Assembly (NCBI GenBank): GCA_024720975.1
Contig: JANJXX010000004.1
Coordinates: forward strand, 32,517 to 96,516
Direction: 5' to 3'
From: Candidatus Panguiarchaeum symbiosum
GTDB lineage: Archaea; Asgardarchaeota; Njordarchaeia; Njordarchaeales; Panguiarchaeaceae
DNA: 64,000 nt
Shown one piece after another: positions 1-64,000 of the stretch; the stretch's first letter is position 1, and every line of letters begins with the position of its first letter. Made by a program: the position numbers and the translations under genes. The notes under the pieces are model-generated. The model ran no database searches. It was not told the DNA's origin and worked only from the letters and a program-made list of their open reading frames with translations.

Positions 1-1
1 C

Positions 2-994
2 TTCGTAGTAAATATTGCCGTATCTACAGCATTAATCTCCTGCGTTCCCAACATAGTCGTCGCCGCAACAGTTAAGCTTGACTATGGATTTTTCATAGCT
101 AACTTAGCACCAATAACCTTGGTGATGGTCCTAATCGTTTTCTATATTACACACTCTGTAATGCCACCAAGTAAATCTGTTGATCCATTACGAGCGCTCG
201 CTGTAGTGGATATGAATCCATGGTTATTCGTAAGAAGCAAGCTAGAATTCGCAATTTCATTCGCTAGCCTGGCAGGTTTCATCCTGGGCCTTCTACTTTT
301 GCGCACGCACGGACTTATCATTGCTACCGTGCTATTCGCCGCATTGGTGCTTGCAACTTTTCGTAGAGCTGATGAATTACTCCGTGATATTGATTGGGAT
401 ACAATCATATTCATCATGAGCTTCTACCTAATAGTTGGTGGTGTCGCTAAGCTAGGAATACTCAATATGCTTGCTGAAGGATTACTAGGGCTTGCTGGGA
501 GCAATATTTTCCTCCTATTGACAGTGTTGTATTGGCCAGCGTTGTTTATAAGTGGACTTTTGGAAGATCTTCTCTATGTGTTGCTGCTCATACCAATGTT
601 AAGCCAAATTCTACTTCAGCCCGGATTTGAAATTTACAGAGAGTTCTTCTGGATACTCTTAATACTGAGTTGTAACGTTGGAGGAGTAATGACTACTTAT
701 TCCTCACCATATAATCTCATAGGCCTCGCTATAGCTAAAAGAGCTGGCGAAGAAATATCCAGTAAGACATTCCACAAGATAAGCAAGAGAGCGTTTCCCA
801 TTGTCAGCGTCATTACATACGCCTACCTGGTTGCATTACTATACTTTAGAGAGTACATTGGCATAGGAATAGCGTTAGCAATCATAACTATGGTGCTCGT
901 AATAGTTCATCGACTCGTCGGTATCAGTAGACTCCTACGAAGTATAATCTCAGAAACTGTGAGAATCCTTAAAAAAAGAGTGATAAAAATTTAG
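2..994 (+). CDS. ArsB/NhaD/SLC13-type ion transporter, C-terminal part (5' truncated by window edge)
   Basis: Frame 2 stays open upstream of the listed ORF to base 2 (FVVNIAVSTALISCVPNIVVAATVKL...). Multi-TM protein with 'SCVPNIVVAA' resembling ArsB/NhaD permeases. Confidence 0.75.
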   Translation, partial: FVVNIAVSTALISCVPNIVVAATVKLDYGFFIANLAPITLVMVLIVFYITHSVMPPSKSVDPLRALAVVDMNPWLFVRSKLEFAISFASLAGFILGLLLLRTHGLIIATVLFAALVLATFRRADELLRDIDWDTIIFIMSFYLIVGGVAKLGILNMLAEGLLGLAGSNIFLLLTVLYWPALFISGLLEDLLYVLLLIPMLSQILLQPGFEIYREFFWILLILSCNVGGVMTTYSSPYNLIGLAIAKRAGEEISSKTFHKISKRAFPIVSVITYAYLVALLYFREYIGIGIALAIITMVLVIVHRLVGISRLLRSIISETVRILKKRVIKI

Positions 995-1600
995 CTATTC
1001 AATAGGCTTCTTTGGCTCAAGCGGCTCCCAGCCGAATTTAGCCCTAAAATCGTTCACCATTCTAATCGCTTTCTCCTTCGTCTCTGGGTCCATATGCTTA
1101 GATTTTAAGATCGCCATGAATAGAACCCATGTTCTAGCATTTATCACCTTCTTAGGAATGCCGTGATCATAATCCTCCTGGAGTTCCCTGATAATGGCAG
1201 CTACTTCCTCTATATCAGAAAGTCCTGGTTTGCCTATATCCCTAACCTCTCTACCCAGGTAAAGACTTCCCCTCTCTACAACAACAAATTTACCCATTTC
1301 ATAGGTAATCCTATTCTTGACTAACCTATCGTAGAATGTCCAGTTATCATAAACATTCGGAGCCCTCCTCTTTAACTCCGAGAGAACGAAAGACCTTACC
1401 GTCCTTGAGGTTACCTCCTTACTACCAGCAATCTTTTTCTCAACCCTATCGGCAATCTTCTCAGCAAGACTCCTTGAACCACCCGCTTTAACGATACTAG
1501 CAACGAGCTTCTCCCTATTATAGGGCTCAGCTGTTCCATCGACCTTCAAAATCATCGTCTCGATTTTTTCTTCCCTTCCTCTCTTAGCCAAAATTACCAC
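995..1600 (-). CDS. ATP-cone domain protein
   Basis: N-terminal 'ILKVDGTAEPYNREKLVASIVKAGGSRSLAEKIADRVEKKI' matches the ATP-cone pattern; 201 aa intact ORF. Confidence 0.75.
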   Translation of the reverse strand: MVILAKRGREEKIETMILKVDGTAEPYNREKLVASIVKAGGSRSLAEKIADRVEKKIAGSKEVTSRTVRSFVLSELKRRAPNVYDNWTFYDRLVKNRITYEMGKFVVVERGSLYLGREVRDIGKPGLSDIEEVAAIIRELQEDYDHGIPKKVINARTWVLFMAILKSKHMDPETKEKAIRMVNDFRAKFGWEPLEPKKPIE

Positions 1601-1693
1601 CAGTAAAAATTGGGACTACTTTCAAACAATGACTTTATATGATTATATATAAATAAGTTTAATTAGACGCACCCCCTTATAAGAAGTTGCTAT

Positions 1694-1756
1694 CAACTCT
1701 AAACCAATCTCAAACCGCTCTAAAACAACCAAGCTAGTCCAAGCCAGTTCAACCAA
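1694..1756. repeat. Short phased direct repeats (3 x 11 bp followed by 3 x 10 bp)
   Basis: caactctaaac/caatctcaaac/cgctctaaaac then aaccaagcta/gtccaagcca/gttcaaccaa, contiguous and intergenic. Confidence 0.6.
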
Positions 1757-1821
1757 CCTTTCTCCAGGCTATAGCTCCTCATGGACCAGTGATATTTACG
1801 ATTCCTAGAACCCCTTGACCC

Positions 1822-2040
1822 TTATGTATACAAATCTTCCTCTTCCTCCTCCCCTTCAGTAAGTCCCAATAGCATGTCTCCCAGATCGTCCAGCTTCCTG
1901 GCTATCTCATTTATGAGATCTATTGCCTCAGCAAGAACTTTATCATCAATACTCTCAACATTCTTAGCACTTTCAATAAGTTCGTAAACTTTACTCCGCA
2001 ATTCACGCAGAGAATTAAGCAAATCACTCAAGACCAGCAC
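1822..2040 (-). CDS. Small helical protein with acidic C-terminus, unknown function
   Basis: 72 aa ORF with amphipathic helical pattern and EEEEEDLYT tail; intergenic on both sides. Confidence 0.5.
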   Translation of the reverse strand: MLVLSDLLNSLRELRSKVYELIESAKNVESIDDKVLAEAIDLINEIARKLDDLGDMLLGLTEGEEEEEDLYT

Positions 2041-2312
2041 CAGCCAAACGAAACTTTACCATGCAAAATACTATCAAAAAAAGCCATATATAACTGAACT
2101 TATCGATAGAACCATAAACAACAAGAAATTCTCCGTTGCTTCGGAAGTATACAAAATTAATCTATTTCCAGCTCCTTGAGTCCTTTAAAAATGGAAGAGA
2201 AAGCGGGAGGTTTATGTTTATAGAGCTGCCCCTACCTCTTTATTGCCTCCTCATATTAGTACTTTTCTAGACATGCCTCTAACTTCATGACAATATCTAT
2301 TATCATGCGTGT

Positions 2313-3764
2313 CTAATACTCTCCGAGCTCTTTCTTATATATTTCTACTAGTTTTTCACCCCAGTTATCTATGTCTTTTAGTCTTCCTAGGAAGAATCTT
2401 AGGATTGGTGGTTCGTATACCCATTGTAATCCTTTTATTACTTCTCTGTTCTCGTATAGCCATACTAATCTATCTATCAAGTAATCTGCATGTGATTTCA
2501 AATATGTTCTTCTTGGAAATGCTATTCTTATTAGTTCTAGGTCTGGGTATATCTCTCTTCCATCTTTATCTCTATCCATTGATAGTGCTCCTCTCTCCAT
2601 TGATCTAATACCTGATGCTATGTAAAGTGCTGCTGCTAGTGATCCTGCAGGGTATTCGTTTCTCTTAACATGGGATAAGAATTCTACCGCGTCAATGTGA
2701 ACTCCTAAGCCCCCTGGTGGTAGTATTACTGGTATTCCTCTTTTATCGAGTTCTCTAACAGTATAGTTTATTAACTCTAGCTCTGACCCTATGATACTCT
2801 CATCAATCATTTCTCTTAGTCCAACAGCCATTGCTGCAATCTCTCTAGTACTCATGCCCCCATACGTTAAGAATCCCTCGTATACTGGTACATGGACAAT
2901 TAATTTCTCGTAAAGCTCCCTATTATTAGTTGCTATTAGCCCTCCTCTAACTGATGGCGCTTTTCTGGCACTCATATATACTAAATCAGCGTAGCTCACA
3001 AATTCTCTAAGTATGCTAGCTAAGCTTTTAGACTTATAGCCCGGCTCCCTCTCCCTTATAAAGTATACGTTCCAATCTATCATACTAGCGTCTAGTACAA
3101 GTAGGACATTATATTTATCACAGAGCTCTCTCACCTCCTTAATATTCCTCATAGATACGGGTTGCCCTCCAAGGAGATTAGCTACAGCTTCTATTCTAAC
3201 AAATGGAACTCTATTACCAAACCTTCTAAGAATATCTTCAAGCCTCTCAATATCAATGTCACCTTTAAATGGGTATGTACTCCTCTTATCTAAGGCCTCC
3301 TTGACTGGAATCTCTATTATCTCACCACCAGCAAGCTCTATATGGGCTTTAGTTGTTGTGAAATGATAATTCATAGGTACAATACTACCTTGCTTTACGA
3401 GAACCTTAGATATGATGTGTTCAGCGGCTCTACCTTGATGAACTGGTATAACATATTTAAAACCCATAAGCTCTTCTACAACACTTGAAAGCTCGTAATA
3501 CGACCTACTACCAGCATATGCGTCTTGAGCAGATATCATAGCTGCGATTTGCTTATCACTCATAGCATTAACGCCACTATCAGTAAGCATATCTATGAAT
3601 ACATCGTCAGCCTTTAAGAGGAAAGTGTTCCAGCCAGCCTCTCTAATGGCCTTAAGCCTTAAATCGATAGGTGGAAGGCTTAACTTCTCAAAAACTCTGA
3701 TCCTAAACCCGTCAACCTTAAGGAGTCCGCCATCATGAGACTTGACAACGATCAAGTTGAACAC
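2313..3764 (-). CDS. tnaA: Tryptophanase / beta-eliminating lyase (PLP-dependent)
   Basis: 'DMLTDSGVNAMSDKQIAAMISAQDAYAGSRSYYEL', 'PVHQGRAAEHI' and 'YMSARKAPSVRGGLIATN' are characteristic of tryptophanase/tyrosine phenol-lyase. Confidence 0.9.
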   Translation of the reverse strand: MFNLIVVKSHDGGLLKVDGFRIRVFEKLSLPPIDLRLKAIREAGWNTFLLKADDVFIDMLTDSGVNAMSDKQIAAMISAQDAYAGSRSYYELSSVVEELMGFKYVIPVHQGRAAEHIISKVLVKQGSIVPMNYHFTTTKAHIELAGGEIIEIPVKEALDKRSTYPFKGDIDIERLEDILRRFGNRVPFVRIEAVANLLGGQPVSMRNIKEVRELCDKYNVLLVLDASMIDWNVYFIREREPGYKSKSLASILREFVSYADLVYMSARKAPSVRGGLIATNNRELYEKLIVHVPVYEGFLTYGGMSTREIAAMAVGLREMIDESIIGSELELINYTVRELDKRGIPVILPPGGLGVHIDAVEFLSHVKRNEYPAGSLAAALYIASGIRSMERGALSMDRDKDGREIYPDLELIRIAFPRRTYLKSHADYLIDRLVWLYENREVIKGLQWVYEPPILRFFLGRLKDIDNWGEKLVEIYKKELGEY

Positions 3765-3924
3765 CTAAACGCAGCTGGCCGTACATGATGATATAGCACT
3801 TATAAATTCGTTGTCATACATAGTAGACTCTAGTGGGATGACTGAGTTATATTGAACTAAGTGGTAACGTGGCTGAAGGACTGTTTTCTTTGCAAAAGTT
3901 TTCAAGCTGTTTTGACTACTATAC

Positions 3925-4115
3925 GTACTTGGAATTAAAAATGCCCCACCCCAATGACGGCAAAATAGCCATCAGGACGGAAGGATATACCTATCCCTCG
4001 AAGCGGGCTCAGTGGTGCTCGTCGATGTAGCTCCCAATGAGCCTACAGTAGGTGGCAAGAACTAGGGGTGAGCCCCGTGTTGATAGTATCGTGCTATCTA
4101 AAAACACCTAAACAA
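3925..4115 (+). mobile_element. Decayed IS200/IS605-type TnpB 3' end / omegaRNA-like remnant (tentative)
   Basis: One frame reads ...GSVVLVDVAPNEPTVGGKN*, resembling archaeal TnpB C-termini, followed by GC-rich 'aggggtgagccccgtg' and a gatag...ctatc hairpin. No intact tnpB is upstream. Confidence 0.45.
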
Positions 4116-4127
4116 ACCTGAACAATT
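4098..4127. repeat. Three 10-bp direct repeats (ctaaaaacac/ctaaacaaac/ctgaacaatt)
   Basis: Read directly; similar in composition to the array at 1694-1756. Confidence 0.5.
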
Positions 4128-4339
4128 AACACGAGCAACTACCCGAAACTTGGTCAACCTATCCCTGTAGGTTACCTTTGCATCTATATTAAGTTTAGCA
4201 AAAGTTCATTAACCTCTTTTTTGAGATTCTAAATGCAAGAAACTCCACTGTCGAAGTCCCTCACAATTTTTGTTACATCAAAAATGGGACTCGAACTTGA
4301 AGGAATAGGAGGATTCAATAAGCTTTTGGTGATGAATGT

Positions 4340-5088
4340 ATGGAAAAAGGCCAAAAGGAAGCCAGGATAGGTTTAGGTAGTGAGGAAGATATAGTTCGTA
4401 GAATAAATACTGATGACATATTCAAGAATTCGTTGAGAGAGTGCATGATTACTCTTGGCTTTAATCCTAAAGGGGAAATTACTACATACAAAGATAATGT
4501 AAAAACAGATATTTTCATAAAGATAAATGGTGAAATCGGCGCAAGTGTAAAATCGAGCACAGGGACAAGTTTTCATCATCTTGATAGGAGACGTCTCGAA
4601 GACTGGAGGGATTTATTAAGTATGCCGAATGACATTTTTGAGATTATAAAGGAAGCAATACTACGGGTTGCTAGAAATTCGAGGGATAAATTTATACTGG
4701 AGGCAGACAGACCCAAAATAAAGGAATTCTTTGCTAAGCATCTTAAATCTATAATAAATGAAGTTTTCACGAAGGGAGAGGAGAGTTTAAGGCTGTTGAT
4801 GATAAACGATAAACGAATCAGGAAAATTTATATTTTTAGAATGGATGATGTCCTCAATTTTTGTATGAGAATGCTAATAATAACATAAACTTTAGTAACA
4901 AAGGAATTATCAAGCTTGGAGACTTCATTACGGTCCAGAGAAAAGGTGGAAATGGAAGACATATAACTATTCCTAAAACTGATTGGGAACATCCAGGTAA
5001 TCAATTGCAATTCAAGTTTTCACCTTTAAATTTTGTGGAATTTATCCTGAAAACAAACGCCATTAAGTTTTGTACAATTGAATATTGA
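4340..5088 (+). pseudogene. Type II restriction endonuclease-like gene split by a frameshift
   Basis: ORF 4340-4888 carries 'DIFIKINGEIGASVKSSTGTSFHHLDRRRLEDWRDLLSMP', PD-(D/E)xK REase-like. ORF 4861-5088 (YENANNNINFSNKGIIKLGDFITVQRKGG...) continues it in another frame. One added T in the 5-T run at 4858-4862 would fuse them. Confidence 0.7.
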
Positions 5089-7144
5089 ACTTGTGATTAG
5101 ATAGTATCTGATACAGTTCCTCAACTTTTTTTTCAGGGTTTTCTATTTTGATTGCCTCAGCTATAGATAAATCAAGCCTGTACCTATACTCCTTATTTAG
5201 TTGATCCCAGAAGGATGGTAAAGGTGTATTTAATATATCGTTAACGCTTTTACACAACTTAAAAGTGCTTTCTTCACCAATCACACTTACGTTGATCATA
5301 GGCAATTCTAGGTAATCATTTTCTAGGAACCTTGTCCATGTCTCCGAAATTTTTCTACCTAACAACATGAGTATTGAAATAAAAATCGTACTGTTAAACC
5401 AACCGGCAAGGAGCTTAGCAGTTACTTCATTCTCATCTTTGATTATATAAAAATTTTTAGACGCAGCTATTTTCTCCTTGGTATAATTCGCAAAAACTCC
5501 TCGCCGCTTAAACATCAAATCTACTTTATCTGGTATGAATACATGCCCGAATGGTTTTTTTGTTATCATTTGCCTGTGAACATGACTGTACCAGTATTTG
5601 CCATACGCATTTATAGCTGGCTTTGCCGTGCCAGATTTAATTCCCCACTTGATGTAATGTTGCAGGTCTTCCGGTAGGCTATCTAGCTTTACTGGAGGAA
5701 TAGATAGCATGTAGCTGTCTACATTCGCTTCAATGAGATAGCTATAAAGACTTGGTTTACGGAGGGTTTTTATTAAGAATTCTTTACTCAACGCCAATCT
5801 AACTTTGCTTTTAACATTTTCTACTACTACAAACTTTTCATCTTCTTTTAAGATACGCCATTCCACATTTGGGATAAAAAAGAATTCCGGTCCATACATT
5901 TCAACCCCTCTAATAATACTTCTTTTACCTAGAACATCTTTCCAGTGTCCCAATGTACCGTTTTTTAGCCCCTGTTTAAATACATCGACTACGATGTCTC
6001 TAAGTTTATTTTCTCCGAAAAGAGCCAACCAGTTAATATCCAAGAATTGAGGCAAATCATGAATGTTAAATGAATTTACTTCATGATTCGATTTATGTTT
6101 ACCCATGATAATTTTGACGCATTCTTCTATATTGCCATTTAATTCGGCAAATACCGTTAGTCTATTTCTGTTAGGCCTTTTAATCGCTACTATGATGACT
6201 TCTTTGAATCCGCTATCTTCCGAAAATGACGGCCTGGATGCACACTCTATCACTGCAAGAACATCATAATTCTTCCTCAAAAGGGATTTATATCCTCTTC
6301 CATATATTGTATAAAATGTAGATGCTGGAAGAACGGATACTATTAAACCATCTTTGTTTAATGCGTAGTCTGATAGAAACATTGACAATGTTTGAAGGCT
6401 GGCTTCTTTCCTAGTAATATATTCTCCATAACCTAATCCGTTTATGACTTTAAATAGATAGCCTCGGTAACTTTTTTCTAGGTATTTCCACCTAGTGAAA
6501 GGTGGATTTGTTAAAATGATATCCGCTTTCGGTAAGTTTGTCGGAGTAAGTTGGGATAGAGCTTCAGGTATCTTCTTAAACGCATCTCCTACTATCACAT
6601 TAATAAGGTCTTTCCTCCCTTTTGTTGCAGAGAGTAGTGCTGCATATGCAACTAAGGCAGGTAGAGGTAACGGTTCAATACCCCAAACCATTTGTAATCT
6701 TTCTGTTCCTATCTTCTGAATCATTGTTGTTAATGTGCGTGCTGAACCAAGGAATGGGTCTGCAAGAACTATTTTTTTGTTTTTGAAAGTATCTAGATAT
6801 TCACATGCTACACACGCCATGAGGCGAGTGCCCTGATCGACTGTATAATAAGCTGCAAACCTTTTTCTCTTAGCTTGTGGTATTAACTTTTGTACCTGAG
6901 TTTGGCATTCATTGATAGAAATATCCACTTTTGGTAATTTAGATTCAATAAATTTAATTTCATCAGAGTTCAGCCTTTCCAAATTAGGCAGTACCGGAGC
7001 ATCCCAATCTTTCAGTGATTCTAGACTTCTATCTTTGCTATATTGTAATATAACCTTTAAGCTGGCTATGAAAATTTTAAAATTGTCAGGAGTAGCAGGT
7101 TCTATACCTAGCTTTTGAAGTATTCTGCTTTGCTTCATATTCAC
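5063..7144 (-). CDS. N6-adenine DNA methyltransferase (type II-like)
   Basis: 'KRFAAYYTVDQGTRLMA', 'LADPFLGSARTL' and catalytic 'ILTNPPFTRW'; 693 aa; convergent with the REase-like gene. Confidence 0.88.
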   Translation of the reverse strand: MNMKQSRILQKLGIEPATPDNFKIFIASLKVILQYSKDRSLESLKDWDAPVLPNLERLNSDEIKFIESKLPKVDISINECQTQVQKLIPQAKRKRFAAYYTVDQGTRLMACVACEYLDTFKNKKIVLADPFLGSARTLTTMIQKIGTERLQMVWGIEPLPLPALVAYAALLSATKGRKDLINVIVGDAFKKIPEALSQLTPTNLPKADIILTNPPFTRWKYLEKSYRGYLFKVINGLGYGEYITRKEASLQTLSMFLSDYALNKDGLIVSVLPASTFYTIYGRGYKSLLRKNYDVLAVIECASRPSFSEDSGFKEVIIVAIKRPNRNRLTVFAELNGNIEECVKIIMGKHKSNHEVNSFNIHDLPQFLDINWLALFGENKLRDIVVDVFKQGLKNGTLGHWKDVLGKRSIIRGVEMYGPEFFFIPNVEWRILKEDEKFVVVENVKSKVRLALSKEFLIKTLRKPSLYSYLIEANVDSYMLSIPPVKLDSLPEDLQHYIKWGIKSGTAKPAINAYGKYWYSHVHRQMITKKPFGHVFIPDKVDLMFKRRGVFANYTKEKIAASKNFYIIKDENEVTAKLLAGWFNSTIFISILMLLGRKISETWTRFLENDYLELPMINVSVIGEESTFKLCKSVNDILNTPLPSFWDQLNKEYRYRLDLSIAEAIKIENPEKKVEELYQILSNHKFNIQLYKT

Positions 7145-7230
7145 TTCACTTTCTTCTTTTCTCTCTCATTCGGATTAGATTTTCAACAAGCCTGAAAGAG
7201 AGCTATAGAAATCCTCACATTGCGCCACCC

Positions 7231-7500
7231 CTAGGCACTTCTTAGCGCATGTGTTGCCCTCTTACCTGAGAGATCGCTGCACTCACTAAAGTATTTTACA
7301 AGCCCATCACTTAGGATTCGGTTACTGCTATTCCCGGCGCTGCAAGTTGATGTGGGCCTATCCCTAACCGCTATCCAGAGTCTAACAGCCTCCTCAAGCA
7401 CTCTAGAAATCGAACCCTTCCCTCCTCCAAAACGCCTGGCTACCTCAGTCCTAAACCCCCTCTTCAGATTATCTAGAAGCATGAAGACGATCCTGCCCAT
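7231..7500 (-). CDS. Ribbon-helix-helix-like DNA-binding/antitoxin-type protein
   Basis: 'LLDNLKRGFRTEVARRFGGGKGSISRVLEEAVRLWI' resembles archaeal RHH proteins; the C-terminal half is low-complexity and uncertain. Confidence 0.5.
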   Translation of the reverse strand: MGRIVFMLLDNLKRGFRTEVARRFGGGKGSISRVLEEAVRLWIAVRDRPTSTCSAGNSSNRILSDGLVKYFSECSDLSGKRATHALRSA

Positions 7501-7517
7501 ACTTTCACCATTGTCGG

Positions 7518-7614
7518 ATAGTTAACACTTTATAACCATCCATTCCACCTCAACCTTAAAGACTTTGTAGGTGACTTTTGTCACCAACAGTAAAAATGTT
7601 ATAAAGTTAACTAT
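7518..7614. promoter_or_regulatory. Nested inverted repeats upstream of the RHH-like gene (operator-like)
   Basis: Outer arms atagttaacactttataac (7518-7536) and gttataaagttaactat (7598-7614); inner perfect GGTGAC-TTTT-GTCACC (7570-7585). Confidence 0.6.
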
Positions 7615-7965
7615 TTTGAAACTGCTGACATACCCCAACATAGACAACGTTTCACTTATGTATTTATCTATACAAACTCTTATCTACTTGTGTACCTATT
7701 TACATATGTTTAGACTACTTTAAAACTTTAAAAGATTCCACTGACCCCCTCTCTGCACTGAATGACGGATTTGTGAAGGTTTAAGGATATCAATCAAGAT
7801 AGCTATCTGAAGAGCCTGAATCATCTAAACTATAACTAAATTGATTTCGATAAGTCCCCCATGTAGGAACCCATGAATTGGCTTATGCTAAGTGACACAT
7901 TACATGGCGAAGTATGAGACTCTTCTTATCCTTCTCCTGAAATGTTGAGTGTATATGATGAAACA

Positions 7966-8008
7966 GTTACAACTGAAAGCCCAACCTTTAGAGCGAAGGA
8001 GGTCAGCT
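7966..8008 (+). repeat. Dispersed hairpin repeat copy A
   Basis: gttacaactgaaagcccaacctttagagcgaaggaggtcagct; aligns with copies at 12195, 13326 and 48435. Confidence 0.6.
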
Positions 8009-8192
8009 ATTCGTGGTACTTAAGTATCAAATGATACTCATGTCAAAAGTTGTAAGTGAAGGTGTGTACCTCTAAAACTTTTTTGTATAAGTGTTTTTGA
8101 TCATCGTCTGGCAACATCACAAGTAAAATTCAGCGAAATCATGCGTAATGTTTATAATGGTAGGGTTTAGTTTGATCGCTGCGAAGGTTGTT

Positions 8193-9593
8193 CTATGTTT
8201 TCTTTTCTCGCATGGAGACGCTTGAGGCTACTACGAGTGGGTCCCATACTGGTGAGAATGGTGGTGCGTAGCCGAAGTCAATGTAGAATATGTCGTCTAT
8301 TGTCAAGCCTGCGTAGAGTGCTGTGGCAATTGTGTTTATCCTGCTCATCATGCCGGCTCCAACGATTTGTCCTCCTAGTAGCTTTCTTGTGTTTTCATCG
8401 TAGATTAATTTGGCGGTGATTTTTGCTGCGTCTGGGTAATAGGAGGGTTTGTTTAGCCCTTCTATTTTCACGCTCTTAACGTTATAGCCTTCGGCTTTTG
8501 CCTCTTTTGTGTTAAGTCCAGTATATCCTATCTCTAGATCGAAGAATTTGATGAATGAGGTACCGACAGCGCCTTTCATTTCCATGTATGCTCCGGCTAC
8601 GTTAGCTCCAGCGACTCTGCCCATTTTGTTTGCTATTTGGGCTAGAGGGAACCAGTCTGGCTTTCCTGTCACGATGTTTGTCATTTCGGCTACATCTCCT
8701 GCGGCATACACATTCTCTAGATTTGTTTGCATTCTTGGATTGACTTTGATTGTATTCTTGAACCCAAATTTCAGTGGAGATCCAGTGAGCATGTCTGTGT
8801 TTGGCTCTATACCAATGCCAACTATGACTATGTCAGCTGGATATTCTCCTTTGTTTGTTATGACTTTTTGAACCCGCTGTTCTCCTTCAAAGGCAATGAC
8901 TTCTTCCTCTTTATGTAGTTCAATGCCTTTATTTAGCAATTCTTTTTCAACGAGCTCGCTCATGTCGTCATCGAGCTTAGATAATACTTTTGAACCATGT
9001 GTAATTACAGTTACTCTCTTTCCTTGTCGTAAGAATGCGTCGGAGAATTCAATGCCTAGTGGTCCTGCTCCTATCAAAACCACGTTTTTGCAATTCTTTA
9101 GGTCCTTTTTTATTGGTATACCATCATCTATATGTCTAATGTAATACACACCATTTAGATCTTCCCCATCTACTTTCAATCTACGTGGTTTTGAGCCCAT
9201 TGCTAAGATGAGGTAGTCATATTCAAATTCAAGTTCTTTATCATCGCTTAGAGCATAAACTTTGCATGATGAGAAATCAAACTTGTAGGCTCTAGTTCTT
9301 AAGTATATTTTGAGTCCCCTTTCTTTTTCCAGAAATTCTGCAGGGTAATGCACGAGTTTTGATTCATCGTCAAAGAAGCCGCCTAAGAAGAATGGTAAAG
9401 CGCAGGGAGCATGTGAAACATGATTTTTGGCTTCAAGAACTATGACTTCAAGCTCTGGGCTTGTCCTTTTTGCTTTTGCTGCGGCAGCCATGCCAGCTGC
9501 TCCCCCACCAACGACTACAACTCTCTTAGGAGCCACTTTGATTCCCCTAGACTTTTTAATCCAAAAATCACTGTTTGAAGTTAAGAGGCGCAA
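8193..9593 (-). CDS. CoA-disulfide reductase / NADH oxidase-like flavoprotein
   Basis: FAD motif 'VVVVGGGAAGMAAAAKAKR', redox Cys in 'SHAPCALPFFLGG', NAD motif 'VVLIGAGPLGIEFSDAF', 'VYAAGDVAE'. Confidence 0.88.
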   Translation of the reverse strand: MRLLTSNSDFWIKKSRGIKVAPKRVVVVGGGAAGMAAAAKAKRTSPELEVIVLEAKNHVSHAPCALPFFLGGFFDDESKLVHYPAEFLEKERGLKIYLRTRAYKFDFSSCKVYALSDDKELEFEYDYLILAMGSKPRRLKVDGEDLNGVYYIRHIDDGIPIKKDLKNCKNVVLIGAGPLGIEFSDAFLRQGKRVTVITHGSKVLSKLDDDMSELVEKELLNKGIELHKEEEVIAFEGEQRVQKVITNKGEYPADIVIVGIGIEPNTDMLTGSPLKFGFKNTIKVNPRMQTNLENVYAAGDVAEMTNIVTGKPDWFPLAQIANKMGRVAGANVAGAYMEMKGAVGTSFIKFFDLEIGYTGLNTKEAKAEGYNVKSVKIEGLNKPSYYPDAAKITAKLIYDENTRKLLGGQIVGAGMMSRINTIATALYAGLTIDDIFYIDFGYAPPFSPVWDPLVVASSVSMREKKT

Positions 9594-9629
9594 AATGTAC
9601 GCAAAATATTATTATAAGCTCTAACTTTC

Positions 9630-10547
9630 TCAAGACGCAAGACTTTCGGTTATAAACTCAAACTCTCTTAAAGTTAGTAGATCTCTTGCTAGATCTTTAT
9701 ATGCTAAAAACCCAAAGACTGATGCTATTATTACTCCAGGGATTCCAAGCATGAGGTGCATATAATCGCTAGCTCCTGGATACAGGACCTCGCTAAGGAA
9801 TACGAAGGCATTTATAGCACCGTGTCCTAGTGCGGGGGCTAGTACACTTCCTGTTTTCATTCTAAGCCAGGTCAATATTGCTCCGTGGGCTATACAAAAG
9901 GGTATGAATAGAAGCAAACCGAGGGCCTTTAGATTTTTGTAATTGTAACCAGTGAAGATTATCAATGGTGCATGCCAGATGGCCCAGATTGCACCTATGA
10001 AGAGTATAGTTCGCTCGAGGGAGTTCTCTATTAAGAGCTTGTCTAAGAGATAACCTCGCCACCCAATTTCTTCTCCGAGAGCGAGTAGAGCATAAGCTAT
10101 TGGTGCTAATAGTATAGTAATTAACACTAACTTGTAAAGCTCGCTTGGTGGAATTCCCATGCGAATTGCCATCCAGTACAGTTTGATTTTATACTCTGTC
10201 AAACTCCAATCTATGTTTATTCCAAGGATGCTCGATAGGGCTGCCGCCAAGACCACAATCGTCGCAGGATATACGTATGCAGGAATCAAAAATTTTGAAT
10301 TTCTAATTCTGATCCGCAAGAAATGAGGCATTTCGTTTAGAATGTTGACCATAATTCCTGCCATTGCCGCTGGGATAAAGATTAGTATGAGCATAAGCAT
10401 ATCAGCAATGATATTTTCTTTGCGAAGATTCTCAAGTATTATGGCAGCTTCAAGTATGTATGAGATAACAAAGACATAGATTAGATACAGTTTCGTGTTC
10501 CTGTCAATTTTAATAAACAATTCCTGTCTCCCCCTTATAAATAACAA
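9630..10547 (-). CDS. CPBP family intramembrane metalloprotease
   Basis: 'ALGEEIGWRGYLLDKL', 'AIWAIWHAPLIIFTGYNY' and multiple TM helices. Confidence 0.85.
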   Translation of the reverse strand: MLFIRGRQELFIKIDRNTKLYLIYVFVISYILEAAIILENLRKENIIADMLMLILIFIPAAMAGIMVNILNEMPHFLRIRIRNSKFLIPAYVYPATIVVLAAALSSILGINIDWSLTEYKIKLYWMAIRMGIPPSELYKLVLITILLAPIAYALLALGEEIGWRGYLLDKLLIENSLERTILFIGAIWAIWHAPLIIFTGYNYKNLKALGLLLFIPFCIAHGAILTWLRMKTGSVLAPALGHGAINAFVFLSEVLYPGASDYMHLMLGIPGVIIASVFGFLAYKDLARDLLTLREFEFITESLAS

Positions 10548-10650
10548 AAGACCCTTTTAATGCATCAAAGGTGATGATAACGACTAAGCTTGCTGGCCTA
10601 GAATTTATAACAATGAGCTAACTCTAACTTACGTAATCGGGTGATGGAGA

Positions 10651-11115
10651 ATGCTACCCCTGGCGCACCTAGCTGTGACTTACATACTTTGGCGTATTCT
10701 AGGGATTTTCTTCGAGACCGATATGATTTCTTTAGCTCTCGGAATAACATTTGGTGTTCTCATTGATGGTGATGTTATCCTAAAGGGATCAAAACACCGG
10801 GAATCAATGTTTCATAGCTTTGTCCTTTGGTTTGTGTTGATCCTCTTGCTATATTTACTCAAAATAGAATACTGGTGGACTGCACTTTTTGGAGTAGCGC
10901 ATATAATGCTTGATATGATTGATTGGGATGTCTATCCATTTTATCCCATTTCAAAAAAGGCGCTGGGTCTTCGCATACTTGCTCGAAAATCCAAACTTAT
11001 CGTAGGCAAAAATCAGCTTAATGAGTTCGTGCTGGAATACGTTAGGAATAGGTATTTCGTAGTGTCAGAGATACTTTTGGGAATGACTGCGCTTATCACC
11101 TACATATACTTGTAG
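10651..11115 (+). CDS. Membrane-bound metal-dependent hydrolase-like protein (YdjM/DUF457-like)
   Basis: 'AHLAVTYILWRI', 'GVLIDGDVILKGSKHRESMFHS', 'HIMLDMIDWDVYPFYPIS'. Confidence 0.6.
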   Translation: MLPLAHLAVTYILWRILGIFFETDMISLALGITFGVLIDGDVILKGSKHRESMFHSFVLWFVLILLLYLLKIEYWWTALFGVAHIMLDMIDWDVYPFYPISKKALGLRILARKSKLIVGKNQLNEFVLEYVRNRYFVVSEILLGMTALITYIYL

Positions 11116-11186
11116 GATATTCTTATTCAAATGAACTCAATCTGACAAAGACTTCTCACTAAATTCGCAGGGTCTTTGGCAAGTGT

Positions 11187-12047
11187 TTAAAAGTTCCATG
11201 GATTGGACTGCTTATCTCCCCACCTCTTTATAAATTCTCTAACATAGTTTTGGGCGGATTCTCTTAGCACGTTTAGGGTTTCTTGAATATCGGCTCTGAA
11301 GTTTATGGCAACTATTGTCATAGACAATTCATCGTTATTTTCTGCAACGGCAGCCAGTTTTGTTCCATTCATTCCAAGAACAGCAAACTTGAATTCTGGA
11401 TCAAATAAGAGTCTACTGTATGGGTTGCAGATTTTGTTTACCAGATCTTTTTTGCCTGCAATAGATATTGGCAAACCTTGTGAGTCATACAATGCAATAG
11501 CATCTGCACCAAGTCTTTCCGCCAGCGCCTGAGATATGAAATCTATGTAGTTTCCCTTCAAGTCAGCATACAAACTCTTTAGGAGTATTAGCATGCTCAA
11601 TGGATCGTATATGCTAGTCTCCAGAACCAGAGCGCCCAAGCGCTTTCCCATTATCTGCTCCTTTATTTTCTCGCCAGATAGGACATTTCCAGCGTCTTGT
11701 TTATGGGCGAGAAGAATTATCTTCGGCTTTTTGACAGCATACTTTATGTACATTTTTCTTACGAATTCAAAGTATTCTTTGGCTTCTGGTAGTCTTTCTG
11801 GTCTTGATGAATCAACAACAAAAACTATATAATCAGCTGATGGGAATAGTATCTTGTAGAAGTCCTCATTCAGCCTATATACCTCCTGTCCTGGAATTAT
11901 AGAGATTGTTAATTCAGCCCTACTTAGTCTCTCAACACCCGTGGAAGCGGTTGTCTTAGATGCTCTCTCGCTATCGAGATACTGTAAGTATAATTTTATT
12001 GATGTCTTCCCAGCCCGATCAAGACCTACAAATACAGCATTTATCAT
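11187..12047 (-). CDS. Rag/Arf-like small GTPase with C-terminal roadblock-like domain
   Basis: G1 'GLDRAGKTS', 'PGQE', 'AHKQD' (NKxD-like). C-terminal 'GADAIALYDSQGLPISIAG...KFAVLGMNGTKLAAVAEN' resembles roadblock/LC7. Paralog at 59290-60144. Confidence 0.78.
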   Translation of the reverse strand: MINAVFVGLDRAGKTSIKLYLQYLDSERASKTTASTGVERLSRAELTISIIPGQEVYRLNEDFYKILFPSADYIVFVVDSSRPERLPEAKEYFEFVRKMYIKYAVKKPKIILLAHKQDAGNVLSGEKIKEQIMGKRLGALVLETSIYDPLSMLILLKSLYADLKGNYIDFISQALAERLGADAIALYDSQGLPISIAGKKDLVNKICNPYSRLLFDPEFKFAVLGMNGTKLAAVAENNDELSMTIVAINFRADIQETLNVLRESAQNYVREFIKRWGDKQSNPWNF

Positions 12048-12194
12048 AAAGCTCTCACCAAAAGTCTAGAAGCGCCATTTTCTTATAATGGCAAGTATTG
12101 CTTATGTATTATCAAGGAGTTGCAGGCGTCTGGGGACTCTAAGTACGTATTCCTAGTAAATTTTGGTAGGAATAAAGTTTGCGGACGAGGGCTT

Positions 12195-12237
12195 GTCTGA
12201 TATCCTAGCTCTAAAGGGCGAGACTTCCAATTATAAG
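12195..12237 (-). repeat. Dispersed hairpin repeat copy D (inverted relative to copy B)
   Basis: Reverse complement CTTATAATTGGAAGTCTCGCCCTTTAGAGCTAGGATATCAGAC aligns with copy B. Confidence 0.55.
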
Positions 12238-12299
12238 GTCTAAAAATTTGTTCAATTTGCTATCTAAGCTATTTTAGTTTTTTGTAATATAAATCCTGC

Positions 12300-12785
12300 A
12301 TGCAAGATGAATTAAGCTTGGTGACTTATAGCATGGCAAGGATGGTAGATATAACGCACAAGAAAGACCTAGTACGAATTGCTACAGCAAGAGGCAAAAT
12401 TCATTTGCGAAGGGAGACAATTCAATTAATTAAGGAGGGACGAGTGGAGAAGGGCGATGTTGTAACGATAACAAAAATTGTTGCTATAGATGCAGTTAAG
12501 AGGACTTCGGAGCTTCTTCCATTTTGCCATCCGATAGGAATAACTCATGTAGATGCTGATGTCAGACTTTTTGATGATTATGTAGAAGTTGAGGTTACTG
12601 TTAAGGGTTTGGCTAAGACTGGCGTCGAAATGGAGGCACTTACTGGCGTTAGTCTTGCTCTGCTAAATGTGTGGGATATGGTTAAAAAGTACGAGAAGGA
12701 TGAAACTGGAAACTATCCATGGACAAAGATCTCAGATATTGTGGTCGTGAAGAAGGTGAAGTTAGATGAGTCACAAATGCCATGA
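12300..12785 (+). CDS. moaC: Cyclic pyranopterin monophosphate synthase
   Basis: 'MVDITHKKDLVRIATARGKIHL', 'LLPFCHPIGITHVD', 'GVEMEALTGVSLALLNVWDMVK'. Confidence 0.95.
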   Translation: MQDELSLVTYSMARMVDITHKKDLVRIATARGKIHLRRETIQLIKEGRVEKGDVVTITKIVAIDAVKRTSELLPFCHPIGITHVDADVRLFDDYVEVEVTVKGLAKTGVEMEALTGVSLALLNVWDMVKKYEKDETGNYPWTKISDIVVVKKVKLDESQMP

Positions 12786-13314
12786 GGAAGAGGCTAAAGC
12801 GAGTATAGGAGTGGTAAGATTCTCTATCTATGTAGTGAGTACATCAAGATACGAAGCTATTCGGAAGGGTGAGAATGTTGAAGATGTTAGTGGCGAATTG
12901 GCCATTCAGATTATTAAATCTGCTGGGTTCGAGGTAGTATCAAAGGAAATAATTCCAGACTCAAGGGAAGCTATAATACAAGCTCTAAAGAAAGCTTCTA
13001 CAGCTGGTGCTGACATTATACTATTCATTGGTGGTACCGGAATAACGTGGGATGATGTCACAGTGGAAACACTTGAACTCATGTTTGACAAGAGAATAGA
13101 AGGATTTGGAGAGCTCTTTAGGTTCTTATCGTACCAAGAAATTGGGCCCGCAGCTATGATATCAAGGGCTACTGCAGGCACTTACAAGCACTCAGCAGTG
13201 TTTGCTATTCCTGGTTCACCATCAGCAGTTGAATTAGCTCTTAAGAAACTGATTACGCCTGAAGCAAAGCACATAGTATACTTATCCAGACGTTCAGCTC
13301 CGCATACCCCTTGA
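12766..13314 (+). CDS. moaB: Molybdenum cofactor biosynthesis protein MoaB/MogA family
   Basis: 'FIGGTGITWDDVTVETLE', 'GFGELFRFLSYQEIGPAAMISRATAGTYKHSAVFAIPGSPSAVELAL'. Confidence 0.93.
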   Translation: MSHKCHEEEAKASIGVVRFSIYVVSTSRYEAIRKGENVEDVSGELAIQIIKSAGFEVVSKEIIPDSREAIIQALKKASTAGADIILFIGGTGITWDDVTVETLELMFDKRIEGFGELFRFLSYQEIGPAAMISRATAGTYKHSAVFAIPGSPSAVELALKKLITPEAKHIVYLSRRSAPHTP

Positions 13315-13325
13315 GAGCTTGTATT

Positions 13326-13368
13326 TTTACAACTAAAAGTCTCGCCCTTAAGAGCGAGGAGGCCAGAT
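13326..13368 (+). repeat. Dispersed hairpin repeat copy B
   Basis: tttacaactaaaagtctcgcccttaagagcgaggaggccagat; ctcgccctt/aagagcgag arms. Confidence 0.65.
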
Positions 13369-13426
13369 GATTAGTAAACTATGCTCCTAACGATTTATAA
13401 TTACCTGGTGACCTAGAGTTGCGGCA

Positions 13427-14608
13427 CTATCCCATGTCTGGGATAAATTTCTTTTGAAGATCGGCAAACTCAAGCAATAAGTCCACATTCTCTGGACCCT
13501 CTATTCTGGCGATTTTGGAGAGATGTAACGCGGCTTCCTTTATGATAAGCTTCCTTGCAAATTCGTATACAGTGTCTGTAATTCTGGTCATTTTATCGAC
13601 CTGGTCCATTGGATATGGGCAGGCTGTGTTGGACGAATTTGCATTTAACCAATGCAGGATATTTTTAACACCTAATCCTTTATAGTCTGCGATCTCAAAT
13701 CTGATTACATGCTTTGATCTGATCGGTTTCATGAAGCCAATCCAGATATCTTTGACCCATGAGTTCTCATCTACAAACCTCATAAAAATGTCTTTCTTTC
13801 CTTCCTTCACAAGAGTCCTATCTATAACACGCGATGATTCAACAGATCCAATGAGTAAAGCCTCTCCTGGCTGGAGCAGCAGTGTTAGTAATGCTTTATC
13901 GTTAAGTTTCAAGTGGTTTTTATTGATCTTAATTTCACCCTGTTCTTCCATAAGATCTATCAGGCCGCGTTCAATAAAATGTGAATCTACTCTCTTGACT
14001 ATTCCTATTAAAACCTTATTTTTATTACGCGCCTCAGCAGCAACTTCTCTAGAGATTTCCAATACCTTCTTTTCATCTTCATAAAAATGCCTTGTTATTA
14101 GTACCAATGGCCAAAGTGGAAGTAGTGGTCCATCATATATCAGGAGGTCCCATTGTGGGGTGCTGTATTTGTCTTTTTGAAGAAGATCCTTTGCTATACT
14201 CATTTCTACAATCTTTGAGATGGCAGTCTGCGTTCGCGCCGTAAATTTCCCGAGCTTCAATTCAACTTTTAGACCTCTATTCAATCCTGGATCAGTACTA
14301 TCAATTCTTGGATACCTTACATAACCACCAAGTACAATGAACATATCCCCATAAACGAGCGGAAGCGGTGCTTTGAATGATGAATCAACTGCATATGCAC
14401 CGCCAATCTCAGGAACTTTTCGTGGATCAAGCTTTACTATTTCCACTAGACTACTGCTTTTGATTGCATCACGAATATTAGTAATGCTTTTGATTAAACC
14501 CTCCATGTGTTTGCTTATACCTTGTGCCACTTCTAATGATTTCCTTACAAGTTCTGTGACGGCTTCAGGTACAAGATCCGGTATTCTCTCTTCCTCCCAA
14601 ATTTCCAA
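13427..14608 (-). CDS. nurA: NurA 5'-3' nuclease
   Basis: 'GAYAVDSSFKAPLPLVYGDMFIVLGGYVRYP', 'LIYDGPLLPL', 'VLIGIVKRVDSHF'; directly downstream of HerA. Confidence 0.85.
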   Translation of the reverse strand: MEIWEEERIPDLVPEAVTELVRKSLEVAQGISKHMEGLIKSITNIRDAIKSSSLVEIVKLDPRKVPEIGGAYAVDSSFKAPLPLVYGDMFIVLGGYVRYPRIDSTDPGLNRGLKVELKLGKFTARTQTAISKIVEMSIAKDLLQKDKYSTPQWDLLIYDGPLLPLWPLVLITRHFYEDEKKVLEISREVAAEARNKNKVLIGIVKRVDSHFIERGLIDLMEEQGEIKINKNHLKLNDKALLTLLLQPGEALLIGSVESSRVIDRTLVKEGKKDIFMRFVDENSWVKDIWIGFMKPIRSKHVIRFEIADYKGLGVKNILHWLNANSSNTACPYPMDQVDKMTRITDTVYEFARKLIIKEAALHLSKIARIEGPENVDLLLEFADLQKKFIPDMG

Positions 14609-14617
14609 ACTGACCGC

Positions 14618-16288
14618 CTACTTTACCTCTCTAACTCTTATCGCAATTGGTTTCCTCAGGGGGCTCATTAATCCTGCAACGTAGAATTCTCTAGGCATAA
14701 GTTGTGCCAGGTCTGATTCATCAATTCCCGCTATGTCAGCGAACTCCCTAATCTCTTTTAAGTCAGTTGTTTGACTTAATCTAGAGAAGAACACTGTGTT
14801 CAAATTCGCTCTTATGTCTGGATCTACGCTTCCTGCTAATCTTTGTGATAATACTATCAAACCGTATCCCCACTTTCGCCCTTCACGCGCAATTTTCTCC
14901 ACTTGTCCCTCGCAATAGTCACCGCCCCAGGCATAATTTTGTGCCTCATCTATTACAATAACCGTATTTATTGGAACATACCTATGCTTCCCGCTTAAGA
15001 AGTTCTCTCTATAGATCCACTTCCACCCATAGTCTATGATGTCTCCGACAATCGCCTTTTTCATTTCTAAGGTGTACTCAAATGAGAGATCTATAACCAG
15101 CGGTTTTCCTTGTCGCTTAGCATCACGCGCTAGATCAAACAAAGCTCCTATAGGGCGCTCCCTCCTCAAGAGCATTATCTCTAGGTCTTCTGGCTTAATG
15201 AAGTAACTCATTCGCCAAGCGAGGTTCTCGACTGTTTCTGGCCTCGCACCAAGCTTGCTTGCCACTCTTTTGAGCAACTCTGTCATATTTGCATGAATAT
15301 CATTGAGCAGCTTCGAACGACCTTCGGTATCCACGGTAGACTTTAATTCCTTTTTGTACTTTTGTATGAATTCCCTAAGTTTCGTAGCAGATTGTCCTAT
15401 GTGGGCATCTCTATGAACTTGACTTAGCCCCTTTCTGTAACTTTCAATATTAACAGGTTCTGGTTTCTCTTCTTGACCTTCCATGCATTTCTTGAGTTCT
15501 ATGCTAAAACATTCTAGATAAGTTGAATAATAGTCGCTTAGCCTCAGTGTTTCCATGAAAAAGTCAGCTATTCCTGAGGGGCCAAGGTCTACTTCCAGTG
15601 AGGTAATTGTTGTGTCGGGATAGAAGACTGTATAATCCATACCAGTATGATCAAAGATTATTACAGAAAACTCAGTTTTTTGAACGATTTCATCTATGAG
15701 CACCTTAGCTAATCTCGATTTTCCCATGCCTGTTGCTCCAAAAATGCCGATATGATATTGGATATACCTAGAATCTAGAGGAACTTCGACATCCCCAGAG
15801 TATTTGTGCGTGCCGACGACAAGTGGAGACTGCATTCCAGTTAAGGACGATGCAATAAGACTTGTCAGTAGATCGCCACGCCTTACTCTATAGACCTTGC
15901 TTCCCGGAAATGGTACATATGTAACATTCCAACTGATGCCAGCAATGCGATTATCTTGGGTGGCTATTTCCGCAATGGGTATTACATATACATTTGTATA
16001 TGTAAGTTTCTCGATCCTGTCTATGGCATCTGGATATTCCTCAACGCCAACCTTGACACGCGGTCTTAAGTAGGGTTCAAGCCTGCGTATCCATCGTACA
16101 ACACCAAGTATTATGGGAGTTCCTGGATGTTCTTCATCATGAACTAACGCAAGCGTTTCGGTTCTTATTGAGGTCGCAGGTTGACCGGCGAATATAGATA
16201 TTGGGATGGCTGTTACAGACGCATCTGATAGAACGAAGCCGATTAAATCATTACCTAGAAAGTCGGAAATGGTTACATTATTTGTCAA
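14618..16288 (-). CDS. herA: HerA-type bipolar DNA helicase/translocase
   Basis: Walker A 'GIFGATGMGKSRLAKVL', Walker B 'NTVIVIDEAQNYAWGG', 'GLIVLSQRLAGSVDPDIRANLNTVFFSRLS'; paired with nurA. Confidence 0.9.
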   Translation of the reverse strand: MTNNVTISDFLGNDLIGFVLSDASVTAIPISIFAGQPATSIRTETLALVHDEEHPGTPIILGVVRWIRRLEPYLRPRVKVGVEEYPDAIDRIEKLTYTNVYVIPIAEIATQDNRIAGISWNVTYVPFPGSKVYRVRRGDLLTSLIASSLTGMQSPLVVGTHKYSGDVEVPLDSRYIQYHIGIFGATGMGKSRLAKVLIDEIVQKTEFSVIIFDHTGMDYTVFYPDTTITSLEVDLGPSGIADFFMETLRLSDYYSTYLECFSIELKKCMEGQEEKPEPVNIESYRKGLSQVHRDAHIGQSATKLREFIQKYKKELKSTVDTEGRSKLLNDIHANMTELLKRVASKLGARPETVENLAWRMSYFIKPEDLEIMLLRRERPIGALFDLARDAKRQGKPLVIDLSFEYTLEMKKAIVGDIIDYGWKWIYRENFLSGKHRYVPINTVIVIDEAQNYAWGGDYCEGQVEKIAREGRKWGYGLIVLSQRLAGSVDPDIRANLNTVFFSRLSQTTDLKEIREFADIAGIDESDLAQLMPREFYVAGLMSPLRKPIAIRVREVK

Positions 16289-16350
16289 GAGATGTCACCA
16301 GATTTACTTTACTTTAAATGTTCTTCAAATAAAGGCATACAAAAAGTAAC

Positions 16351-16998
16351 TTGGTGACATTAATGATGACAACGCTACTATTCTATGAGGATCAATACCT
16401 TAAGGAAGCGAGAGCTAGGGTCATAAAAATTGAAGATAACGTTGTTTGGTTAGATCAAACCATATTCTTTGCAGAGAGTGGTGGTCAAGAATCTGACCAA
16501 GGATTTGTAGGCGGTATCCCACTAGTTGACGTTCGACCAGATGATTTCGGACACGTCTTATCTAGAGCCCCCAATTTTAGTGCTGGAGATGAAGTACACC
16601 TCGTTCTAGATTGGGAAAGACGCTATAGGCTCATGCGTCTTCACTCTGCTCTGCATCTTGTAAGCATTGCTGTTAAAGAAATACTAGGTGATCTTGAAAT
16701 AATAGGATCACATGTAGGTGCTGACAAATCCAGAATCGATTATGCCTTCATGGGGCGTATTTCTGATTACTTTAACATGATTAAGGAATTTATCGAACCG
16801 TACCTCAAAGAATCTCACGAAATTATAGTTTATCGAAAGCCAGAAAATCCACAGGTGCGAATTTGGAAAATGGAGCAGTGGGAAATACCCTGCTCTGGAC
16901 TTCACGTTAGAAGTACTAAAGAGATCGGCCAGATAGAGCTTAAGAGAAGAAACCTAGGGAAAGGAAAGGAACGCATTGAAGTATATCTTAAGGAGTAG
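16351..16998 (+). CDS. Alanyl-tRNA editing protein AlaX-like
   Basis: 'FYEDQYLKEARARV', 'FFAESGGQESDQGFVGG', 'RLMRLHSALHLV', 'PCSGLHVRSTKEIG'. Confidence 0.9.
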   Translation: MVTLMMTTLLFYEDQYLKEARARVIKIEDNVVWLDQTIFFAESGGQESDQGFVGGIPLVDVRPDDFGHVLSRAPNFSAGDEVHLVLDWERRYRLMRLHSALHLVSIAVKEILGDLEIIGSHVGADKSRIDYAFMGRISDYFNMIKEFIEPYLKESHEIIVYRKPENPQVRIWKMEQWEIPCSGLHVRSTKEIGQIELKRRNLGKGKERIEVYLKE

Positions 16999-17142
16999 CG
17001 CCAAACACTCTTGAGAAATGCACATTACATTCTTTTCTTTCTTGCAGAAACATAACTATTCCTCACGATTTTTTCAATCTTTTATAACCTCATGCAGACA
17101 TAACATATTATAGCTTTTGCATCTATTTTTCCCATGATTTGA

Positions 17143-18450
17143 GTGAATTCGATGAAAGAACTAAGTAAGGTCAGCAGCAGCTATTATTCAATGACAATCA
17201 ATCCTGATCTAATCGTTCTAAAGGCACCTGTAGAGATTTCACTAACAAGAAATTCTATCAATATCAAAAACCTCTGGACCTTCTTTTCATTCAAGAGATT
17301 AAGCAAACGGCTCATCGCAAACATTCGAAGACAGTCAGAAGTTCTTACTAGGCAATTTCTTAATGTGATGGGATACAGAGATATCAATATTGAGGTTGGT
17401 CTTAGAATACACGATAAAACCTCCGAGCTTGTGATTAAATTCGAAGATCAAATCCTAGATAGGGATTTTGCCACAAATCTCATTAAACATATGTTCTCCC
17501 TAACATGTTTCGAAATTCCAGAATACTCTATCCGCGAGTATAAGCTTGTACCCATATCTGAAGACAAACTCAACTTCTTTGTCGTATTAGTCCCTTATAA
17601 AAGGAGCTTTCTCAAAATGTTCGATGCACTCAGCAACCTATTAAAGTACCCCTATGTCACGCTTCCAAACGAACAAGGAGAATATTATTCAAGCGAGTTA
17701 GGTGAAGATAACATCAATGAACCACCAAAAATATTGAGCACTTTGCTTAACTCGGTAAACATTAGAGGACCATTCAATGTTGGATCACGAACACCAATTA
17801 CGGCTCTCCAGGAAGTTATCTTCGCACCAGAAGTAGAATCACTAAAGCCTCTTAGACCATCAAACAGGGCACTAGATCACATAGAAACAGTGCTCACACA
17901 GGCGATCAAGGACATCGCCAGCATTATAGACCGATTCGAAAATCCCAAACCAGTTTATGAGTTACTGCAACTCTTGCATAGGACATTGAACTGTGAAAAA
18001 CTCACGAAAGATGACGCCATTACAGCTATAAATATATTAGAGGAGATAGCTGAACCCGCAATAGAGTTAAGCGGACTAAAAGGACTTCTTGATTACTTCC
18101 GAGGCATTTACAATGAGTTTTTACTAGCGGAAAAGCTAGAAGATATAAGCATAATGCGTGCAATATTGAGAAGAATTGAGAGGACAATATGCAGAAGTGG
18201 AAAATTTAGGATTGATTCTAGGGGTATTCCCTTATTATGCCACGCATTTATAATCACTGGTTCGATCGTGGGAAAGCTTCATAAGAAACTTATAAATTTA
18301 GGGAGCGGAAAGGCCATATACTTGAATTCTGATGAGTGGAGATGCATATCGGAGGAGTTTGGAGTACCAGAAAATGTAAAAGTGGAAGTTAAGATTGTCA
18401 AAAGACTTGACGGAAGAAAGTGCCTGATAGTTGATTTTATTACAAAATAG
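17143..18450 (+). CDS. Uncharacterised 435-aa protein
   Basis: Long intact ORF with no motif I recognise. Confidence 0.7.
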   Translation: MNSMKELSKVSSSYYSMTINPDLIVLKAPVEISLTRNSINIKNLWTFFSFKRLSKRLIANIRRQSEVLTRQFLNVMGYRDINIEVGLRIHDKTSELVIKFEDQILDRDFATNLIKHMFSLTCFEIPEYSIREYKLVPISEDKLNFFVVLVPYKRSFLKMFDALSNLLKYPYVTLPNEQGEYYSSELGEDNINEPPKILSTLLNSVNIRGPFNVGSRTPITALQEVIFAPEVESLKPLRPSNRALDHIETVLTQAIKDIASIIDRFENPKPVYELLQLLHRTLNCEKLTKDDAITAINILEEIAEPAIELSGLKGLLDYFRGIYNEFLLAEKLEDISIMRAILRRIERTICRSGKFRIDSRGIPLLCHAFIITGSIVGKLHKKLINLGSGKAIYLNSDEWRCISEEFGVPENVKVEVKIVKRLDGRKCLIVDFITK

Positions 18451-18462
18451 GTGCTGTAAATT

Positions 18463-18987
18463 TTGAAGGATCCCGCCGACGAAGGCGGGTGCAGCATTAG
18501 AATACGTAGATTTAAGCCTGAAGATATAAACCAGATAAAAAACGTAGCTAGGGCGGCATTTGATAGCGAGGTTGATAAATACTGGAGCGTTGTTGGAGCC
18601 TTAAGGACACCATACACATATATTGCAGAGATATGCGGTAAAATAATCGGTGTTATAGAATTTGAGTTGGTCTACCTCTCTAGATCTTCTGAAGGACACA
18701 TTGGATATATCTTTGTCCATCCTGAATACCAAGGAAAAGGTGTCGGTACAGCCCTCCTAAAGAAAGCCGAGGAGATCTTATACAGAAGAGGTGCGAGAAG
18801 GATTTGGGCTGTAACTTCGCCTAATAATCCAAAGACGCGTAGATTCTTCGAGAAAAATGGATATCGCGAAGTATCAACTAAAATTATGAAAAAGACGCTT
18901 GGAAGTAATAATACAAAGAAGTTGCTTAGAAGGATGGTATATTTCAAAGGGGATATCATACACGTTAAGGAACTAAGTAGTAACTAA
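18463..18987 (+). CDS. GNAT family N-acetyltransferase
   Basis: 'IGYIFVHPEYQGKGVGTALLKKAEEILYRRGARRIWAVTSPNNPKTRRFFEKNGYREV'; TTG start. Confidence 0.88.
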   Translation: MKDPADEGGCSIRIRRFKPEDINQIKNVARAAFDSEVDKYWSVVGALRTPYTYIAEICGKIIGVIEFELVYLSRSSEGHIGYIFVHPEYQGKGVGTALLKKAEEILYRRGARRIWAVTSPNNPKTRRFFEKNGYREVSTKIMKKTLGSNNTKKLLRRMVYFKGDIIHVKELSSN

Positions 18988-19028
18988 AAAATATTAATGC
19001 ATTCTACTCTATATAATCTTCAGAATTC

Positions 19029-19268
19029 CTACCTTGAGCGTTCCTCAGCTACGATTAGTGTTAGAGTGTCTCTGACACCCGATAGTCTTCTCATCGTACC
19101 AACAATTACTTTGTCTAGCTCTTCGTGCGATAGTACTTCAACCTCTGCAATTACATCAAATGGTCCAAATACTAGACATGCCCTCTTAACGCCATTGATT
19201 TTTATGACGTCATCAAGAACTTGCGACTCTTTACCAGCTTCTGTTCTTAATAGGACATATGCCTTCAT
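19029..19268 (-). CDS. Standalone Lrp/AsnC ligand-binding (RAM) domain protein
   Basis: 79 aa; 'AYVLLRTEAGKESQVLDDVIKINGVKRACLVFGPFDVIAEVEV' fits the RAM pattern. Confidence 0.85.
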   Translation of the reverse strand: MKAYVLLRTEAGKESQVLDDVIKINGVKRACLVFGPFDVIAEVEVLSHEELDKVIVGTMRRLSGVRDTLTLIVAEERSR

Positions 19269-19476
19269 TAGTCACACCTTATACAAACTTCACATTATTA
19301 TTCATAAATAGGGTATTTAATAGTTTAGAGGAGCTACTCTCTGATCTCTTAGTCCTTAAAAATATTTTTTGCAATGTTTTCTTTCTCCGTTAATCAAGAA
19401 CACAGATACTTCCCTGTGTATTACTGATTTTGCAAACGCAAAGACTTTAGACAGAATTTAACAAGAAATTCCGCTG

Positions 19477-20884
19477 GTGATGAAATATAGCAAGTTTAAG
19501 AAGAAAAGCACTTATTGTTCAATTAGCGATACTAACCGGCCTTCAGGGAGCTCACAGATCAGTACTAATACCAATACTTCGCCAGATAATCGAGAATTTC
19601 GAAATCTCATATGGTTCTGGGGGAATGTTTGTAGGTATGTACATGCTTCTTTCAGGACTTGCTTCACTTGGATGGGCGACATATTCCGATTGGACTGGAC
19701 TTCAGAGAAGAGTTCTAATAGTTTTGGGTGTTCTAGGATGCTCTCTATTTACAATTCTTAGTATCGGTACCCCTATATTTTATATCTTCGCGGTACTTTA
19801 CATTTTAGCAGGAATGTCCATAAGTGTAATATCACCACTAGCGACGACCATTATCCTAGATATAACATGGAGATACGAAAGAACAATCGTTATTATGGCT
19901 TTTTCGATCATTAGTGGAATTGGATACATATTCGGTTTTGGTTTAGGTTTAATTACCACGGCAATATTCAATAATTGGCGTCTGCCGATCGCGATACTTG
20001 CAGCATCAATTTTCATAGTCAGTTTACCATTCGCAATACTGCTTAAAGAACCTCCAAAGGGGTTCTCTGAAGAGGAACTTAATGAAATACTCAGAAAGAC
20101 CTATAGATATCCCTTCACTTTAAGTCCCAAAGATTTGAAAGTTATCACTGGAAATAGGAGTAACATTTTTGCCACACTGCAAGGCATCTTCGGAATAATA
20201 GGAAGTGGTTCTATTGAAGTATGGATCCTTCAATATTTAGTGAGAGAGGCACACACTAATGAAATAGTGGCCTCCATACTAATGGGGTTAGGAGCCATCG
20301 GAGGCTTACCAGGACTAGCTATTGCAAAGCTTGCTGATTTAACATCTAGAAGAATGAATAAAGCAAAACCCATCATTGCTGCAATATGCTCCTCCATAAC
20401 AGCAAGCGCATTTTTGATATTTCTAGTATTGCCTCTTAACCTAAACTTTGAGACAAATGATGCTGTAATGGCCGCAACATATCTTATCGAGGCACTTTCT
20501 AAGGATCCCCTACTATCGACAGCTATAGCCTCATTCTTTATTGCTATGGTATCTAATTCACCAATAGGTCCAATAAAGGTTGCTATTCTCTCAGAGGTTA
20601 ACCTTCCCGAGCACAGAGCAACAGTAATTTCTGGCTCAGGCATAATTGAGCTCTTTTCTAAAAGTTTGGGGATAGCAGTACTAGGCTTATTAGTCGACCT
20701 GCTGGGCAGTTTTAGAATACCACTAATGATCGCTGTCTCCATGTGGTTCGTATCTGCATTTTACTGGACAAAGATGAGTAAAACTATCACAATCGATGCT
20801 TGGAAACTAGGTTTATTACTACAAGAGAGAAAAATACTCCTCTTAAAGTTTAATGATGCTCAGGGGATAAGTAATAAATCTTAA
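19477..20884 (+). CDS. MFS transporter; N-terminus only reachable through a frameshift near 19507
   Basis: Frame 2 is open from 19484 (ALIVQLAILTGLQGAHRSVLIPILRQIIENFEISYGSGGMFVGMY...) but has no start codon before 19625. Frame 1 supplies GTG/ATG at 19477/19480 (MMKYSKFKKK). Confidence 0.75.
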
Positions 20885-20956
20885 ATAACAGGCAGTTCAT
20901 TACATAATAATGGATTAGTACACTTAATTAATAATCTTTGCATTCGGTGTTTTTAT

Positions 20957-22126
20957 TTGTCTGAGGTACAACCACAAGAGAAATTCCAGATAGGCGACTG
21001 GGAAATAAGTCTCGTTCCCCAATCCAAACCACGTGAACTTGTGATCGAACTTACAACTGAGTGTAACTTAAATTGTCTTCACTGCTTCCGGAATTCGATG
21101 AAAGAGCCATTTGGATCAATGTCAAATGGAACGATGACAAGAGTCCTCGAGGAGGTATCAAACAATAATATTAAGGCTGTAACTTTATCGGGATTGGGCG
21201 AACCTCTGTATCATCCTAAGGCATTGTGGTTCATAAAAGAACTCAAGGAGAGAGGTGCTAGAGTTCTCTTAAACACTAATGGTATTTTCCTCTCGAAGCA
21301 CCTGAATGAGATCATCGACTTAGGAGTTGATGCTTTAATCCTAAGCATTGAGGGCTTGGAGCCCGAAACTTATAAATTGTTTCGAATTGGGGCGGACTTA
21401 GACATCGCTATTCAGTGTATAAGAGGAACCTATAGTAAGAAGAGGGAACTCAAATCAAATTTGCCATTAGTTGGTGTTCAATTCACTTTAACTAGAGTAA
21501 ATGCAAACCAGATAGGCAAACTTTCAGAGCTTATCAGGAACGGTGTTGGAGTCATAATTATATCTAATATAATTCCCATATCACACTACTACGAAGAACT
21601 TGCATGCTTCAATGATGAGGATTGTGCTAAATTATACTCGGAGCAACTTGAGATCCTTGGAAGGAAACTTGTCGACGTTTGGAATGTCTTTGTATCAAGA
21701 AGCTATACGACCCCTCAGCAGACTTTTCATTGCCCATTCGTTGAAAATGATGCACTATTCATCAGATGGGACGGCAAAGTTGCTCCCTGCCTTCATTATT
21801 CACATGACTGGGTTTTCTATATGAATGGTACAAGGAGAAGCATAAAAAGCGTAATATTTGGGGATGTGAAGGAAGAGAGCATTGTTGATATTTGGAGGAA
21901 AATTAATTATGTAATGTTCAGATTCAAAGCGAAGTTCGGCTATAAACCATCATGCTTTGATTGCCATCTAAGAAATTGGTGCTCGTATACATTTTCAAAT
22001 GAAGCCGATTGTTATGGAAATACACCTACATGCGCTCATTGTCCACTCGCAAGGGGCTTATCATCATGCCCATTAATCTCATTAGTACCCATATCGAAAA
22101 TCGCTCTACAACCGATAAAATCCTGA
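20957..22126 (+). CDS. Radical SAM/SPASM protein, tungsten-cofactor oxidoreductase maturase type
   Basis: 'LTTECNLNCLHCFRNSM'; C-terminal Cys cluster 'CFDCHLRNWC...DCYGNTPTCAHCPLARGLSSCP'. Confidence 0.8.
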   Translation: MSEVQPQEKFQIGDWEISLVPQSKPRELVIELTTECNLNCLHCFRNSMKEPFGSMSNGTMTRVLEEVSNNNIKAVTLSGLGEPLYHPKALWFIKELKERGARVLLNTNGIFLSKHLNEIIDLGVDALILSIEGLEPETYKLFRIGADLDIAIQCIRGTYSKKRELKSNLPLVGVQFTLTRVNANQIGKLSELIRNGVGVIIISNIIPISHYYEELACFNDEDCAKLYSEQLEILGRKLVDVWNVFVSRSYTTPQQTFHCPFVENDALFIRWDGKVAPCLHYSHDWVFYMNGTRRSIKSVIFGDVKEESIVDIWRKINYVMFRFKAKFGYKPSCFDCHLRNWCSYTFSNEADCYGNTPTCAHCPLARGLSSCPLISLVPISKIALQPIKS

Positions 22127-22749
22127 CTGTCGCTAGTCATTGTCGGAGCTTTTTCAACGTCAAGGAATTTTATAACTAGTACTTGTTCCTCAATTTTACA
22201 CCAACTTTTCTCTCTTGGATTATACACATATGCCTTACCTCGAATAGTAATTACCTCCGCTCCATTTGCCTTAAATCTCTCCAGGATTTTCCCGTGAAAG
22301 TATACATTCAAAAAGCTGTAGATCCATCTACTTCTCACACAAGCACTTACATCTCCTACAATCATATGCACTCCACCTTTGAAGAAACAAAATACTAGAA
22401 AATCACGAAACCACGTCACAGCAAAGAAGAATCCAAGATAAATTTTACAGCCTTTTTGCTTGCATAAGACTTCGTTAATGAACCGGGCTATAGCTAATAC
22501 TCTATAAGTATTAAGGGAAATATGTATATAGAAACATGTACAAACACTTGATGACGCGATAAAAAATACCAAGTTTTTAAGCCAAGTTACGAGATATATC
22601 ACAACAATTGTCGCCAAAAGTAGAAGATTCCTAGTTACAAGATATATTCTTTGGTTGCTTAAGTTTCTTATACTTTTGATTTTTCGGCTGAATAAAACCG
22701 AGTCATAGACGAATATAAAGAGGAATATGCACGCTATTAGTGATATCAT
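22036..22749 (-). CDS. Uncharacterised membrane protein (3' end overlaps the rSAM gene)
   Basis: 237 aa ORF with hydrophobic N-terminal half and soluble 'GAEVITIRGKAYVYNPREKSWCKIEEQVLVIKFLDVEKAP' domain; overlap lowers confidence. Confidence 0.5.
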   Translation of the reverse strand: MISLIACIFLFIFVYDSVLFSRKIKSIRNLSNQRIYLVTRNLLLLATIVVIYLVTWLKNLVFFIASSSVCTCFYIHISLNTYRVLAIARFINEVLCKQKGCKIYLGFFFAVTWFRDFLVFCFFKGGVHMIVGDVSACVRSRWIYSFLNVYFHGKILERFKANGAEVITIRGKAYVYNPREKSWCKIEEQVLVIKFLDVEKAPTMTSDSQDFIGCRAIFDMGTNEINGHDDKPLASGQ

Positions 22750-22797
22750 TTGTTTATCAACTTCTATTCCGCCAAAACTAAAATCATGTAAGTACCT

Positions 22798-23217
22798 TTA
22801 GTATTCTCCTAGAACAGAAACTATTATCTTTCTAACGCGTGGTCTTGTGTCGAGTTCGAGGAATACTATCTGTTGCCAGGTGCCAAGAATTAGCTCTCCA
22901 TTCCTTATAGGTACCGTTATTGATGGACCTATTATGCTAGCTTTAACGTGTGACCTACCATTATCATCTCCCCATTTCTCATGGTGGTAATAGTATATAT
23001 CATTGGGCGCAATTCTCGCTAACGCTAGAGCTAAATCTTTTTTCAAACCTGGCTCGTATTCCATTGTAGTTACTGCCCCTGTTGACCCGACTACGAATAT
23101 GTTAGCAATGCCATTTTTAACTCCTGATTTTGCAATTATCTCTCTAACGTTGTTTGTAATATCAACGATATCATTCTCTCCTTTAGTCTTGAGTTCAAAC
23201 TCATCTTGATAAAACAT
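22798..23217 (-). CDS. YjbQ/UPF0047 family protein
   Basis: 'NIFVVGSTGAVTTMEYEPGLKKDLALALARIAP...YHHEKWGDDNGRSHVKASIIGPSITVPIRNGELILGTWQQIVFLELDTRPRVRKI'. Confidence 0.93.
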   Translation of the reverse strand: MFYQDEFELKTKGENDIVDITNNVREIIAKSGVKNGIANIFVVGSTGAVTTMEYEPGLKKDLALALARIAPNDIYYYHHEKWGDDNGRSHVKASIIGPSITVPIRNGELILGTWQQIVFLELDTRPRVRKIIVSVLGEY

Positions 23218-23220
23218 CTG

Positions 23221-23958
23221 TTAGCTCACCAGAGAATTGTAAATCACGGAGAAATTGAGAACAATATTGGAGCCACATAATTCTACTGCTTCAAGCTTGA
23301 GTTTTGGGGAATCCTCAACACTGCAAAAAACTGTTCCTCTGACCATGGATATAGCATTATCTCCAAACAAAACTGGTGATACTGAGACGCGCAAGTAGTC
23401 GACAAGGGCCATTTTAAAGAATGATCCTATTACAAGTCCACCTCCCTCAACCATAAGCACCTTTACGTCGTATTTCTTTCTAAGATACATTAAAAGCTGC
23501 TTTAAGTCGACCTCATTCTCGCCAAACACTACAACATCAACTCCCAATTCCCTCAACTTATTTATTTTTTCGTGCGAAGCCCTCTTTGAGGTTGCTATTA
23601 TTGTCTTTACCTCCGGATGTCTGGTTATAACCTCAGCATCTAAGGGGATTTTACATGTACTATCTAGGACTACCCTCATAGGATGTCTGTCGCTTTTATA
23701 GTACTTCTCACTAACAGTAAGGTGCGGATTGTCATGCAGTATCGTATTTATCCCAACTAAAATCGCATCCACCAAACTTCGCAACTTATGAACTTCAACC
23801 TTGTCATCGAAGGATGAGAGTCTTGTCTCCCCACATGCGGACGCTAGTTTTCCATCAAGACTAATGGCGCAACTAACAATTACGAATGGTCGCCAATCTT
23901 TTGGATTCCAAGGAGTTCGCTCGGTGGAATATATAACTTGGCAATGCATTCTAGTCAC
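23221..23958 (-). CDS. 2,5-diamino-6-ribosylamino-pyrimidinone 5'-phosphate reductase (archaeal RibD C-terminal type)
   Basis: 'VIVSCAISLDGKLASACGETRLSSFDDKVEVHKLRSLVDAILVGINTILHDNPHLTV', 'VLMVEGGGLVIGSFF'. Confidence 0.88.
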   Translation of the reverse strand: MTRMHCQVIYSTERTPWNPKDWRPFVIVSCAISLDGKLASACGETRLSSFDDKVEVHKLRSLVDAILVGINTILHDNPHLTVSEKYYKSDRHPMRVVLDSTCKIPLDAEVITRHPEVKTIIATSKRASHEKINKLRELGVDVVVFGENEVDLKQLLMYLRKKYDVKVLMVEGGGLVIGSFFKMALVDYLRVSVSPVLFGDNAISMVRGTVFCSVEDSPKLKLEAVELCGSNIVLNFSVIYNSLVS

Positions 23959-24314
23959 GGCATTTAGCCTCGATAATCATCAACGCTACCTATAGAAACA
24001 TTAATTCATTGAGGACTCAAAAAGTACTAAAAGCTTCATCAAAGCAACACTTAACTAAACCTTTAAACCAAGAAATTAAACTGATAGAGCTAACCGAATG
24101 GATATTATAAGCGAGACTAGTTTACAAGTAAGACTTAATTCTAGAGGCGCTAACAGTTCTAAAAGCTCCAGCGGGGGTATTACAACTGCACAAATAAAAT
24201 TTATTATCATGACTCTTATGAAAGTTTGTGAATGTAAATTACTCAAGTCGCAGAGTTAGGTGTATGAGAATGCCATGCTCAGGATGCCAGTAAACCTGAC
24301 GAGACAAGGCGAGT

Positions 24315-25490
24315 ATGATGAACTCAGAAGAGGTTAAACCGAATAGACAACACAGCTTTTTTGTTCAGTCCACGTTTGCATTAGGTTTTAGCGCCGGGAG
24401 GTTAATTGCTGGGGGACTTTTGGAACATTATTTAGGAGTAGCTCTCTTCAAAAGCTGGGCCATCGCTATTTATCCCGTAGTTCTAACAACTAGAGGTGCT
24501 TTAAATGGAATTCTAGCTGCTAGACTAAGTACGGGTCTTAATATAGGACTTATAAAACCTAGTTTTAGAGGTAGTACAGGCTGCTATCATGCTATCGTCT
24601 CGTCCCTCATGGCACTTTCAATGATTGTGAGCCTTATTTTAAGTGTTATAGCTTTGTTACTAACGGGCACACCAATAAGTGAATTTCCTTTAATACTAGC
24701 CATATGCATATCAATCCAGGCCTTAACTCTGCTTTTGACAGAACCTCTTACATCCGCCGCTGGTTTTCTTGCTTTTAAGAAAGGTTTAGATCCAGATGCA
24801 ATGTTGTATCCAATATCCTCGACTATAGCAGACATATGGGCCACTAGTTCATATATCATAGTCCTATCGCTTGTTTTTTTCTTCCCGGGTGGAGTTCTAT
24901 TGACTTATATCATTGCTATAGCAACTATCATAGTCACTGTAATCTTCGCTTTCATTTCTAGGAGAGAGGCTGAGTACTGGAGAACCTTGGAAGAGAGCTC
25001 ATTAACAATAATATTAGTAACTTTTATATCCACGCTCTCAGGCTACGCTCTCTTTGGTATAAGATCTAAAATTGGAGAATTCCCGGGAGTTTTGTTGGTT
25101 TACCCTGCCTTGATAGGCACTTTAGGAGACATCGTCGCTATATTTGGTTCACTATCCACCACGAGAATCTTCTTAGGAGCTGTCGAAAGAAAATTGTCTA
25201 GAGTTCTTGCCCAAGTAAGGGACATAATTCAATTGTGGCTATCAGCCATGATATACTTTACAATGTATGGTTTAATAGCCTATTTCTTTAGTAGAGAAAT
25301 TTCGAGGCTCCTCATTTCATTGATTTCTTTCAACATGGTATTTCCAGTAGTGATCACATTGGCCTCGATTGTGGCAATCCTAACTTTTAAGAGAGGTTGG
25401 AATCCCGACAATTTTGTGATCCCCATAGAAACTACTCTTACTGATGTGATTATGACAGTCTCTATTGCTCTGCTTATTACAATCCTGTAG
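24315..25490 (+). CDS. MgtE/SLC41-like divalent cation transporter
   Basis: Duplicated membrane domain with 'KKGLDPDAMLYPISSTIADIWAT' and 'KRGWNPDNFVIPIETTLTDVIMT'. Confidence 0.82.
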   Translation: MMNSEEVKPNRQHSFFVQSTFALGFSAGRLIAGGLLEHYLGVALFKSWAIAIYPVVLTTRGALNGILAARLSTGLNIGLIKPSFRGSTGCYHAIVSSLMALSMIVSLILSVIALLLTGTPISEFPLILAICISIQALTLLLTEPLTSAAGFLAFKKGLDPDAMLYPISSTIADIWATSSYIIVLSLVFFFPGGVLLTYIIAIATIIVTVIFAFISRREAEYWRTLEESSLTIILVTFISTLSGYALFGIRSKIGEFPGVLLVYPALIGTLGDIVAIFGSLSTTRIFLGAVERKLSRVLAQVRDIIQLWLSAMIYFTMYGLIAYFFSREISRLLISLISFNMVFPVVITLASIVAILTFKRGWNPDNFVIPIETTLTDVIMTVSIALLITIL

Positions 25491-25561
25491 GATGTACGCA
25501 AGGAAACTTGTACCATAATACGATATAAAATATAGAGGTAAGTATCTTTTGTACCTTTGGT

Positions 25562-26230
25562 CTACTTGAATTCGCTAATCTGATTTTGATCTCTTAAACA
25601 GTTTAAAGAATGCTTCTCAGCCTGACTAAAGAATGCTAAACGCTGGAAGGATGTAATTGTTGATCCAATTGTAATTACCAAGCAAATAATCTCTAAGATG
25701 CTCAGACTAACATAACTGAATTGGAACGTTCTATTGCCGAAATACCAGGCAAGAATAATCCCACCGAAGAGCGTTCCAAGCTTCTCTTTCCTCTCAAATA
25801 GTCCGACTCCAAGCGCCTTGACATGTAATTCAGCTTCTCCGCGGGCCCGAATGTAACTAGGTAGAAACATAGCAAGTAATGTTAGTAGTGCTATCCAAGA
25901 CCTTACGTAACTGCCTATCATAAGGCCCATGATCATTATACCTTCCACAACTCTATCAGTAGTATTGTCGAGCAGTGTCCCATACTTTGATACCTTGCCG
26001 GTTGCCCTTGCAATGGCACCATCAAAAACATCAAATATTCCCGCTAGAACTATAATCACAAGCGCCATTAGCAAGTCTCTGTGTGCAAAGTAGTATAGTG
26101 ATATGCATGCTATAACCACCGAACTAGCTGTCATCATTGTTGGTGTAAATCCTAACTTAGATAAAACTTTGCCAATGATTATCGTTTTCCTCTCATAGAC
26201 TTTTCTGTAATTGGGAGTATATTCCGTCAT
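25562..26230 (-). CDS. CDP-alcohol phosphatidyltransferase family (archaetidylinositol phosphate synthase-like)
   Basis: 'DVFDGAIARATGKVSKYGTLLDNTTDR' fits the DGxxAR(x8)GxxxDxxxD signature. Confidence 0.88.
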   Translation of the reverse strand: MTEYTPNYRKVYERKTIIIGKVLSKLGFTPTMMTASSVVIACISLYYFAHRDLLMALVIIVLAGIFDVFDGAIARATGKVSKYGTLLDNTTDRVVEGIMIMGLMIGSYVRSWIALLTLLAMFLPSYIRARGEAELHVKALGVGLFERKEKLGTLFGGIILAWYFGNRTFQFSYVSLSILEIICLVITIGSTITSFQRLAFFSQAEKHSLNCLRDQNQISEFK

Positions 26231-27171
26231 TATTCTAACCTCTTAATTTTGTCAATTAAAGCTTCAAAACGTTGAAAGACTTTCTTAAAGTCTAGATTAA
26301 AATCAGGGCCCACAGATTCTACCATAAATGAGGCAGCTGCCGAAGCGAAAACCGCCGCCTCTAATGGATCATTATGTTTTAGATAGTAATATAGAAAAGA
26401 CCCTCCATAAACGTCTCCGCATCCTGTGGGATCCTTTTCAATTGTTCTATATGCCGGTATGCCGTATACTTTGTCATCGAAACATATCACAGAGCCTCTT
26501 TCAGCAAGCGTGACTATGCCTATTTTTGCACCAAGTTCTGTCATCTTTTTCACAGCTTTCACTGGGTCTTCTGTCCCGAAAATTGTCTTTGCCTCATGCT
26601 CATTTGGCTTGAATACGTCAACTACTCCAATTAAGTCAAAAAGTGCTGGATTATTGACCCTTCTTACAGTCCTTTCCTCTAAGACACGGATGTACCCCTG
26701 AGGATCCACCAGTGTCACGCCATCATAACCTTCACTTCTAAGCTCTCTGATTAGCTTTATAGAATCAGCAACCGAGATTTCATCGAGTATTGGGCCTAGC
26801 AATATTGACCTCGACCCGAGAAGAGTATCTCGAGGAATTTTTTCGATGTCTATGGGGTCTGCTCGGCCTATCACTTCAAGAATTCTATCATTCATTCTCT
26901 CATCTATATACTTAAGATAGAATCCCCCTGTTTCCCTAGATTCATAGAATAAAAACTTAACATTGTACTCTGACAGTTTTTGTTCAGCATACTTCCTAAA
27001 GTCTCTTCCGATGGTTCCTATTATAATACTCTCGCCACCAAGCTTACTAACAGCTAATCCAGCGTTGGTAGAACATCCTGAGAGTACTCTACTATCCGTC
27101 TTTACAAATGGTGTCTCTATCACATCGAGGACAGGATTGCCTATTGCTGCAAGGGTATACTTTACCATCAT
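26230..27171 (-). CDS. PfkB family carbohydrate/nucleoside kinase
   Basis: 'LSGCSTNAGLAVSKLGGESIIIGTIGRD' and 'DPTGCGDVYGGSFLYYYL'. Confidence 0.88.
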   Translation of the reverse strand: MMVKYTLAAIGNPVLDVIETPFVKTDSRVLSGCSTNAGLAVSKLGGESIIIGTIGRDFRKYAEQKLSEYNVKFLFYESRETGGFYLKYIDERMNDRILEVIGRADPIDIEKIPRDTLLGSRSILLGPILDEISVADSIKLIRELRSEGYDGVTLVDPQGYIRVLEERTVRRVNNPALFDLIGVVDVFKPNEHEAKTIFGTEDPVKAVKKMTELGAKIGIVTLAERGSVICFDDKVYGIPAYRTIEKDPTGCGDVYGGSFLYYYLKHNDPLEAAVFASAAASFMVESVGPDFNLDFKKVFQRFEALIDKIKRLE

Positions 27172-27293
27172 AATCCCCTTATAAAACCAAGCTCAAAATC
27201 CCGAATAACCAATAAGAAATTTAAACTTGTATATTACTGTACTGACCTAGACAACCATATTTGCTCACTCGTAGCATTTAAGTGAATATTTAG

Positions 27294-28316
27294 ATGACAT
27301 CTTCGATAACTATTGTGATACAAATGGTAATTGTTGGAATCGACATTGGAGCTACATGGACCAGAATAGCTTTAGCTGATCACAATGGGAAGATTATCTC
27401 TAAGATAAAGAAAATTGCAACACTTCAAGAGGGAGAAGACAAATTCGACATGCTTAGGAGGATAGAGCTGACAGTAAGAGAACTATCGACACAAATTGGC
27501 AGTGATATCGAAGCCATAGGTGTCGGAACCATTGGCCCCTTGGATTTGAAAAAGGGCGTTATATTGCATACACCTAATTTGCCCATCGAAAATGTTCCGA
27601 TATTACGCTACCTTAGGGAAAGATTTCGAGTCCCAGTATACATGGTAAATGATTGCACAGCAGCTGTAATAGGGGAGAAGTTCTTTGGTGTAGGAAGGCA
27701 TTATGATAATATTGTGTATATAACAATAAGCACAGGCATAGGTGGTGGAGCGATTGTAGACGGAAATGTTCTGTTTGGAAAGGATGGAAATGCCGTCGAA
27801 ATAGGACATGTTGTTGTTGATCATTCTGGAAAATTGAAATGCGGTTGTGGGGGGTATGGACACTGGGAGGCCTATACTTCCGGGAAGAACATTGGCAAGT
27901 TTGTGGATCTCTTGCTTCGTGAATTCTTTAGTGCAGATGAATACAAACTAAGTGTGCTTAGCAAATGCGTTGAATCACCTGTAGATCTTAAATACTCACA
28001 CATAACAAAGGCCGCTAGGGCAAATGACTCGCTGGCACTTAGAATCCTGGATATTGTAGCAAACGTTAATGCGGCAGGTCTAGCTACAGTAATAAATTCA
28101 TATGATCCAGATGTGGTTAGTTTTGGAGGTGCTGTTATACTTGAAAATCCACCAGAACTCCTCCTTGAGCCATTAAAGGAGAAAGTAGTAAAGTTTATTA
28201 TAAATCGCGAGCCAGAAATTCTTATAACACCGCTTGGAGAGGACATCGTTCTCATGGGTGCTGTAGCCATAGCTTTAGATCCAGAAGTTATACCGAAAAA
28301 ATTTAGAGAGCTTTGA
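27294..28316 (+). CDS. ROK family sugar kinase (glucokinase-like)
   Basis: 'IGIDIGATWTRIALAD', 'VYITISTGIGGGAIVDG', 'EIGHVVVDHSGKLKCGCGGYGHWEAYTSG'. Confidence 0.9.
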   Translation: MTSSITIVIQMVIVGIDIGATWTRIALADHNGKIISKIKKIATLQEGEDKFDMLRRIELTVRELSTQIGSDIEAIGVGTIGPLDLKKGVILHTPNLPIENVPILRYLRERFRVPVYMVNDCTAAVIGEKFFGVGRHYDNIVYITISTGIGGGAIVDGNVLFGKDGNAVEIGHVVVDHSGKLKCGCGGYGHWEAYTSGKNIGKFVDLLLREFFSADEYKLSVLSKCVESPVDLKYSHITKAARANDSLALRILDIVANVNAAGLATVINSYDPDVVSFGGAVILENPPELLLEPLKEKVVKFIINREPEILITPLGEDIVLMGAVAIALDPEVIPKKFREL

Positions 28317-31014
28317 CTAGGTTAACTCTCCTGCAGAAAACTTCTGGTACTATGAGGAAGCCTAGAGTTCCTACTGCTAATATAGCAATCCAATCTGCAA
28401 GTGTCGGTGGATTTAAGTGGAATGCTAATGCTATCGGCGGGACGTATACAATTAGTAGTGTCATTAAAAGGCTTAGAACTACAGCTGCAAGTAGCAAATT
28501 GTTTCCTCTAAAGCCTATTTTGAATACTGATTTGCTCTCGCTTCTCATGTTCCAGATCACTGAGAGCTCAAATAGCACTACCTGAAGAAAGATTATCGCT
28601 CGCACTCTATTTATGTCATTGATTCCAAGGATATTTGTGTAATAGAAGAACGTGAACAATGGCCCTGCCGTGAGTATGATTGTTGTCACTAAGATAAACA
28701 ATAATGATCCTGATAGTATGCCCTCACGCGGGTCTCTTGGAGGTCTTGACATAACATCTTCAAAGCTCGGATCCCAAGCAAGAGCCGTTGCTGGAGGACC
28801 ATCCGTAACGAGATTAATCCAGAGAATTAGTGCCGGTAGTAAGATTGGTTCTCTAAATAAGAGTACGCCGAGGGTTATTATGAGTACCTCTCCTATATTA
28901 CAAGAAAGTAAGAACCTTGCAAACGCCTTTATCTTGTCATAAACACCTCTTCCGAGCTCTATTGCGCGAACTATTGTTGCGAAGTTATCATCGAGCAGTA
29001 TCATATCTGCAGCCTCCTTGGAAACCTCCGTTCCCTTTATTCCCATTGCGACACCTATATGGGCCTCTTTCAATGCCGGCGCATCATTTACACCGTCCCC
29101 AGTAACTGCTACGATTTGACTTTTTCTCTTAAGGGCCCTAACCATTCTGAGCTTATGTTCTGGCATAGCTCTAGCCAGAACTCTCAGCTTGTCTGCAATT
29201 GATTGTAAGTCCTCATCAGAGAGTTTGTCTATGTCTTTACCCTGTAAAATTAATTCACCAGGTTTATACAAGCCTATTTGCTTGGATATAGCCTCTGCAG
29301 TTAATGCATGATCCCCAGTTATCATAATTACATTTATACCGGCTTTTTTGGCTTTTTTCGTGGCTTCGAATACTTCAGGTCTTGGTGGATCTATCATACC
29401 AAAGAGTCCTATGAAAATCAATTTGCTCTCTATTTCATCCTCAGATAGCTTATCAATTTCCATCCCAAAGTCTGATAGATCTCTATAAGCCACTGCTAAA
29501 ACTCTATATCCATCGGAAGCCAGATTGTTGACTATGCTTAGTATCTTCTGTTTTATTTCATCTGATAACGATAAAATGCCATTCTCTGTTTCAATGCCAA
29601 CACATCTATCAAGTATTATCTCGGGTGCTCCTTTGGATAATGCATATGGTTTCCCGTCAACAATATTTACGGTTGTCATTCTTTTGCGCTCGGATGAGAA
29701 GGGGATCTCTCTTATTCTTCTATAATGGGCCTCCAATCCAGATTTCAGGATTCCTGCTTTGGCTCCGGCCACAACTATCGCTAGCTCTGTAGGATCGCCA
29801 ATAAACTCTCTCTCATGTGCAACATTAGTGCATAGTACACCCGCCATCAGGAGCTTTGAAAGTAGCTTGTTTTCTTCGAGATTAACTTCTCTTTCCTCAA
29901 AGAGAATCTTCCCATCAAGATTATACCCAACACCTGAGACATCGTACATTTTATCATAGACATAGATCTTCTTTACTGTCATATCACCAGTTGTTATAGT
30001 TCCAGTTTTATCGGAGCATATCACCGTAACTGATCCTAGTGTTTCCGCAGCTAATAGATATTTCACTAAAGCATTATTTTTAGCGAGCTTTTTAGCTGCT
30101 ATTGCTAACGTAATCGTCAATATTGCCGGAAGACCTTCAGGAACTGCTGCTACTGCAAGACTTATTGCAATCATTGCACTTTCAACAATCGCTACTAATC
30201 CTTTTTCGAAAACTAGTAGCGTCATTAACCCTATGGCTAAGGCCACTACTATTAACGCTATCTTCCTCGCAAAATTTGATAGCTTAATTTTAAGAGGTGT
30301 TACCTCTTCTTCTGCAGCTTCAACTAATCTGGCTATTCTGCCAAATTCGGTATTAAGCCCTGTACCAATAACGATAGCCTTTCCATGACCCCTAACAACG
30401 GCAGTACCCATATAGACGATGTTCGTCCTATCTGGAATAGGCGTTTCAGGTGGAAGCACACCAGACGTCTTTGTTACTGGGAATGATTCTCCCGTAAGAG
30501 GTGCCTCGTTTGTCCTTAGCTCCGAGACCTCTATTAGACGGGCGTCTGCAGGAACGACATCACCCTCCTCAAGTAGAATTATATCGCCAGGGACGAGCTC
30601 CCTTGCGAATACTTCAAAAATTTTTCCATTTCTCATAACGCGTGCTTTTGGTGCTGCATACTGTCTGAGTTTTTCGAGGATATTTTCAGCTTTATACTCT
30701 TGATGCACACTAACGGCTACATTAATGACTACTATTGCAAGTATAACTACGGAATCCACTACAGACTTTTCTATGAAGAGTGATATTAAACATGCTGCTA
30801 TCAACATAAGAACGAAAATATCTTTAATTTGCTCAAGTAGCATCTCCCATATAGCTTTCCTTTTCTTCACCGGAAGCTCATTATACCCATAAATCTTGAG
30901 CCTCTCCTTGGCTTCATCTATGGAGAGACCGTATTCTATATCTACTTTAAGTTCCTCAGCTACTTGCTTTACATCTAAGGCGTGCCAATTTTTCTCCATA
31001 CGGCTTCCCACCAA
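28303..31014 (-). CDS. Cation-transporting P-type ATPase (Ca2+-ATPase-like)
   Basis: 'CSDKTGTITTGDM', 'TGES', 'MITGDHALTAEAI', 'VAVTGDGVNDAPALKEAHIGVAMG'. Confidence 0.95.
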   Translation of the reverse strand: MVGSRMEKNWHALDVKQVAEELKVDIEYGLSIDEAKERLKIYGYNELPVKKRKAIWEMLLEQIKDIFVLMLIAACLISLFIEKSVVDSVVILAIVVINVAVSVHQEYKAENILEKLRQYAAPKARVMRNGKIFEVFARELVPGDIILLEEGDVVPADARLIEVSELRTNEAPLTGESFPVTKTSGVLPPETPIPDRTNIVYMGTAVVRGHGKAIVIGTGLNTEFGRIARLVEAAEEEVTPLKIKLSNFARKIALIVVALAIGLMTLLVFEKGLVAIVESAMIAISLAVAAVPEGLPAILTITLAIAAKKLAKNNALVKYLLAAETLGSVTVICSDKTGTITTGDMTVKKIYVYDKMYDVSGVGYNLDGKILFEEREVNLEENKLLSKLLMAGVLCTNVAHEREFIGDPTELAIVVAGAKAGILKSGLEAHYRRIREIPFSSERKRMTTVNIVDGKPYALSKGAPEIILDRCVGIETENGILSLSDEIKQKILSIVNNLASDGYRVLAVAYRDLSDFGMEIDKLSEDEIESKLIFIGLFGMIDPPRPEVFEATKKAKKAGINVIMITGDHALTAEAISKQIGLYKPGELILQGKDIDKLSDEDLQSIADKLRVLARAMPEHKLRMVRALKRKSQIVAVTGDGVNDAPALKEAHIGVAMGIKGTEVSKEAADMILLDDNFATIVRAIELGRGVYDKIKAFARFLLSCNIGEVLIITLGVLLFREPILLPALILWINLVTDGPPATALAWDPSFEDVMSRPPRDPREGILSGSLLFILVTTIILTAGPLFTFFYYTNILGINDINRVRAIIFLQVVLFELSVIWNMRSESKSVFKIGFRGNNLLLAAVVLSLLMTLLIVYVPPIALAFHLNPPTLADWIAILAVGTLGFLIVPEVFCRRVNLVKAL

Positions 31015-31078
31015 GCGCCATCAACAATCTTAAAATACGACAAATTTTGCCAAATTTTAATGCAATGTATTTAATGGA

Positions 31079-32008
31079 TTACCTATTATTTAACGCCTCT
31101 AGAATTTGCGTTATGGATGCGAATTCTTTAGGTATTCTAGCCCTCACAGTTTTAACAACATTAACCACTTGACTTACTTGCAGATCAACTATCAAGCCCG
31201 CTATCATATATGCATCTTCAAATTCCAAGGAAAGACTGCATGATATTGCCCTTGCAGCTGCATTAGAAGCCTCGTAGAAGGCTTCTTCTAGACTTTCTTT
31301 AGACACAATTATGTAAATCGCATCCTCAGCTTCAATAATTGGCCACTGTACGGAGCACCCCTTAATGACATCCACACGGACAACAACCTCTCCCGACACC
31401 TCACACCCAGTCGCACACATTTCCCCATCAGCCATGACGGCATGAACATCACCTACAGCAAGCAAGCCACCCTCTTTGAAAACAGGAAGATACACTGCCG
31501 TTCCCCTTGTTATAAGTTTAGTATCCATATTACCACCATGCACGCCGGGAATTGTTGAAGGCACTTTCTTACTATATGCGACTCCTATAACCCCCACCAT
31601 AGGCTTGTAAGGCAACCTTATCTTCACAGGGCGCGAAGAGTCCTTTACTGTAAAATAGACGAAACCATCCTCAATCCTACAGATTCTTATTCGCTCATCC
31701 CTTAACTTATCCCCAAGAAGACCAAAACCTGGCAATGCCACTACTACACCAGTTTTAGACACTCTAATGTCAAGAATTTCTATTTTGAGCGTATCTCCTG
31801 GCTCTGCACCCTCTATAAATACTGGACCCGTTGCTGGATTTGCTCGCGTTAAGTCTATATTCGCAATCGATTGAATCTCTGAGGTTAATTGACCTGCAAA
31901 ACAGTCTAGTGTTTCAAAGCATATTATATCACCAGGTTTTGCATAAGCTACTGGTTCTAGGTCAGGACCAAAGCTAAATATATGCTTGTCTGAACTGACA
32001 AATATCAA
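31079..32008 (-). CDS. Acetamidase/formamidase family protein
   Basis: 'NPATGPVFIEGAEPGDTLKIEIL', 'TIPGVHGGNMDTKLITRGTAVYLPVFKEGGLLAVGDVHAVMADGEMCATGCE'. Confidence 0.93.
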   Translation of the reverse strand: MIFVSSDKHIFSFGPDLEPVAYAKPGDIICFETLDCFAGQLTSEIQSIANIDLTRANPATGPVFIEGAEPGDTLKIEILDIRVSKTGVVVALPGFGLLGDKLRDERIRICRIEDGFVYFTVKDSSRPVKIRLPYKPMVGVIGVAYSKKVPSTIPGVHGGNMDTKLITRGTAVYLPVFKEGGLLAVGDVHAVMADGEMCATGCEVSGEVVVRVDVIKGCSVQWPIIEAEDAIYIIVSKESLEEAFYEASNAAARAISCSLSLEFEDAYMIAGLIVDLQVSQVVNVVKTVRARIPKEFASITQILEALNNR

Positions 32009-32172
32009 TTCAGATCACTGTTGAAAATATCACTTAAAGTACTGGATAAGCGTAACTATTAAAGAGCCAGAAGCTTCTAATGACTTTTCGTGACAGCATT
32101 AGTTTTCCTGTACAATTAAAAGAATAAATTACGGACTTTATGTGATAAAACAACGAAATTAGGGGTCTTGAT

Positions 32173-32958
32173 TTGTCAAATAATGCACTAGTCCGCGTAA
32201 AAGACCTCGTGAAATACTATGGTGAAGTGAAAGCCCTAGATGGTGTGTCCTTCGAAGTGTATTCTGGAGAGATTTACGGCTTGCTGGGTCCAAATGGAGC
32301 TGGTAAGACAACAACATTGAAAATAATAGCAGGTATGCTCAAACCAACGCAGGGCCATGTTGAGGTTATGGGGATCTCTCCTATACACAATCCAACTGAG
32401 GTTAAGAGGATTATCGGTTATGTGCCTGAGGAGATTTCACTTTACGAATCACTTAGCATAATAGAATTTCTTGAGTTTATTGCCTCGGTTAGAAAGCTAA
32501 GTCCCTCTGTTTGGACATACGTATTCACACTAATGAGATCATTTGATATACTTAAATACAGCAGGACGCCCATAGGCGCCTTGTCTTACGGAACTAAGCA
32601 GAAAGTTGCCATAATAGCAGCTCTTATGCATAAGCCTAAGATTTTGATCTTGGACGAACCACTGCGAGGACTTGATGCAAAATCTGCTAAGATTTTGAAG
32701 GAGCTCATGAATCTCCATATACAGAGCGGAGGTGCAATAATACTCTCGACGCATATTATGGACTTAGCTGAGCACCTGTGCACGCGTGTAGGAATAATTC
32801 ATAAGGGGAAGATCATTGCTGAAGGCTCTATTAGTGATTTAAAGAGACTTGCAGATGCGCCCCAAGGGACGTTGGAAGAAATTTTCCTTGAGCTTATCAG
32901 GGAAAGAGAAGAAGTCGCTCACATTATCGAGACTATAAAGAGGGGACTTTCTGAATGA
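32173..32958 (+). CDS. ABC transporter ATP-binding protein
   Basis: Walker A 'GLLGPNGAGKTTTLK', Walker B 'ILILDEPLRGLD', signature-region 'ALSYGTKQKV'. Confidence 0.95.
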   Translation: MSNNALVRVKDLVKYYGEVKALDGVSFEVYSGEIYGLLGPNGAGKTTTLKIIAGMLKPTQGHVEVMGISPIHNPTEVKRIIGYVPEEISLYESLSIIEFLEFIASVRKLSPSVWTYVFTLMRSFDILKYSRTPIGALSYGTKQKVAIIAALMHKPKILILDEPLRGLDAKSAKILKELMNLHIQSGGAIILSTHIMDLAEHLCTRVGIIHKGKIIAEGSISDLKRLADAPQGTLEEIFLELIREREEVAHIIETIKRGLSE

Positions 32959-34607
32959 GGAGGCTCAAGGAGCTTAGAAAGATTTCAAAGATTTTGTATA
33001 GAGAAGTAGCTTTTAGGTTCCTCCTACTGCAAGCTTCCTATGTTCCTCTCGACTACTATGAGCAGCATGAGCAGCCAGCCCCAACACGAAAGCTCTCAAT
33101 CCACGAACTTCCGAAAAAAGTTGAAAAATTATTCACGAGACTATTTGCGTTTTTTAAAATTCTCACGCTTATAGCACTTATGTTAGTGATTGTTTCAAGT
33201 ACTATCTACATTATGTCTCTTCCTGCTCAAGCACATACCTGGGAACACACAATAATACTTTCGTCAGTATTTCTCTTGGCGATGTTCGCTAAGGCATTTA
33301 TACTGTTCTTCTTGACAATACCTCAAGCAGCGGTGCTATACCATCCTAAAATCTATCAGCCTTTGCTGATACTAGATCTCAGTGATAGAGAAATAGCTAC
33401 GATCATGGCCTTGACATTTTGGAGAATGTTTAACACATGCCTTATTGGTTCCATTGCAATTAGCTTAATTGCTTTCCTGGTACTGGGGAACATACTGGCT
33501 GGAGTTCTGTACATAACCTTTTTAACAGCCACATACGTACTGGTACTTTGGCTCGTTAATGCGATCCCCGCGAGACATCTACAGTTTTATGCACCAACAA
33601 AAACTAAAGCCCAACAGACTCTGAAAATTCTATTAATCCTAGGTTACACAGTAGTACTTTCCTTTTTCTTCCTAATTCCATACACAATCTTCAATGTGCT
33701 ATCGACAGTCACTAGCGCATTCTTAGCAATACCAGAGGCTTACCAAAAGTTAATCGTCTGCATACCACCCTTATCATCAACTTATCTGGTTGCCCTAGTA
33801 TACTTAAAGGAAGCTAGCTTAGAAAGCTTCATCTTCCCATCTATCTCCGCGATATTTTACCTGCTACTATCTGCTTATAGCTTTAGGTCACTTCTTCGCA
33901 CATTTGCTAGCATACCATACATGTCGATTCCCACAACAATTCACACAGAGACTGTACCAACAGCTATAAAAACAAGGCCATCCCTTTTAGGACACATTAC
34001 AAAAGACCTCAAACTTATACTCAGAGACCCAAGCCATGCAGTTACGTTCTTCCTTGGCCCAGTATCCGCAATAATCTTTAGTCAGATACGTTCACTGTTT
34101 CAGTACCCATCTGCATGGTTTTATATTATGGCGTTTATTATAGCCACGTCTATACGCACACTCTCTGTCAGTCTGCTTACAGTCGAAAAGGAAGGGCTAA
34201 GATTCTTACTAAGTCTCCCAGTCAGCTATCATGACATAGCAAAAAGTAAAGCATTCGTAGCAGTGTTATCCTACATAATTCTTGCACTCTCAGCAACAGC
34301 TGTCTTTGCTATACTCCAGCAATCATACTTTATTCTTGGAGTCGGACTCTTATTAAACTCCGTCGGCATTTTCACTTACAGCTATAAAATCCTTAGAAAA
34401 GCCATAAACTACACACTAGAAACCAGAAAACTAATCCTGAACGAAGCAAAACTATTCTCCTCATCATACTTAATGGCATTAGAGATGCTCTTTATAGTCA
34501 TTCCAGTAATAGTGATATGTGCAGGCATAGAGTTTGGCTTCTTATACTATGCTCTTGCGATAGTTCTAGCACTTCAGGCAATATTTTTTGTGATGTACAA
34601 ACTTTGA
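32955..34607 (+). CDS. ABC-2-type permease partner
   Basis: Multi-TM protein with 4-bp overlap with the ATPase gene. Confidence 0.8.
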   Translation: MRRLKELRKISKILYREVAFRFLLLQASYVPLDYYEQHEQPAPTRKLSIHELPKKVEKLFTRLFAFFKILTLIALMLVIVSSTIYIMSLPAQAHTWEHTIILSSVFLLAMFAKAFILFFLTIPQAAVLYHPKIYQPLLILDLSDREIATIMALTFWRMFNTCLIGSIAISLIAFLVLGNILAGVLYITFLTATYVLVLWLVNAIPARHLQFYAPTKTKAQQTLKILLILGYTVVLSFFFLIPYTIFNVLSTVTSAFLAIPEAYQKLIVCIPPLSSTYLVALVYLKEASLESFIFPSISAIFYLLLSAYSFRSLLRTFASIPYMSIPTTIHTETVPTAIKTRPSLLGHITKDLKLILRDPSHAVTFFLGPVSAIIFSQIRSLFQYPSAWFYIMAFIIATSIRTLSVSLLTVEKEGLRFLLSLPVSYHDIAKSKAFVAVLSYIILALSATAVFAILQQSYFILGVGLLLNSVGIFTYSYKILRKAINYTLETRKLILNEAKLFSSSYLMALEMLFIVIPVIVICAGIEFGFLYYALAIVLALQAIFFVMYKL

Positions 34608-34813
34608 AGCACTCTTACCGATTTGAGTCCCTCATAATGGCCTTAACACGATTTTAACAGCATAATACGCATCCACTCAACTCTTGAATGCATGATGACG
34701 AAATTATCTAGGGCACGAGGTCACTCCACACCTAGCAAGTATATACATTGCTTTATAAATAGTCGTTTATAATAGGAAAACCTTTAACGAAGATCTTGAT
34801 TGGTGATCTTTAA

Positions 34814-35122
34814 ATGCGAGTGTATAGAGTTAGGGACAAATATAGTTTAATAAAAGTTCTCGATCCATACTCCATAATGACTCTGTTGGCCCTGAGGGAT
34901 GCACAAAGAGCAAATGCTGGTGATATAAATAGGTATTGTTTTAAGTATGGCTCTCCTCAACCAAGGACTACAACAAGAAAACTGGCGGATTTTAAGAAAT
35001 ATGGTCTTGTGGAGGAGGAAGTCGTCCAGAAGGGAGGATTTATCGTAGAAAAGATTTACAGATTAAGTGAAAAAGGCAAAAAACTAGCAGATGTTATAGC
35101 AGAGCTCCTAGGGGAGGAATAG
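34814..35122 (+). CDS. Winged-helix transcriptional regulator (PadR-like)
   Basis: 'LDPYSIMTLLALRDAQRANAGDINRYC...RTTTRKLADFKKYGLVEEEVVQKGGFIVEKIYRLSEKGKKLADVI'. Confidence 0.72.
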   Translation: MRVYRVRDKYSLIKVLDPYSIMTLLALRDAQRANAGDINRYCFKYGSPQPRTTTRKLADFKKYGLVEEEVVQKGGFIVEKIYRLSEKGKKLADVIAELLGEE

Positions 35123-35285
35123 AAGCTTCAAAAACTCACCTGCAGGGAACTCATCGATATTTTTTATTCTTGTTGAATATCATTTTTCCTTGAAACGTTT
35201 AGAATTGACTTCATGATTGCTTTTTGGCCAATAGCAATGCAATTTTTAATGCTACTTAACGCTTTGCATATGACTTGGGATTCCC

Positions 35286-36230
35286 ATGAAAGAACACGCT
35301 GACTCTACTACTCTCTTTGCAAGGTTTTTTCCTGATGAAAATGCAATATTACAAGTTGCAAGAGTCATCTCTGGAATTCGTTTAGTAAGAGACTCGTATG
35401 ATGATCCGCGTCTGTTTCCTCCAAGGAATGCTCCCATAGAGTACCAATTTGGATATTTCGCTGCTATGGTTGCTATTGATCATAGAACAGGAACTCCACT
35501 GGATTCCTTCGAGGGATATGTCGAAGGTGAATTCTTCCATGGGTCTGATCTCTTATACCGCTTAGGAATGCTTATCTTTTATGAGGATCCGGAGTTCTTC
35601 TCTCCAGTTAGGCTTAGCAATTTAACGTACAATGACGCTAGGAGACTACTAGAGTTCAATGGAAAAGTTCTGTGGGATTATCATGTAAGAACATTTTTAC
35701 TACGCGATTTAGGATTAAAGACGGTTAAATTCTATGGCTCATTTGAGAACTTGCTGAATGTTGAGAGTATTTCAGAGTTAATTCGTAGATTAAGGTTATT
35801 CAGAGCACATGAGGATCCTGTTGCAAAGAAGTCTTACCTCTTAGCTAAGTTTCTTGAAGGCAGAGAGTTAGCTAATTTTAGAGATAGAGATAATGCCGAG
35901 GTCCCAGTAGATAATCACATATCGAGACTAGCAATAAGACTCGGTATTATTAAATTTTCGAACTATGAGCACATTGAGAGTCAGATCGAGGTACCTAGGA
36001 AGTATGATGTTAGACTAAGACTAGAGATAAGGAAAGCATGGAGAAAAGTTTCGATGCTATCGAAGGTTGATCCCTTTACTTTGGATGACTTCTTGTGGAG
36101 CTTAGGAAGGAAAGTTTGCAGACAGAGTAAACCATTGTGCGAAAGCTGTCCATTTAATAAGATTTGCCTCGCTAGGATCTCTGGTAAGTTTTGGCTCGAA
36201 CACTGCCACACACTAACATGGTACTATTAA
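35286..36230 (+). CDS. HhH-GPD-like / queuosine-salvage-like protein with C-terminal Fe-S cluster motif
   Basis: 'VPVDNHISRLAIRLGI' and C-terminal 'CRQSKPLCESCPFNKIC', as in Fe-S DNA glycosylases; exact family uncertain. Confidence 0.55.
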   Translation: MKEHADSTTLFARFFPDENAILQVARVISGIRLVRDSYDDPRLFPPRNAPIEYQFGYFAAMVAIDHRTGTPLDSFEGYVEGEFFHGSDLLYRLGMLIFYEDPEFFSPVRLSNLTYNDARRLLEFNGKVLWDYHVRTFLLRDLGLKTVKFYGSFENLLNVESISELIRRLRLFRAHEDPVAKKSYLLAKFLEGRELANFRDRDNAEVPVDNHISRLAIRLGIIKFSNYEHIESQIEVPRKYDVRLRLEIRKAWRKVSMLSKVDPFTLDDFLWSLGRKVCRQSKPLCESCPFNKICLARISGKFWLEHCHTLTWYY

Positions 36231-36285
36231 TTCTTTCCTCTATAACTGTATTACATTATTAGTCATGAATTAGATGGTGTAGCTT

Positions 36286-36831
36286 ATGCATAATTTCATC
36301 GAAACTCTTGGAGAGGAGCTTGTCTGGGAGGGCAGGAAAATAAGACTAAAGAAACTTAAGCTAAAAATTAGGGGCAGTGAGACTTTTCATGAGATCGTAG
36401 ATTTTGGAGAGAGTGTTTCCATACTACCCTTCAAAGATGATAAAACTGTTATTCTGGAAAAGCAATTTAGGGGACCTATACGAGGATGGCTACTTGAAAT
36501 ACCCGCCGGAAGAATAAGAAGGGGAGAGGAGATAAAGGAAGCTGCGAATAGAGAACTAAGGGAGGAGACCGGATATGTTGCTGGGCAATTTGATTACCTC
36601 GGCTCATTCATTCTGACTCCTGGCTATAGTAACGAGAAGATACACCTGCTTGTAGCTAGGGAGTTAAAGTACGTGGGGCGGGAATTGGAAGAGCATGAGG
36701 CTATAGAGGTTGTTGAGATGCCCTATAGGGAGCTTTTAAATATGATTTTGTGCGGGAAAATTTCCGATGCAAAGACGGTGCTAGCTGTTTTGATTTATGA
36801 GATGCGAAAAATCCTGGTATGTGAGGGCTAA
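36286..36831 (+). CDS. NUDIX hydrolase (ADP-ribose pyrophosphatase-like)
   Basis: Nudix box 'GRIRRGEEIKEAANRELREETGYV'. Confidence 0.92.
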   Translation: MHNFIETLGEELVWEGRKIRLKKLKLKIRGSETFHEIVDFGESVSILPFKDDKTVILEKQFRGPIRGWLLEIPAGRIRRGEEIKEAANRELREETGYVAGQFDYLGSFILTPGYSNEKIHLLVARELKYVGRELEEHEAIEVVEMPYRELLNMILCGKISDAKTVLAVLIYEMRKILVCEG

Positions 36832-36832
36832 T

Positions 36833-37459
36833 ATGACCAGGAAGATAGCCTTTATATCAACTGTTTCCATTAAGCTACCAAGAGAAGCTGAGAGTGAGAT
36901 AGAAATTCAAAAGGATGATATTTCCATTGAATATAAGCACCCTGTGCTGTATGTTACAAAGTATACGAAGAACGATAAGGATTATATCAACATTTATTGC
37001 GGAGAGAAAACGTATGTATTAATGAAGATCAGAGAACATACCCTGAACGCTATCATTCCAGTACTAAAGAGCGTTCTTCAAAAGTACTTAGATGGAAAGC
37101 TCGTTGAAGAGCTCGAGGCTGAGATTCGATTATACTGTTTAATGTCGAACATAATCAACGAAATATTTAACAAAACCTTGAGAGATTCTATAGAAAGCTT
37201 TAAAGCATACCTGCCTATACTATTAAACTTTGACCCATTGTTAAGAAGGGAACTCATAGAGCCGCTTGCTAAAAGCATAGCTAAAGTAACCTTAAGGGAG
37301 AATATAAGAGAGTACTATTTAAAGCTTCCAGGAGACATCTTGAGCAGGTTAAGTTTTAAGAGCTTCAGTGAAATAATGATGAGCGAAATTCCTCTTGAAA
37401 GTATTGTGAATGGGATCCTCAGCTCACTTAAATCAAAAGATCCATTCGCCGATACATAG
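36833..37459 (+). CDS. Uncharacterised protein
   Basis: Likely ATG at 36833 just after the NUDIX stop; about 208 aa. Confidence 0.65.
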   Translation: MTRKIAFISTVSIKLPREAESEIEIQKDDISIEYKHPVLYVTKYTKNDKDYINIYCGEKTYVLMKIREHTLNAIIPVLKSVLQKYLDGKLVEELEAEIRLYCLMSNIINEIFNKTLRDSIESFKAYLPILLNFDPLLRRELIEPLAKSIAKVTLRENIREYYLKLPGDILSRLSFKSFSEIMMSEIPLESIVNGILSSLKSKDPFADT

Positions 37460-37519
37460 ATCTCAATTCAAAAGAATAGAATAACTTCAGTAACTCTGAC
37501 CCTTGGCAGTTTATTTATC

Positions 37520-38740
37520 CTAGAACTCTACCTCAGACAAGGCTAGCTTGATTATAAATTTCTTAAGATCGAATATTCTTGCTAAGCTGACGGATTCGTC
37601 TACTCCATGAATTCTAGATTTTTCATCCCAAACTCCAAAGGATATTATCGGGATTTTAAAGTCTTTGAACCATCCACCGTCATTTCCACCAAGCATTCCT
37701 GTTATTGGTAGAGACTTATTAGTGACTTCCTCCAGTATTTCATGAGAGCGTCTCACAAATGGATGCTCCTCTGCTGTCATCCAACCAGGAAAGGCTCTTA
37801 GTATCCTTAAATGGGCATCATATATGCCGGTTCTATATTTCACCATTTCAAAGAATGCTTTCAGCTCAACTAAGGCATCCTCCACGTTCTCTTCTGGTAT
37901 TAGACGCATATCAAATCCTATTACAACCTCATCAGGAACTATATTGTAAGCCTGATTTGGCGTGTTTACTTTCGTTATAGAGAATCTACCCCAGAGACGC
38001 GGAATTGGACATTCTGAAGTCTTTACCCTGCTCAACTTTTGACTACGTATAGTTGTAAAATTAAGCATTTCATTCAAAAGTGTTATAGCTTTGTGCACGG
38101 CATTTTCTGTACCAAATATGTATCCTGCATGTCCTTGAATGCCTTTGACTACTATATCTCCGTGAACAATTCCACTAGCACCAACAACAAGACTCTTAGA
38201 AGAGGAATCTGCGACAAGTAACGCATCTAAATCTACAAGTCTATTCCTCGCAATGTAGCCTGCCCCAAATTCGCCTCCTATTTCTTCATCGGGGGTAATA
38301 ATCAGAGCAACATTCCACTTAGGCTCTAGATCCTTCTCGATCATCTCCTTAATAGCACCAATTGATGCTACAATACAGCCTTTATCATCAGCAGCTCCAC
38401 GACCATAAAGTCTAATTTCACCGCCCTCTTCGACTACTGTTAGCTCGAATGGTTCATACCTCCAAGCCCCTCCTATGTCCACGACGTCGTAATGCGTAAG
38501 AACTCCAAAAGTCTTCTCAGAGCCAGAATCGAGAACCCCTACAATGCATGGGCGGGGGATACCATCTTTTGCTTCTACACTTCCATCAAAAACATTAACT
38601 TTGAGTCCGAGTTTTCTTAGCTCCTCCTCTATCACGCCAGCTATTTTTTTGTAGTCGTCTCCTCTTCCAATTATGCTTTTAATCCTTATGAGACGATCTA
38701 AGAGTTCTACTTCGTATATCTCTTTAAACTTGGAAATCAT
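37520..38740 (-). CDS. M20 family peptidase/deacylase (ArgE/DapE-like)
   Basis: 'GVLTHYDVVDIGGAWRYEPFELTV', 'GRGAADDKGCIVASIGAIKEM', 'IITPDEEIGGEFGAGY'. Confidence 0.92.
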   Translation of the reverse strand: MISKFKEIYEVELLDRLIRIKSIIGRGDDYKKIAGVIEEELRKLGLKVNVFDGSVEAKDGIPRPCIVGVLDSGSEKTFGVLTHYDVVDIGGAWRYEPFELTVVEEGGEIRLYGRGAADDKGCIVASIGAIKEMIEKDLEPKWNVALIITPDEEIGGEFGAGYIARNRLVDLDALLVADSSSKSLVVGASGIVHGDIVVKGIQGHAGYIFGTENAVHKAITLLNEMLNFTTIRSQKLSRVKTSECPIPRLWGRFSITKVNTPNQAYNIVPDEVVIGFDMRLIPEENVEDALVELKAFFEMVKYRTGIYDAHLRILRAFPGWMTAEEHPFVRRSHEILEEVTNKSLPITGMLGGNDGGWFKDFKIPIISFGVWDEKSRIHGVDESVSLARIFDLKKFIIKLALSEVEF

Positions 38741-38955
38741 CTAAGGCACCCCATAGTTGAAGGTTATAGTAAAAGTTCTATAAGAGTCCATAGTTGCAGC
38801 TTATTGTTCTACTAGCTGTTTAAGAGGTAGCTTTAATAATTCGGAGAGCTTTCTTTGTAAATGGTGTCATTCACGCTAAAGAATGTGCCAAGCAACAACA
38901 TTCCTCGCTTTTTTTACTTCGCATTTTTAGAGGAGAACCTTAAGGGGGAGAAATC

Positions 38956-40221
38956 ATGCACGTAGATATACTGATTATAAATGCCAATGAAGTATTGACT
39001 CTAAGCGGTTACTCTGAGCGCCCAAAGGTTGGCAGGGAGCTAAAGGATCTGGGCATAATACCTGATGGTGCTGTTGCTATACTAGATGGAAAGATACTTG
39101 AAGTAGGCAAGACAAATGAACTAATCAAGAAATATGATGCTGATCTAGTAATCGATGCATCTAACAAGATTGTTCTCCCTGGATTTGTCGATCCTCACAC
39201 ACATCTAGTCTTTGCTGGTTCGAGAGAGGAGGAATTAACACTAAAGCTTGAGGGTGTCCCTTATCTGGAAATCCTTAAGAGGGGTGGTGGAATTCTTAAA
39301 ACTGTGAGACTAACCAGGGATTCTTCCGAGTCTGAGCTCTTTAAAGAAGCCTATGAGAGACTAAACACAGCATTGGTTCACGGTACTACAACAATTGAGG
39401 CCAAAAGTGGTTACGGACTGGACACAAAGAATGAGATCAAGATATTAAAGGTTATTAAGAGACTCAATGAGGATCACTTTGTTGATGTCGTACCAACCTT
39501 TCTAGGAGCCCATGCAATACCACCAGAATTTAAGGACGATCCAGATGGATACGTTAATTTGATTATTAACGAGATGATCCCAGCTGTGGCCAAGGATAGG
39601 CTAGCAGTATTCAATGATGTTTTTGTTGAGGAAGGTGTTTTCACAGTTGAACAAGGCAGAAGAATACTAGTAGAAGGGAAGACATACAATCTGATACCCA
39701 AAGTTCATGCTGATGAATTTAATGATCTAGGGGGTGCTCAATTAGCTGCAGAGGTCAATGCTATCTCAGCCGACCATCTGTTATACTCATCTGAGAATGG
39801 TTTGAGAGAAATGGCTAAGAAAGGAGTCATAGGTGTTCTACTACCCGCTACATCAATGACATTGATGGGAATGAAATTTGCAGATGCTAGGAAAATCATA
39901 GATCTTGGAGTTCCAGTGGCTCTAGCAACGGACCTAAATCCAAATTGTTGGATAGAAAACATGCAATTCGTAATTACACTGGCGGTTTATTTCCTCAAAA
40001 TGACGCCCGCAGAGGCTATTTCTGCTGCCACAATTAATGCAGCACACGCAATAGGATTGGGAAAGTACATTGGAAGTATAGAGAAGGGAAAACAGGCTGA
40101 TGTATTAATAATGAACATTCCAAGTAGTTTGTTTGTTGGCTATAAATTTGGAAGCAATCTTGTTGAATATCTGATTAAAAACGGTGAACTCATTATTCAA
40201 AGAGGTCGCATCATAAAATGA
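38956..40221 (+). CDS. hutI: Imidazolonepropionase
   Basis: 'VLPGFVDPHTHLVFAGSREEEL', 'TTIEAKSGYGLD', 'KVHADEFNDLGGAQLAAEVNAISADHLLY'. Confidence 0.93.
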   Translation: MHVDILIINANEVLTLSGYSERPKVGRELKDLGIIPDGAVAILDGKILEVGKTNELIKKYDADLVIDASNKIVLPGFVDPHTHLVFAGSREEELTLKLEGVPYLEILKRGGGILKTVRLTRDSSESELFKEAYERLNTALVHGTTTIEAKSGYGLDTKNEIKILKVIKRLNEDHFVDVVPTFLGAHAIPPEFKDDPDGYVNLIINEMIPAVAKDRLAVFNDVFVEEGVFTVEQGRRILVEGKTYNLIPKVHADEFNDLGGAQLAAEVNAISADHLLYSSENGLREMAKKGVIGVLLPATSMTLMGMKFADARKIIDLGVPVALATDLNPNCWIENMQFVITLAVYFLKMTPAEAISAATINAAHAIGLGKYIGSIEKGKQADVLIMNIPSSLFVGYKFGSNLVEYLIKNGELIIQRGRIIK

Positions 40222-40724
40222 TTGATTTCATAATAAACCCCATGTTTTTGACAATACTATCTTCATTAGCATCAACTGAACTCATTCTCAATAAAATTCT
40301 TGTGAAATCATATGAAACGGGCTCATTTTATCATGGTTTTAGAAATGTAATTTCAATAATGATCTCTGCAGGTCTGGCGGCTATTACACCTGACTTAAGC
40401 ATTATCGACATTATCGTGGTGTTTCTTTCTGCTCTAACTTTAGCTATCCTTATTGCTGTAGCTTACTCCTTAAGTGCAACAAAGGGCGACACTTTACTCA
40501 TTGCGTCAGCTGTATCATTTATAGTATCACTAGTAAGTTTCATAATTGGTGTTGCCGTAGGGTTAACACTACTTATAATTTACCCCAAGCTTAGAAGGAC
40601 TAAGTCAATCATATTCAGAGGACAAAAACTCATGGAAGTCTTAGCTAGTCTTAAGGTGCTATTACCAACAGGCACCATTAATGTGACGCTCATGACACTT
40701 CTCACGCTTGGAATTCTGGTGTAA
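40218..40724 (+). CDS. Small multi-TM membrane protein, unknown function
   Basis: 168 aa hydrophobic ORF overlapping the hutI stop. Confidence 0.6.
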   Translation: MIDFIINPMFLTILSSLASTELILNKILVKSYETGSFYHGFRNVISIMISAGLAAITPDLSIIDIIVVFLSALTLAILIAVAYSLSATKGDTLLIASAVSFIVSLVSFIIGVAVGLTLLIIYPKLRRTKSIIFRGQKLMEVLASLKVLLPTGTINVTLMTLLTLGILV

Positions 40725-40727
40725 GAG

Positions 40728-41864
40728 TTGAAACCACGAAAGGTTTTTGTGTCAGCCACGAAGGCGCTGGCCCTCTTGCTACTCCTGATACCTATCTTAT
40801 GGAGCTTGCTTCCAGGTTACGTAGCTGTCATTGACACGAATTGGAGCTCTGTGTGGTTGACTTGGGATGATATTTTAGGGGGAGAGTCAATAGTAATAAA
40901 CTGGAGGTAGGGATATCAAGGACCAGCTTACGTAATCTGTTGGAACCAAACTCATAGCATACAAATAAATGTATACGCAGATTTTTTAAATAGTGTCAAA
41001 ATCGATGGACTCCGCCCCGGCGAGACCTATTATTATGCTATTGGCTACTATGAAAACGGCAATATGATAAACTGGAGGATTCATAGCTTCCGAACACCAC
41101 CGGCGTCAAATCCCGTAGTAGCAATCGTCCTTTCCGATACGCACGCACCGGATAGGTGTACATATCGCAAGATATTAAAGTGTGTTCGGGGTATTAATGC
41201 CGATGTTCTTATACATTGCGGTGACATCGTAGATCGCAGCCATATAAGCTGCTGGGCAGCATTCTTTAAGGATTCTTCTAGTATTCTATCAAGAATACCG
41301 ATCATGCCAACAATTGGAAACCATGACATTGGATACGGCGATCCGACGCTGTTCTACAAATTCTTTGAACTGCCAAATAATGGAAAATGGTATTACTACA
41401 GGCTAGGAAACGCTATATTTGTGTCACTATACGTCGCCGAGATGTTTACCTTTACTTTCCCAACCGAAGAATATGAGATGCTTAAGGAAGCTGCAGAAAT
41501 TGCGAGAGAGAGCAATTTATGGCTAATAGTGTACTTTCACATTCCACCAATAGATGTGATGCCCTTTATTCACTTTCCAGAAATATCAAGTAAACTAGGG
41601 GAGGTGTTTAGCACTATCAAACCAGACCTAATATTGGCCGGACACTATCACGTGTATGGAAGAACCAAATTCAAGGGCTCTAGAATTGTTTTAATGGGAG
41701 CTTCAGGAGGTCTCACAAACCAGATAGTCTGGAGCAGCGTTTTTGAGAAATACTCCTTCAAACCAGGCTTTGGATTACTTAGAGTAGAAGTAAATCGACT
41801 TCATTTTGAATACATCAGTGCTGATGGAGAAGTCCTAGATTCTTTCGAGCTGGTTAGGACCTAA
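40728..41864 (+). pseudogene. Purple acid phosphatase-like metallophosphoesterase interrupted by one in-frame TAG at 40908-40910
   Basis: ORFs 40728-40910 and 41064-41864 are in the same frame; the intervening frame reads GYQGPAYVICWNQTHSIQINVYADFLNSVKIDGLRPGETYYYAIGYYENGN. Catalytic motifs: 'VLSDTHAP', 'IHCGDIVD', 'TIGNHD', 'LAGHYHVYGRT'. Confidence 0.8.
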
Positions 41865-42519
41865 GATTCTTAGGACATAAATCCTGAATAGGACATTCCC
41901 CACAATTTGGATTTCTTGCTTTACAATATTTTCTACCTAGAGTTATGAGTAGTCTGTGTAGATAATCGTAGTTTTCGACGAAATCAAATAATTCTAGATA
42001 GGCCTTTTGGATATCATCGTATGATCTCTTCTTGGCAATACCCCACCTCATAGCAATTCTTGTAGCATGTACGTCGACTCCCATTATCTCCTTACCATTG
42101 AGTGCTAGGAAAACATCAGCCGTTTTCTTACCAATGCCCTCTATGTTCAAAAGTGCCCTCCTGGCATCTTCTGTATTGAGCATAGTGATTTTCTTGAGAT
42201 CAAACCCGTTGACGACCTCTCTTGCAAGATTTTTTATAATCTTGGCCTTTCTTTTATAGAGACCAGCTGGATATATTGCCTCCTCTATCTTCTCGACACT
42301 AGAACTATGAATCTTTTCCGGATCCAATCCGATGCTCTCCTTTAATTTGAAGAGAGCTTTTATGGAATTTCTATCCGCCGTATTTTGGCTCAAAATTATT
42401 GCAATTAGCAGACCAAAAGGTTGATCTACGTAGTCAACGATGAACTGTCCTTTTTGTATCTCAATAGTTCTAAGAAGTCTGTCCCAGACATTTCTTGCCC
42501 AAGCTTTCCTGGGTTCCAT
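41854..42519 (-). CDS. nth: Endonuclease III
   Basis: 'LLNIEGIGKKTADVFLALNGKEIMGVDVHATRIAMRWG' and Fe-S 'CKARNPNCGECPIQDLC'. Confidence 0.92.
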   Translation of the reverse strand: MEPRKAWARNVWDRLLRTIEIQKGQFIVDYVDQPFGLLIAIILSQNTADRNSIKALFKLKESIGLDPEKIHSSSVEKIEEAIYPAGLYKRKAKIIKNLAREVVNGFDLKKITMLNTEDARRALLNIEGIGKKTADVFLALNGKEIMGVDVHATRIAMRWGIAKKRSYDDIQKAYLELFDFVENYDYLHRLLITLGRKYCKARNPNCGECPIQDLCPKNLRS

Positions 42520-42596
42520 TCTATTCGCCAGATGGTAGGTACAGCTTGCCTGCCGATAAAAGAATTAGAGATTGATGGAAAATGAGACCAAAAATG

Positions 42597-43964
42597 CTAC
42601 TCTAGCTTCCTTTTGCCAAATCGATAAAGAATGAAGCCTATTAACGCTACTACGAATGTATTGAGCCATATGATCCAGTCTAGAAAGCTAGTAAATATGA
42701 ACACCGCAGTGAGAACAGCTCCCAGTATTGGCAAGGCTATCGATGGCACCTTGAACATCCTCTCTAGTTCGGGTCTCTTAAATCTTAGCCATACAACGGA
42801 CAAGTTTATGATAATGAATACAATTAAACATGCGAGGCTCGACGTCTTTGATAACAAATCAATTAACTCATATTCTATTCCACCTACTGCAATCACTTTC
42901 CAACCTGTCAGGCTTGGTAGATACTCAGTCATTGCTAATAATAGGATTGCTATCATTGTTGCTATAGCAATTGCTATATATGGCGTTCTACGCTTCTCAT
43001 GAACAAGCTTTATCTTCTCTGGAAGAAATCCTTCCTCAGCTAGGCCGTAAATTAAGCGCGATCCGGATACTAAGAATCCTAGGACTGTGTTCGATGTTGC
43101 AAACAAAGCTATAACACCTAGCATCATGTAGGCCCCACTCCATACACGACTAGCAGCGTCCGCTAGTGGAGCACCACTCTTGGCCAATTCTTCTGGTGGG
43201 AGCAGTCTAACGACAGAGGCCGCTACTAGAACATATACAAAGGAACACACTAGAAGAGCTATAATTATCGCTCGGGGAACGTTCTTTCTGGGCTCCTTCA
43301 CCTCCTCGGCCAATGTCGGCTGTAGTTCAAAGCCCGTGAATGCGAAGTAAAACACTGCCGCTCCTAAAAGCAGGAGTGATAGCCCACTTACACTCCCAGA
43401 TGCAGATATGGTCAAGTATGCGGGGGACCTTTGGGCAAATGCTAGACCGAGGAAGCTCACAAATAGGAGACCAAATAATTCGATTGCTGTAAATATGGCA
43501 ATTAATTTGGATGATTCTTCTATTCCCCAATAGTTGACAATAGTTAGCAGGAGTACTAGAACTAGGGCTATCGTTGGTATCCAGATTTTGCTAATACCTA
43601 ATATATCCGTAAAGTACTTACTAAACCCAGTAGCTGCTGTTACTGCTCCTGCTATACCCCCGAATGCTAGCAACCATCCACTTATGAATGCTAGCCATTC
43701 TAACCTAGGGAAGGTTTCTCGAACATATGTATGTGTACTTGCAGCTGTGGGAAATATTGATGCAAACTCTGCAAAGGATAGACTAGTAAGTATTGCTATT
43801 AGAGCTGCAAACGAGACCGATAACCAAATTGCATCGCCAGCGAATTCTGCGGCTCTTCCCACTAGAGCATATATTCCTGCCCCAAGAATTAAACCCACAC
43901 CGAAAAGTGTTGCATACCCTAGACCTAGTGCTCTCTTTAGTTTAGTTTCTTCGGGAGCACCCAT
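42597..43964 (-). CDS. APC family amino acid permease
   Basis: 'LGYATLFGVGLILGAGIYALVGRAAEFAG' and TM pattern. Confidence 0.92.
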   Translation of the reverse strand: MGAPEETKLKRALGLGYATLFGVGLILGAGIYALVGRAAEFAGDAIWLSVSFAALIAILTSLSFAEFASIFPTAASTHTYVRETFPRLEWLAFISGWLLAFGGIAGAVTAATGFSKYFTDILGISKIWIPTIALVLVLLLTIVNYWGIEESSKLIAIFTAIELFGLLFVSFLGLAFAQRSPAYLTISASGSVSGLSLLLLGAAVFYFAFTGFELQPTLAEEVKEPRKNVPRAIIIALLVCSFVYVLVAASVVRLLPPEELAKSGAPLADAASRVWSGAYMMLGVIALFATSNTVLGFLVSGSRLIYGLAEEGFLPEKIKLVHEKRRTPYIAIAIATMIAILLLAMTEYLPSLTGWKVIAVGGIEYELIDLLSKTSSLACLIVFIIINLSVVWLRFKRPELERMFKVPSIALPILGAVLTAVFIFTSFLDWIIWLNTFVVALIGFILYRFGKRKLE

Positions 43965-44024
43965 ATGATCACCTGAGGTACTTTCACTAAAAAAACATCA
44001 GATCGAATAAAAAATACTTTAAAT

Positions 44025-47000
44025 TCACTGCTGCCTCCTAAGTGCACTAAGGAGCTTGCTCAAGTCTACATCCTCAAAAATTGCGCCAATATATGCACTG
44101 TCCTTCTCTAAGAGTATTACTGATTCCTTGTCATCCTTAACTACCACAGTCACCCCCTCAGGTACATGCGTCATAGTTGCCACAAAGGCATTGCCAATCA
44201 CTCTCTTTTCCCCTAGTCCTGTGTATATCTCTATTATGGCCTGTTTATTGCTGGACTCTAGCAGAATTTTCTCTAATGCTTCATCGATGACAGGAGTTAT
44301 TATCAGCACATACCTGCGGGCACTATCGATCATAGACTGCAGTAGTGTGTTTAATACTTCACGCCCGTAGTATATGAAAACTCCTTTGGGTCGACTCTTA
44401 ATTTCTGATGCATACTGTTGAATTGCATTTAAGATGGATGAAGCAACTTTGTCTGACCACTCCACAACACGCCCTGCCTTACTAGCAACACCTGTGAGGA
44501 TCTCATCAGTTCTCTCGCGAATGTCTAACTCTTCTCTTTCTAGAAGTGCTTTTAATTCATCTCGTGCGCTCGTTATATGAGTTTCTAGCATTCTACTTTG
44601 TTCTTTTATCTTTGTACTAGCCTCATCAATTGATTTTGAAATAATGTTCACAGTTTCCTGATGAGCCGAGGATATCTTATCCCGCAAAGTTTCTCTGATA
44701 GTTTTAAGTCCCTGGTCATAATTTTTGAAGATTTCTTGTGATTTTGACTTGAGAGCATTTGTATCGCTAGCTATTTCTTGCAGTAACATATTCCTCATAG
44801 ACTCTATCGCCCCAGAGATTTTTTCTGCATAACTGTCATACAGCTGTATTGTTTGCTTCTCGACTTGCTTCGAGGAATCTTCGAACTCATTTTTTATGTT
44901 GCTAGTTTCACTGTCAACTTTAGAGGCGACTTCGTCTATCCTGCTGATCTTATTAATAACATAGTTGTGAGTATTCTCATGCATGCGTGTTATAACGTCT
45001 AATGTTTCTGCCTCCTTATTTGAGATGAAACTAGTAAGCTCGCTAACTGTTAGGGTTATCTTTGATGATATCGCCTCCATGACTGCTTTTCTTGTAGATT
45101 CTGATAAACCTTGTAACAAGTCTCTATATCTGCTATAATTTTCATCAACATTCTTGTGCACCCCCTGCAGTATATCTAGTAGGGTTTTGGAAGTATTATC
45201 TATTTCCCAAGAGGCACCCTCACTACTTGCCGCTAAACCGGCTTTGAACTTCATTTTGATGTCATTCAATGATCCATTTATTGCTTCTAGTAGTGCTCCC
45301 TTTCTTGCATTTACAAAATCACTTAGGGACTTCATTCCGGATTCGATTTCCCGCAGACAATTATTCACAGCTGTTTTTATTACGGTAGTGCCATCTTTAA
45401 ACATGCCATCTATCTCGTCCTTCCTATTGTTAATCATGGATTCTAGAGTTTCTCTATAGTTATCAAAACCTGCCTGCAGGCCCGCTATAGAGTTATCTAA
45501 TGCCCTCAGACCTCCACCCATGTTCTTCTCCAAATTTGAGGATATTAACGTCAACTGGTTGCTAACAATATTTTGAAATTCATGGAAACACTTGTTCACG
45601 TAACTCAGTAGTAGTTTTAATTCACCACATACTTCTGAGTCCAGCCATAAAATATTATCCTTCAGAAGAGTTTCAGTATCACTAATTTGAGAGGTTAATT
45701 GCTGCTTAAATGACTCGATGAGTAGCATTATATGATCCGTAAGGATGCTTGAGAAATTCGAACCATAAGTCGTCAGCAGATCTTTCATTGTATCCTTGAT
45801 TCGCTTTTTATCGTCCTCTAATTCCATGAATAGCCTATCCTTCACACTGGCTATATATTCACTTGAAAGTTCAAGACGTTTCTCCTCTGATCCTTCAGTA
45901 GCACTTGATGCTTGGGCTTCACCCTTTTCAAATTCAGAGAATAGTGACTTCTTGAGGTCCTCCTTGATATCATCTATGAATTTGACAAACAGAGATGAGA
46001 GTTCGGAATTTAACTTCCCGATGAGAGGATTTATAGTCTCAATTACCTTCTCTTCTATAGATTTTTTGACTTGTGGCTTTGATAATTCCTTGATGGCTTT
46101 CTGTATATTTTTGGAGAGCGCATTATGAGTTTTCCTTAAGCGGTCTCTGAAATGCTCTATGAGCCTAGTTATTCCATCATCAATTTCTTTAACCGACGAC
46201 TCTACTTGAGCATCTAAATCTTTTATGACATTTCCTACACTGACTAAAATGGACGCATAGGCATTTGAGAGCTCGCCTATACTTTGCTTGAATTCTTTTG
46301 TCCATGTAGATAAGACTTTTGAAGTTTCGCTGCTGGCAGCGTCAATTAAATTGTCGAGACTATTGATGATCGGCTTCTTGATAGACTCCATTGTACTCGT
46401 AATTGTTGAATCTAAACTTGCTAAATCACCTGAGAACAGATCTTTTTGATAACTGATTTTCATAGTTATGTGATTTAATATTTCGTCGAGTTGCTTCCAC
46501 ATGTTCTGTTCCGAGACTGCACATACTTCATCAAATTTCGGGCCTATTTTTTTAATTGTTTCCGCAATGTTCATCCTAAGTAGGCTTAACAATTCATCTT
46601 GTTTGGAGATGGCATTTTTAATCTGCGTGACAGTTGTGCTTCTGTAAGTTTCAATGGCACGTTCCAACTCTGCAAACTCCTCATTTATAATCTCAGATAA
46701 TAAGTGCGCCAGCTCATCTAGCTTCGTTTCACCAGTCAATTTGAGTTTGTCAGATACTTCTGACATAGCTTTTTCTACTGCGTTTCTCACACTGAGTACC
46801 ATATCACTAAGTACTGCGATTGCTTCCTTTACAAAATCTTTGATCACTACTAAATTGCTGGTATATGTGTCGTGTAGGTGCTTAATATATCTCTCAAATG
46901 TCTCATGAATGCTGGCCATAGTCCTAGTGAAGTCTGTCTTTATGTGCTCAATCTCACTTTTACTTGTAGATAGTAGGCTTAGAACACTTTCTTCTGTTGT

Positions 47001-47540
47001 TTGAGAAAGCTTTTTCTCAAGGTTTTCAACGGTAGTATGCATTGCCTCTTGCAAGGTTTCAAGACTCTTAATGTTCTCGTTAAGTATATCGAGAATCTTT
47101 TCCACGGTATCTTTAAGCGATTGAATCGCTTCCAGATTCTTTGAGGCTGCTCCTTTGTAAATTTCTATGACTTCATCTAGCATATTATGTATTGAACGTA
47201 CGGCGCTATCTGTCCTACTGACAAGCAAGTCCGCAAACTTCGCATGAGATTCACTTATCTGCTCCCTTAACTCATGGAAACTTTCTTTTAGTTTTTCCTC
47301 AATCTTCTTGAGCTCTTCTTTTAGGACATTTATAAACTCAAGGGACTCGGTTAGTCTCGGCAGGGCAAAAAATCTTCCATCATCAAACCTCGCAATGTAA
47401 CCTTTCTTAATCATCTCATCTAGAGTACTATTAACGACATCGCTCGATAAACCAAGAATCTTTGCTAATAAATCAGCAGTAAGGGGGCCGGACTCGAGTA
47501 GCAACCTATATATTTGCGCCTCAGCTGAGTTTAAGCTCAT
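44025..47540 (-). CDS. Giant coiled-coil protein with TrmB-like wHTH N-terminus and TrmB/PLD-like C-terminus
   Basis: N-term 'SLNSAEAQIYRLLLESGPLTADLLAKILGLSSDVVNSTLDEMIKKGYIARFDDGRFFALP'; long central heptad-like Ser/Glu/Lys-rich region; C-term 'VLNTLLQSMIDSARRYVLIITPVIDEALEKILLESSN'. Confidence 0.8.
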   Translation of the reverse strand: MSLNSAEAQIYRLLLESGPLTADLLAKILGLSSDVVNSTLDEMIKKGYIARFDDGRFFALPRLTESLEFINVLKEELKKIEEKLKESFHELREQISESHAKFADLLVSRTDSAVRSIHNMLDEVIEIYKGAASKNLEAIQSLKDTVEKILDILNENIKSLETLQEAMHTTVENLEKKLSQTTEESVLSLLSTSKSEIEHIKTDFTRTMASIHETFERYIKHLHDTYTSNLVVIKDFVKEAIAVLSDMVLSVRNAVEKAMSEVSDKLKLTGETKLDELAHLLSEIINEEFAELERAIETYRSTTVTQIKNAISKQDELLSLLRMNIAETIKKIGPKFDEVCAVSEQNMWKQLDEILNHITMKISYQKDLFSGDLASLDSTITSTMESIKKPIINSLDNLIDAASSETSKVLSTWTKEFKQSIGELSNAYASILVSVGNVIKDLDAQVESSVKEIDDGITRLIEHFRDRLRKTHNALSKNIQKAIKELSKPQVKKSIEEKVIETINPLIGKLNSELSSLFVKFIDDIKEDLKKSLFSEFEKGEAQASSATEGSEEKRLELSSEYIASVKDRLFMELEDDKKRIKDTMKDLLTTYGSNFSSILTDHIMLLIESFKQQLTSQISDTETLLKDNILWLDSEVCGELKLLLSYVNKCFHEFQNIVSNQLTLISSNLEKNMGGGLRALDNSIAGLQAGFDNYRETLESMINNRKDEIDGMFKDGTTVIKTAVNNCLREIESGMKSLSDFVNARKGALLEAINGSLNDIKMKFKAGLAASSEGASWEIDNTSKTLLDILQGVHKNVDENYSRYRDLLQGLSESTRKAVMEAISSKITLTVSELTSFISNKEAETLDVITRMHENTHNYVINKISRIDEVASKVDSETSNIKNEFEDSSKQVEKQTIQLYDSYAEKISGAIESMRNMLLQEIASDTNALKSKSQEIFKNYDQGLKTIRETLRDKISSAHQETVNIISKSIDEASTKIKEQSRMLETHITSARDELKALLEREELDIRERTDEILTGVASKAGRVVEWSDKVASSILNAIQQYASEIKSRPKGVFIYYGREVLNTLLQSMIDSARRYVLIITPVIDEALEKILLESSNKQAIIEIYTGLGEKRVIGNAFVATMTHVPEGVTVVVKDDKESVILLEKDSAYIGAIFEDVDLSKLLSALRRQQ

Positions 47541-48382
47541 TTATGAGCACCAGCTATACCCCTGAAAATTTCGATGAGCTCACCATATTTTATTAAAGAT
47601 CTTCCAAGCTCGACAACTCTGATCCGAGCGATGTTCTTTCCATTTGTAATAATTGAGTAGTCCAGACCCAGTAAGATCTCGCTCAAGGTTTTCATGTCAA
47701 TGTTACTAGGCAGTTCTACCTCCAAGTATAAGTTACCGGTTGGGGTAAGCTGCGTGCTGCCTTTAAGTCCAAGTGCCTGAAATAAAAGTTTTACGAGTTC
47801 ATTTATGGAGTCGATGAATACATGCCTCTCTTTAAGATCAACATATGCTATTTGGCGGGCCAAATCCACTAAGTTGATTATGAGTTCCTTTCCTTTAACT
47901 TTCACCAATAGATAAGCTTTATCATGACTCCTTGAGAAGTAAACGTGCTCATGTTCATCCGCTATCTTAGACAAAATGTCCACGATCTTATCCGTATCGT
48001 GACCTTCTACGCGTTTTTTTGAAACATCTAACTTGTATACTGAGAACAAGACTTGCAAAAAATCATTTAGTTTGACGACAACATCTTTCATTGGAATTGG
48101 ATTAGGCTTTCCAGCTAGAATTCTTTGAATTTCATCTAGACGAATTTTGTAGCAGTCTGCCGGATAATCAGTCTTGGGTATCCCCGCCTCTACGAGTAGA
48201 GATAGATAGAATCTATTATTACACATAGGGTTTAAGATTAACCTGCCCCTATCACTCATACATCTTGGACAGGCCTCCTGCATAGTGGCAACGAGTTTAG
48301 AAACCATTAATTCGCAGGCATCAGTTGCGCGTTCACCGCAAATTATAGTTGCAAGTTTGCTGACCAATTTATCTTCTTTCAT
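47537..48382 (-). CDS. Uncharacterised 281-aa protein, translationally coupled to the coiled-coil gene
   Basis: 4-bp overlap with 44025-47540; Cys-rich N-terminal segment 'CPRCMSDRGRLILNPMC'. Confidence 0.75.
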   Translation of the reverse strand: MKEDKLVSKLATIICGERATDACELMVSKLVATMQEACPRCMSDRGRLILNPMCNNRFYLSLLVEAGIPKTDYPADCYKIRLDEIQRILAGKPNPIPMKDVVVKLNDFLQVLFSVYKLDVSKKRVEGHDTDKIVDILSKIADEHEHVYFSRSHDKAYLLVKVKGKELIINLVDLARQIAYVDLKERHVFIDSINELVKLLFQALGLKGSTQLTPTGNLYLEVELPSNIDMKTLSEILLGLDYSIITNGKNIARIRVVELGRSLIKYGELIEIFRGIAGAHK

Positions 48383-48434
48383 CCAATAACACCTTCACTA
48401 AAGAGTACTACAAATATTATAAAAATGATAGCAA

Positions 48435-48478
48435 TTACAACTGAAAATCCTGCCCTAAAGGGCAGGAAGGAGGTTAGA
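48435..48478 (+). repeat. Dispersed hairpin repeat copy C
   Basis: ttacaactgaaaatcctgccctaaagggcaggaaggaggttag; cctgccct/agggcagg arms. Confidence 0.65.
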
Positions 48479-48562
48479 AATCCTAGTGATCTCATGAAGC
48501 CAACGCAATATAGCTTTGGCAGCTAAGAACCAGCTGATTCAAAACCCCACTAGAGAAGCAAT

Positions 48563-49285
48563 TTAGAAGTCAGCTTCTTTGACGATGTTCACCAGCTCCA
48601 TTAGATTGTCAATTAAATAGTCGGGTTTAACATCATCAGGATTCTTAGGAAGTCTCAGGTATTCTACTACTGGCTCTGGCTTACTCATTAAGACTACAAC
48701 CATTCCCAGTTCTTTTGCTCCGGGTATGTCTATTTGTGGAACGTCTCCAACATACATTGCATGTTTAGGATCAACATTTAATGCCTTGAGAGCTATCTCA
48801 AATATACGCGAATGAGGTTTTCGATAACCCACATCACATGAAATTACAACGACATCAAAGTATTCTCTTAAACCATGCTTCTTTAGGACATTCTCATGAA
48901 AATTTATGGGCGAATTTGAGACGATACCTAACTTTAATCCCATGTCTTTGAGAGTTTTAAGGACTTGTTTTGCCTCCTTTCTAATATGGCAGAAGGGAGC
49001 ATCTTTCAATTTCTCAATCGCAAATCCCACAATATTTGCATCTACTAATATTCCTGCTCTTCTAGCAGCATCTGAGATAATGTTCTCCATTCTCTCTTCA
49101 ATTAGTGTCTTTGTAACCCGGTCCCACGCATCATCAAGAGCATTCATAAATTCTGTACGAAAGCTCACAGGAGTATTTATTCCTAAGCTTTGAAATGCTT
49201 TCTCGACAATGTCAGCCATAGAGTCTCTATCCCAACATGATTCAGCAATTACACCGCCAAAGTCGAACAAAATGGCCCTTATCAT
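48563..49285 (-). CDS. HAD family hydrolase
   Basis: 'AILFDFGGVIAES', 'LGIVSNSPI', 'GYRKPHSRIFEIALKAL', 'MYVGDVPQIDIPGAKELGM'. Confidence 0.93.
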   Translation of the reverse strand: MIRAILFDFGGVIAESCWDRDSMADIVEKAFQSLGINTPVSFRTEFMNALDDAWDRVTKTLIEERMENIISDAARRAGILVDANIVGFAIEKLKDAPFCHIRKEAKQVLKTLKDMGLKLGIVSNSPINFHENVLKKHGLREYFDVVVISCDVGYRKPHSRIFEIALKALNVDPKHAMYVGDVPQIDIPGAKELGMVVVLMSKPEPVVEYLRLPKNPDDVKPDYLIDNLMELVNIVKEADF

Positions 49286-49536
49286 TTCCGTCCCTTTAAG
49301 ACCAATGCTTTTCCAAAGTTAATGCCGGAGAGAATGGAGGCAATTCCATTCAGAGTTATAAATACTGGGTCACGTATGGTTATCGCATGCATTGTTAAGA
49401 GGATACTGCCAAAGAAGTATAGCATCAAAAATTCGATTCTTGCAGGTTTTTCTAACTTCTTTAGGGTCTTTATTGTCTCTGGAATCCAGGCAATTACTAT
49501 TAGAACTAAACCTATAAGACCTATCAGTTCCAGCAC
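49282..49536 (-). CDS. Small three-TM protein, SemiSWEET/PQ-loop-like
   Basis: 84 aa 'LIGLVLIVIAWIPETIKTLKKLEKPARIEFLMLYFFGSILLTMHAI'; 4-bp overlap with the HAD gene. Confidence 0.6.
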   Translation of the reverse strand: MLELIGLIGLVLIVIAWIPETIKTLKKLEKPARIEFLMLYFFGSILLTMHAITIRDPVFITLNGIASILSGINFGKALVLKGRK

Positions 49537-49592
49537 CCTGATTATTCCACAGCCGTATATGTGATATTTTTACGGAAATTTATATCCTACTT

Positions 49593-50636
49593 TTGAGAAA
49601 TAAAAAGTGGCTGGCGATGAATATGCGATTCGTTACTTGTAAGGAACCACCAAAACAACTAAGTGGAAGGAAAATTGCAATAATTGGAGCAGGGCCAGCT
49701 GGTCTGACTGCTGCTGGAATTCTGGTCTGTAAAGGGCACAGTATTGATGTCTATGATATTCTTCCAGAGCCCGGCGGCTTGCTAGTGTTTGGGATACCAA
49801 CCATAAGAATGCCCAAAGATAAAATTATGGAGGGTATTAATGAACTCGAGAGATTCGGCGTGAGATTTATCCTAGGGAAGACTATTGGCAAGGACATACC
49901 ATTTGATAGAATCCTCAGTGAATACGATGCCGTAATAATAGCTACTGGTGCCTGGAAAGAGGTACAACCTGACGTCCCCGGAGCTAACGCCAGGGGAGTT
50001 CACCTAGCGTTAGACTTTCTCCTAAAGGTAGCTCTAGTCGAAAGAGGCCATCTAGAAAGGGATAAGTTACCTAAAGTAGGCAGACGAGTAATCATAATTG
50101 GAGGTGGAAACACAGCTATTGATGCCGCCATTACATCTCGACATTACGGGGCTGAAGAGGTTATAATTGCCTATAGGAGAACTAGAGAGCATATGCCAGC
50201 ACATGAGACCGAAATACGTACAGCGGAGAAAGCTGGAGTAAAGTTCATGTTCTTGGTTAGTCCGACAAGGGTTATTCCAGACGCGAGCGAAAGTGTAAAG
50301 GCAATAGAGCTTGAAGAAATGACACTAGGAGAGCCTGATGCCAGCGGAAGACCACAACCAGTTCCAACTGGGAGGAAAACGACGATTGAGTGCGATACTG
50401 TAATTTTTGCAATAGGACAAAAACCTACACCTCCGTTCGACGATCCGGGAAAATATGGAATAAAAGTAGATTCTGCTGGAAGAATAATTGTCGACGAGAA
50501 CTATGCTACAACGAGACCAGGTGTGTTTGCAATAGGCGATGTCGTAACTGGCCCGAAGGATATAGCATCAGCAATAAAGGCTGCAAAAGTGGCTGCTGAA
50601 GCCGTTGATAGGTACCTAGCCGTGATGCCCCGCTAA
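49593..50636 (+). CDS. NAD(P)/FAD-dependent oxidoreductase, glutamate synthase small subunit-like
   Basis: 'IAIIGAGPAGLTAAGILVCKGHSIDVYDILPEPGGLLVFGIPTIRMPK', 'VIIIGGGNTAIDAAITSRHYGAEEVIIAYRRTREHMPA', 'VFAIGDVVTGPKDIASAIK'. Confidence 0.9.
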   Translation: MRNKKWLAMNMRFVTCKEPPKQLSGRKIAIIGAGPAGLTAAGILVCKGHSIDVYDILPEPGGLLVFGIPTIRMPKDKIMEGINELERFGVRFILGKTIGKDIPFDRILSEYDAVIIATGAWKEVQPDVPGANARGVHLALDFLLKVALVERGHLERDKLPKVGRRVIIIGGGNTAIDAAITSRHYGAEEVIIAYRRTREHMPAHETEIRTAEKAGVKFMFLVSPTRVIPDASESVKAIELEEMTLGEPDASGRPQPVPTGRKTTIECDTVIFAIGQKPTPPFDDPGKYGIKVDSAGRIIVDENYATTRPGVFAIGDVVTGPKDIASAIKAAKVAAEAVDRYLAVMPR

Positions 50637-50644
50637 GAGAATTT

Positions 50645-51664
50645 CTAGGAGGTACCAATGAACGAAACTACATCGCTTGCAATGTTCTCTAGCTCTCTTT
50701 TATTTGAGAACCAGTAGAATTTAACTTTGTTTGCTAGATGCCCCAAATATTCAAATGACTCCCTGCGTGCTACAACAATTAGTGGTATTCCCATTTCAGA
50801 AGCTCTTCTAATCTTTATTTCCTTGTTTATCAAGTACTTGACTCGATAATATCCAACTATCTCAATGTATACCTTTCTATTTCCTAGAGTCACCTCGAAA
50901 TCTGGTATGAATACTAAGTCACCAATTAGTATTGGTGCATCTTTTCTTACGCTTACCCCAAGTTTCTTAAGCGCCTCATAGAATATGCTCTCAAAAGTAC
51001 TATCAAAAACTTTGTGTTTGAATGCCGTCGCAATTGGAGTTCCCTGGATAATGATCTTCCTTCCATTCTGCAGCATTACCTTCACTTTTGAACCGTATCC
51101 AAGAATTGCCGCCATCGGCTCTAGGCTAAGTTCACTTGCTCGAATATATGCAATAATTTCTTCATTCTCCTCTATATGTGTATCGGCTCTAAGCCTCCTT
51201 GCTATAAATAGTACGTCTTTAACCAGAGTCCCTCCTTCTATTTTTGGGAAATGCAAAGTTACCATTACAGCTCGTTTAAGGAGGCGTCTAACTATGAGGA
51301 AGTTTATTATACCCGTGAGGAGCTTAGGTTCTAAGTTGGCCTTCTGAGAGAGTGTCTTATGACCATTAAACCATGCCAGGAATAGCTGTTTATCTATGCC
51401 CTGCTCTTTGCAGAACCTATCTATGAGATCATCAAGCATACCCAATCTAATGAATTCGCCAGAGTATCTTCTCCAAGCCTCTTTTATCTCTGCTGGTAAT
51501 TCAACTGGTCTTTCCTCATAGAATATCTCTAATGCACTCATAACAGCAGGAATTAATCTCTTTGGAACTTGCTCCATTAGTTTATCGTAGATATCTGCAA
51601 AACTTGCTGAATTTCTTGCAATTTCAATTATCTTTTCGGATAGGTTTTCATCAGCAAACCTCAT
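50645..51664 (-). CDS. Bax1/DUF790-like nuclease
   Basis: 'DAPILIGDLVFIPDFEVTLGNRKVYIEIVGYYRVKYLINKEIKI' fits DUF790/Bax1 with a D...ExV nuclease-like core. Confidence 0.75.
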   Translation of the reverse strand: MRFADENLSEKIIEIARNSASFADIYDKLMEQVPKRLIPAVMSALEIFYEERPVELPAEIKEAWRRYSGEFIRLGMLDDLIDRFCKEQGIDKQLFLAWFNGHKTLSQKANLEPKLLTGIINFLIVRRLLKRAVMVTLHFPKIEGGTLVKDVLFIARRLRADTHIEENEEIIAYIRASELSLEPMAAILGYGSKVKVMLQNGRKIIIQGTPIATAFKHKVFDSTFESIFYEALKKLGVSVRKDAPILIGDLVFIPDFEVTLGNRKVYIEIVGYYRVKYLINKEIKIRRASEMGIPLIVVARRESFEYLGHLANKVKFYWFSNKRELENIASDVVSFIGTS

Positions 51665-52101
51665 ATTAAGTCCTCCAGCGCCTTGATGATCACTTCTTGG
51701 ATCATATCTATAGTCTCTCTAACAACTAAATATCTTGTAACGCCATTTGAATCCTTATCGCATTTGATTAGGTTTATACTCAGTGCGCTTTTTATCCAGG
51801 CTCTAGTAACTTTTGCTGATCCTACACGCATTTGCAGCTCTCTAAAGTAGAACTCCCTCAACTCAATCGCATGAAAGAACGCCCCACCAAAACCACTTAA
51901 GGTATTTAGAATCTTCTCAAGCAGTTGGTATGACTTTTCCCATCCTTGCCACACTAAACTCTCCACTTGTTCGCTCTTTCCCTCAAGTTTAGCTATCTCT
52001 AAAGCCTTTTTCAAGTAAGAATCATCCACTTCATCGTATACATATTTCTTTATTCTCTCTGCCAACTTATTGGGTATAATTCGCCAAATAAATGACAACA
52101 T
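51661..52101 (-). CDS. Uncharacterised helical protein in radA operon
   Basis: 146 aa; 4-bp overlap with the Bax1-like gene. Confidence 0.65.
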   Translation of the reverse strand: MLSFIWRIIPNKLAERIKKYVYDEVDDSYLKKALEIAKLEGKSEQVESLVWQGWEKSYQLLEKILNTLSGFGGAFFHAIELREFYFRELQMRVGSAKVTRAWIKSALSINLIKCDKDSNGVTRYLVVRETIDMIQEVIIKALEDLI

Positions 52102-52104
52102 AAG

Positions 52105-52359
52105 CTACCTCGAGAGTTTTTCTAGGAGTTCTTCGAAACTCCTAGTAATTTCCTCAATGAGTCTCCTAATGCCATCTCTTTGAACCCTCATTATGCCTCC
52201 ACTAATCTCAATTATGCCTAGTCTCTTCGCGCTTTCAAGCCATACCCTAGCTTTAGCTGTATCCGGAATTCTGCTGGGATCTTGAAGATATTTCTTGAGC
52301 TCCGGTCCAAATGTTGTTAAGAATATTGCTAAATCTCTAAGATCGTCTTGGCTAAGCAT
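52105..52359 (-). CDS. Small uncharacterised (wHTH-like) protein in radA operon
   Basis: 84 aa; start overlaps the radA stop. Confidence 0.65.
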   Translation of the reverse strand: MLSQDDLRDLAIFLTTFGPELKKYLQDPSRIPDTAKARVWLESAKRLGIIEISGGIMRVQRDGIRRLIEEITRSFEELLEKLSR

Positions 52360-53389
52360 CAGCTATTCCCTCATCCGTTATTTTAATTTTGCATTCTCCA
52401 GGCGGCAGCCATGAAGAATCCATGATTGACACCCTGCGGTAGGGATCTGTTGCTCTTACGAGAAGGAGCCGCGTATCAACAGTATGACCTAGTACATGAC
52501 CACCTGTAGGTTTAAATCCAAGCCCGATTGTTCCTACCGACGCAACAACCTGATTTGTTACCAAAACAACAGCTTCATAGTTTATTGCTATTCTTCTCAG
52601 CTTCTCTGCCATGTCTAGTATCAACCTCTGTCTGGCGTATAATTCTCCTTGCCCTGAGAAGTCTGCTCTAGGTAACTTTGTGAGGCTATCAACAACCACG
52701 AGTTTTGCATTATTTTCCCTGACAACACTTACAAGACTCTCAATGATACGCTTCTGATCCCAGGCGTTCTCCGGCCTACTTATGATTATCCTCTTCATCA
52801 CTTCTTTTTCGTCCAAGTTGAATCTCTTGATAATTTTCTTGAACCTATTTACGGAGAAAGTTCTTTCACTGTCAATTATAACAGCCGAGATATCACCATC
52901 ATTCAACCCCCAATGTTCCTTCTGATTCCCCTTTCTAGCTTCACCCTGCTCCGTTTCCTGCAATATTTCTTGAATCTCCTTCTGACTCATTGAAGGAAGA
53001 AAAACCGTGGCTAGTGCAGTAAAACAAGCCTGACTCTTGCCAGAACCGTAGGGACCAGCTAACTCTGTTACTTCACCAACACACCATCCTCCTTGTAGCA
53101 GTCTATTAAGTGCATGTGCACCAGTTGACATAAACCTTTTCTTCTCACTGGTTTTCTCGAGCTCAGCAATTGGCATAAACCTTTTCCTGTGCTGGTCTAG
53201 AAACTCTATCGCTTTGTCCAATATTTTCTCGCACGTTTCTTTAGATAAGCCCGTTATCTCAGCTAGTCTAGTTGGGCTGTACAGCAATATGTCCTTAATA
53301 TAGTATATTCCGGCAGACTCTAACGCAGCTAGCGTTTGCTTTTGAAGTTTTAGCTCATGCACTGTGTATTCCTTAGACATCACTACCAC
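52352..53389 (-). CDS. radA: DNA repair/recombination protein RadA-family recombinase
   Basis: N-terminal HhH, 'FMSTGAHALNRLLQGGWCVGEVTELAGPYGSGKSQ', Walker B 'KLVVVDSLTKLPRADFSGQGELYARQR', 'VLVTNQVVA', 'GGHVLGHTVDTRLLL'. Confidence 0.92.
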   Translation of the reverse strand: MVVMSKEYTVHELKLQKQTLAALESAGIYYIKDILLYSPTRLAEITGLSKETCEKILDKAIEFLDQHRKRFMPIAELEKTSEKKRFMSTGAHALNRLLQGGWCVGEVTELAGPYGSGKSQACFTALATVFLPSMSQKEIQEILQETEQGEARKGNQKEHWGLNDGDISAVIIDSERTFSVNRFKKIIKRFNLDEKEVMKRIIISRPENAWDQKRIIESLVSVVRENNAKLVVVDSLTKLPRADFSGQGELYARQRLILDMAEKLRRIAINYEAVVLVTNQVVASVGTIGLGFKPTGGHVLGHTVDTRLLLVRATDPYRRVSIMDSSWLPPGECKIKITDEGIADA

Positions 53390-53436
53390 TAAATTACATT
53401 AATGCTAAATTACTATTTTATCCAACTGAAGATAAA

Positions 53437-54105
53437 TTGGTGCGGTTCTTGATAAGCCTAGTCTACATATGCTCTATGGTTATGCAAATAGCACTGGATA
53501 TAAATCTTCTCATACTAGCATGGGTCCTTTACGCGTTATTGCAGTACTGCTGGAGTGGCATGTCTAAATTCATCTCAATCCTCTTACTTCCGGGAACGCT
53601 TATTCACGTGGCATCGCACTATCTGCTGGCTAAACTGCTGAACATAAAACCTTATGTAACCCTTAGCATAATACCAGATGAGAGCCATCGAGCTGGACTA
53701 TACACAAGCACCAATATCTATAGAATAAACTCTTGGAGGATTGGCTTTGTGGCCATGGCTCCATTGATGATTTCATTACCAATGATAATCCTTCTTAGAT
53801 GGATACTCAAAGTTGCAATCAATCTAGGTTCATACGCAGCTAGCCTAATTATAGCATGGCTTCTGATTTCTATATTCGTCTGCGGTCTCCCATCACTAGC
53901 TGACCTAGGATTTATAGCTAGTAACGTGATTATCAAGCACCCAGATACTATAATAGCCTTGCTTCTCCTGCCAACAATCTACATACTTGGAACAATGGCA
54001 TATGATAACGAAGTCGCAGTCTACGGGACAGCACTATACATCACTTTAGTAGCAATGGCCTCTATTCTAGGAGAAGCAAAGAAGGAAGAGATAATCATCG
54101 ACTAG
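53437..54105 (+). CDS. Polytopic membrane protein, possible M50-like (HxxxH)
   Basis: 222 aa, multiple TM; 'PGTLIHVASHYLLAKLLN'. Confidence 0.6.
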   Translation: MVRFLISLVYICSMVMQIALDINLLILAWVLYALLQYCWSGMSKFISILLLPGTLIHVASHYLLAKLLNIKPYVTLSIIPDESHRAGLYTSTNIYRINSWRIGFVAMAPLMISLPMIILLRWILKVAINLGSYAASLIIAWLLISIFVCGLPSLADLGFIASNVIIKHPDTIIALLLLPTIYILGTMAYDNEVAVYGTALYITLVAMASILGEAKKEEIIID

Positions 54106-54203
54106 AGGAACAGCTATCATGAGTGCCTTCCTAGCAGGTTTTTAACGAGATGTTAGCAATGCCAAACCACAATTTACAAGAAGGCATTTAAAAATATTTT
54201 TTA

Positions 54204-55151
54204 GTGTACTCGACGTGCTCATACAGGTGCTTAATGATGGACTTGTCAGTGACAAAGAGAGTCTTATTGTTTGTTGCTATCTCATACTCTCTGGCTATAC
54301 TTATAGACTGTATAATTTTCTATCTAAACCAGCTTGAATACGCCTTCCTGTGGGGATTTGCTAGAATGTGGAGTGTCACGCTAGCTACTATAATATGCTT
54401 ATACATTGGTCGAGAAAGTATTTTGACTTCACTAAAGAGTATAATAAACCCAGTCAAGAAAGTTCTAAAACCGTATCTTATTGCTCCATTTGTTGTTTAT
54501 TTAGCACTCTGCATTTATATTGCCATAGCCACTCCGCTAAATTTATTCAACCTTAACGCTTATATTAGCGCCATAGTGGAGTTTCTAGTAGAGCATGGCG
54601 TCCCCGAAGAGCAAGCTCGAATGATAGCTATTATTGCCGTGTATAGCATCTTCATCCTCGGTTACATATATGCGATAACAATCAATGCACTCTTTGCCCT
54701 AGGGGAGGAAATTGGTTGGAGAGGTTATTTATTTGATCAACTAAAGAATAGACCAATGTACCTATCCACAATAATAATAGGTCTTATATGGGGATATTGG
54801 CATACATCGGCAATAATTCTCCTCGGGCACAACTACTATATCAATAGATTCCTGGGAGGATTCGTGCTTTTTCCACTATTCACGACTGCTATAACCTATC
54901 CATATCTGGAGCTGGTGAGGAGGTCAAAAAGTGTTCTACCCGCAGCATCACTACATGGGGCTCTAAATGCGCTGTGGGGTATAACAATAGTGGCCTCAAC
55001 ACTACCGCCAGAAGCCAGTGAGATATACCTAGGACTCGGAGTATTAGGTATAGTTTCTTGGACTATATTAAGCGTGGCATTGTATCTAGCACTAAGATTC
55101 CGCCAGCGTTATCTCCTAACACCGAAGAAAACCAACTTAGAGACGCCTTAG
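54204..55151 (+). CDS. CPBP family intramembrane metalloprotease
   Basis: 'ALGEEIGWRGYLFDQLKNRP', 'GLIWGYWHTSAIILLGHNYY'. Confidence 0.87.
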   Translation: MYSTCSYRCLMMDLSVTKRVLLFVAISYSLAILIDCIIFYLNQLEYAFLWGFARMWSVTLATIICLYIGRESILTSLKSIINPVKKVLKPYLIAPFVVYLALCIYIAIATPLNLFNLNAYISAIVEFLVEHGVPEEQARMIAIIAVYSIFILGYIYAITINALFALGEEIGWRGYLFDQLKNRPMYLSTIIIGLIWGYWHTSAIILLGHNYYINRFLGGFVLFPLFTTAITYPYLELVRRSKSVLPAASLHGALNALWGITIVASTLPPEASEIYLGLGVLGIVSWTILSVALYLALRFRQRYLLTPKKTNLETP

Positions 55152-55159
55152 AAACCTCC

Positions 55160-56098
55160 TCAAAGAAAAGAGCTTGCGATTTTCCAGAGAGGTCGACATT
55201 TAATTTCTCCACTTATATTTCTACCTTCGATCATGACTCTTTTTACCACTCTATTTTCTGTGATCACTGTTGGGACGTCTAGCTCAAGCGGATCCCTAGT
55301 AACTATAGTTACATGTCCTCTCTTAAGCAATTTGATCGCAGATCTCCATGGATAGGGCAAGGCGACTACAAGATCATAGGGCCACATATTTGTTGCTATC
55401 TCCAGAGCTAGCTTTTGTTGTACTGCTGGTAATCCTGTCAAATCCAAATAAGCTCTTTGTGGCAATTGTTCATCTTCGACTAAGACTGACCATCTAAATA
55501 ATTCGTCTATCTCTGGCATTGGCATTAGTATTGCTTCTTCATCTGCCATTAACTTCTGTAGTCTTGCTTTTATTATTCCTACAATATGCTCTACCCTCTT
55601 ATTAAATGCTCTCGCTAGTATTGAGGCCAGATCGTATAGCTTTGTTTCACTAGTTGGTACTGGAAAGCCGTCAATCTCGATGAATTCGGCGCTCGGTATT
55701 TGGTTCCCTACAAGGTCAATCCATAGCAACTGCTGTCCGGAAAGATAGAGAGCTGCTCTTATATCATCTACTGCTATAGGTTTGGATATATCTACCCTAA
55801 CAATGTTTCCCCTATCTCCTATGCCTACTGGAACTCCCTCCGAGATTTTTTCCAGGAGTTGGACTAAAACTCTAAAGCTAAATTTTGCTGACATTGGTTC
55901 CTTTGAGAAGCCTATACCTAGATGCTTCAATGCTCTCAACAATTCTTTCGGTGCATTAACTTCTATCACAGCTCTTGCATAGGGCTCTATAATTTCAAGA
56001 ATTCTGACCCTTATCTCGGCTCCAAATTTTTCCGACGCTTTAAGATAGTCCCTCTTGATAGAATCTTTCAAAGACTTCGGGTTGACATAGTAGGTCAT
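55160..56098 (-). CDS. Uncharacterised 312-aa soluble protein
   Basis: Intact ORF; start overlaps the stop of the upstream 1029-aa gene by 4 bp. Confidence 0.75.
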   Translation of the reverse strand: MTYYVNPKSLKDSIKRDYLKASEKFGAEIRVRILEIIEPYARAVIEVNAPKELLRALKHLGIGFSKEPMSAKFSFRVLVQLLEKISEGVPVGIGDRGNIVRVDISKPIAVDDIRAALYLSGQQLLWIDLVGNQIPSAEFIEIDGFPVPTSETKLYDLASILARAFNKRVEHIVGIIKARLQKLMADEEAILMPMPEIDELFRWSVLVEDEQLPQRAYLDLTGLPAVQQKLALEIATNMWPYDLVVALPYPWRSAIKLLKRGHVTIVTRDPLELDVPTVITENRVVKRVMIEGRNISGEIKCRPLWKIASSFL

Positions 56099-59000
56099 TG
56101 TCTTCCTCTCTTCCTTGTATGCGTCAAACCTATTCCTAGAACAATTCCAAGCAGAAGAGTCGAAACAAATAGTGGAATATTCTTGAACTCCAGCGGACTG
56201 GTACTTTTCACAGACTCCCTTTCAATTATTATGTGAAGTATAATTGACGCATAATTACCAGCTAAGTCATAGGCTCCAATAATAAAGTAATATTCTCCAA
56301 CACCCAAATCGAGAATACTATTTGTGGAGATTTCGACTTTAAAGCTCTCATAAATCAGAATTATCTTGGAGATTCCAGAGAGATCTTCTATATCAAGGAC
56401 TATGTTTACCTGAGCCTTTTCTTCTTTAGTAGTTATTACGGTGTTGTTTTGTGGCTCAATCAGATTTATCACAGGCGGGCTCGGATCAAATCCAATTATG
56501 AAGACCTTGCAACTAAAGTCCCTATAACCGCTAGCTTCAATGCGAATAATGTTAATGCCTATCTCAAGTTCTATAGATGTGGTTATGTTTGACTGATAGT
56601 TTGACACTAAAGTAGCATTTCTAAATATGGATACTCTATCAGCAGCGCCATAGATCCGAATAGTAACGTTAATTGCAGGAGTGTTCTGCCACGTATTGTT
56701 TGGAGCTTGAACTTCCAGGGTGAGGGGTATGTCCACGATGAACCAAGTTCTATTTTCACAGACTCTATCTATATGATCCCTAGCAACTATTGTTACACTA
56801 TAATTTCCCTCGGCTAGGTTTGTTAGAGTTAATTCTCCCTCACTCTCAATATAACTCACGAAGGATCCATTGAGGTACAGCTCTGCATTCTTCACCATTA
56901 GATCATCTGAAATTTTCCACGCAACTTTGACTGTTTTCTGGTTGAATAACTCACCCGTGTTTGGGGACAGTATCACGACTTTGGGAGGGGCTAAGTCCAG
57001 TACCAGGGTGAGATTCTTTAGGTAATAGCTGCAGTTAATGTATAAGACCGAAGAGAATAGACCATACCTACCTAACCCCCCATAACATCCATCAAAGTTA
57101 AGTGTAGCCTTCCCTCTGCTCGTAAGTGCTACTATTTTACTCCTGCCAAACACAGCGGATTCGCAACCACCATTTACCTGTTCGTCAAAGCTTATTACTT
57201 CAGCAGACCCATCAGTGAATATTCTTTTAACCACAGTGCCATTTAAAAAGCCATAGCTACCAGCAAGCGAAATGACTGAGAACACCCACTCTGACGCTCT
57301 GAAAACCCTTGGTGGGGTGCTCCATATTGCACTACCATTCTCAAGAATGCACATCGTATAGTTCCAATGCAGGGTCGCATTTCTAGCGTAAACTACGCAA
57401 GCAATCTCAAATTTTCCGTCCCTATCCTTATCTCCAGCGACAACAGATGCTCCTGCAACGTTTGAGTTCTGAAGGCTTATTTGAATTGTTCTTGCTAGAT
57501 TTCCGTTGACATATATTGCTACCTCTGTGTATCCAGTCGTATTCTTTATCAGAGAGAAAATCCAGTATGAGCCGAGCGAGTATATTGATACTGGCTTGTA
57601 TCCTGACGGAGGATTCCATCTAGTAACAACACCTGTTGAAACTGTGAGTATGTCGAGTGTGCCGTTATCCCTCATTATGTAAATCTTACTCCCATCAAAG
57701 TCTGCCGCCAGACAGTTTGTTGCATTCATATTTATAGAGGCTATCTTCCCTCCCCTTTGGATCGTCACAATATCAGAATCAAAGACCAAAATTGCCAAAT
57801 CTGACGCCGCTACAGCAGACAAAATCACTTTCTGAGTTGAGAAGGTTACAGAATAGTCCATCCAGAATACAACTGCGTGATGCGCATTATAGATCACCAA
57901 CGTATTTTTGTCTATTTGATAATTCCACCCGGCGTTAAGAAATGGTCTTGAAACAAGGAGATCTGAGCCTCGTATACTCAAGCAGGAACCTCTCCTTGAT
58001 ACTGCAAATATATTATCCAAACTCTCTAGGAGTATAGATTCATCCTCAACCTGAAAGACTTCTCGTAGAACTAATGTCTTATCGTATACCTTGAGGTCGT
58101 TCCCAGTTAACATTGCTACGCCTTCGCAATATAAAGCTGCTTGGTCGATATATTCACTGATCGTATAAACTCCAACTACACTGGAGGTATCATTGGCTGT
58201 ATCTATAAGAGCGAGGAAAGTCGAATTGTAAACTAGAAACTCAACACTCTCATCCCGATCTATGTCCATACAACTAAAGCGTCTCAAGCTGTATATAAGC
58301 GTTCTCCAATCTATGGAATCAGCCATCTCAAAATATGTAAGCGAGCCGTTTATGATCTTGAGAACAAAACAACTGGTGCCAACACAGCCAATTGAATATA
58401 CAATATCCTTGAGTCTGGCCATGGGTGAGCATGGTGCCATTGAAGCGAAGCGCGTTGCCACTGGGTTGTAATATGTCCAATTCAATATCAAATTGTTGTC
58501 AAGATATCTTACGAGTCCAAGGAGATACTTACCGGAATAGTCTATGTCAAGAAGCTGTGCAGAACTACCAGCATACATTACTAAGGTCTCATTTAGAGAC
58601 TCGCCATCAATGCTGAGATATGCAATTTTACCTGAGTTGTATTTCCACAATACTATTATAGGCTTGGGGTCAGTTAACATAGCAAAAAGCGCTTCAGTAT
58701 AGTTACCATCATGATTTAGAGTCCAGATAATTTTGAGGTCACTATCGAGCAAGTAAACCTTAGTAGCTGTAAGGACAACAAGTTCATATTCCTGATCATT
58801 ATCAATATCTTCATAATCTACCGATAAAATTGCTTCATTAGTTCGAAAAATTCTATCAGTACCATTTATGTGAATGTAATCCACTCCCTGAATAACAAAC
58901 TTATCACCGGCATAATGGACATCGGATATCTCACCCAGAGGGTAAAGGGCTAGAGTCTTTGTCTCAACTACAGGAATTTCACTCGATTTTGCATTATCTA

Positions 59001-59184
59001 ATGTTTCAGAATAAGCGGTATGTATCGCCCTGCAATTCGCAGCTTGAGCGATGTGAATAATTGGACTATCACCACTGAAATTGGTCTCAATCTCTTGACT
59101 TTTTGTAGTACTTAAGGGAGTGATCACTTGAAAGAGTACTACTAGAAGTATTGCTAATTGCACGCAAGAAAGTCTCTTAACCAC
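56095..59184 (-). CDS. Large secreted, C-terminally membrane-anchored protein with repeat-rich ectodomain and Ig-like domain
   Basis: Signal peptide 'LAILLVVLFQVITPLS', many N-x-S/T sequons, DxDxD-type 'GDKDRDGKFEIACVVYARN' and 'YEDIDNDQEYELVVLTATKVY' motifs, C-terminal TM 'FVSTLLLGIVLGIGLTHTRKRGRQ'. Confidence 0.78.
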   Translation of the reverse strand: MVKRLSCVQLAILLVVLFQVITPLSTTKSQEIETNFSGDSPIIHIAQAANCRAIHTAYSETLDNAKSSEIPVVETKTLALYPLGEISDVHYAGDKFVIQGVDYIHINGTDRIFRTNEAILSVDYEDIDNDQEYELVVLTATKVYLLDSDLKIIWTLNHDGNYTEALFAMLTDPKPIIVLWKYNSGKIAYLSIDGESLNETLVMYAGSSAQLLDIDYSGKYLLGLVRYLDNNLILNWTYYNPVATRFASMAPCSPMARLKDIVYSIGCVGTSCFVLKIINGSLTYFEMADSIDWRTLIYSLRRFSCMDIDRDESVEFLVYNSTFLALIDTANDTSSVVGVYTISEYIDQAALYCEGVAMLTGNDLKVYDKTLVLREVFQVEDESILLESLDNIFAVSRRGSCLSIRGSDLLVSRPFLNAGWNYQIDKNTLVIYNAHHAVVFWMDYSVTFSTQKVILSAVAASDLAILVFDSDIVTIQRGGKIASINMNATNCLAADFDGSKIYIMRDNGTLDILTVSTGVVTRWNPPSGYKPVSIYSLGSYWIFSLIKNTTGYTEVAIYVNGNLARTIQISLQNSNVAGASVVAGDKDRDGKFEIACVVYARNATLHWNYTMCILENGSAIWSTPPRVFRASEWVFSVISLAGSYGFLNGTVVKRIFTDGSAEVISFDEQVNGGCESAVFGRSKIVALTSRGKATLNFDGCYGGLGRYGLFSSVLYINCSYYLKNLTLVLDLAPPKVVILSPNTGELFNQKTVKVAWKISDDLMVKNAELYLNGSFVSYIESEGELTLTNLAEGNYSVTIVARDHIDRVCENRTWFIVDIPLTLEVQAPNNTWQNTPAINVTIRIYGAADRVSIFRNATLVSNYQSNITTSIELEIGINIIRIEASGYRDFSCKVFIIGFDPSPPVINLIEPQNNTVITTKEEKAQVNIVLDIEDLSGISKIILIYESFKVEISTNSILDLGVGEYYFIIGAYDLAGNYASIILHIIIERESVKSTSPLEFKNIPLFVSTLLLGIVLGIGLTHTRKRGRQ

Positions 59185-59289
59185 TAGCTAGCACCTATTG
59201 TGATGCTTGATATATTTATGTGAAATTTTTGAGAAATTTGGAATATATTAGCAATACCAGAACTTCAGAACGAATTCTTGGTGCTTCTA

Positions 59290-60144
59290 ATGATAATCGC
59301 ATTCGTTGGTCTAGATCAGGCAGGCAAAAGCAGTATTAAGGTATATCTCGAAAGTCTAAGCACGAAAAATGCATTGAACACTAGCATGAGCAATGGGGTT
59401 GAATCCTATTTGCGTGGAAATATGAGGATTGATGTATTTCCAGGTCAGGAAAAACTACGGTATATGGAGCTTCTCTATGAGAGATTTTTCCCCTACATCG
59501 ACAAATTGGCTCTAATTGTAGATGCAAGCGCTAGGGATCGTTTCGATGAGGTTAAGAGGTACTGGAAGTTCTTGAAAAATATGCTGGAAAAGTATGCCGA
59601 GAAGGAAATCCAGGTAATCTTAGTTGCCCACAAGCAAGATTTAAGCGGCGCAGTTTCAAGCGATGAGTTATGCAAGATAATATTTGATGCAGATGACATA
59701 GAGAGATATAATGTAATTCACTTGAACACCAGTATCTTTGATCCAATAAGCATGAGCCTACTCCTGCGTGCACTTCATGGTGCTATAGGTTTAATCGAGA
59801 GTATTACAGAAATGCTAAGAGCCGAAACTAGAGCGCAGATAGTAGCCATATTTGACGGACACCTACTACCAATTGCCATAAGTGGAACTAGTCCCCGGTC
59901 TGAACTTTTCGAGAGAGTCCATGAGCTTGTAACCTCAGTGGAGAAGTTTGGATACCTTAAAGCTTTTGTCGCTATCTTCGAAGGCGAAAAAGTCCTGGCT
60001 ATTAGCAGAAGAGAAGGAAACGAGAGAGTTATAATCTGCATAATCAATTTTGGGGAGACTCTAGAAAGGGTTATAGAGCTTAGCAATAATGCAATCTCTC
60101 ACTATATTAACGAGCTTAGAAAGAGATTCTGGGGCTGGCAATGA
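59290..60144 (+). CDS. Rag/Arf-like small GTPase with C-terminal roadblock-like domain
   Basis: 'IIAFVGLDQAGKSSIKVYL', 'VFPGQEKLRYMELLYERFFPYIDKLALIVDAS', 'LVAHKQD'; C-term 'AQIVAIFDGHLLPIAISG...AFVAIFEGEKVLAISRREG'. ATG at 59290 aligns with the paralog's start. Confidence 0.82.
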   Translation: MIIAFVGLDQAGKSSIKVYLESLSTKNALNTSMSNGVESYLRGNMRIDVFPGQEKLRYMELLYERFFPYIDKLALIVDASARDRFDEVKRYWKFLKNMLEKYAEKEIQVILVAHKQDLSGAVSSDELCKIIFDADDIERYNVIHLNTSIFDPISMSLLLRALHGAIGLIESITEMLRAETRAQIVAIFDGHLLPIAISGTSPRSELFERVHELVTSVEKFGYLKAFVAIFEGEKVLAISRREGNERVIICIINFGETLERVIELSNNAISHYINELRKRFWGWQ

Positions 60145-60887
60145 TTTTAGAAGCCCTCACAGGTCTGCTGCTTGGTCTATTCCTAGTGTATATCTTCGAT
60201 AGGATCCATTATAGACTAAAGCTGAGAAGAGGTACGCAAATTATAGAAAGGATGAAAATGCTAGCTCGTAGCAGCAGGACCAACATGCCAATAGAAAAAC
60301 AACAAAGACTACAAGCCAACACGTTACTGCAGTTGGTAAATAACTGGGTGCTCGAGATACAAGCAGTTGGTGAAACTCAAGCAGCATTGCTGAGACAACT
60401 TGGATTGGCAAAAATTGCTGGGGAGGTCATTATCACAAACAGAGAATTACTAAGTGAAATTGCTAATGTACTTAGGCGAAGTAAGCTTGAACCGGAGTAT
60501 CGTCTAATCCCCCTGCCTAGCGGAGCCCTAGAAAAACTAGGCGAATTGGGAATTATTAGCCTAAGTTTCATCGAAATAAGCAGCGAAATAGGACCCAGAT
60601 TCCTATTCGCAACGACAAAAACTGAGATGACAGACAGAATTAGCTCAGACACAGAGCTCCAAAATAGGTTCTTTATTCTAGCTGGAGCGCAAAGTGAACT
60701 CGACGTTTACGGCAAAAGAATTATTTTAAAGGATGTAAAAGGCGGAGAAAGGGGGCTCAAGGGCATAATTGTAGCCGAAGTCGTGAGAAGTGCTGATAGG
60801 AGTAGAATACTAAATTTCTTATCCAAGATAAGCACAATCCCTAACTCGCCCGAGGACGCCGCCAATAAGATACGGGATGCGCTGTGA
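60141..60887 (+). CDS. N-terminally membrane-anchored protein, unknown
   Basis: 'LEALTGLLLGLFLVYIFDRIHYRLKLRRG' TM anchor; overlaps the GTPase stop by 4 bp. Confidence 0.75.
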   Translation: MILEALTGLLLGLFLVYIFDRIHYRLKLRRGTQIIERMKMLARSSRTNMPIEKQQRLQANTLLQLVNNWVLEIQAVGETQAALLRQLGLAKIAGEVIITNRELLSEIANVLRRSKLEPEYRLIPLPSGALEKLGELGIISLSFIEISSEIGPRFLFATTKTEMTDRISSDTELQNRFFILAGAQSELDVYGKRIILKDVKGGERGLKGIIVAEVVRSADRSRILNFLSKISTIPNSPEDAANKIRDAL

Positions 60888-61408
60888 AGGCCCTAGCAAT
60901 TGTCCTAATTCTACTCACACAAGTCCAAGTGCCAATGATTAGCTGGACATTCGAGGATATTGGACTGTCTGACATTTTAATAGAGAACACACTTAAAGAA
61001 TACACAGTATCCACAAATTTCCACTCTGAGCTTGTGGGTAGCGTGACCTTTAACGTTAAAGTCTATGCCAATGTCTCACTGAAATTGAGAATAACCATAA
61101 ATGACGTAACTAAGGAACTGAATGCGAATGAAAATGTAACATTTGATGGCGTCTTAAAAACCACCAATACATTGGAAATCACTATCCCACCCCAATTACC
61201 ATCTAGACCAGTGATAATATACAAGAACTCAACAATAGTAGCAAAGCTTAAAATACCTAGCGGGAGTGAGAGCCAGATACAAGAGCACAAGGAAATACTG
61301 AGATATGCCTTTTGGATACTAGTACTAGTTCCCCCATTACTAGTCTACTTGTACGAGAAAAAAACAGCGAAAATGGAGACCGAAGGCAAAGAAGTGATTT
61401 TAACATGA
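60884..61408 (+). CDS. Secreted/membrane protein with C-terminal TM helix, unknown
   Basis: Signal peptide-like N-terminus (GTG start overlapping the previous stop), beta-rich ectodomain, TM 'YAFWILVLVPPLLVYLY'. Confidence 0.72.
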   Translation: MKALAIVLILLTQVQVPMISWTFEDIGLSDILIENTLKEYTVSTNFHSELVGSVTFNVKVYANVSLKLRITINDVTKELNANENVTFDGVLKTTNTLEITIPPQLPSRPVIIYKNSTIVAKLKIPSGSESQIQEHKEILRYAFWILVLVPPLLVYLYEKKTAKMETEGKEVILT

Positions 61409-62871
61409 GCTTTCTAGAGCTACTGCCATACAAACCAAGCTTAGCTGAGGAAATTGCAAGAGGCTTGTTAAGCTCAAAAAATGTTGTTCTAATCCGCGCC
61501 CCAGCAGGAAGTGGAAAAACTAGCATTGCAGTGGCATACATAATTCATCTAGCTCTTCTAGGTAAAAGAGGAGCAATATTTCTGAGAACACGACGTGAGG
61601 TAAATCACGCACTAAGTATTACCCGGGCTGTTGTCAGCAGACTAAAGACAGCGAAGCTACTCGTCATCCCCACGCCTTCCAAGGAAAGATTCTGTGTTAT
61701 GGGTATAAAGAAAGAGTTGATTAAGTACTGGTGCCCCATTACTGAATGCGAAAGACTACTGAGGCGAAAATATGGCGAAATTGAGAAAGATCTCATGGGT
61801 AAGGTGTTCTCATCCCTAGACAGCTATATAGAACTCTTTGCTCGAGATAAGAGATGCCCCTACTACGCTGCACTGGAGTTGCTGAGAAAAGCTGATATAA
61901 TCATTGGCACACACAACTACTTCATTGAGTCTGAATTATTCGAAAAACTTGGAAAGATAGATGTTGCTGTCATCGATGAGGCCCATGCGCTACTGGTACC
62001 AAAGACCTACGAGGGATTTATTGAAGCCATAGAAAGAGGAAAGGAATATGCCAGAGCTGCAGCTTATCAGGGAATACCATTACATAAGTACATTGTCGCG
62101 CTGGGTAAAACTGATACAAACTCTGCAAGAGATTTAGCCGAATACGACTCATATATGAAAGCAGACGGCATAGAAATCAAGCTCAAGGGGAAGTTGATTA
62201 AAGTCTACCTACCAAAGGACCTAATAAGAGATAGATTACAGAACGTCAACCGCATTATACTCATGAGCTCGACACTCTACCCATCAAACTTCTTCAAAAC
62301 AATATTCACTGGCAATACCATAGACGCTGATATGATCATAATCCCAGGTTTGATTAGTGGGAGAAGGAAATTGATAATTCCACGCACAAACTTAAGCTTA
62401 TCATACGCTAAACGAAATGAGAAAACACTTCTAGCATACGCCGAAATGATCAAAAACATCCAAACAGAACATAGAGAGAAAACTTTAGTATTCTGCCCTA
62501 GCAATGAAATCGCTAGAGAAATAGCTAAATACTTGAAGAAAGAACCAACAGATGAACTCGGAGAAGATCTAGTGATAACAGTATTTAGAGGAAAGATTGC
62601 GGAAGGAATAGACGCAACGGGATACAAAGTCGCAATAATGGCAGGACTCCCGTTCCCACGCATCGATCCAGAAACTGAGAAAATACTACAAACCTACAGC
62701 AAAATCTATAAGATCGATGAAAAGGCAATTAAAGAGGCATACAACCTAAGCTCAATGATATCCGCCTTAGTCCAAGCAATAGGCAGAGTGGGGCGAAGGG
62801 AAGAAGGAGTAGTCTATATAATTGATGCACGTGCAGAATTTATCAGAACACTTCTTCAGTCTCCTTCATAA
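61405..62871 (+). CDS. XPD/Rad3-family (DinG-like) Fe-S superfamily 2 helicase
   Basis: 'VVLIRAPAGSGKTSIAVAYI', 'VAVIDEAHALL', four Cys (FCVMG, WCPITEC, KRCPYYAALE) between motifs Ia and II, 'RGKIAEGIDATGYKVAIMAGLPFP', 'QAIGRVGRREEG'. ATG 61405 overlaps the preceding TGA. Confidence 0.88.
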   Translation: MSFLELLPYKPSLAEEIARGLLSSKNVVLIRAPAGSGKTSIAVAYIIHLALLGKRGAIFLRTRREVNHALSITRAVVSRLKTAKLLVIPTPSKERFCVMGIKKELIKYWCPITECERLLRRKYGEIEKDLMGKVFSSLDSYIELFARDKRCPYYAALELLRKADIIIGTHNYFIESELFEKLGKIDVAVIDEAHALLVPKTYEGFIEAIERGKEYARAAAYQGIPLHKYIVALGKTDTNSARDLAEYDSYMKADGIEIKLKGKLIKVYLPKDLIRDRLQNVNRIILMSSTLYPSNFFKTIFTGNTIDADMIIIPGLISGRRKLIIPRTNLSLSYAKRNEKTLLAYAEMIKNIQTEHREKTLVFCPSNEIAREIAKYLKKEPTDELGEDLVITVFRGKIAEGIDATGYKVAIMAGLPFPRIDPETEKILQTYSKIYKIDEKAIKEAYNLSSMISALVQAIGRVGRREEGVVYIIDARAEFIRTLLQSPS

Positions 62872-62993
62872 TACTAAAACTATGGGGAATAAACTCAAAC
62901 CAAACAATTCTAATGATTATCTTTTTTGAAAAATATAAGTTGAGAATTTATATCGTTGCTAGTAGAATTATTACGATCAAAAGGTGCCACTAT

Positions 62994-64000
62994 ATGGCTT
63001 TCTCATCAATGCGAAGAACTACAGGGTTCATCTTATTAATTGCGCTAATTCTCTCAGCCATCAGCAGCCCACTTTATGCAACTATAGACAAAACAACTAA
63101 AGGCGATAATAGCGATGCACACATGAAGTCTAGAGGCTTCCAAGGAAATAGGGCATTAATGTGGAACTCAGCACAGGAACCAACATTAGGTACAGCCACT
63201 GGAGACGCGGGAAGAGCTATGCATATCAATGGATATCAAGAGATAATAAAATTGCAGACGAGTGGATGGACATTCAAAAACTCCACCCTGGTCAATGCCT
63301 CTTCAACAGATTCTGTGCAAATAAGAATATCAAAGAACCTGGATAAGGAAGAATACGCTATTGGAGTATTGAGAAGGCTGCGAAATGCAACTGGAATCTA
63401 CAGTTGGATTGACATTTATATTGCCAACTTCACAGCAGGCAATAGCAGGATCTATATAAATCACACAAACTTTAGCGTGCCAATAAGATACGTGAATAGC
63501 TTTGCGATTAATGGCACTACTACAAATGAACTGAGAATAACAAGATTTGACCTCGTCTGGGAAAACTCAACAACAATCATAGTTGTATACATAAAACAGT
63601 ACCTAACCCTTATTGGGGGTGTGTATGTAGATGCTTATAATGTCACTTATAGAAAACTACGCATCCCAAATACGTGGACTGCTGGGTCTACCCTCGCCAA
63701 AGGAACAGGAATAGGATACGACATCAAAACCTCTTGGTCCGGAGCTAATAGAATAATCACCTTCATAGGCTTTAACGCCACACCTTTTGGGATAACTCCT
63801 AGAGTATCATTCGCAGCTAATTTGTTTATTAATGAAACCAATAAAATATCCGTAGACTTTAGCGGAACTAAAACTGCAAAGGCGACTCCATACTATGCGT
63901 ATTTGAGCAATATTATATTCGCATCTGGGTATGTTTATATTGTTGCAGCACTTGTTGCATCAATAGGAAGTGAGCTTGCTACAATCGCCCCGAATGGTAT
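62994..64000 (+). CDS. Secreted protein, N-terminal part (3' truncated by window edge)
   Basis: Open frame from ATG 62994 to the window end (MAFSSMRRTTGFILLIALILSAISSPLYATIDK...), signal peptide, many N-x-S/T sequons; not in the supplied ORF track because it runs off the end. Confidence 0.75.
   Translation, partial: MAFSSMRRTTGFILLIALILSAISSPLYATIDKTTKGDNSDAHMKSRGFQGNRALMWNSAQEPTLGTATGDAGRAMHINGYQEIIKLQTSGWTFKNSTLVNASSTDSVQIRISKNLDKEEYAIGVLRRLRNATGIYSWIDIYIANFTAGNSRIYINHTNFSVPIRYVNSFAINGTTTNELRITRFDLVWENSTTIIVVYIKQYLTLIGGVYVDAYNVTYRKLRIPNTWTAGSTLAKGTGIGYDIKTSWSGANRIITFIGFNATPFGITPRVSFAANLFINETNKISVDFSGTKTAKATPYYAYLSNIIFASGYVYIVAALVASIGSELATIAPNG

What the first reader, a model, noticed from the sequence alone, without database searches (positions are those of the whole stretch)
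59290..62871. Four-gene overlapping operon coupling a Rag-like GTPase, two membrane proteins and an XPD/Rad3-like helicase
Seen: GTPase, TM-anchored 248-aa protein, secreted/TM 174-aa protein and an Fe-S helicase, each overlapping the next by about 4 bp (60141/60144, 60884/60887, 61405/61408). Known: Rag GTPases combine a G domain with a C-terminal roadblock domain and act at membranes; XPD-family helicases act in repair or transcription. Inference: this could be a membrane-tethered GTPase switch coupled to a DNA helicase, for example in chromosome-membrane coupling, DNA uptake/export or stress signalling. I know of no described system with this gene combination.
Basis: partly seen in the sequence, partly recalled or inferred. 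Interest (0 to 1): 0.85.

Follow-up and report, generated by a model that had tools for sequence, protein, structure and literature searches.

The report
Asgard Rag-GTPase, surface-protein and helicase cluster
In one order of apparently Asgard archaea, a switch protein related to the eukaryotic Rag GTPases sits in a conserved gene cluster with surface and membrane proteins, an unusual XPD-like DNA helicase and a spare RadA recombinase, which suggests an undescribed membrane machine that handles DNA.

Summary
In detail: four overlapping genes (284, 248, 174 and 488 aa; junctions ATGA, GTGA, ATGA) lie at 59290-62871. The GTPase is Rag-type: G4 is HKxD, G3 is PGQ, and AlphaFold2 gives a complete C-terminal roadblock domain whose full-length best matches are RagA/RagC/Gtr and LokiRagO. 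The helicase is not the ordinary XPD. The genome has two of those elsewhere; this one belongs to a separate family with a shortened Arch region and an intact four-Cys set, found in 8 of 10 genomes of the order and in none of 222 others of the phylum. The 248-aa protein is a membrane-anchored winged-helix protein with a longin/roadblock-like C-terminal domain (fold inferred only). The unit is larger than the four genes. Across three families of the order it co-locates with a second RadA, a Bax1-like nuclease (one family), a polytopic membrane protein, a large Ig-repeat surface protein and a soluble protein of unknown family. The GTPase is linked in two families, but not in the same-genus relative. 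Most likely this is a membrane-anchored, surface-exposed DNA-processing apparatus, perhaps for DNA import or exchange with recombination, gated by a Rag-like switch. The function is inferred, not shown.

The parts
59290..60144 (+). Rag-like GTPase, 284 aa: G domain plus C-terminal roadblock domain
   Evidence: Pfam Arf/Gtr1_RagA; AF2 pLDDT 87, CTD helix-2 strands-helix-3 strands-helix; Foldseek top hits are Rag/Gtr and LokiRagO over the full length
60141..60887 (+). LONG: N-terminal TM, probable winged helix, C-terminal longin/roadblock-like domain, 248 aa
   Evidence: family alignments A1/A6, hydropathy; fold inferred from sequence pattern only, HMM tests negative
60884..61408 (+). S174: secreted beta-rich ectodomain with C-terminal TM and short tail
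   Evidence: hydropathy, alignment A2, order-specific
61405..62871 (+). HEL: divergent XPD-like Fe-S helicase, shortened Arch region
   Evidence: Pfam; Cys97/110/115/151 and helicase motifs conserved; DEAH to motif III 83-97 residues; separate from the two XPDs
56095..59184 (-). SURF: large secreted surface protein, Big_7 (Ig-like) domain, C-terminal TM, divergent from the GTPase
   Evidence: Pfam Big_7 2.4e-7; same divergent SURF/GTPase pair in L077
55160..56098 (-). W55160: soluble protein, N-terminal ferredoxin-like region, possible FtsK/HerA-like core without a P-loop
   Evidence: AF2 pLDDT 85; FtsK is the best but weak Foldseek hit in two libraries; order-specific
53437..54105 (+). W53437: polytopic membrane protein (about 5 TM)
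   Evidence: hydropathy, alignment A7, in cluster across the order
52352..53389 (-). RADA2: second, divergent RadA-family recombinase with intact Walker A/B
   Evidence: Rad51 1.8e-47; canonical RadA is on another contig; motifs
52105..52359 (-). small protein, probable winged helix
   Evidence: ortholog in the same place in G001
51661..52101 (-). probable winged-helix protein, related to membrane-anchored winged-helix proteins in f2 clusters
50645..51664 (-). Bax1-like nuclease
   Evidence: DUF790 5.3e-17; NCBIfam endonuclease Bax1 4.6e-14, below the equivalog cut-off; beside HEL in G001

Best explanation
The four genes are part of an order-specific unit, spread over about 12 kb here, that places DNA-processing enzymes (XPD-like helicase, RadA paralog, Bax1-like nuclease) beside membrane and surface proteins. 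Proposed mechanism: SURF and S174 make contact outside the cell; the polytopic W53437 and the membrane-anchored winged-helix proteins hold DNA and enzymes at the membrane; W55160 is an accessory translocase-like scaffold; the helicase (5'-3' if it works like XPD) moves or unwinds strands; RADA2 recombines them. The Rag-like GTPase, through its roadblock domain, docks on the longin-like domain of the 248-aa protein and switches assembly on or off. The most likely use is DNA import or exchange coupled to recombination. Shown by computation: gene content, conserved linkage, Rag and roadblock architecture, non-canonical helicase and recombinase. Inferred: every physical interaction, the direction of DNA movement, and the function.
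For: Linkage across three families of the order. f2: TMWH-RADA2-W53437-W55160-S174-HEL in G007 and G002, W53437-W55160-S174-HEL in G008, LONG-TM282-S174-W53437-W55160-HEL in G002. f1: all parts in the window; G001 has RADA2-W52105-W51661-nuclease running off one contig and nuclease-HEL-S174-LONG on another. f3: SURF-LONG-GTP-S174 on one strand beside W55160-W53437, and HEL-wHTH-RADA2 on another contig. Genomes with W55160 and with the HEL family are the same 8; S174 is in 7 of them; neither W55160 nor S174 is found in the other 222 genomes of the phylum outside the order. Rag architecture. HEL and RADA2 are extra to the ordinary XPDs and RadA, as expected of a dedicated machine. Known archaeal DNA-import loci also lie beside recombination genes: Ted with HerA and Rad50 (PMC9905601).
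Against: No recognisable DNA channel, pilin or T4SS ATPase was found in the cluster, and ComEC was not found in the order. The W55160-FtsK resemblance is weak (E 0.004 and 0.05, TM about 0.2) and was not supported by profile comparison. The GTPase is unlinked in G001 and has no close relative in f2, so it is not essential to the rest. Membrane-bound winged-helix proteins could equally be transcription regulators. Co-location alone does not prove a complex.
Confidence: 0.4

Rival explanations
1. Membrane anchoring of the chromosome: winged-helix membrane proteins tether DNA to the envelope, the helicase and recombinase resolve problems at the attachment site, and the Rag-like GTPase positions the assembly, as MglA and its roadblock regulator set polarity in Myxococcus.
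For: Several membrane proteins with probable winged helices in the clusters; possible FtsK-like W55160; roadblock GTPase modules set polarity in bacteria (PMC9481161, abstract).
Against: Large surface ectodomains and the S174 ectodomain are not needed for anchoring; restricted to part of one order, while segregation is universal.
Confidence: 0.22
2. Surface-sensing signal pathway: SURF and LONG form a receptor and membrane-bound transcription factor, the Rag-like GTPase relays the signal (as Rag/Ragulator does), and the DNA enzymes are targets such as a damage response.
For: SURF and LONG are adjacent on one strand in several loci away from HEL (L166, L167) and in L075, L086; GTPase of Rag type.
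Against: Does not explain the translational overlap of S174 with HEL in f1 and f2 genomes, nor the tight linkage of HEL with W55160 and W53437 in f2, where this GTPase was not found.
Confidence: 0.2
3. Membrane-anchored anti-virus defence (in the manner of Zorya: membrane proteins plus helicase and nuclease).
For: Helicase and nuclease next to membrane proteins.
Against: PADLOC finds no defence protein beyond a generic XPD/DinG profile on which the two ordinary XPDs score higher; the cluster is conserved across the order at high divergence rather than patchy; an extra RadA is unusual for defence.
Confidence: 0.08
4. Ordinary neighbours: the four overlapping genes and the other genes are co-located by compact gene packing and general co-expression without a shared function.
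For: Small genome, overlapping genes are common in archaea; GTPase unlinked in G001.
Against: The same families re-appear together in three families of the order despite rearranged gene order and mostly 20-40% identity; HEL, W55160 and S174 have almost the same phyletic pattern.
Confidence: 0.1

Closest known systems
Rag/Gtr GTPases, including LokiRagO (PDB 8yl2) and eukaryotic RagA/RagC with Ragulator
   Same: G domain plus C-terminal roadblock domain; HKxD G4 and PGQ G3; full-length structural matches
   Different: G domain is by sequence nearest to Arf; encoded with a membrane winged-helix/longin-like protein and a helicase; in Asgard strain MK-D1 such GTPases are generally not in operons with their regulators (PMC10933270)
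XPD/Rad3 Fe-S helicases
   Same: four Cys, Walker A, DEAH and C-terminal helicase motifs
   Different: DEAH to motif III is 83-97 residues, much shorter than in the two ordinary XPDs of the same genome; separate lineage, restricted to one order of the phylum, beside membrane genes
Ced and Ted archaeal DNA import systems
   Same: membrane proteins located with recombination genes (PMC9905601, PMC11868833)
   Different: no CedB/VirB4-type ATPase or pilin was recognised; XPD-like helicase and RadA paralog instead of HerA and Rad50; GTPase and Ig-repeat surface protein
ComEC/ComFA/RecA natural transformation of bacteria
   Same: idea of a surface receptor, SF2 helicase and recombinase (from general knowledge)
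   Different: ComEC not found in the order; no competence pilus genes identified

Membership tests
Rag/Gtr GTPase | C-terminal roadblock domain after the G domain | tested here: met
   AF2 topology; Foldseek full-length to Rag/Gtr; weak but in-register profile match to Asgard roadblocks
Rag/Gtr GTPase | HKxD in G4 and PGQ-type G3 | tested here: met
   AHKQD and FPGQ in alignment A5; that these mark Rags is established knowledge
Rag/Gtr GTPase | best sequence match to Gtr1_RagA rather than Arf | tested here: not met
   Arf 3e-15 against Gtr1_RagA 1.5e-6; PDB profile hits are Arf. So it is Rag-like by architecture, not a proven Rag ortholog
Rag/Gtr GTPase | roadblock-mediated dimer and recruitment to a membrane scaffold | not testable with these tools
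   no complex prediction available
XPD/Rad3 helicase | four Cys Fe-S site and SF2 motifs | tested here: met
XPD/Rad3 helicase | full Arch domain between motifs II and III | tested here: not met
   83-97 residues in HEL; about 80 shorter than the ordinary XPDs by the alignment
XPD/Rad3 helicase | the ordinary single-copy XPD of the genome | tested here: not met
   two other DEAD_2 genes of about 650 aa in the genome; large bit-score gap
Longin or roadblock domain (248-aa protein) | significant profile or structural match to longin/roadblock | tested here: inconclusive
FtsK/HerA ATPase (W55160) | Walker A P-loop | tested here: not met
   no P-loop in any member of alignment A3
FtsK/HerA ATPase (W55160) | fold match | tested here: inconclusive
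   FtsK top but weak in both libraries; profile tests negative
ComEC-type competence | ComEC channel in the genome | tested here: not met
   0 of 10 genomes of the order, control positive in 10 of 14; genomes are drafts
Known anti-phage systems | PADLOC component set | tested here: not met

The most novel reading that the evidence does not exclude
An undescribed, order-specific DNA import/exchange machine of Asgard archaea, built from parts unrelated to Ced, T4SS or ComEC, in which an XPD-derived Fe-S helicase and a dedicated RadA paralog work at the membrane under control of a Rag-like GTPase and its membrane-anchored longin-like partner.
Probability: 0.22. Interest if true: 0.92.

Novelty: new variant of a known kind. 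Interest (0 to 1): 0.7.

Why it matters
What the many Rag-like GTPases of Asgard archaea do is an open question. Because Asgard GTPase genes are generally not beside their regulators (PMC10933270), partners are hard to guess. Here one is co-encoded with a plausible membrane-anchored partner and with concrete DNA enzymes, which gives a small set of proteins to express together. If the DNA-transfer reading is right, it would also be a route of gene exchange in the lineage closest to eukaryotes.

Tried and rejected
Ordinary XPD with variable neighbours: rejected. Type IV CRISPR DinG: the PADLOC profile hit is generic, the ordinary XPDs score higher. Vaccinia A46 hit of S174 (E 0.009): treated as chance. 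Homology of W55160 to HerA or FtsK by profile comparison: not significant, so the structural hint is kept only as a lead; the HerA set used also contained one ABC-type ATPase by mistake (L177), which weakens that negative. The longin/roadblock nature of the 248-aa C-terminus could not be shown by HMM; the roadblock set included a few wrong-strand ORFs picked by the script, which weakens that comparison too. The genome-contig scan was saturated by chance matches to the P-loop and DEAH patterns and gave only distant helicases, among them one Kariarchaeal one. The GTPase tree is unresolved for the f3 copies. The canonical RadA sequences were left out of the RADA2 tree by a script filter, so that tree says nothing about their relationship.

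Full report
Observation. The four genes are as described, at 59290-60144, 60141-60887, 60884-61408 and 61405-62871, with 4-bp overlaps ATGA, GTGA and ATGA. The window is the 3' end of a 96.5-kb contig, so the following gene (about 62991 on) is cut off.

Organism. No name could be obtained. Relatives in the same phylum carry up to 18 roadblock-domain proteins per genome, and the GTPase matches a Lokiarchaeal Rag. I therefore read it as an Asgard archaeon rather than Thermoproteota. The order holds 10 genomes in the collection (families f1-f4).

GTPase. Sequence searches put the G domain nearest to Arf. The motifs (FPGQ, AHKQD) and the architecture are Rag-like. The AlphaFold2 model (7 sequences, pLDDT 87) ends in helix 168-180, strands 184-189 and 194-198, helix 205-218, strands 225-230, 233-242 and 245-252, and helix 258-281: a complete roadblock. 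The best PDB matches over the whole length are Gtr, RagA/RagC and LokiRagO (TM 0.72). A profile of Asgard roadblock proteins aligns in the right register at the first helix and strands (P 0.0014, weak).

Helicase. It has all four Fe-S cysteines, Walker A and DEAH, conserved across ten family members, and the C-terminal motifs in those that are complete. DEAH to motif III is 83-97 residues, about 80 fewer than in the ordinary XPDs of the genome, so the Arch domain is reduced. The genome has two ordinary XPD-like genes elsewhere. A profile of the family scores 379 bits or more in 8 genomes of the order (379 being a contig-truncated copy) and at most 186 bits elsewhere in the phylum.

The 248-aa protein (LONG). 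One N-terminal TM followed by basic residues, then a stretch that in relatives reads as a winged helix, then about 120 residues with the strand/helix order of a longin or roadblock domain. The same family occurs elsewhere in the order, often directly downstream of a large Ig-repeat surface protein (L166, L167, L075, L086), once split into two genes (L171).

The 174-aa protein (S174). Signal-like N-terminus, beta-rich ectodomain, C-terminal TM. No known family. Restricted to the order within the phylum.

The larger neighbourhood. Mapping the contigs of relatives shows the same families together in different orders. f2: G007 and G002 have TMWH-RADA2-W53437-W55160-S174-HEL; G008 has W53437-W55160-S174-HEL; a second G002 locus has LONG-TM282-S174-W53437-W55160-HEL; G005 has the parts spread over about 13 kb; G006 has SURF-LONG facing HEL. 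f3: G003 has W53437-W55160 facing S174-GTPase-LONG-SURF (GTPase/LONG overlap 4 bp), a second GTPase divergent from a SURF gene as in the window, and HEL-wHTH-RADA2 on a short contig. f1: the window has all parts; G001 has HEL-S174-LONG, SURF-W55160/W53437 and RADA2-W52105-W51661-nuclease on separate contigs, two of which break within a nuclease gene. The G001 GTPase ortholog (50% identity) lies on a short contig with other neighbours, so the GTPase link is lost there.

Phyletic pattern. W55160 and HEL occur in the same 8 genomes, S174 in 7 of them; W55160 and S174 are not detected in the 222 genomes of other orders, where A4 finds only ordinary XPD-level scores. RADA2 is a second RadA; the ordinary one is on another contig. 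The nuclease has the C-terminal domain of Bax1, below the equivalog cut-off.

W55160. AlphaFold2 (pLDDT 85) gives a ferredoxin-like N-terminus and an alpha/beta core. The best hit in the PDB and, separately, in the viral library is an FtsK translocase, but weakly (E 0.004 and 0.05; TM about 0.2), profile comparison is negative, and no member has a P-loop. I keep 'inactive translocase-like scaffold' as a lead.

Mechanism. A second RadA, a non-standard XPD and a nuclease kept next to surface and membrane proteins argue for DNA processing at the membrane. Known archaeal import loci (Ted in particular) also lie near recombination genes (PMC9905601, PMC11868833). The Rag-like GTPase with an overlapping gene for a membrane longin-like protein is a natural pair for a switch, and it is notable because such pairs are generally not in operons in Asgard strain MK-D1 (PMC10933270). 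DNA import/exchange is my best single reading (0.4 for the whole statement), with chromosome-membrane anchoring (0.22) and surface signalling (0.2) close behind. ComEC was not found and no channel is recognised, so this stays open.

Limits. The genomes of the order are drafts (73-90% complete), so absences are soft. No complex prediction or experiment was possible. Co-location is the main evidence for joint function.

Noticed in passing
54088-54105 (+) and 61390-61408 (+); L082, L085, L079, L157: W53437 and S174 often end in a similar hydrophobic-acidic tail (for example IIVEDEE and IIIVEDKE in L082, EEIIID and KEVILT in the window); 12 of 19 proteins fit a pattern seen in about 4% of other proteins. 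The pattern was chosen after looking, so this is only a lead for a shared docking motif.
   Followed up: partly
11187-12047 (-): A second Rag-like GTPase of the same family (34% identical), outside the cluster; its ortholog in G001 is at L074:7389-8252.
   Followed up: partly
44025-47540 (-): 1171-aa coiled-coil protein with an N-terminal TrmB/MarR-type HTH; apolipoprotein-like low-complexity match.
   Followed up: no
54204-55151 (+): Polytopic protein with an EEIGWRGYLFDQL motif that looks like a CPBP/CAAX intramembrane protease, lying inside the cluster of this genome.
   Followed up: no
53437-54105 (+), L157, L200, L224: W53437 has an LFPGxLIHxASHYL segment that resembles an M50 protease site without the catalytic Glu.
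   Followed up: no
14618-16288 (-): HerA-type ATPase with an intact P-loop, one of at least five in the genome.
   Followed up: partly
L171:15060-15962: A LONG protein split into two adjacent genes: TM plus winged helix (162 aa) and the longin-like domain alone (133 aa).
   Followed up: partly
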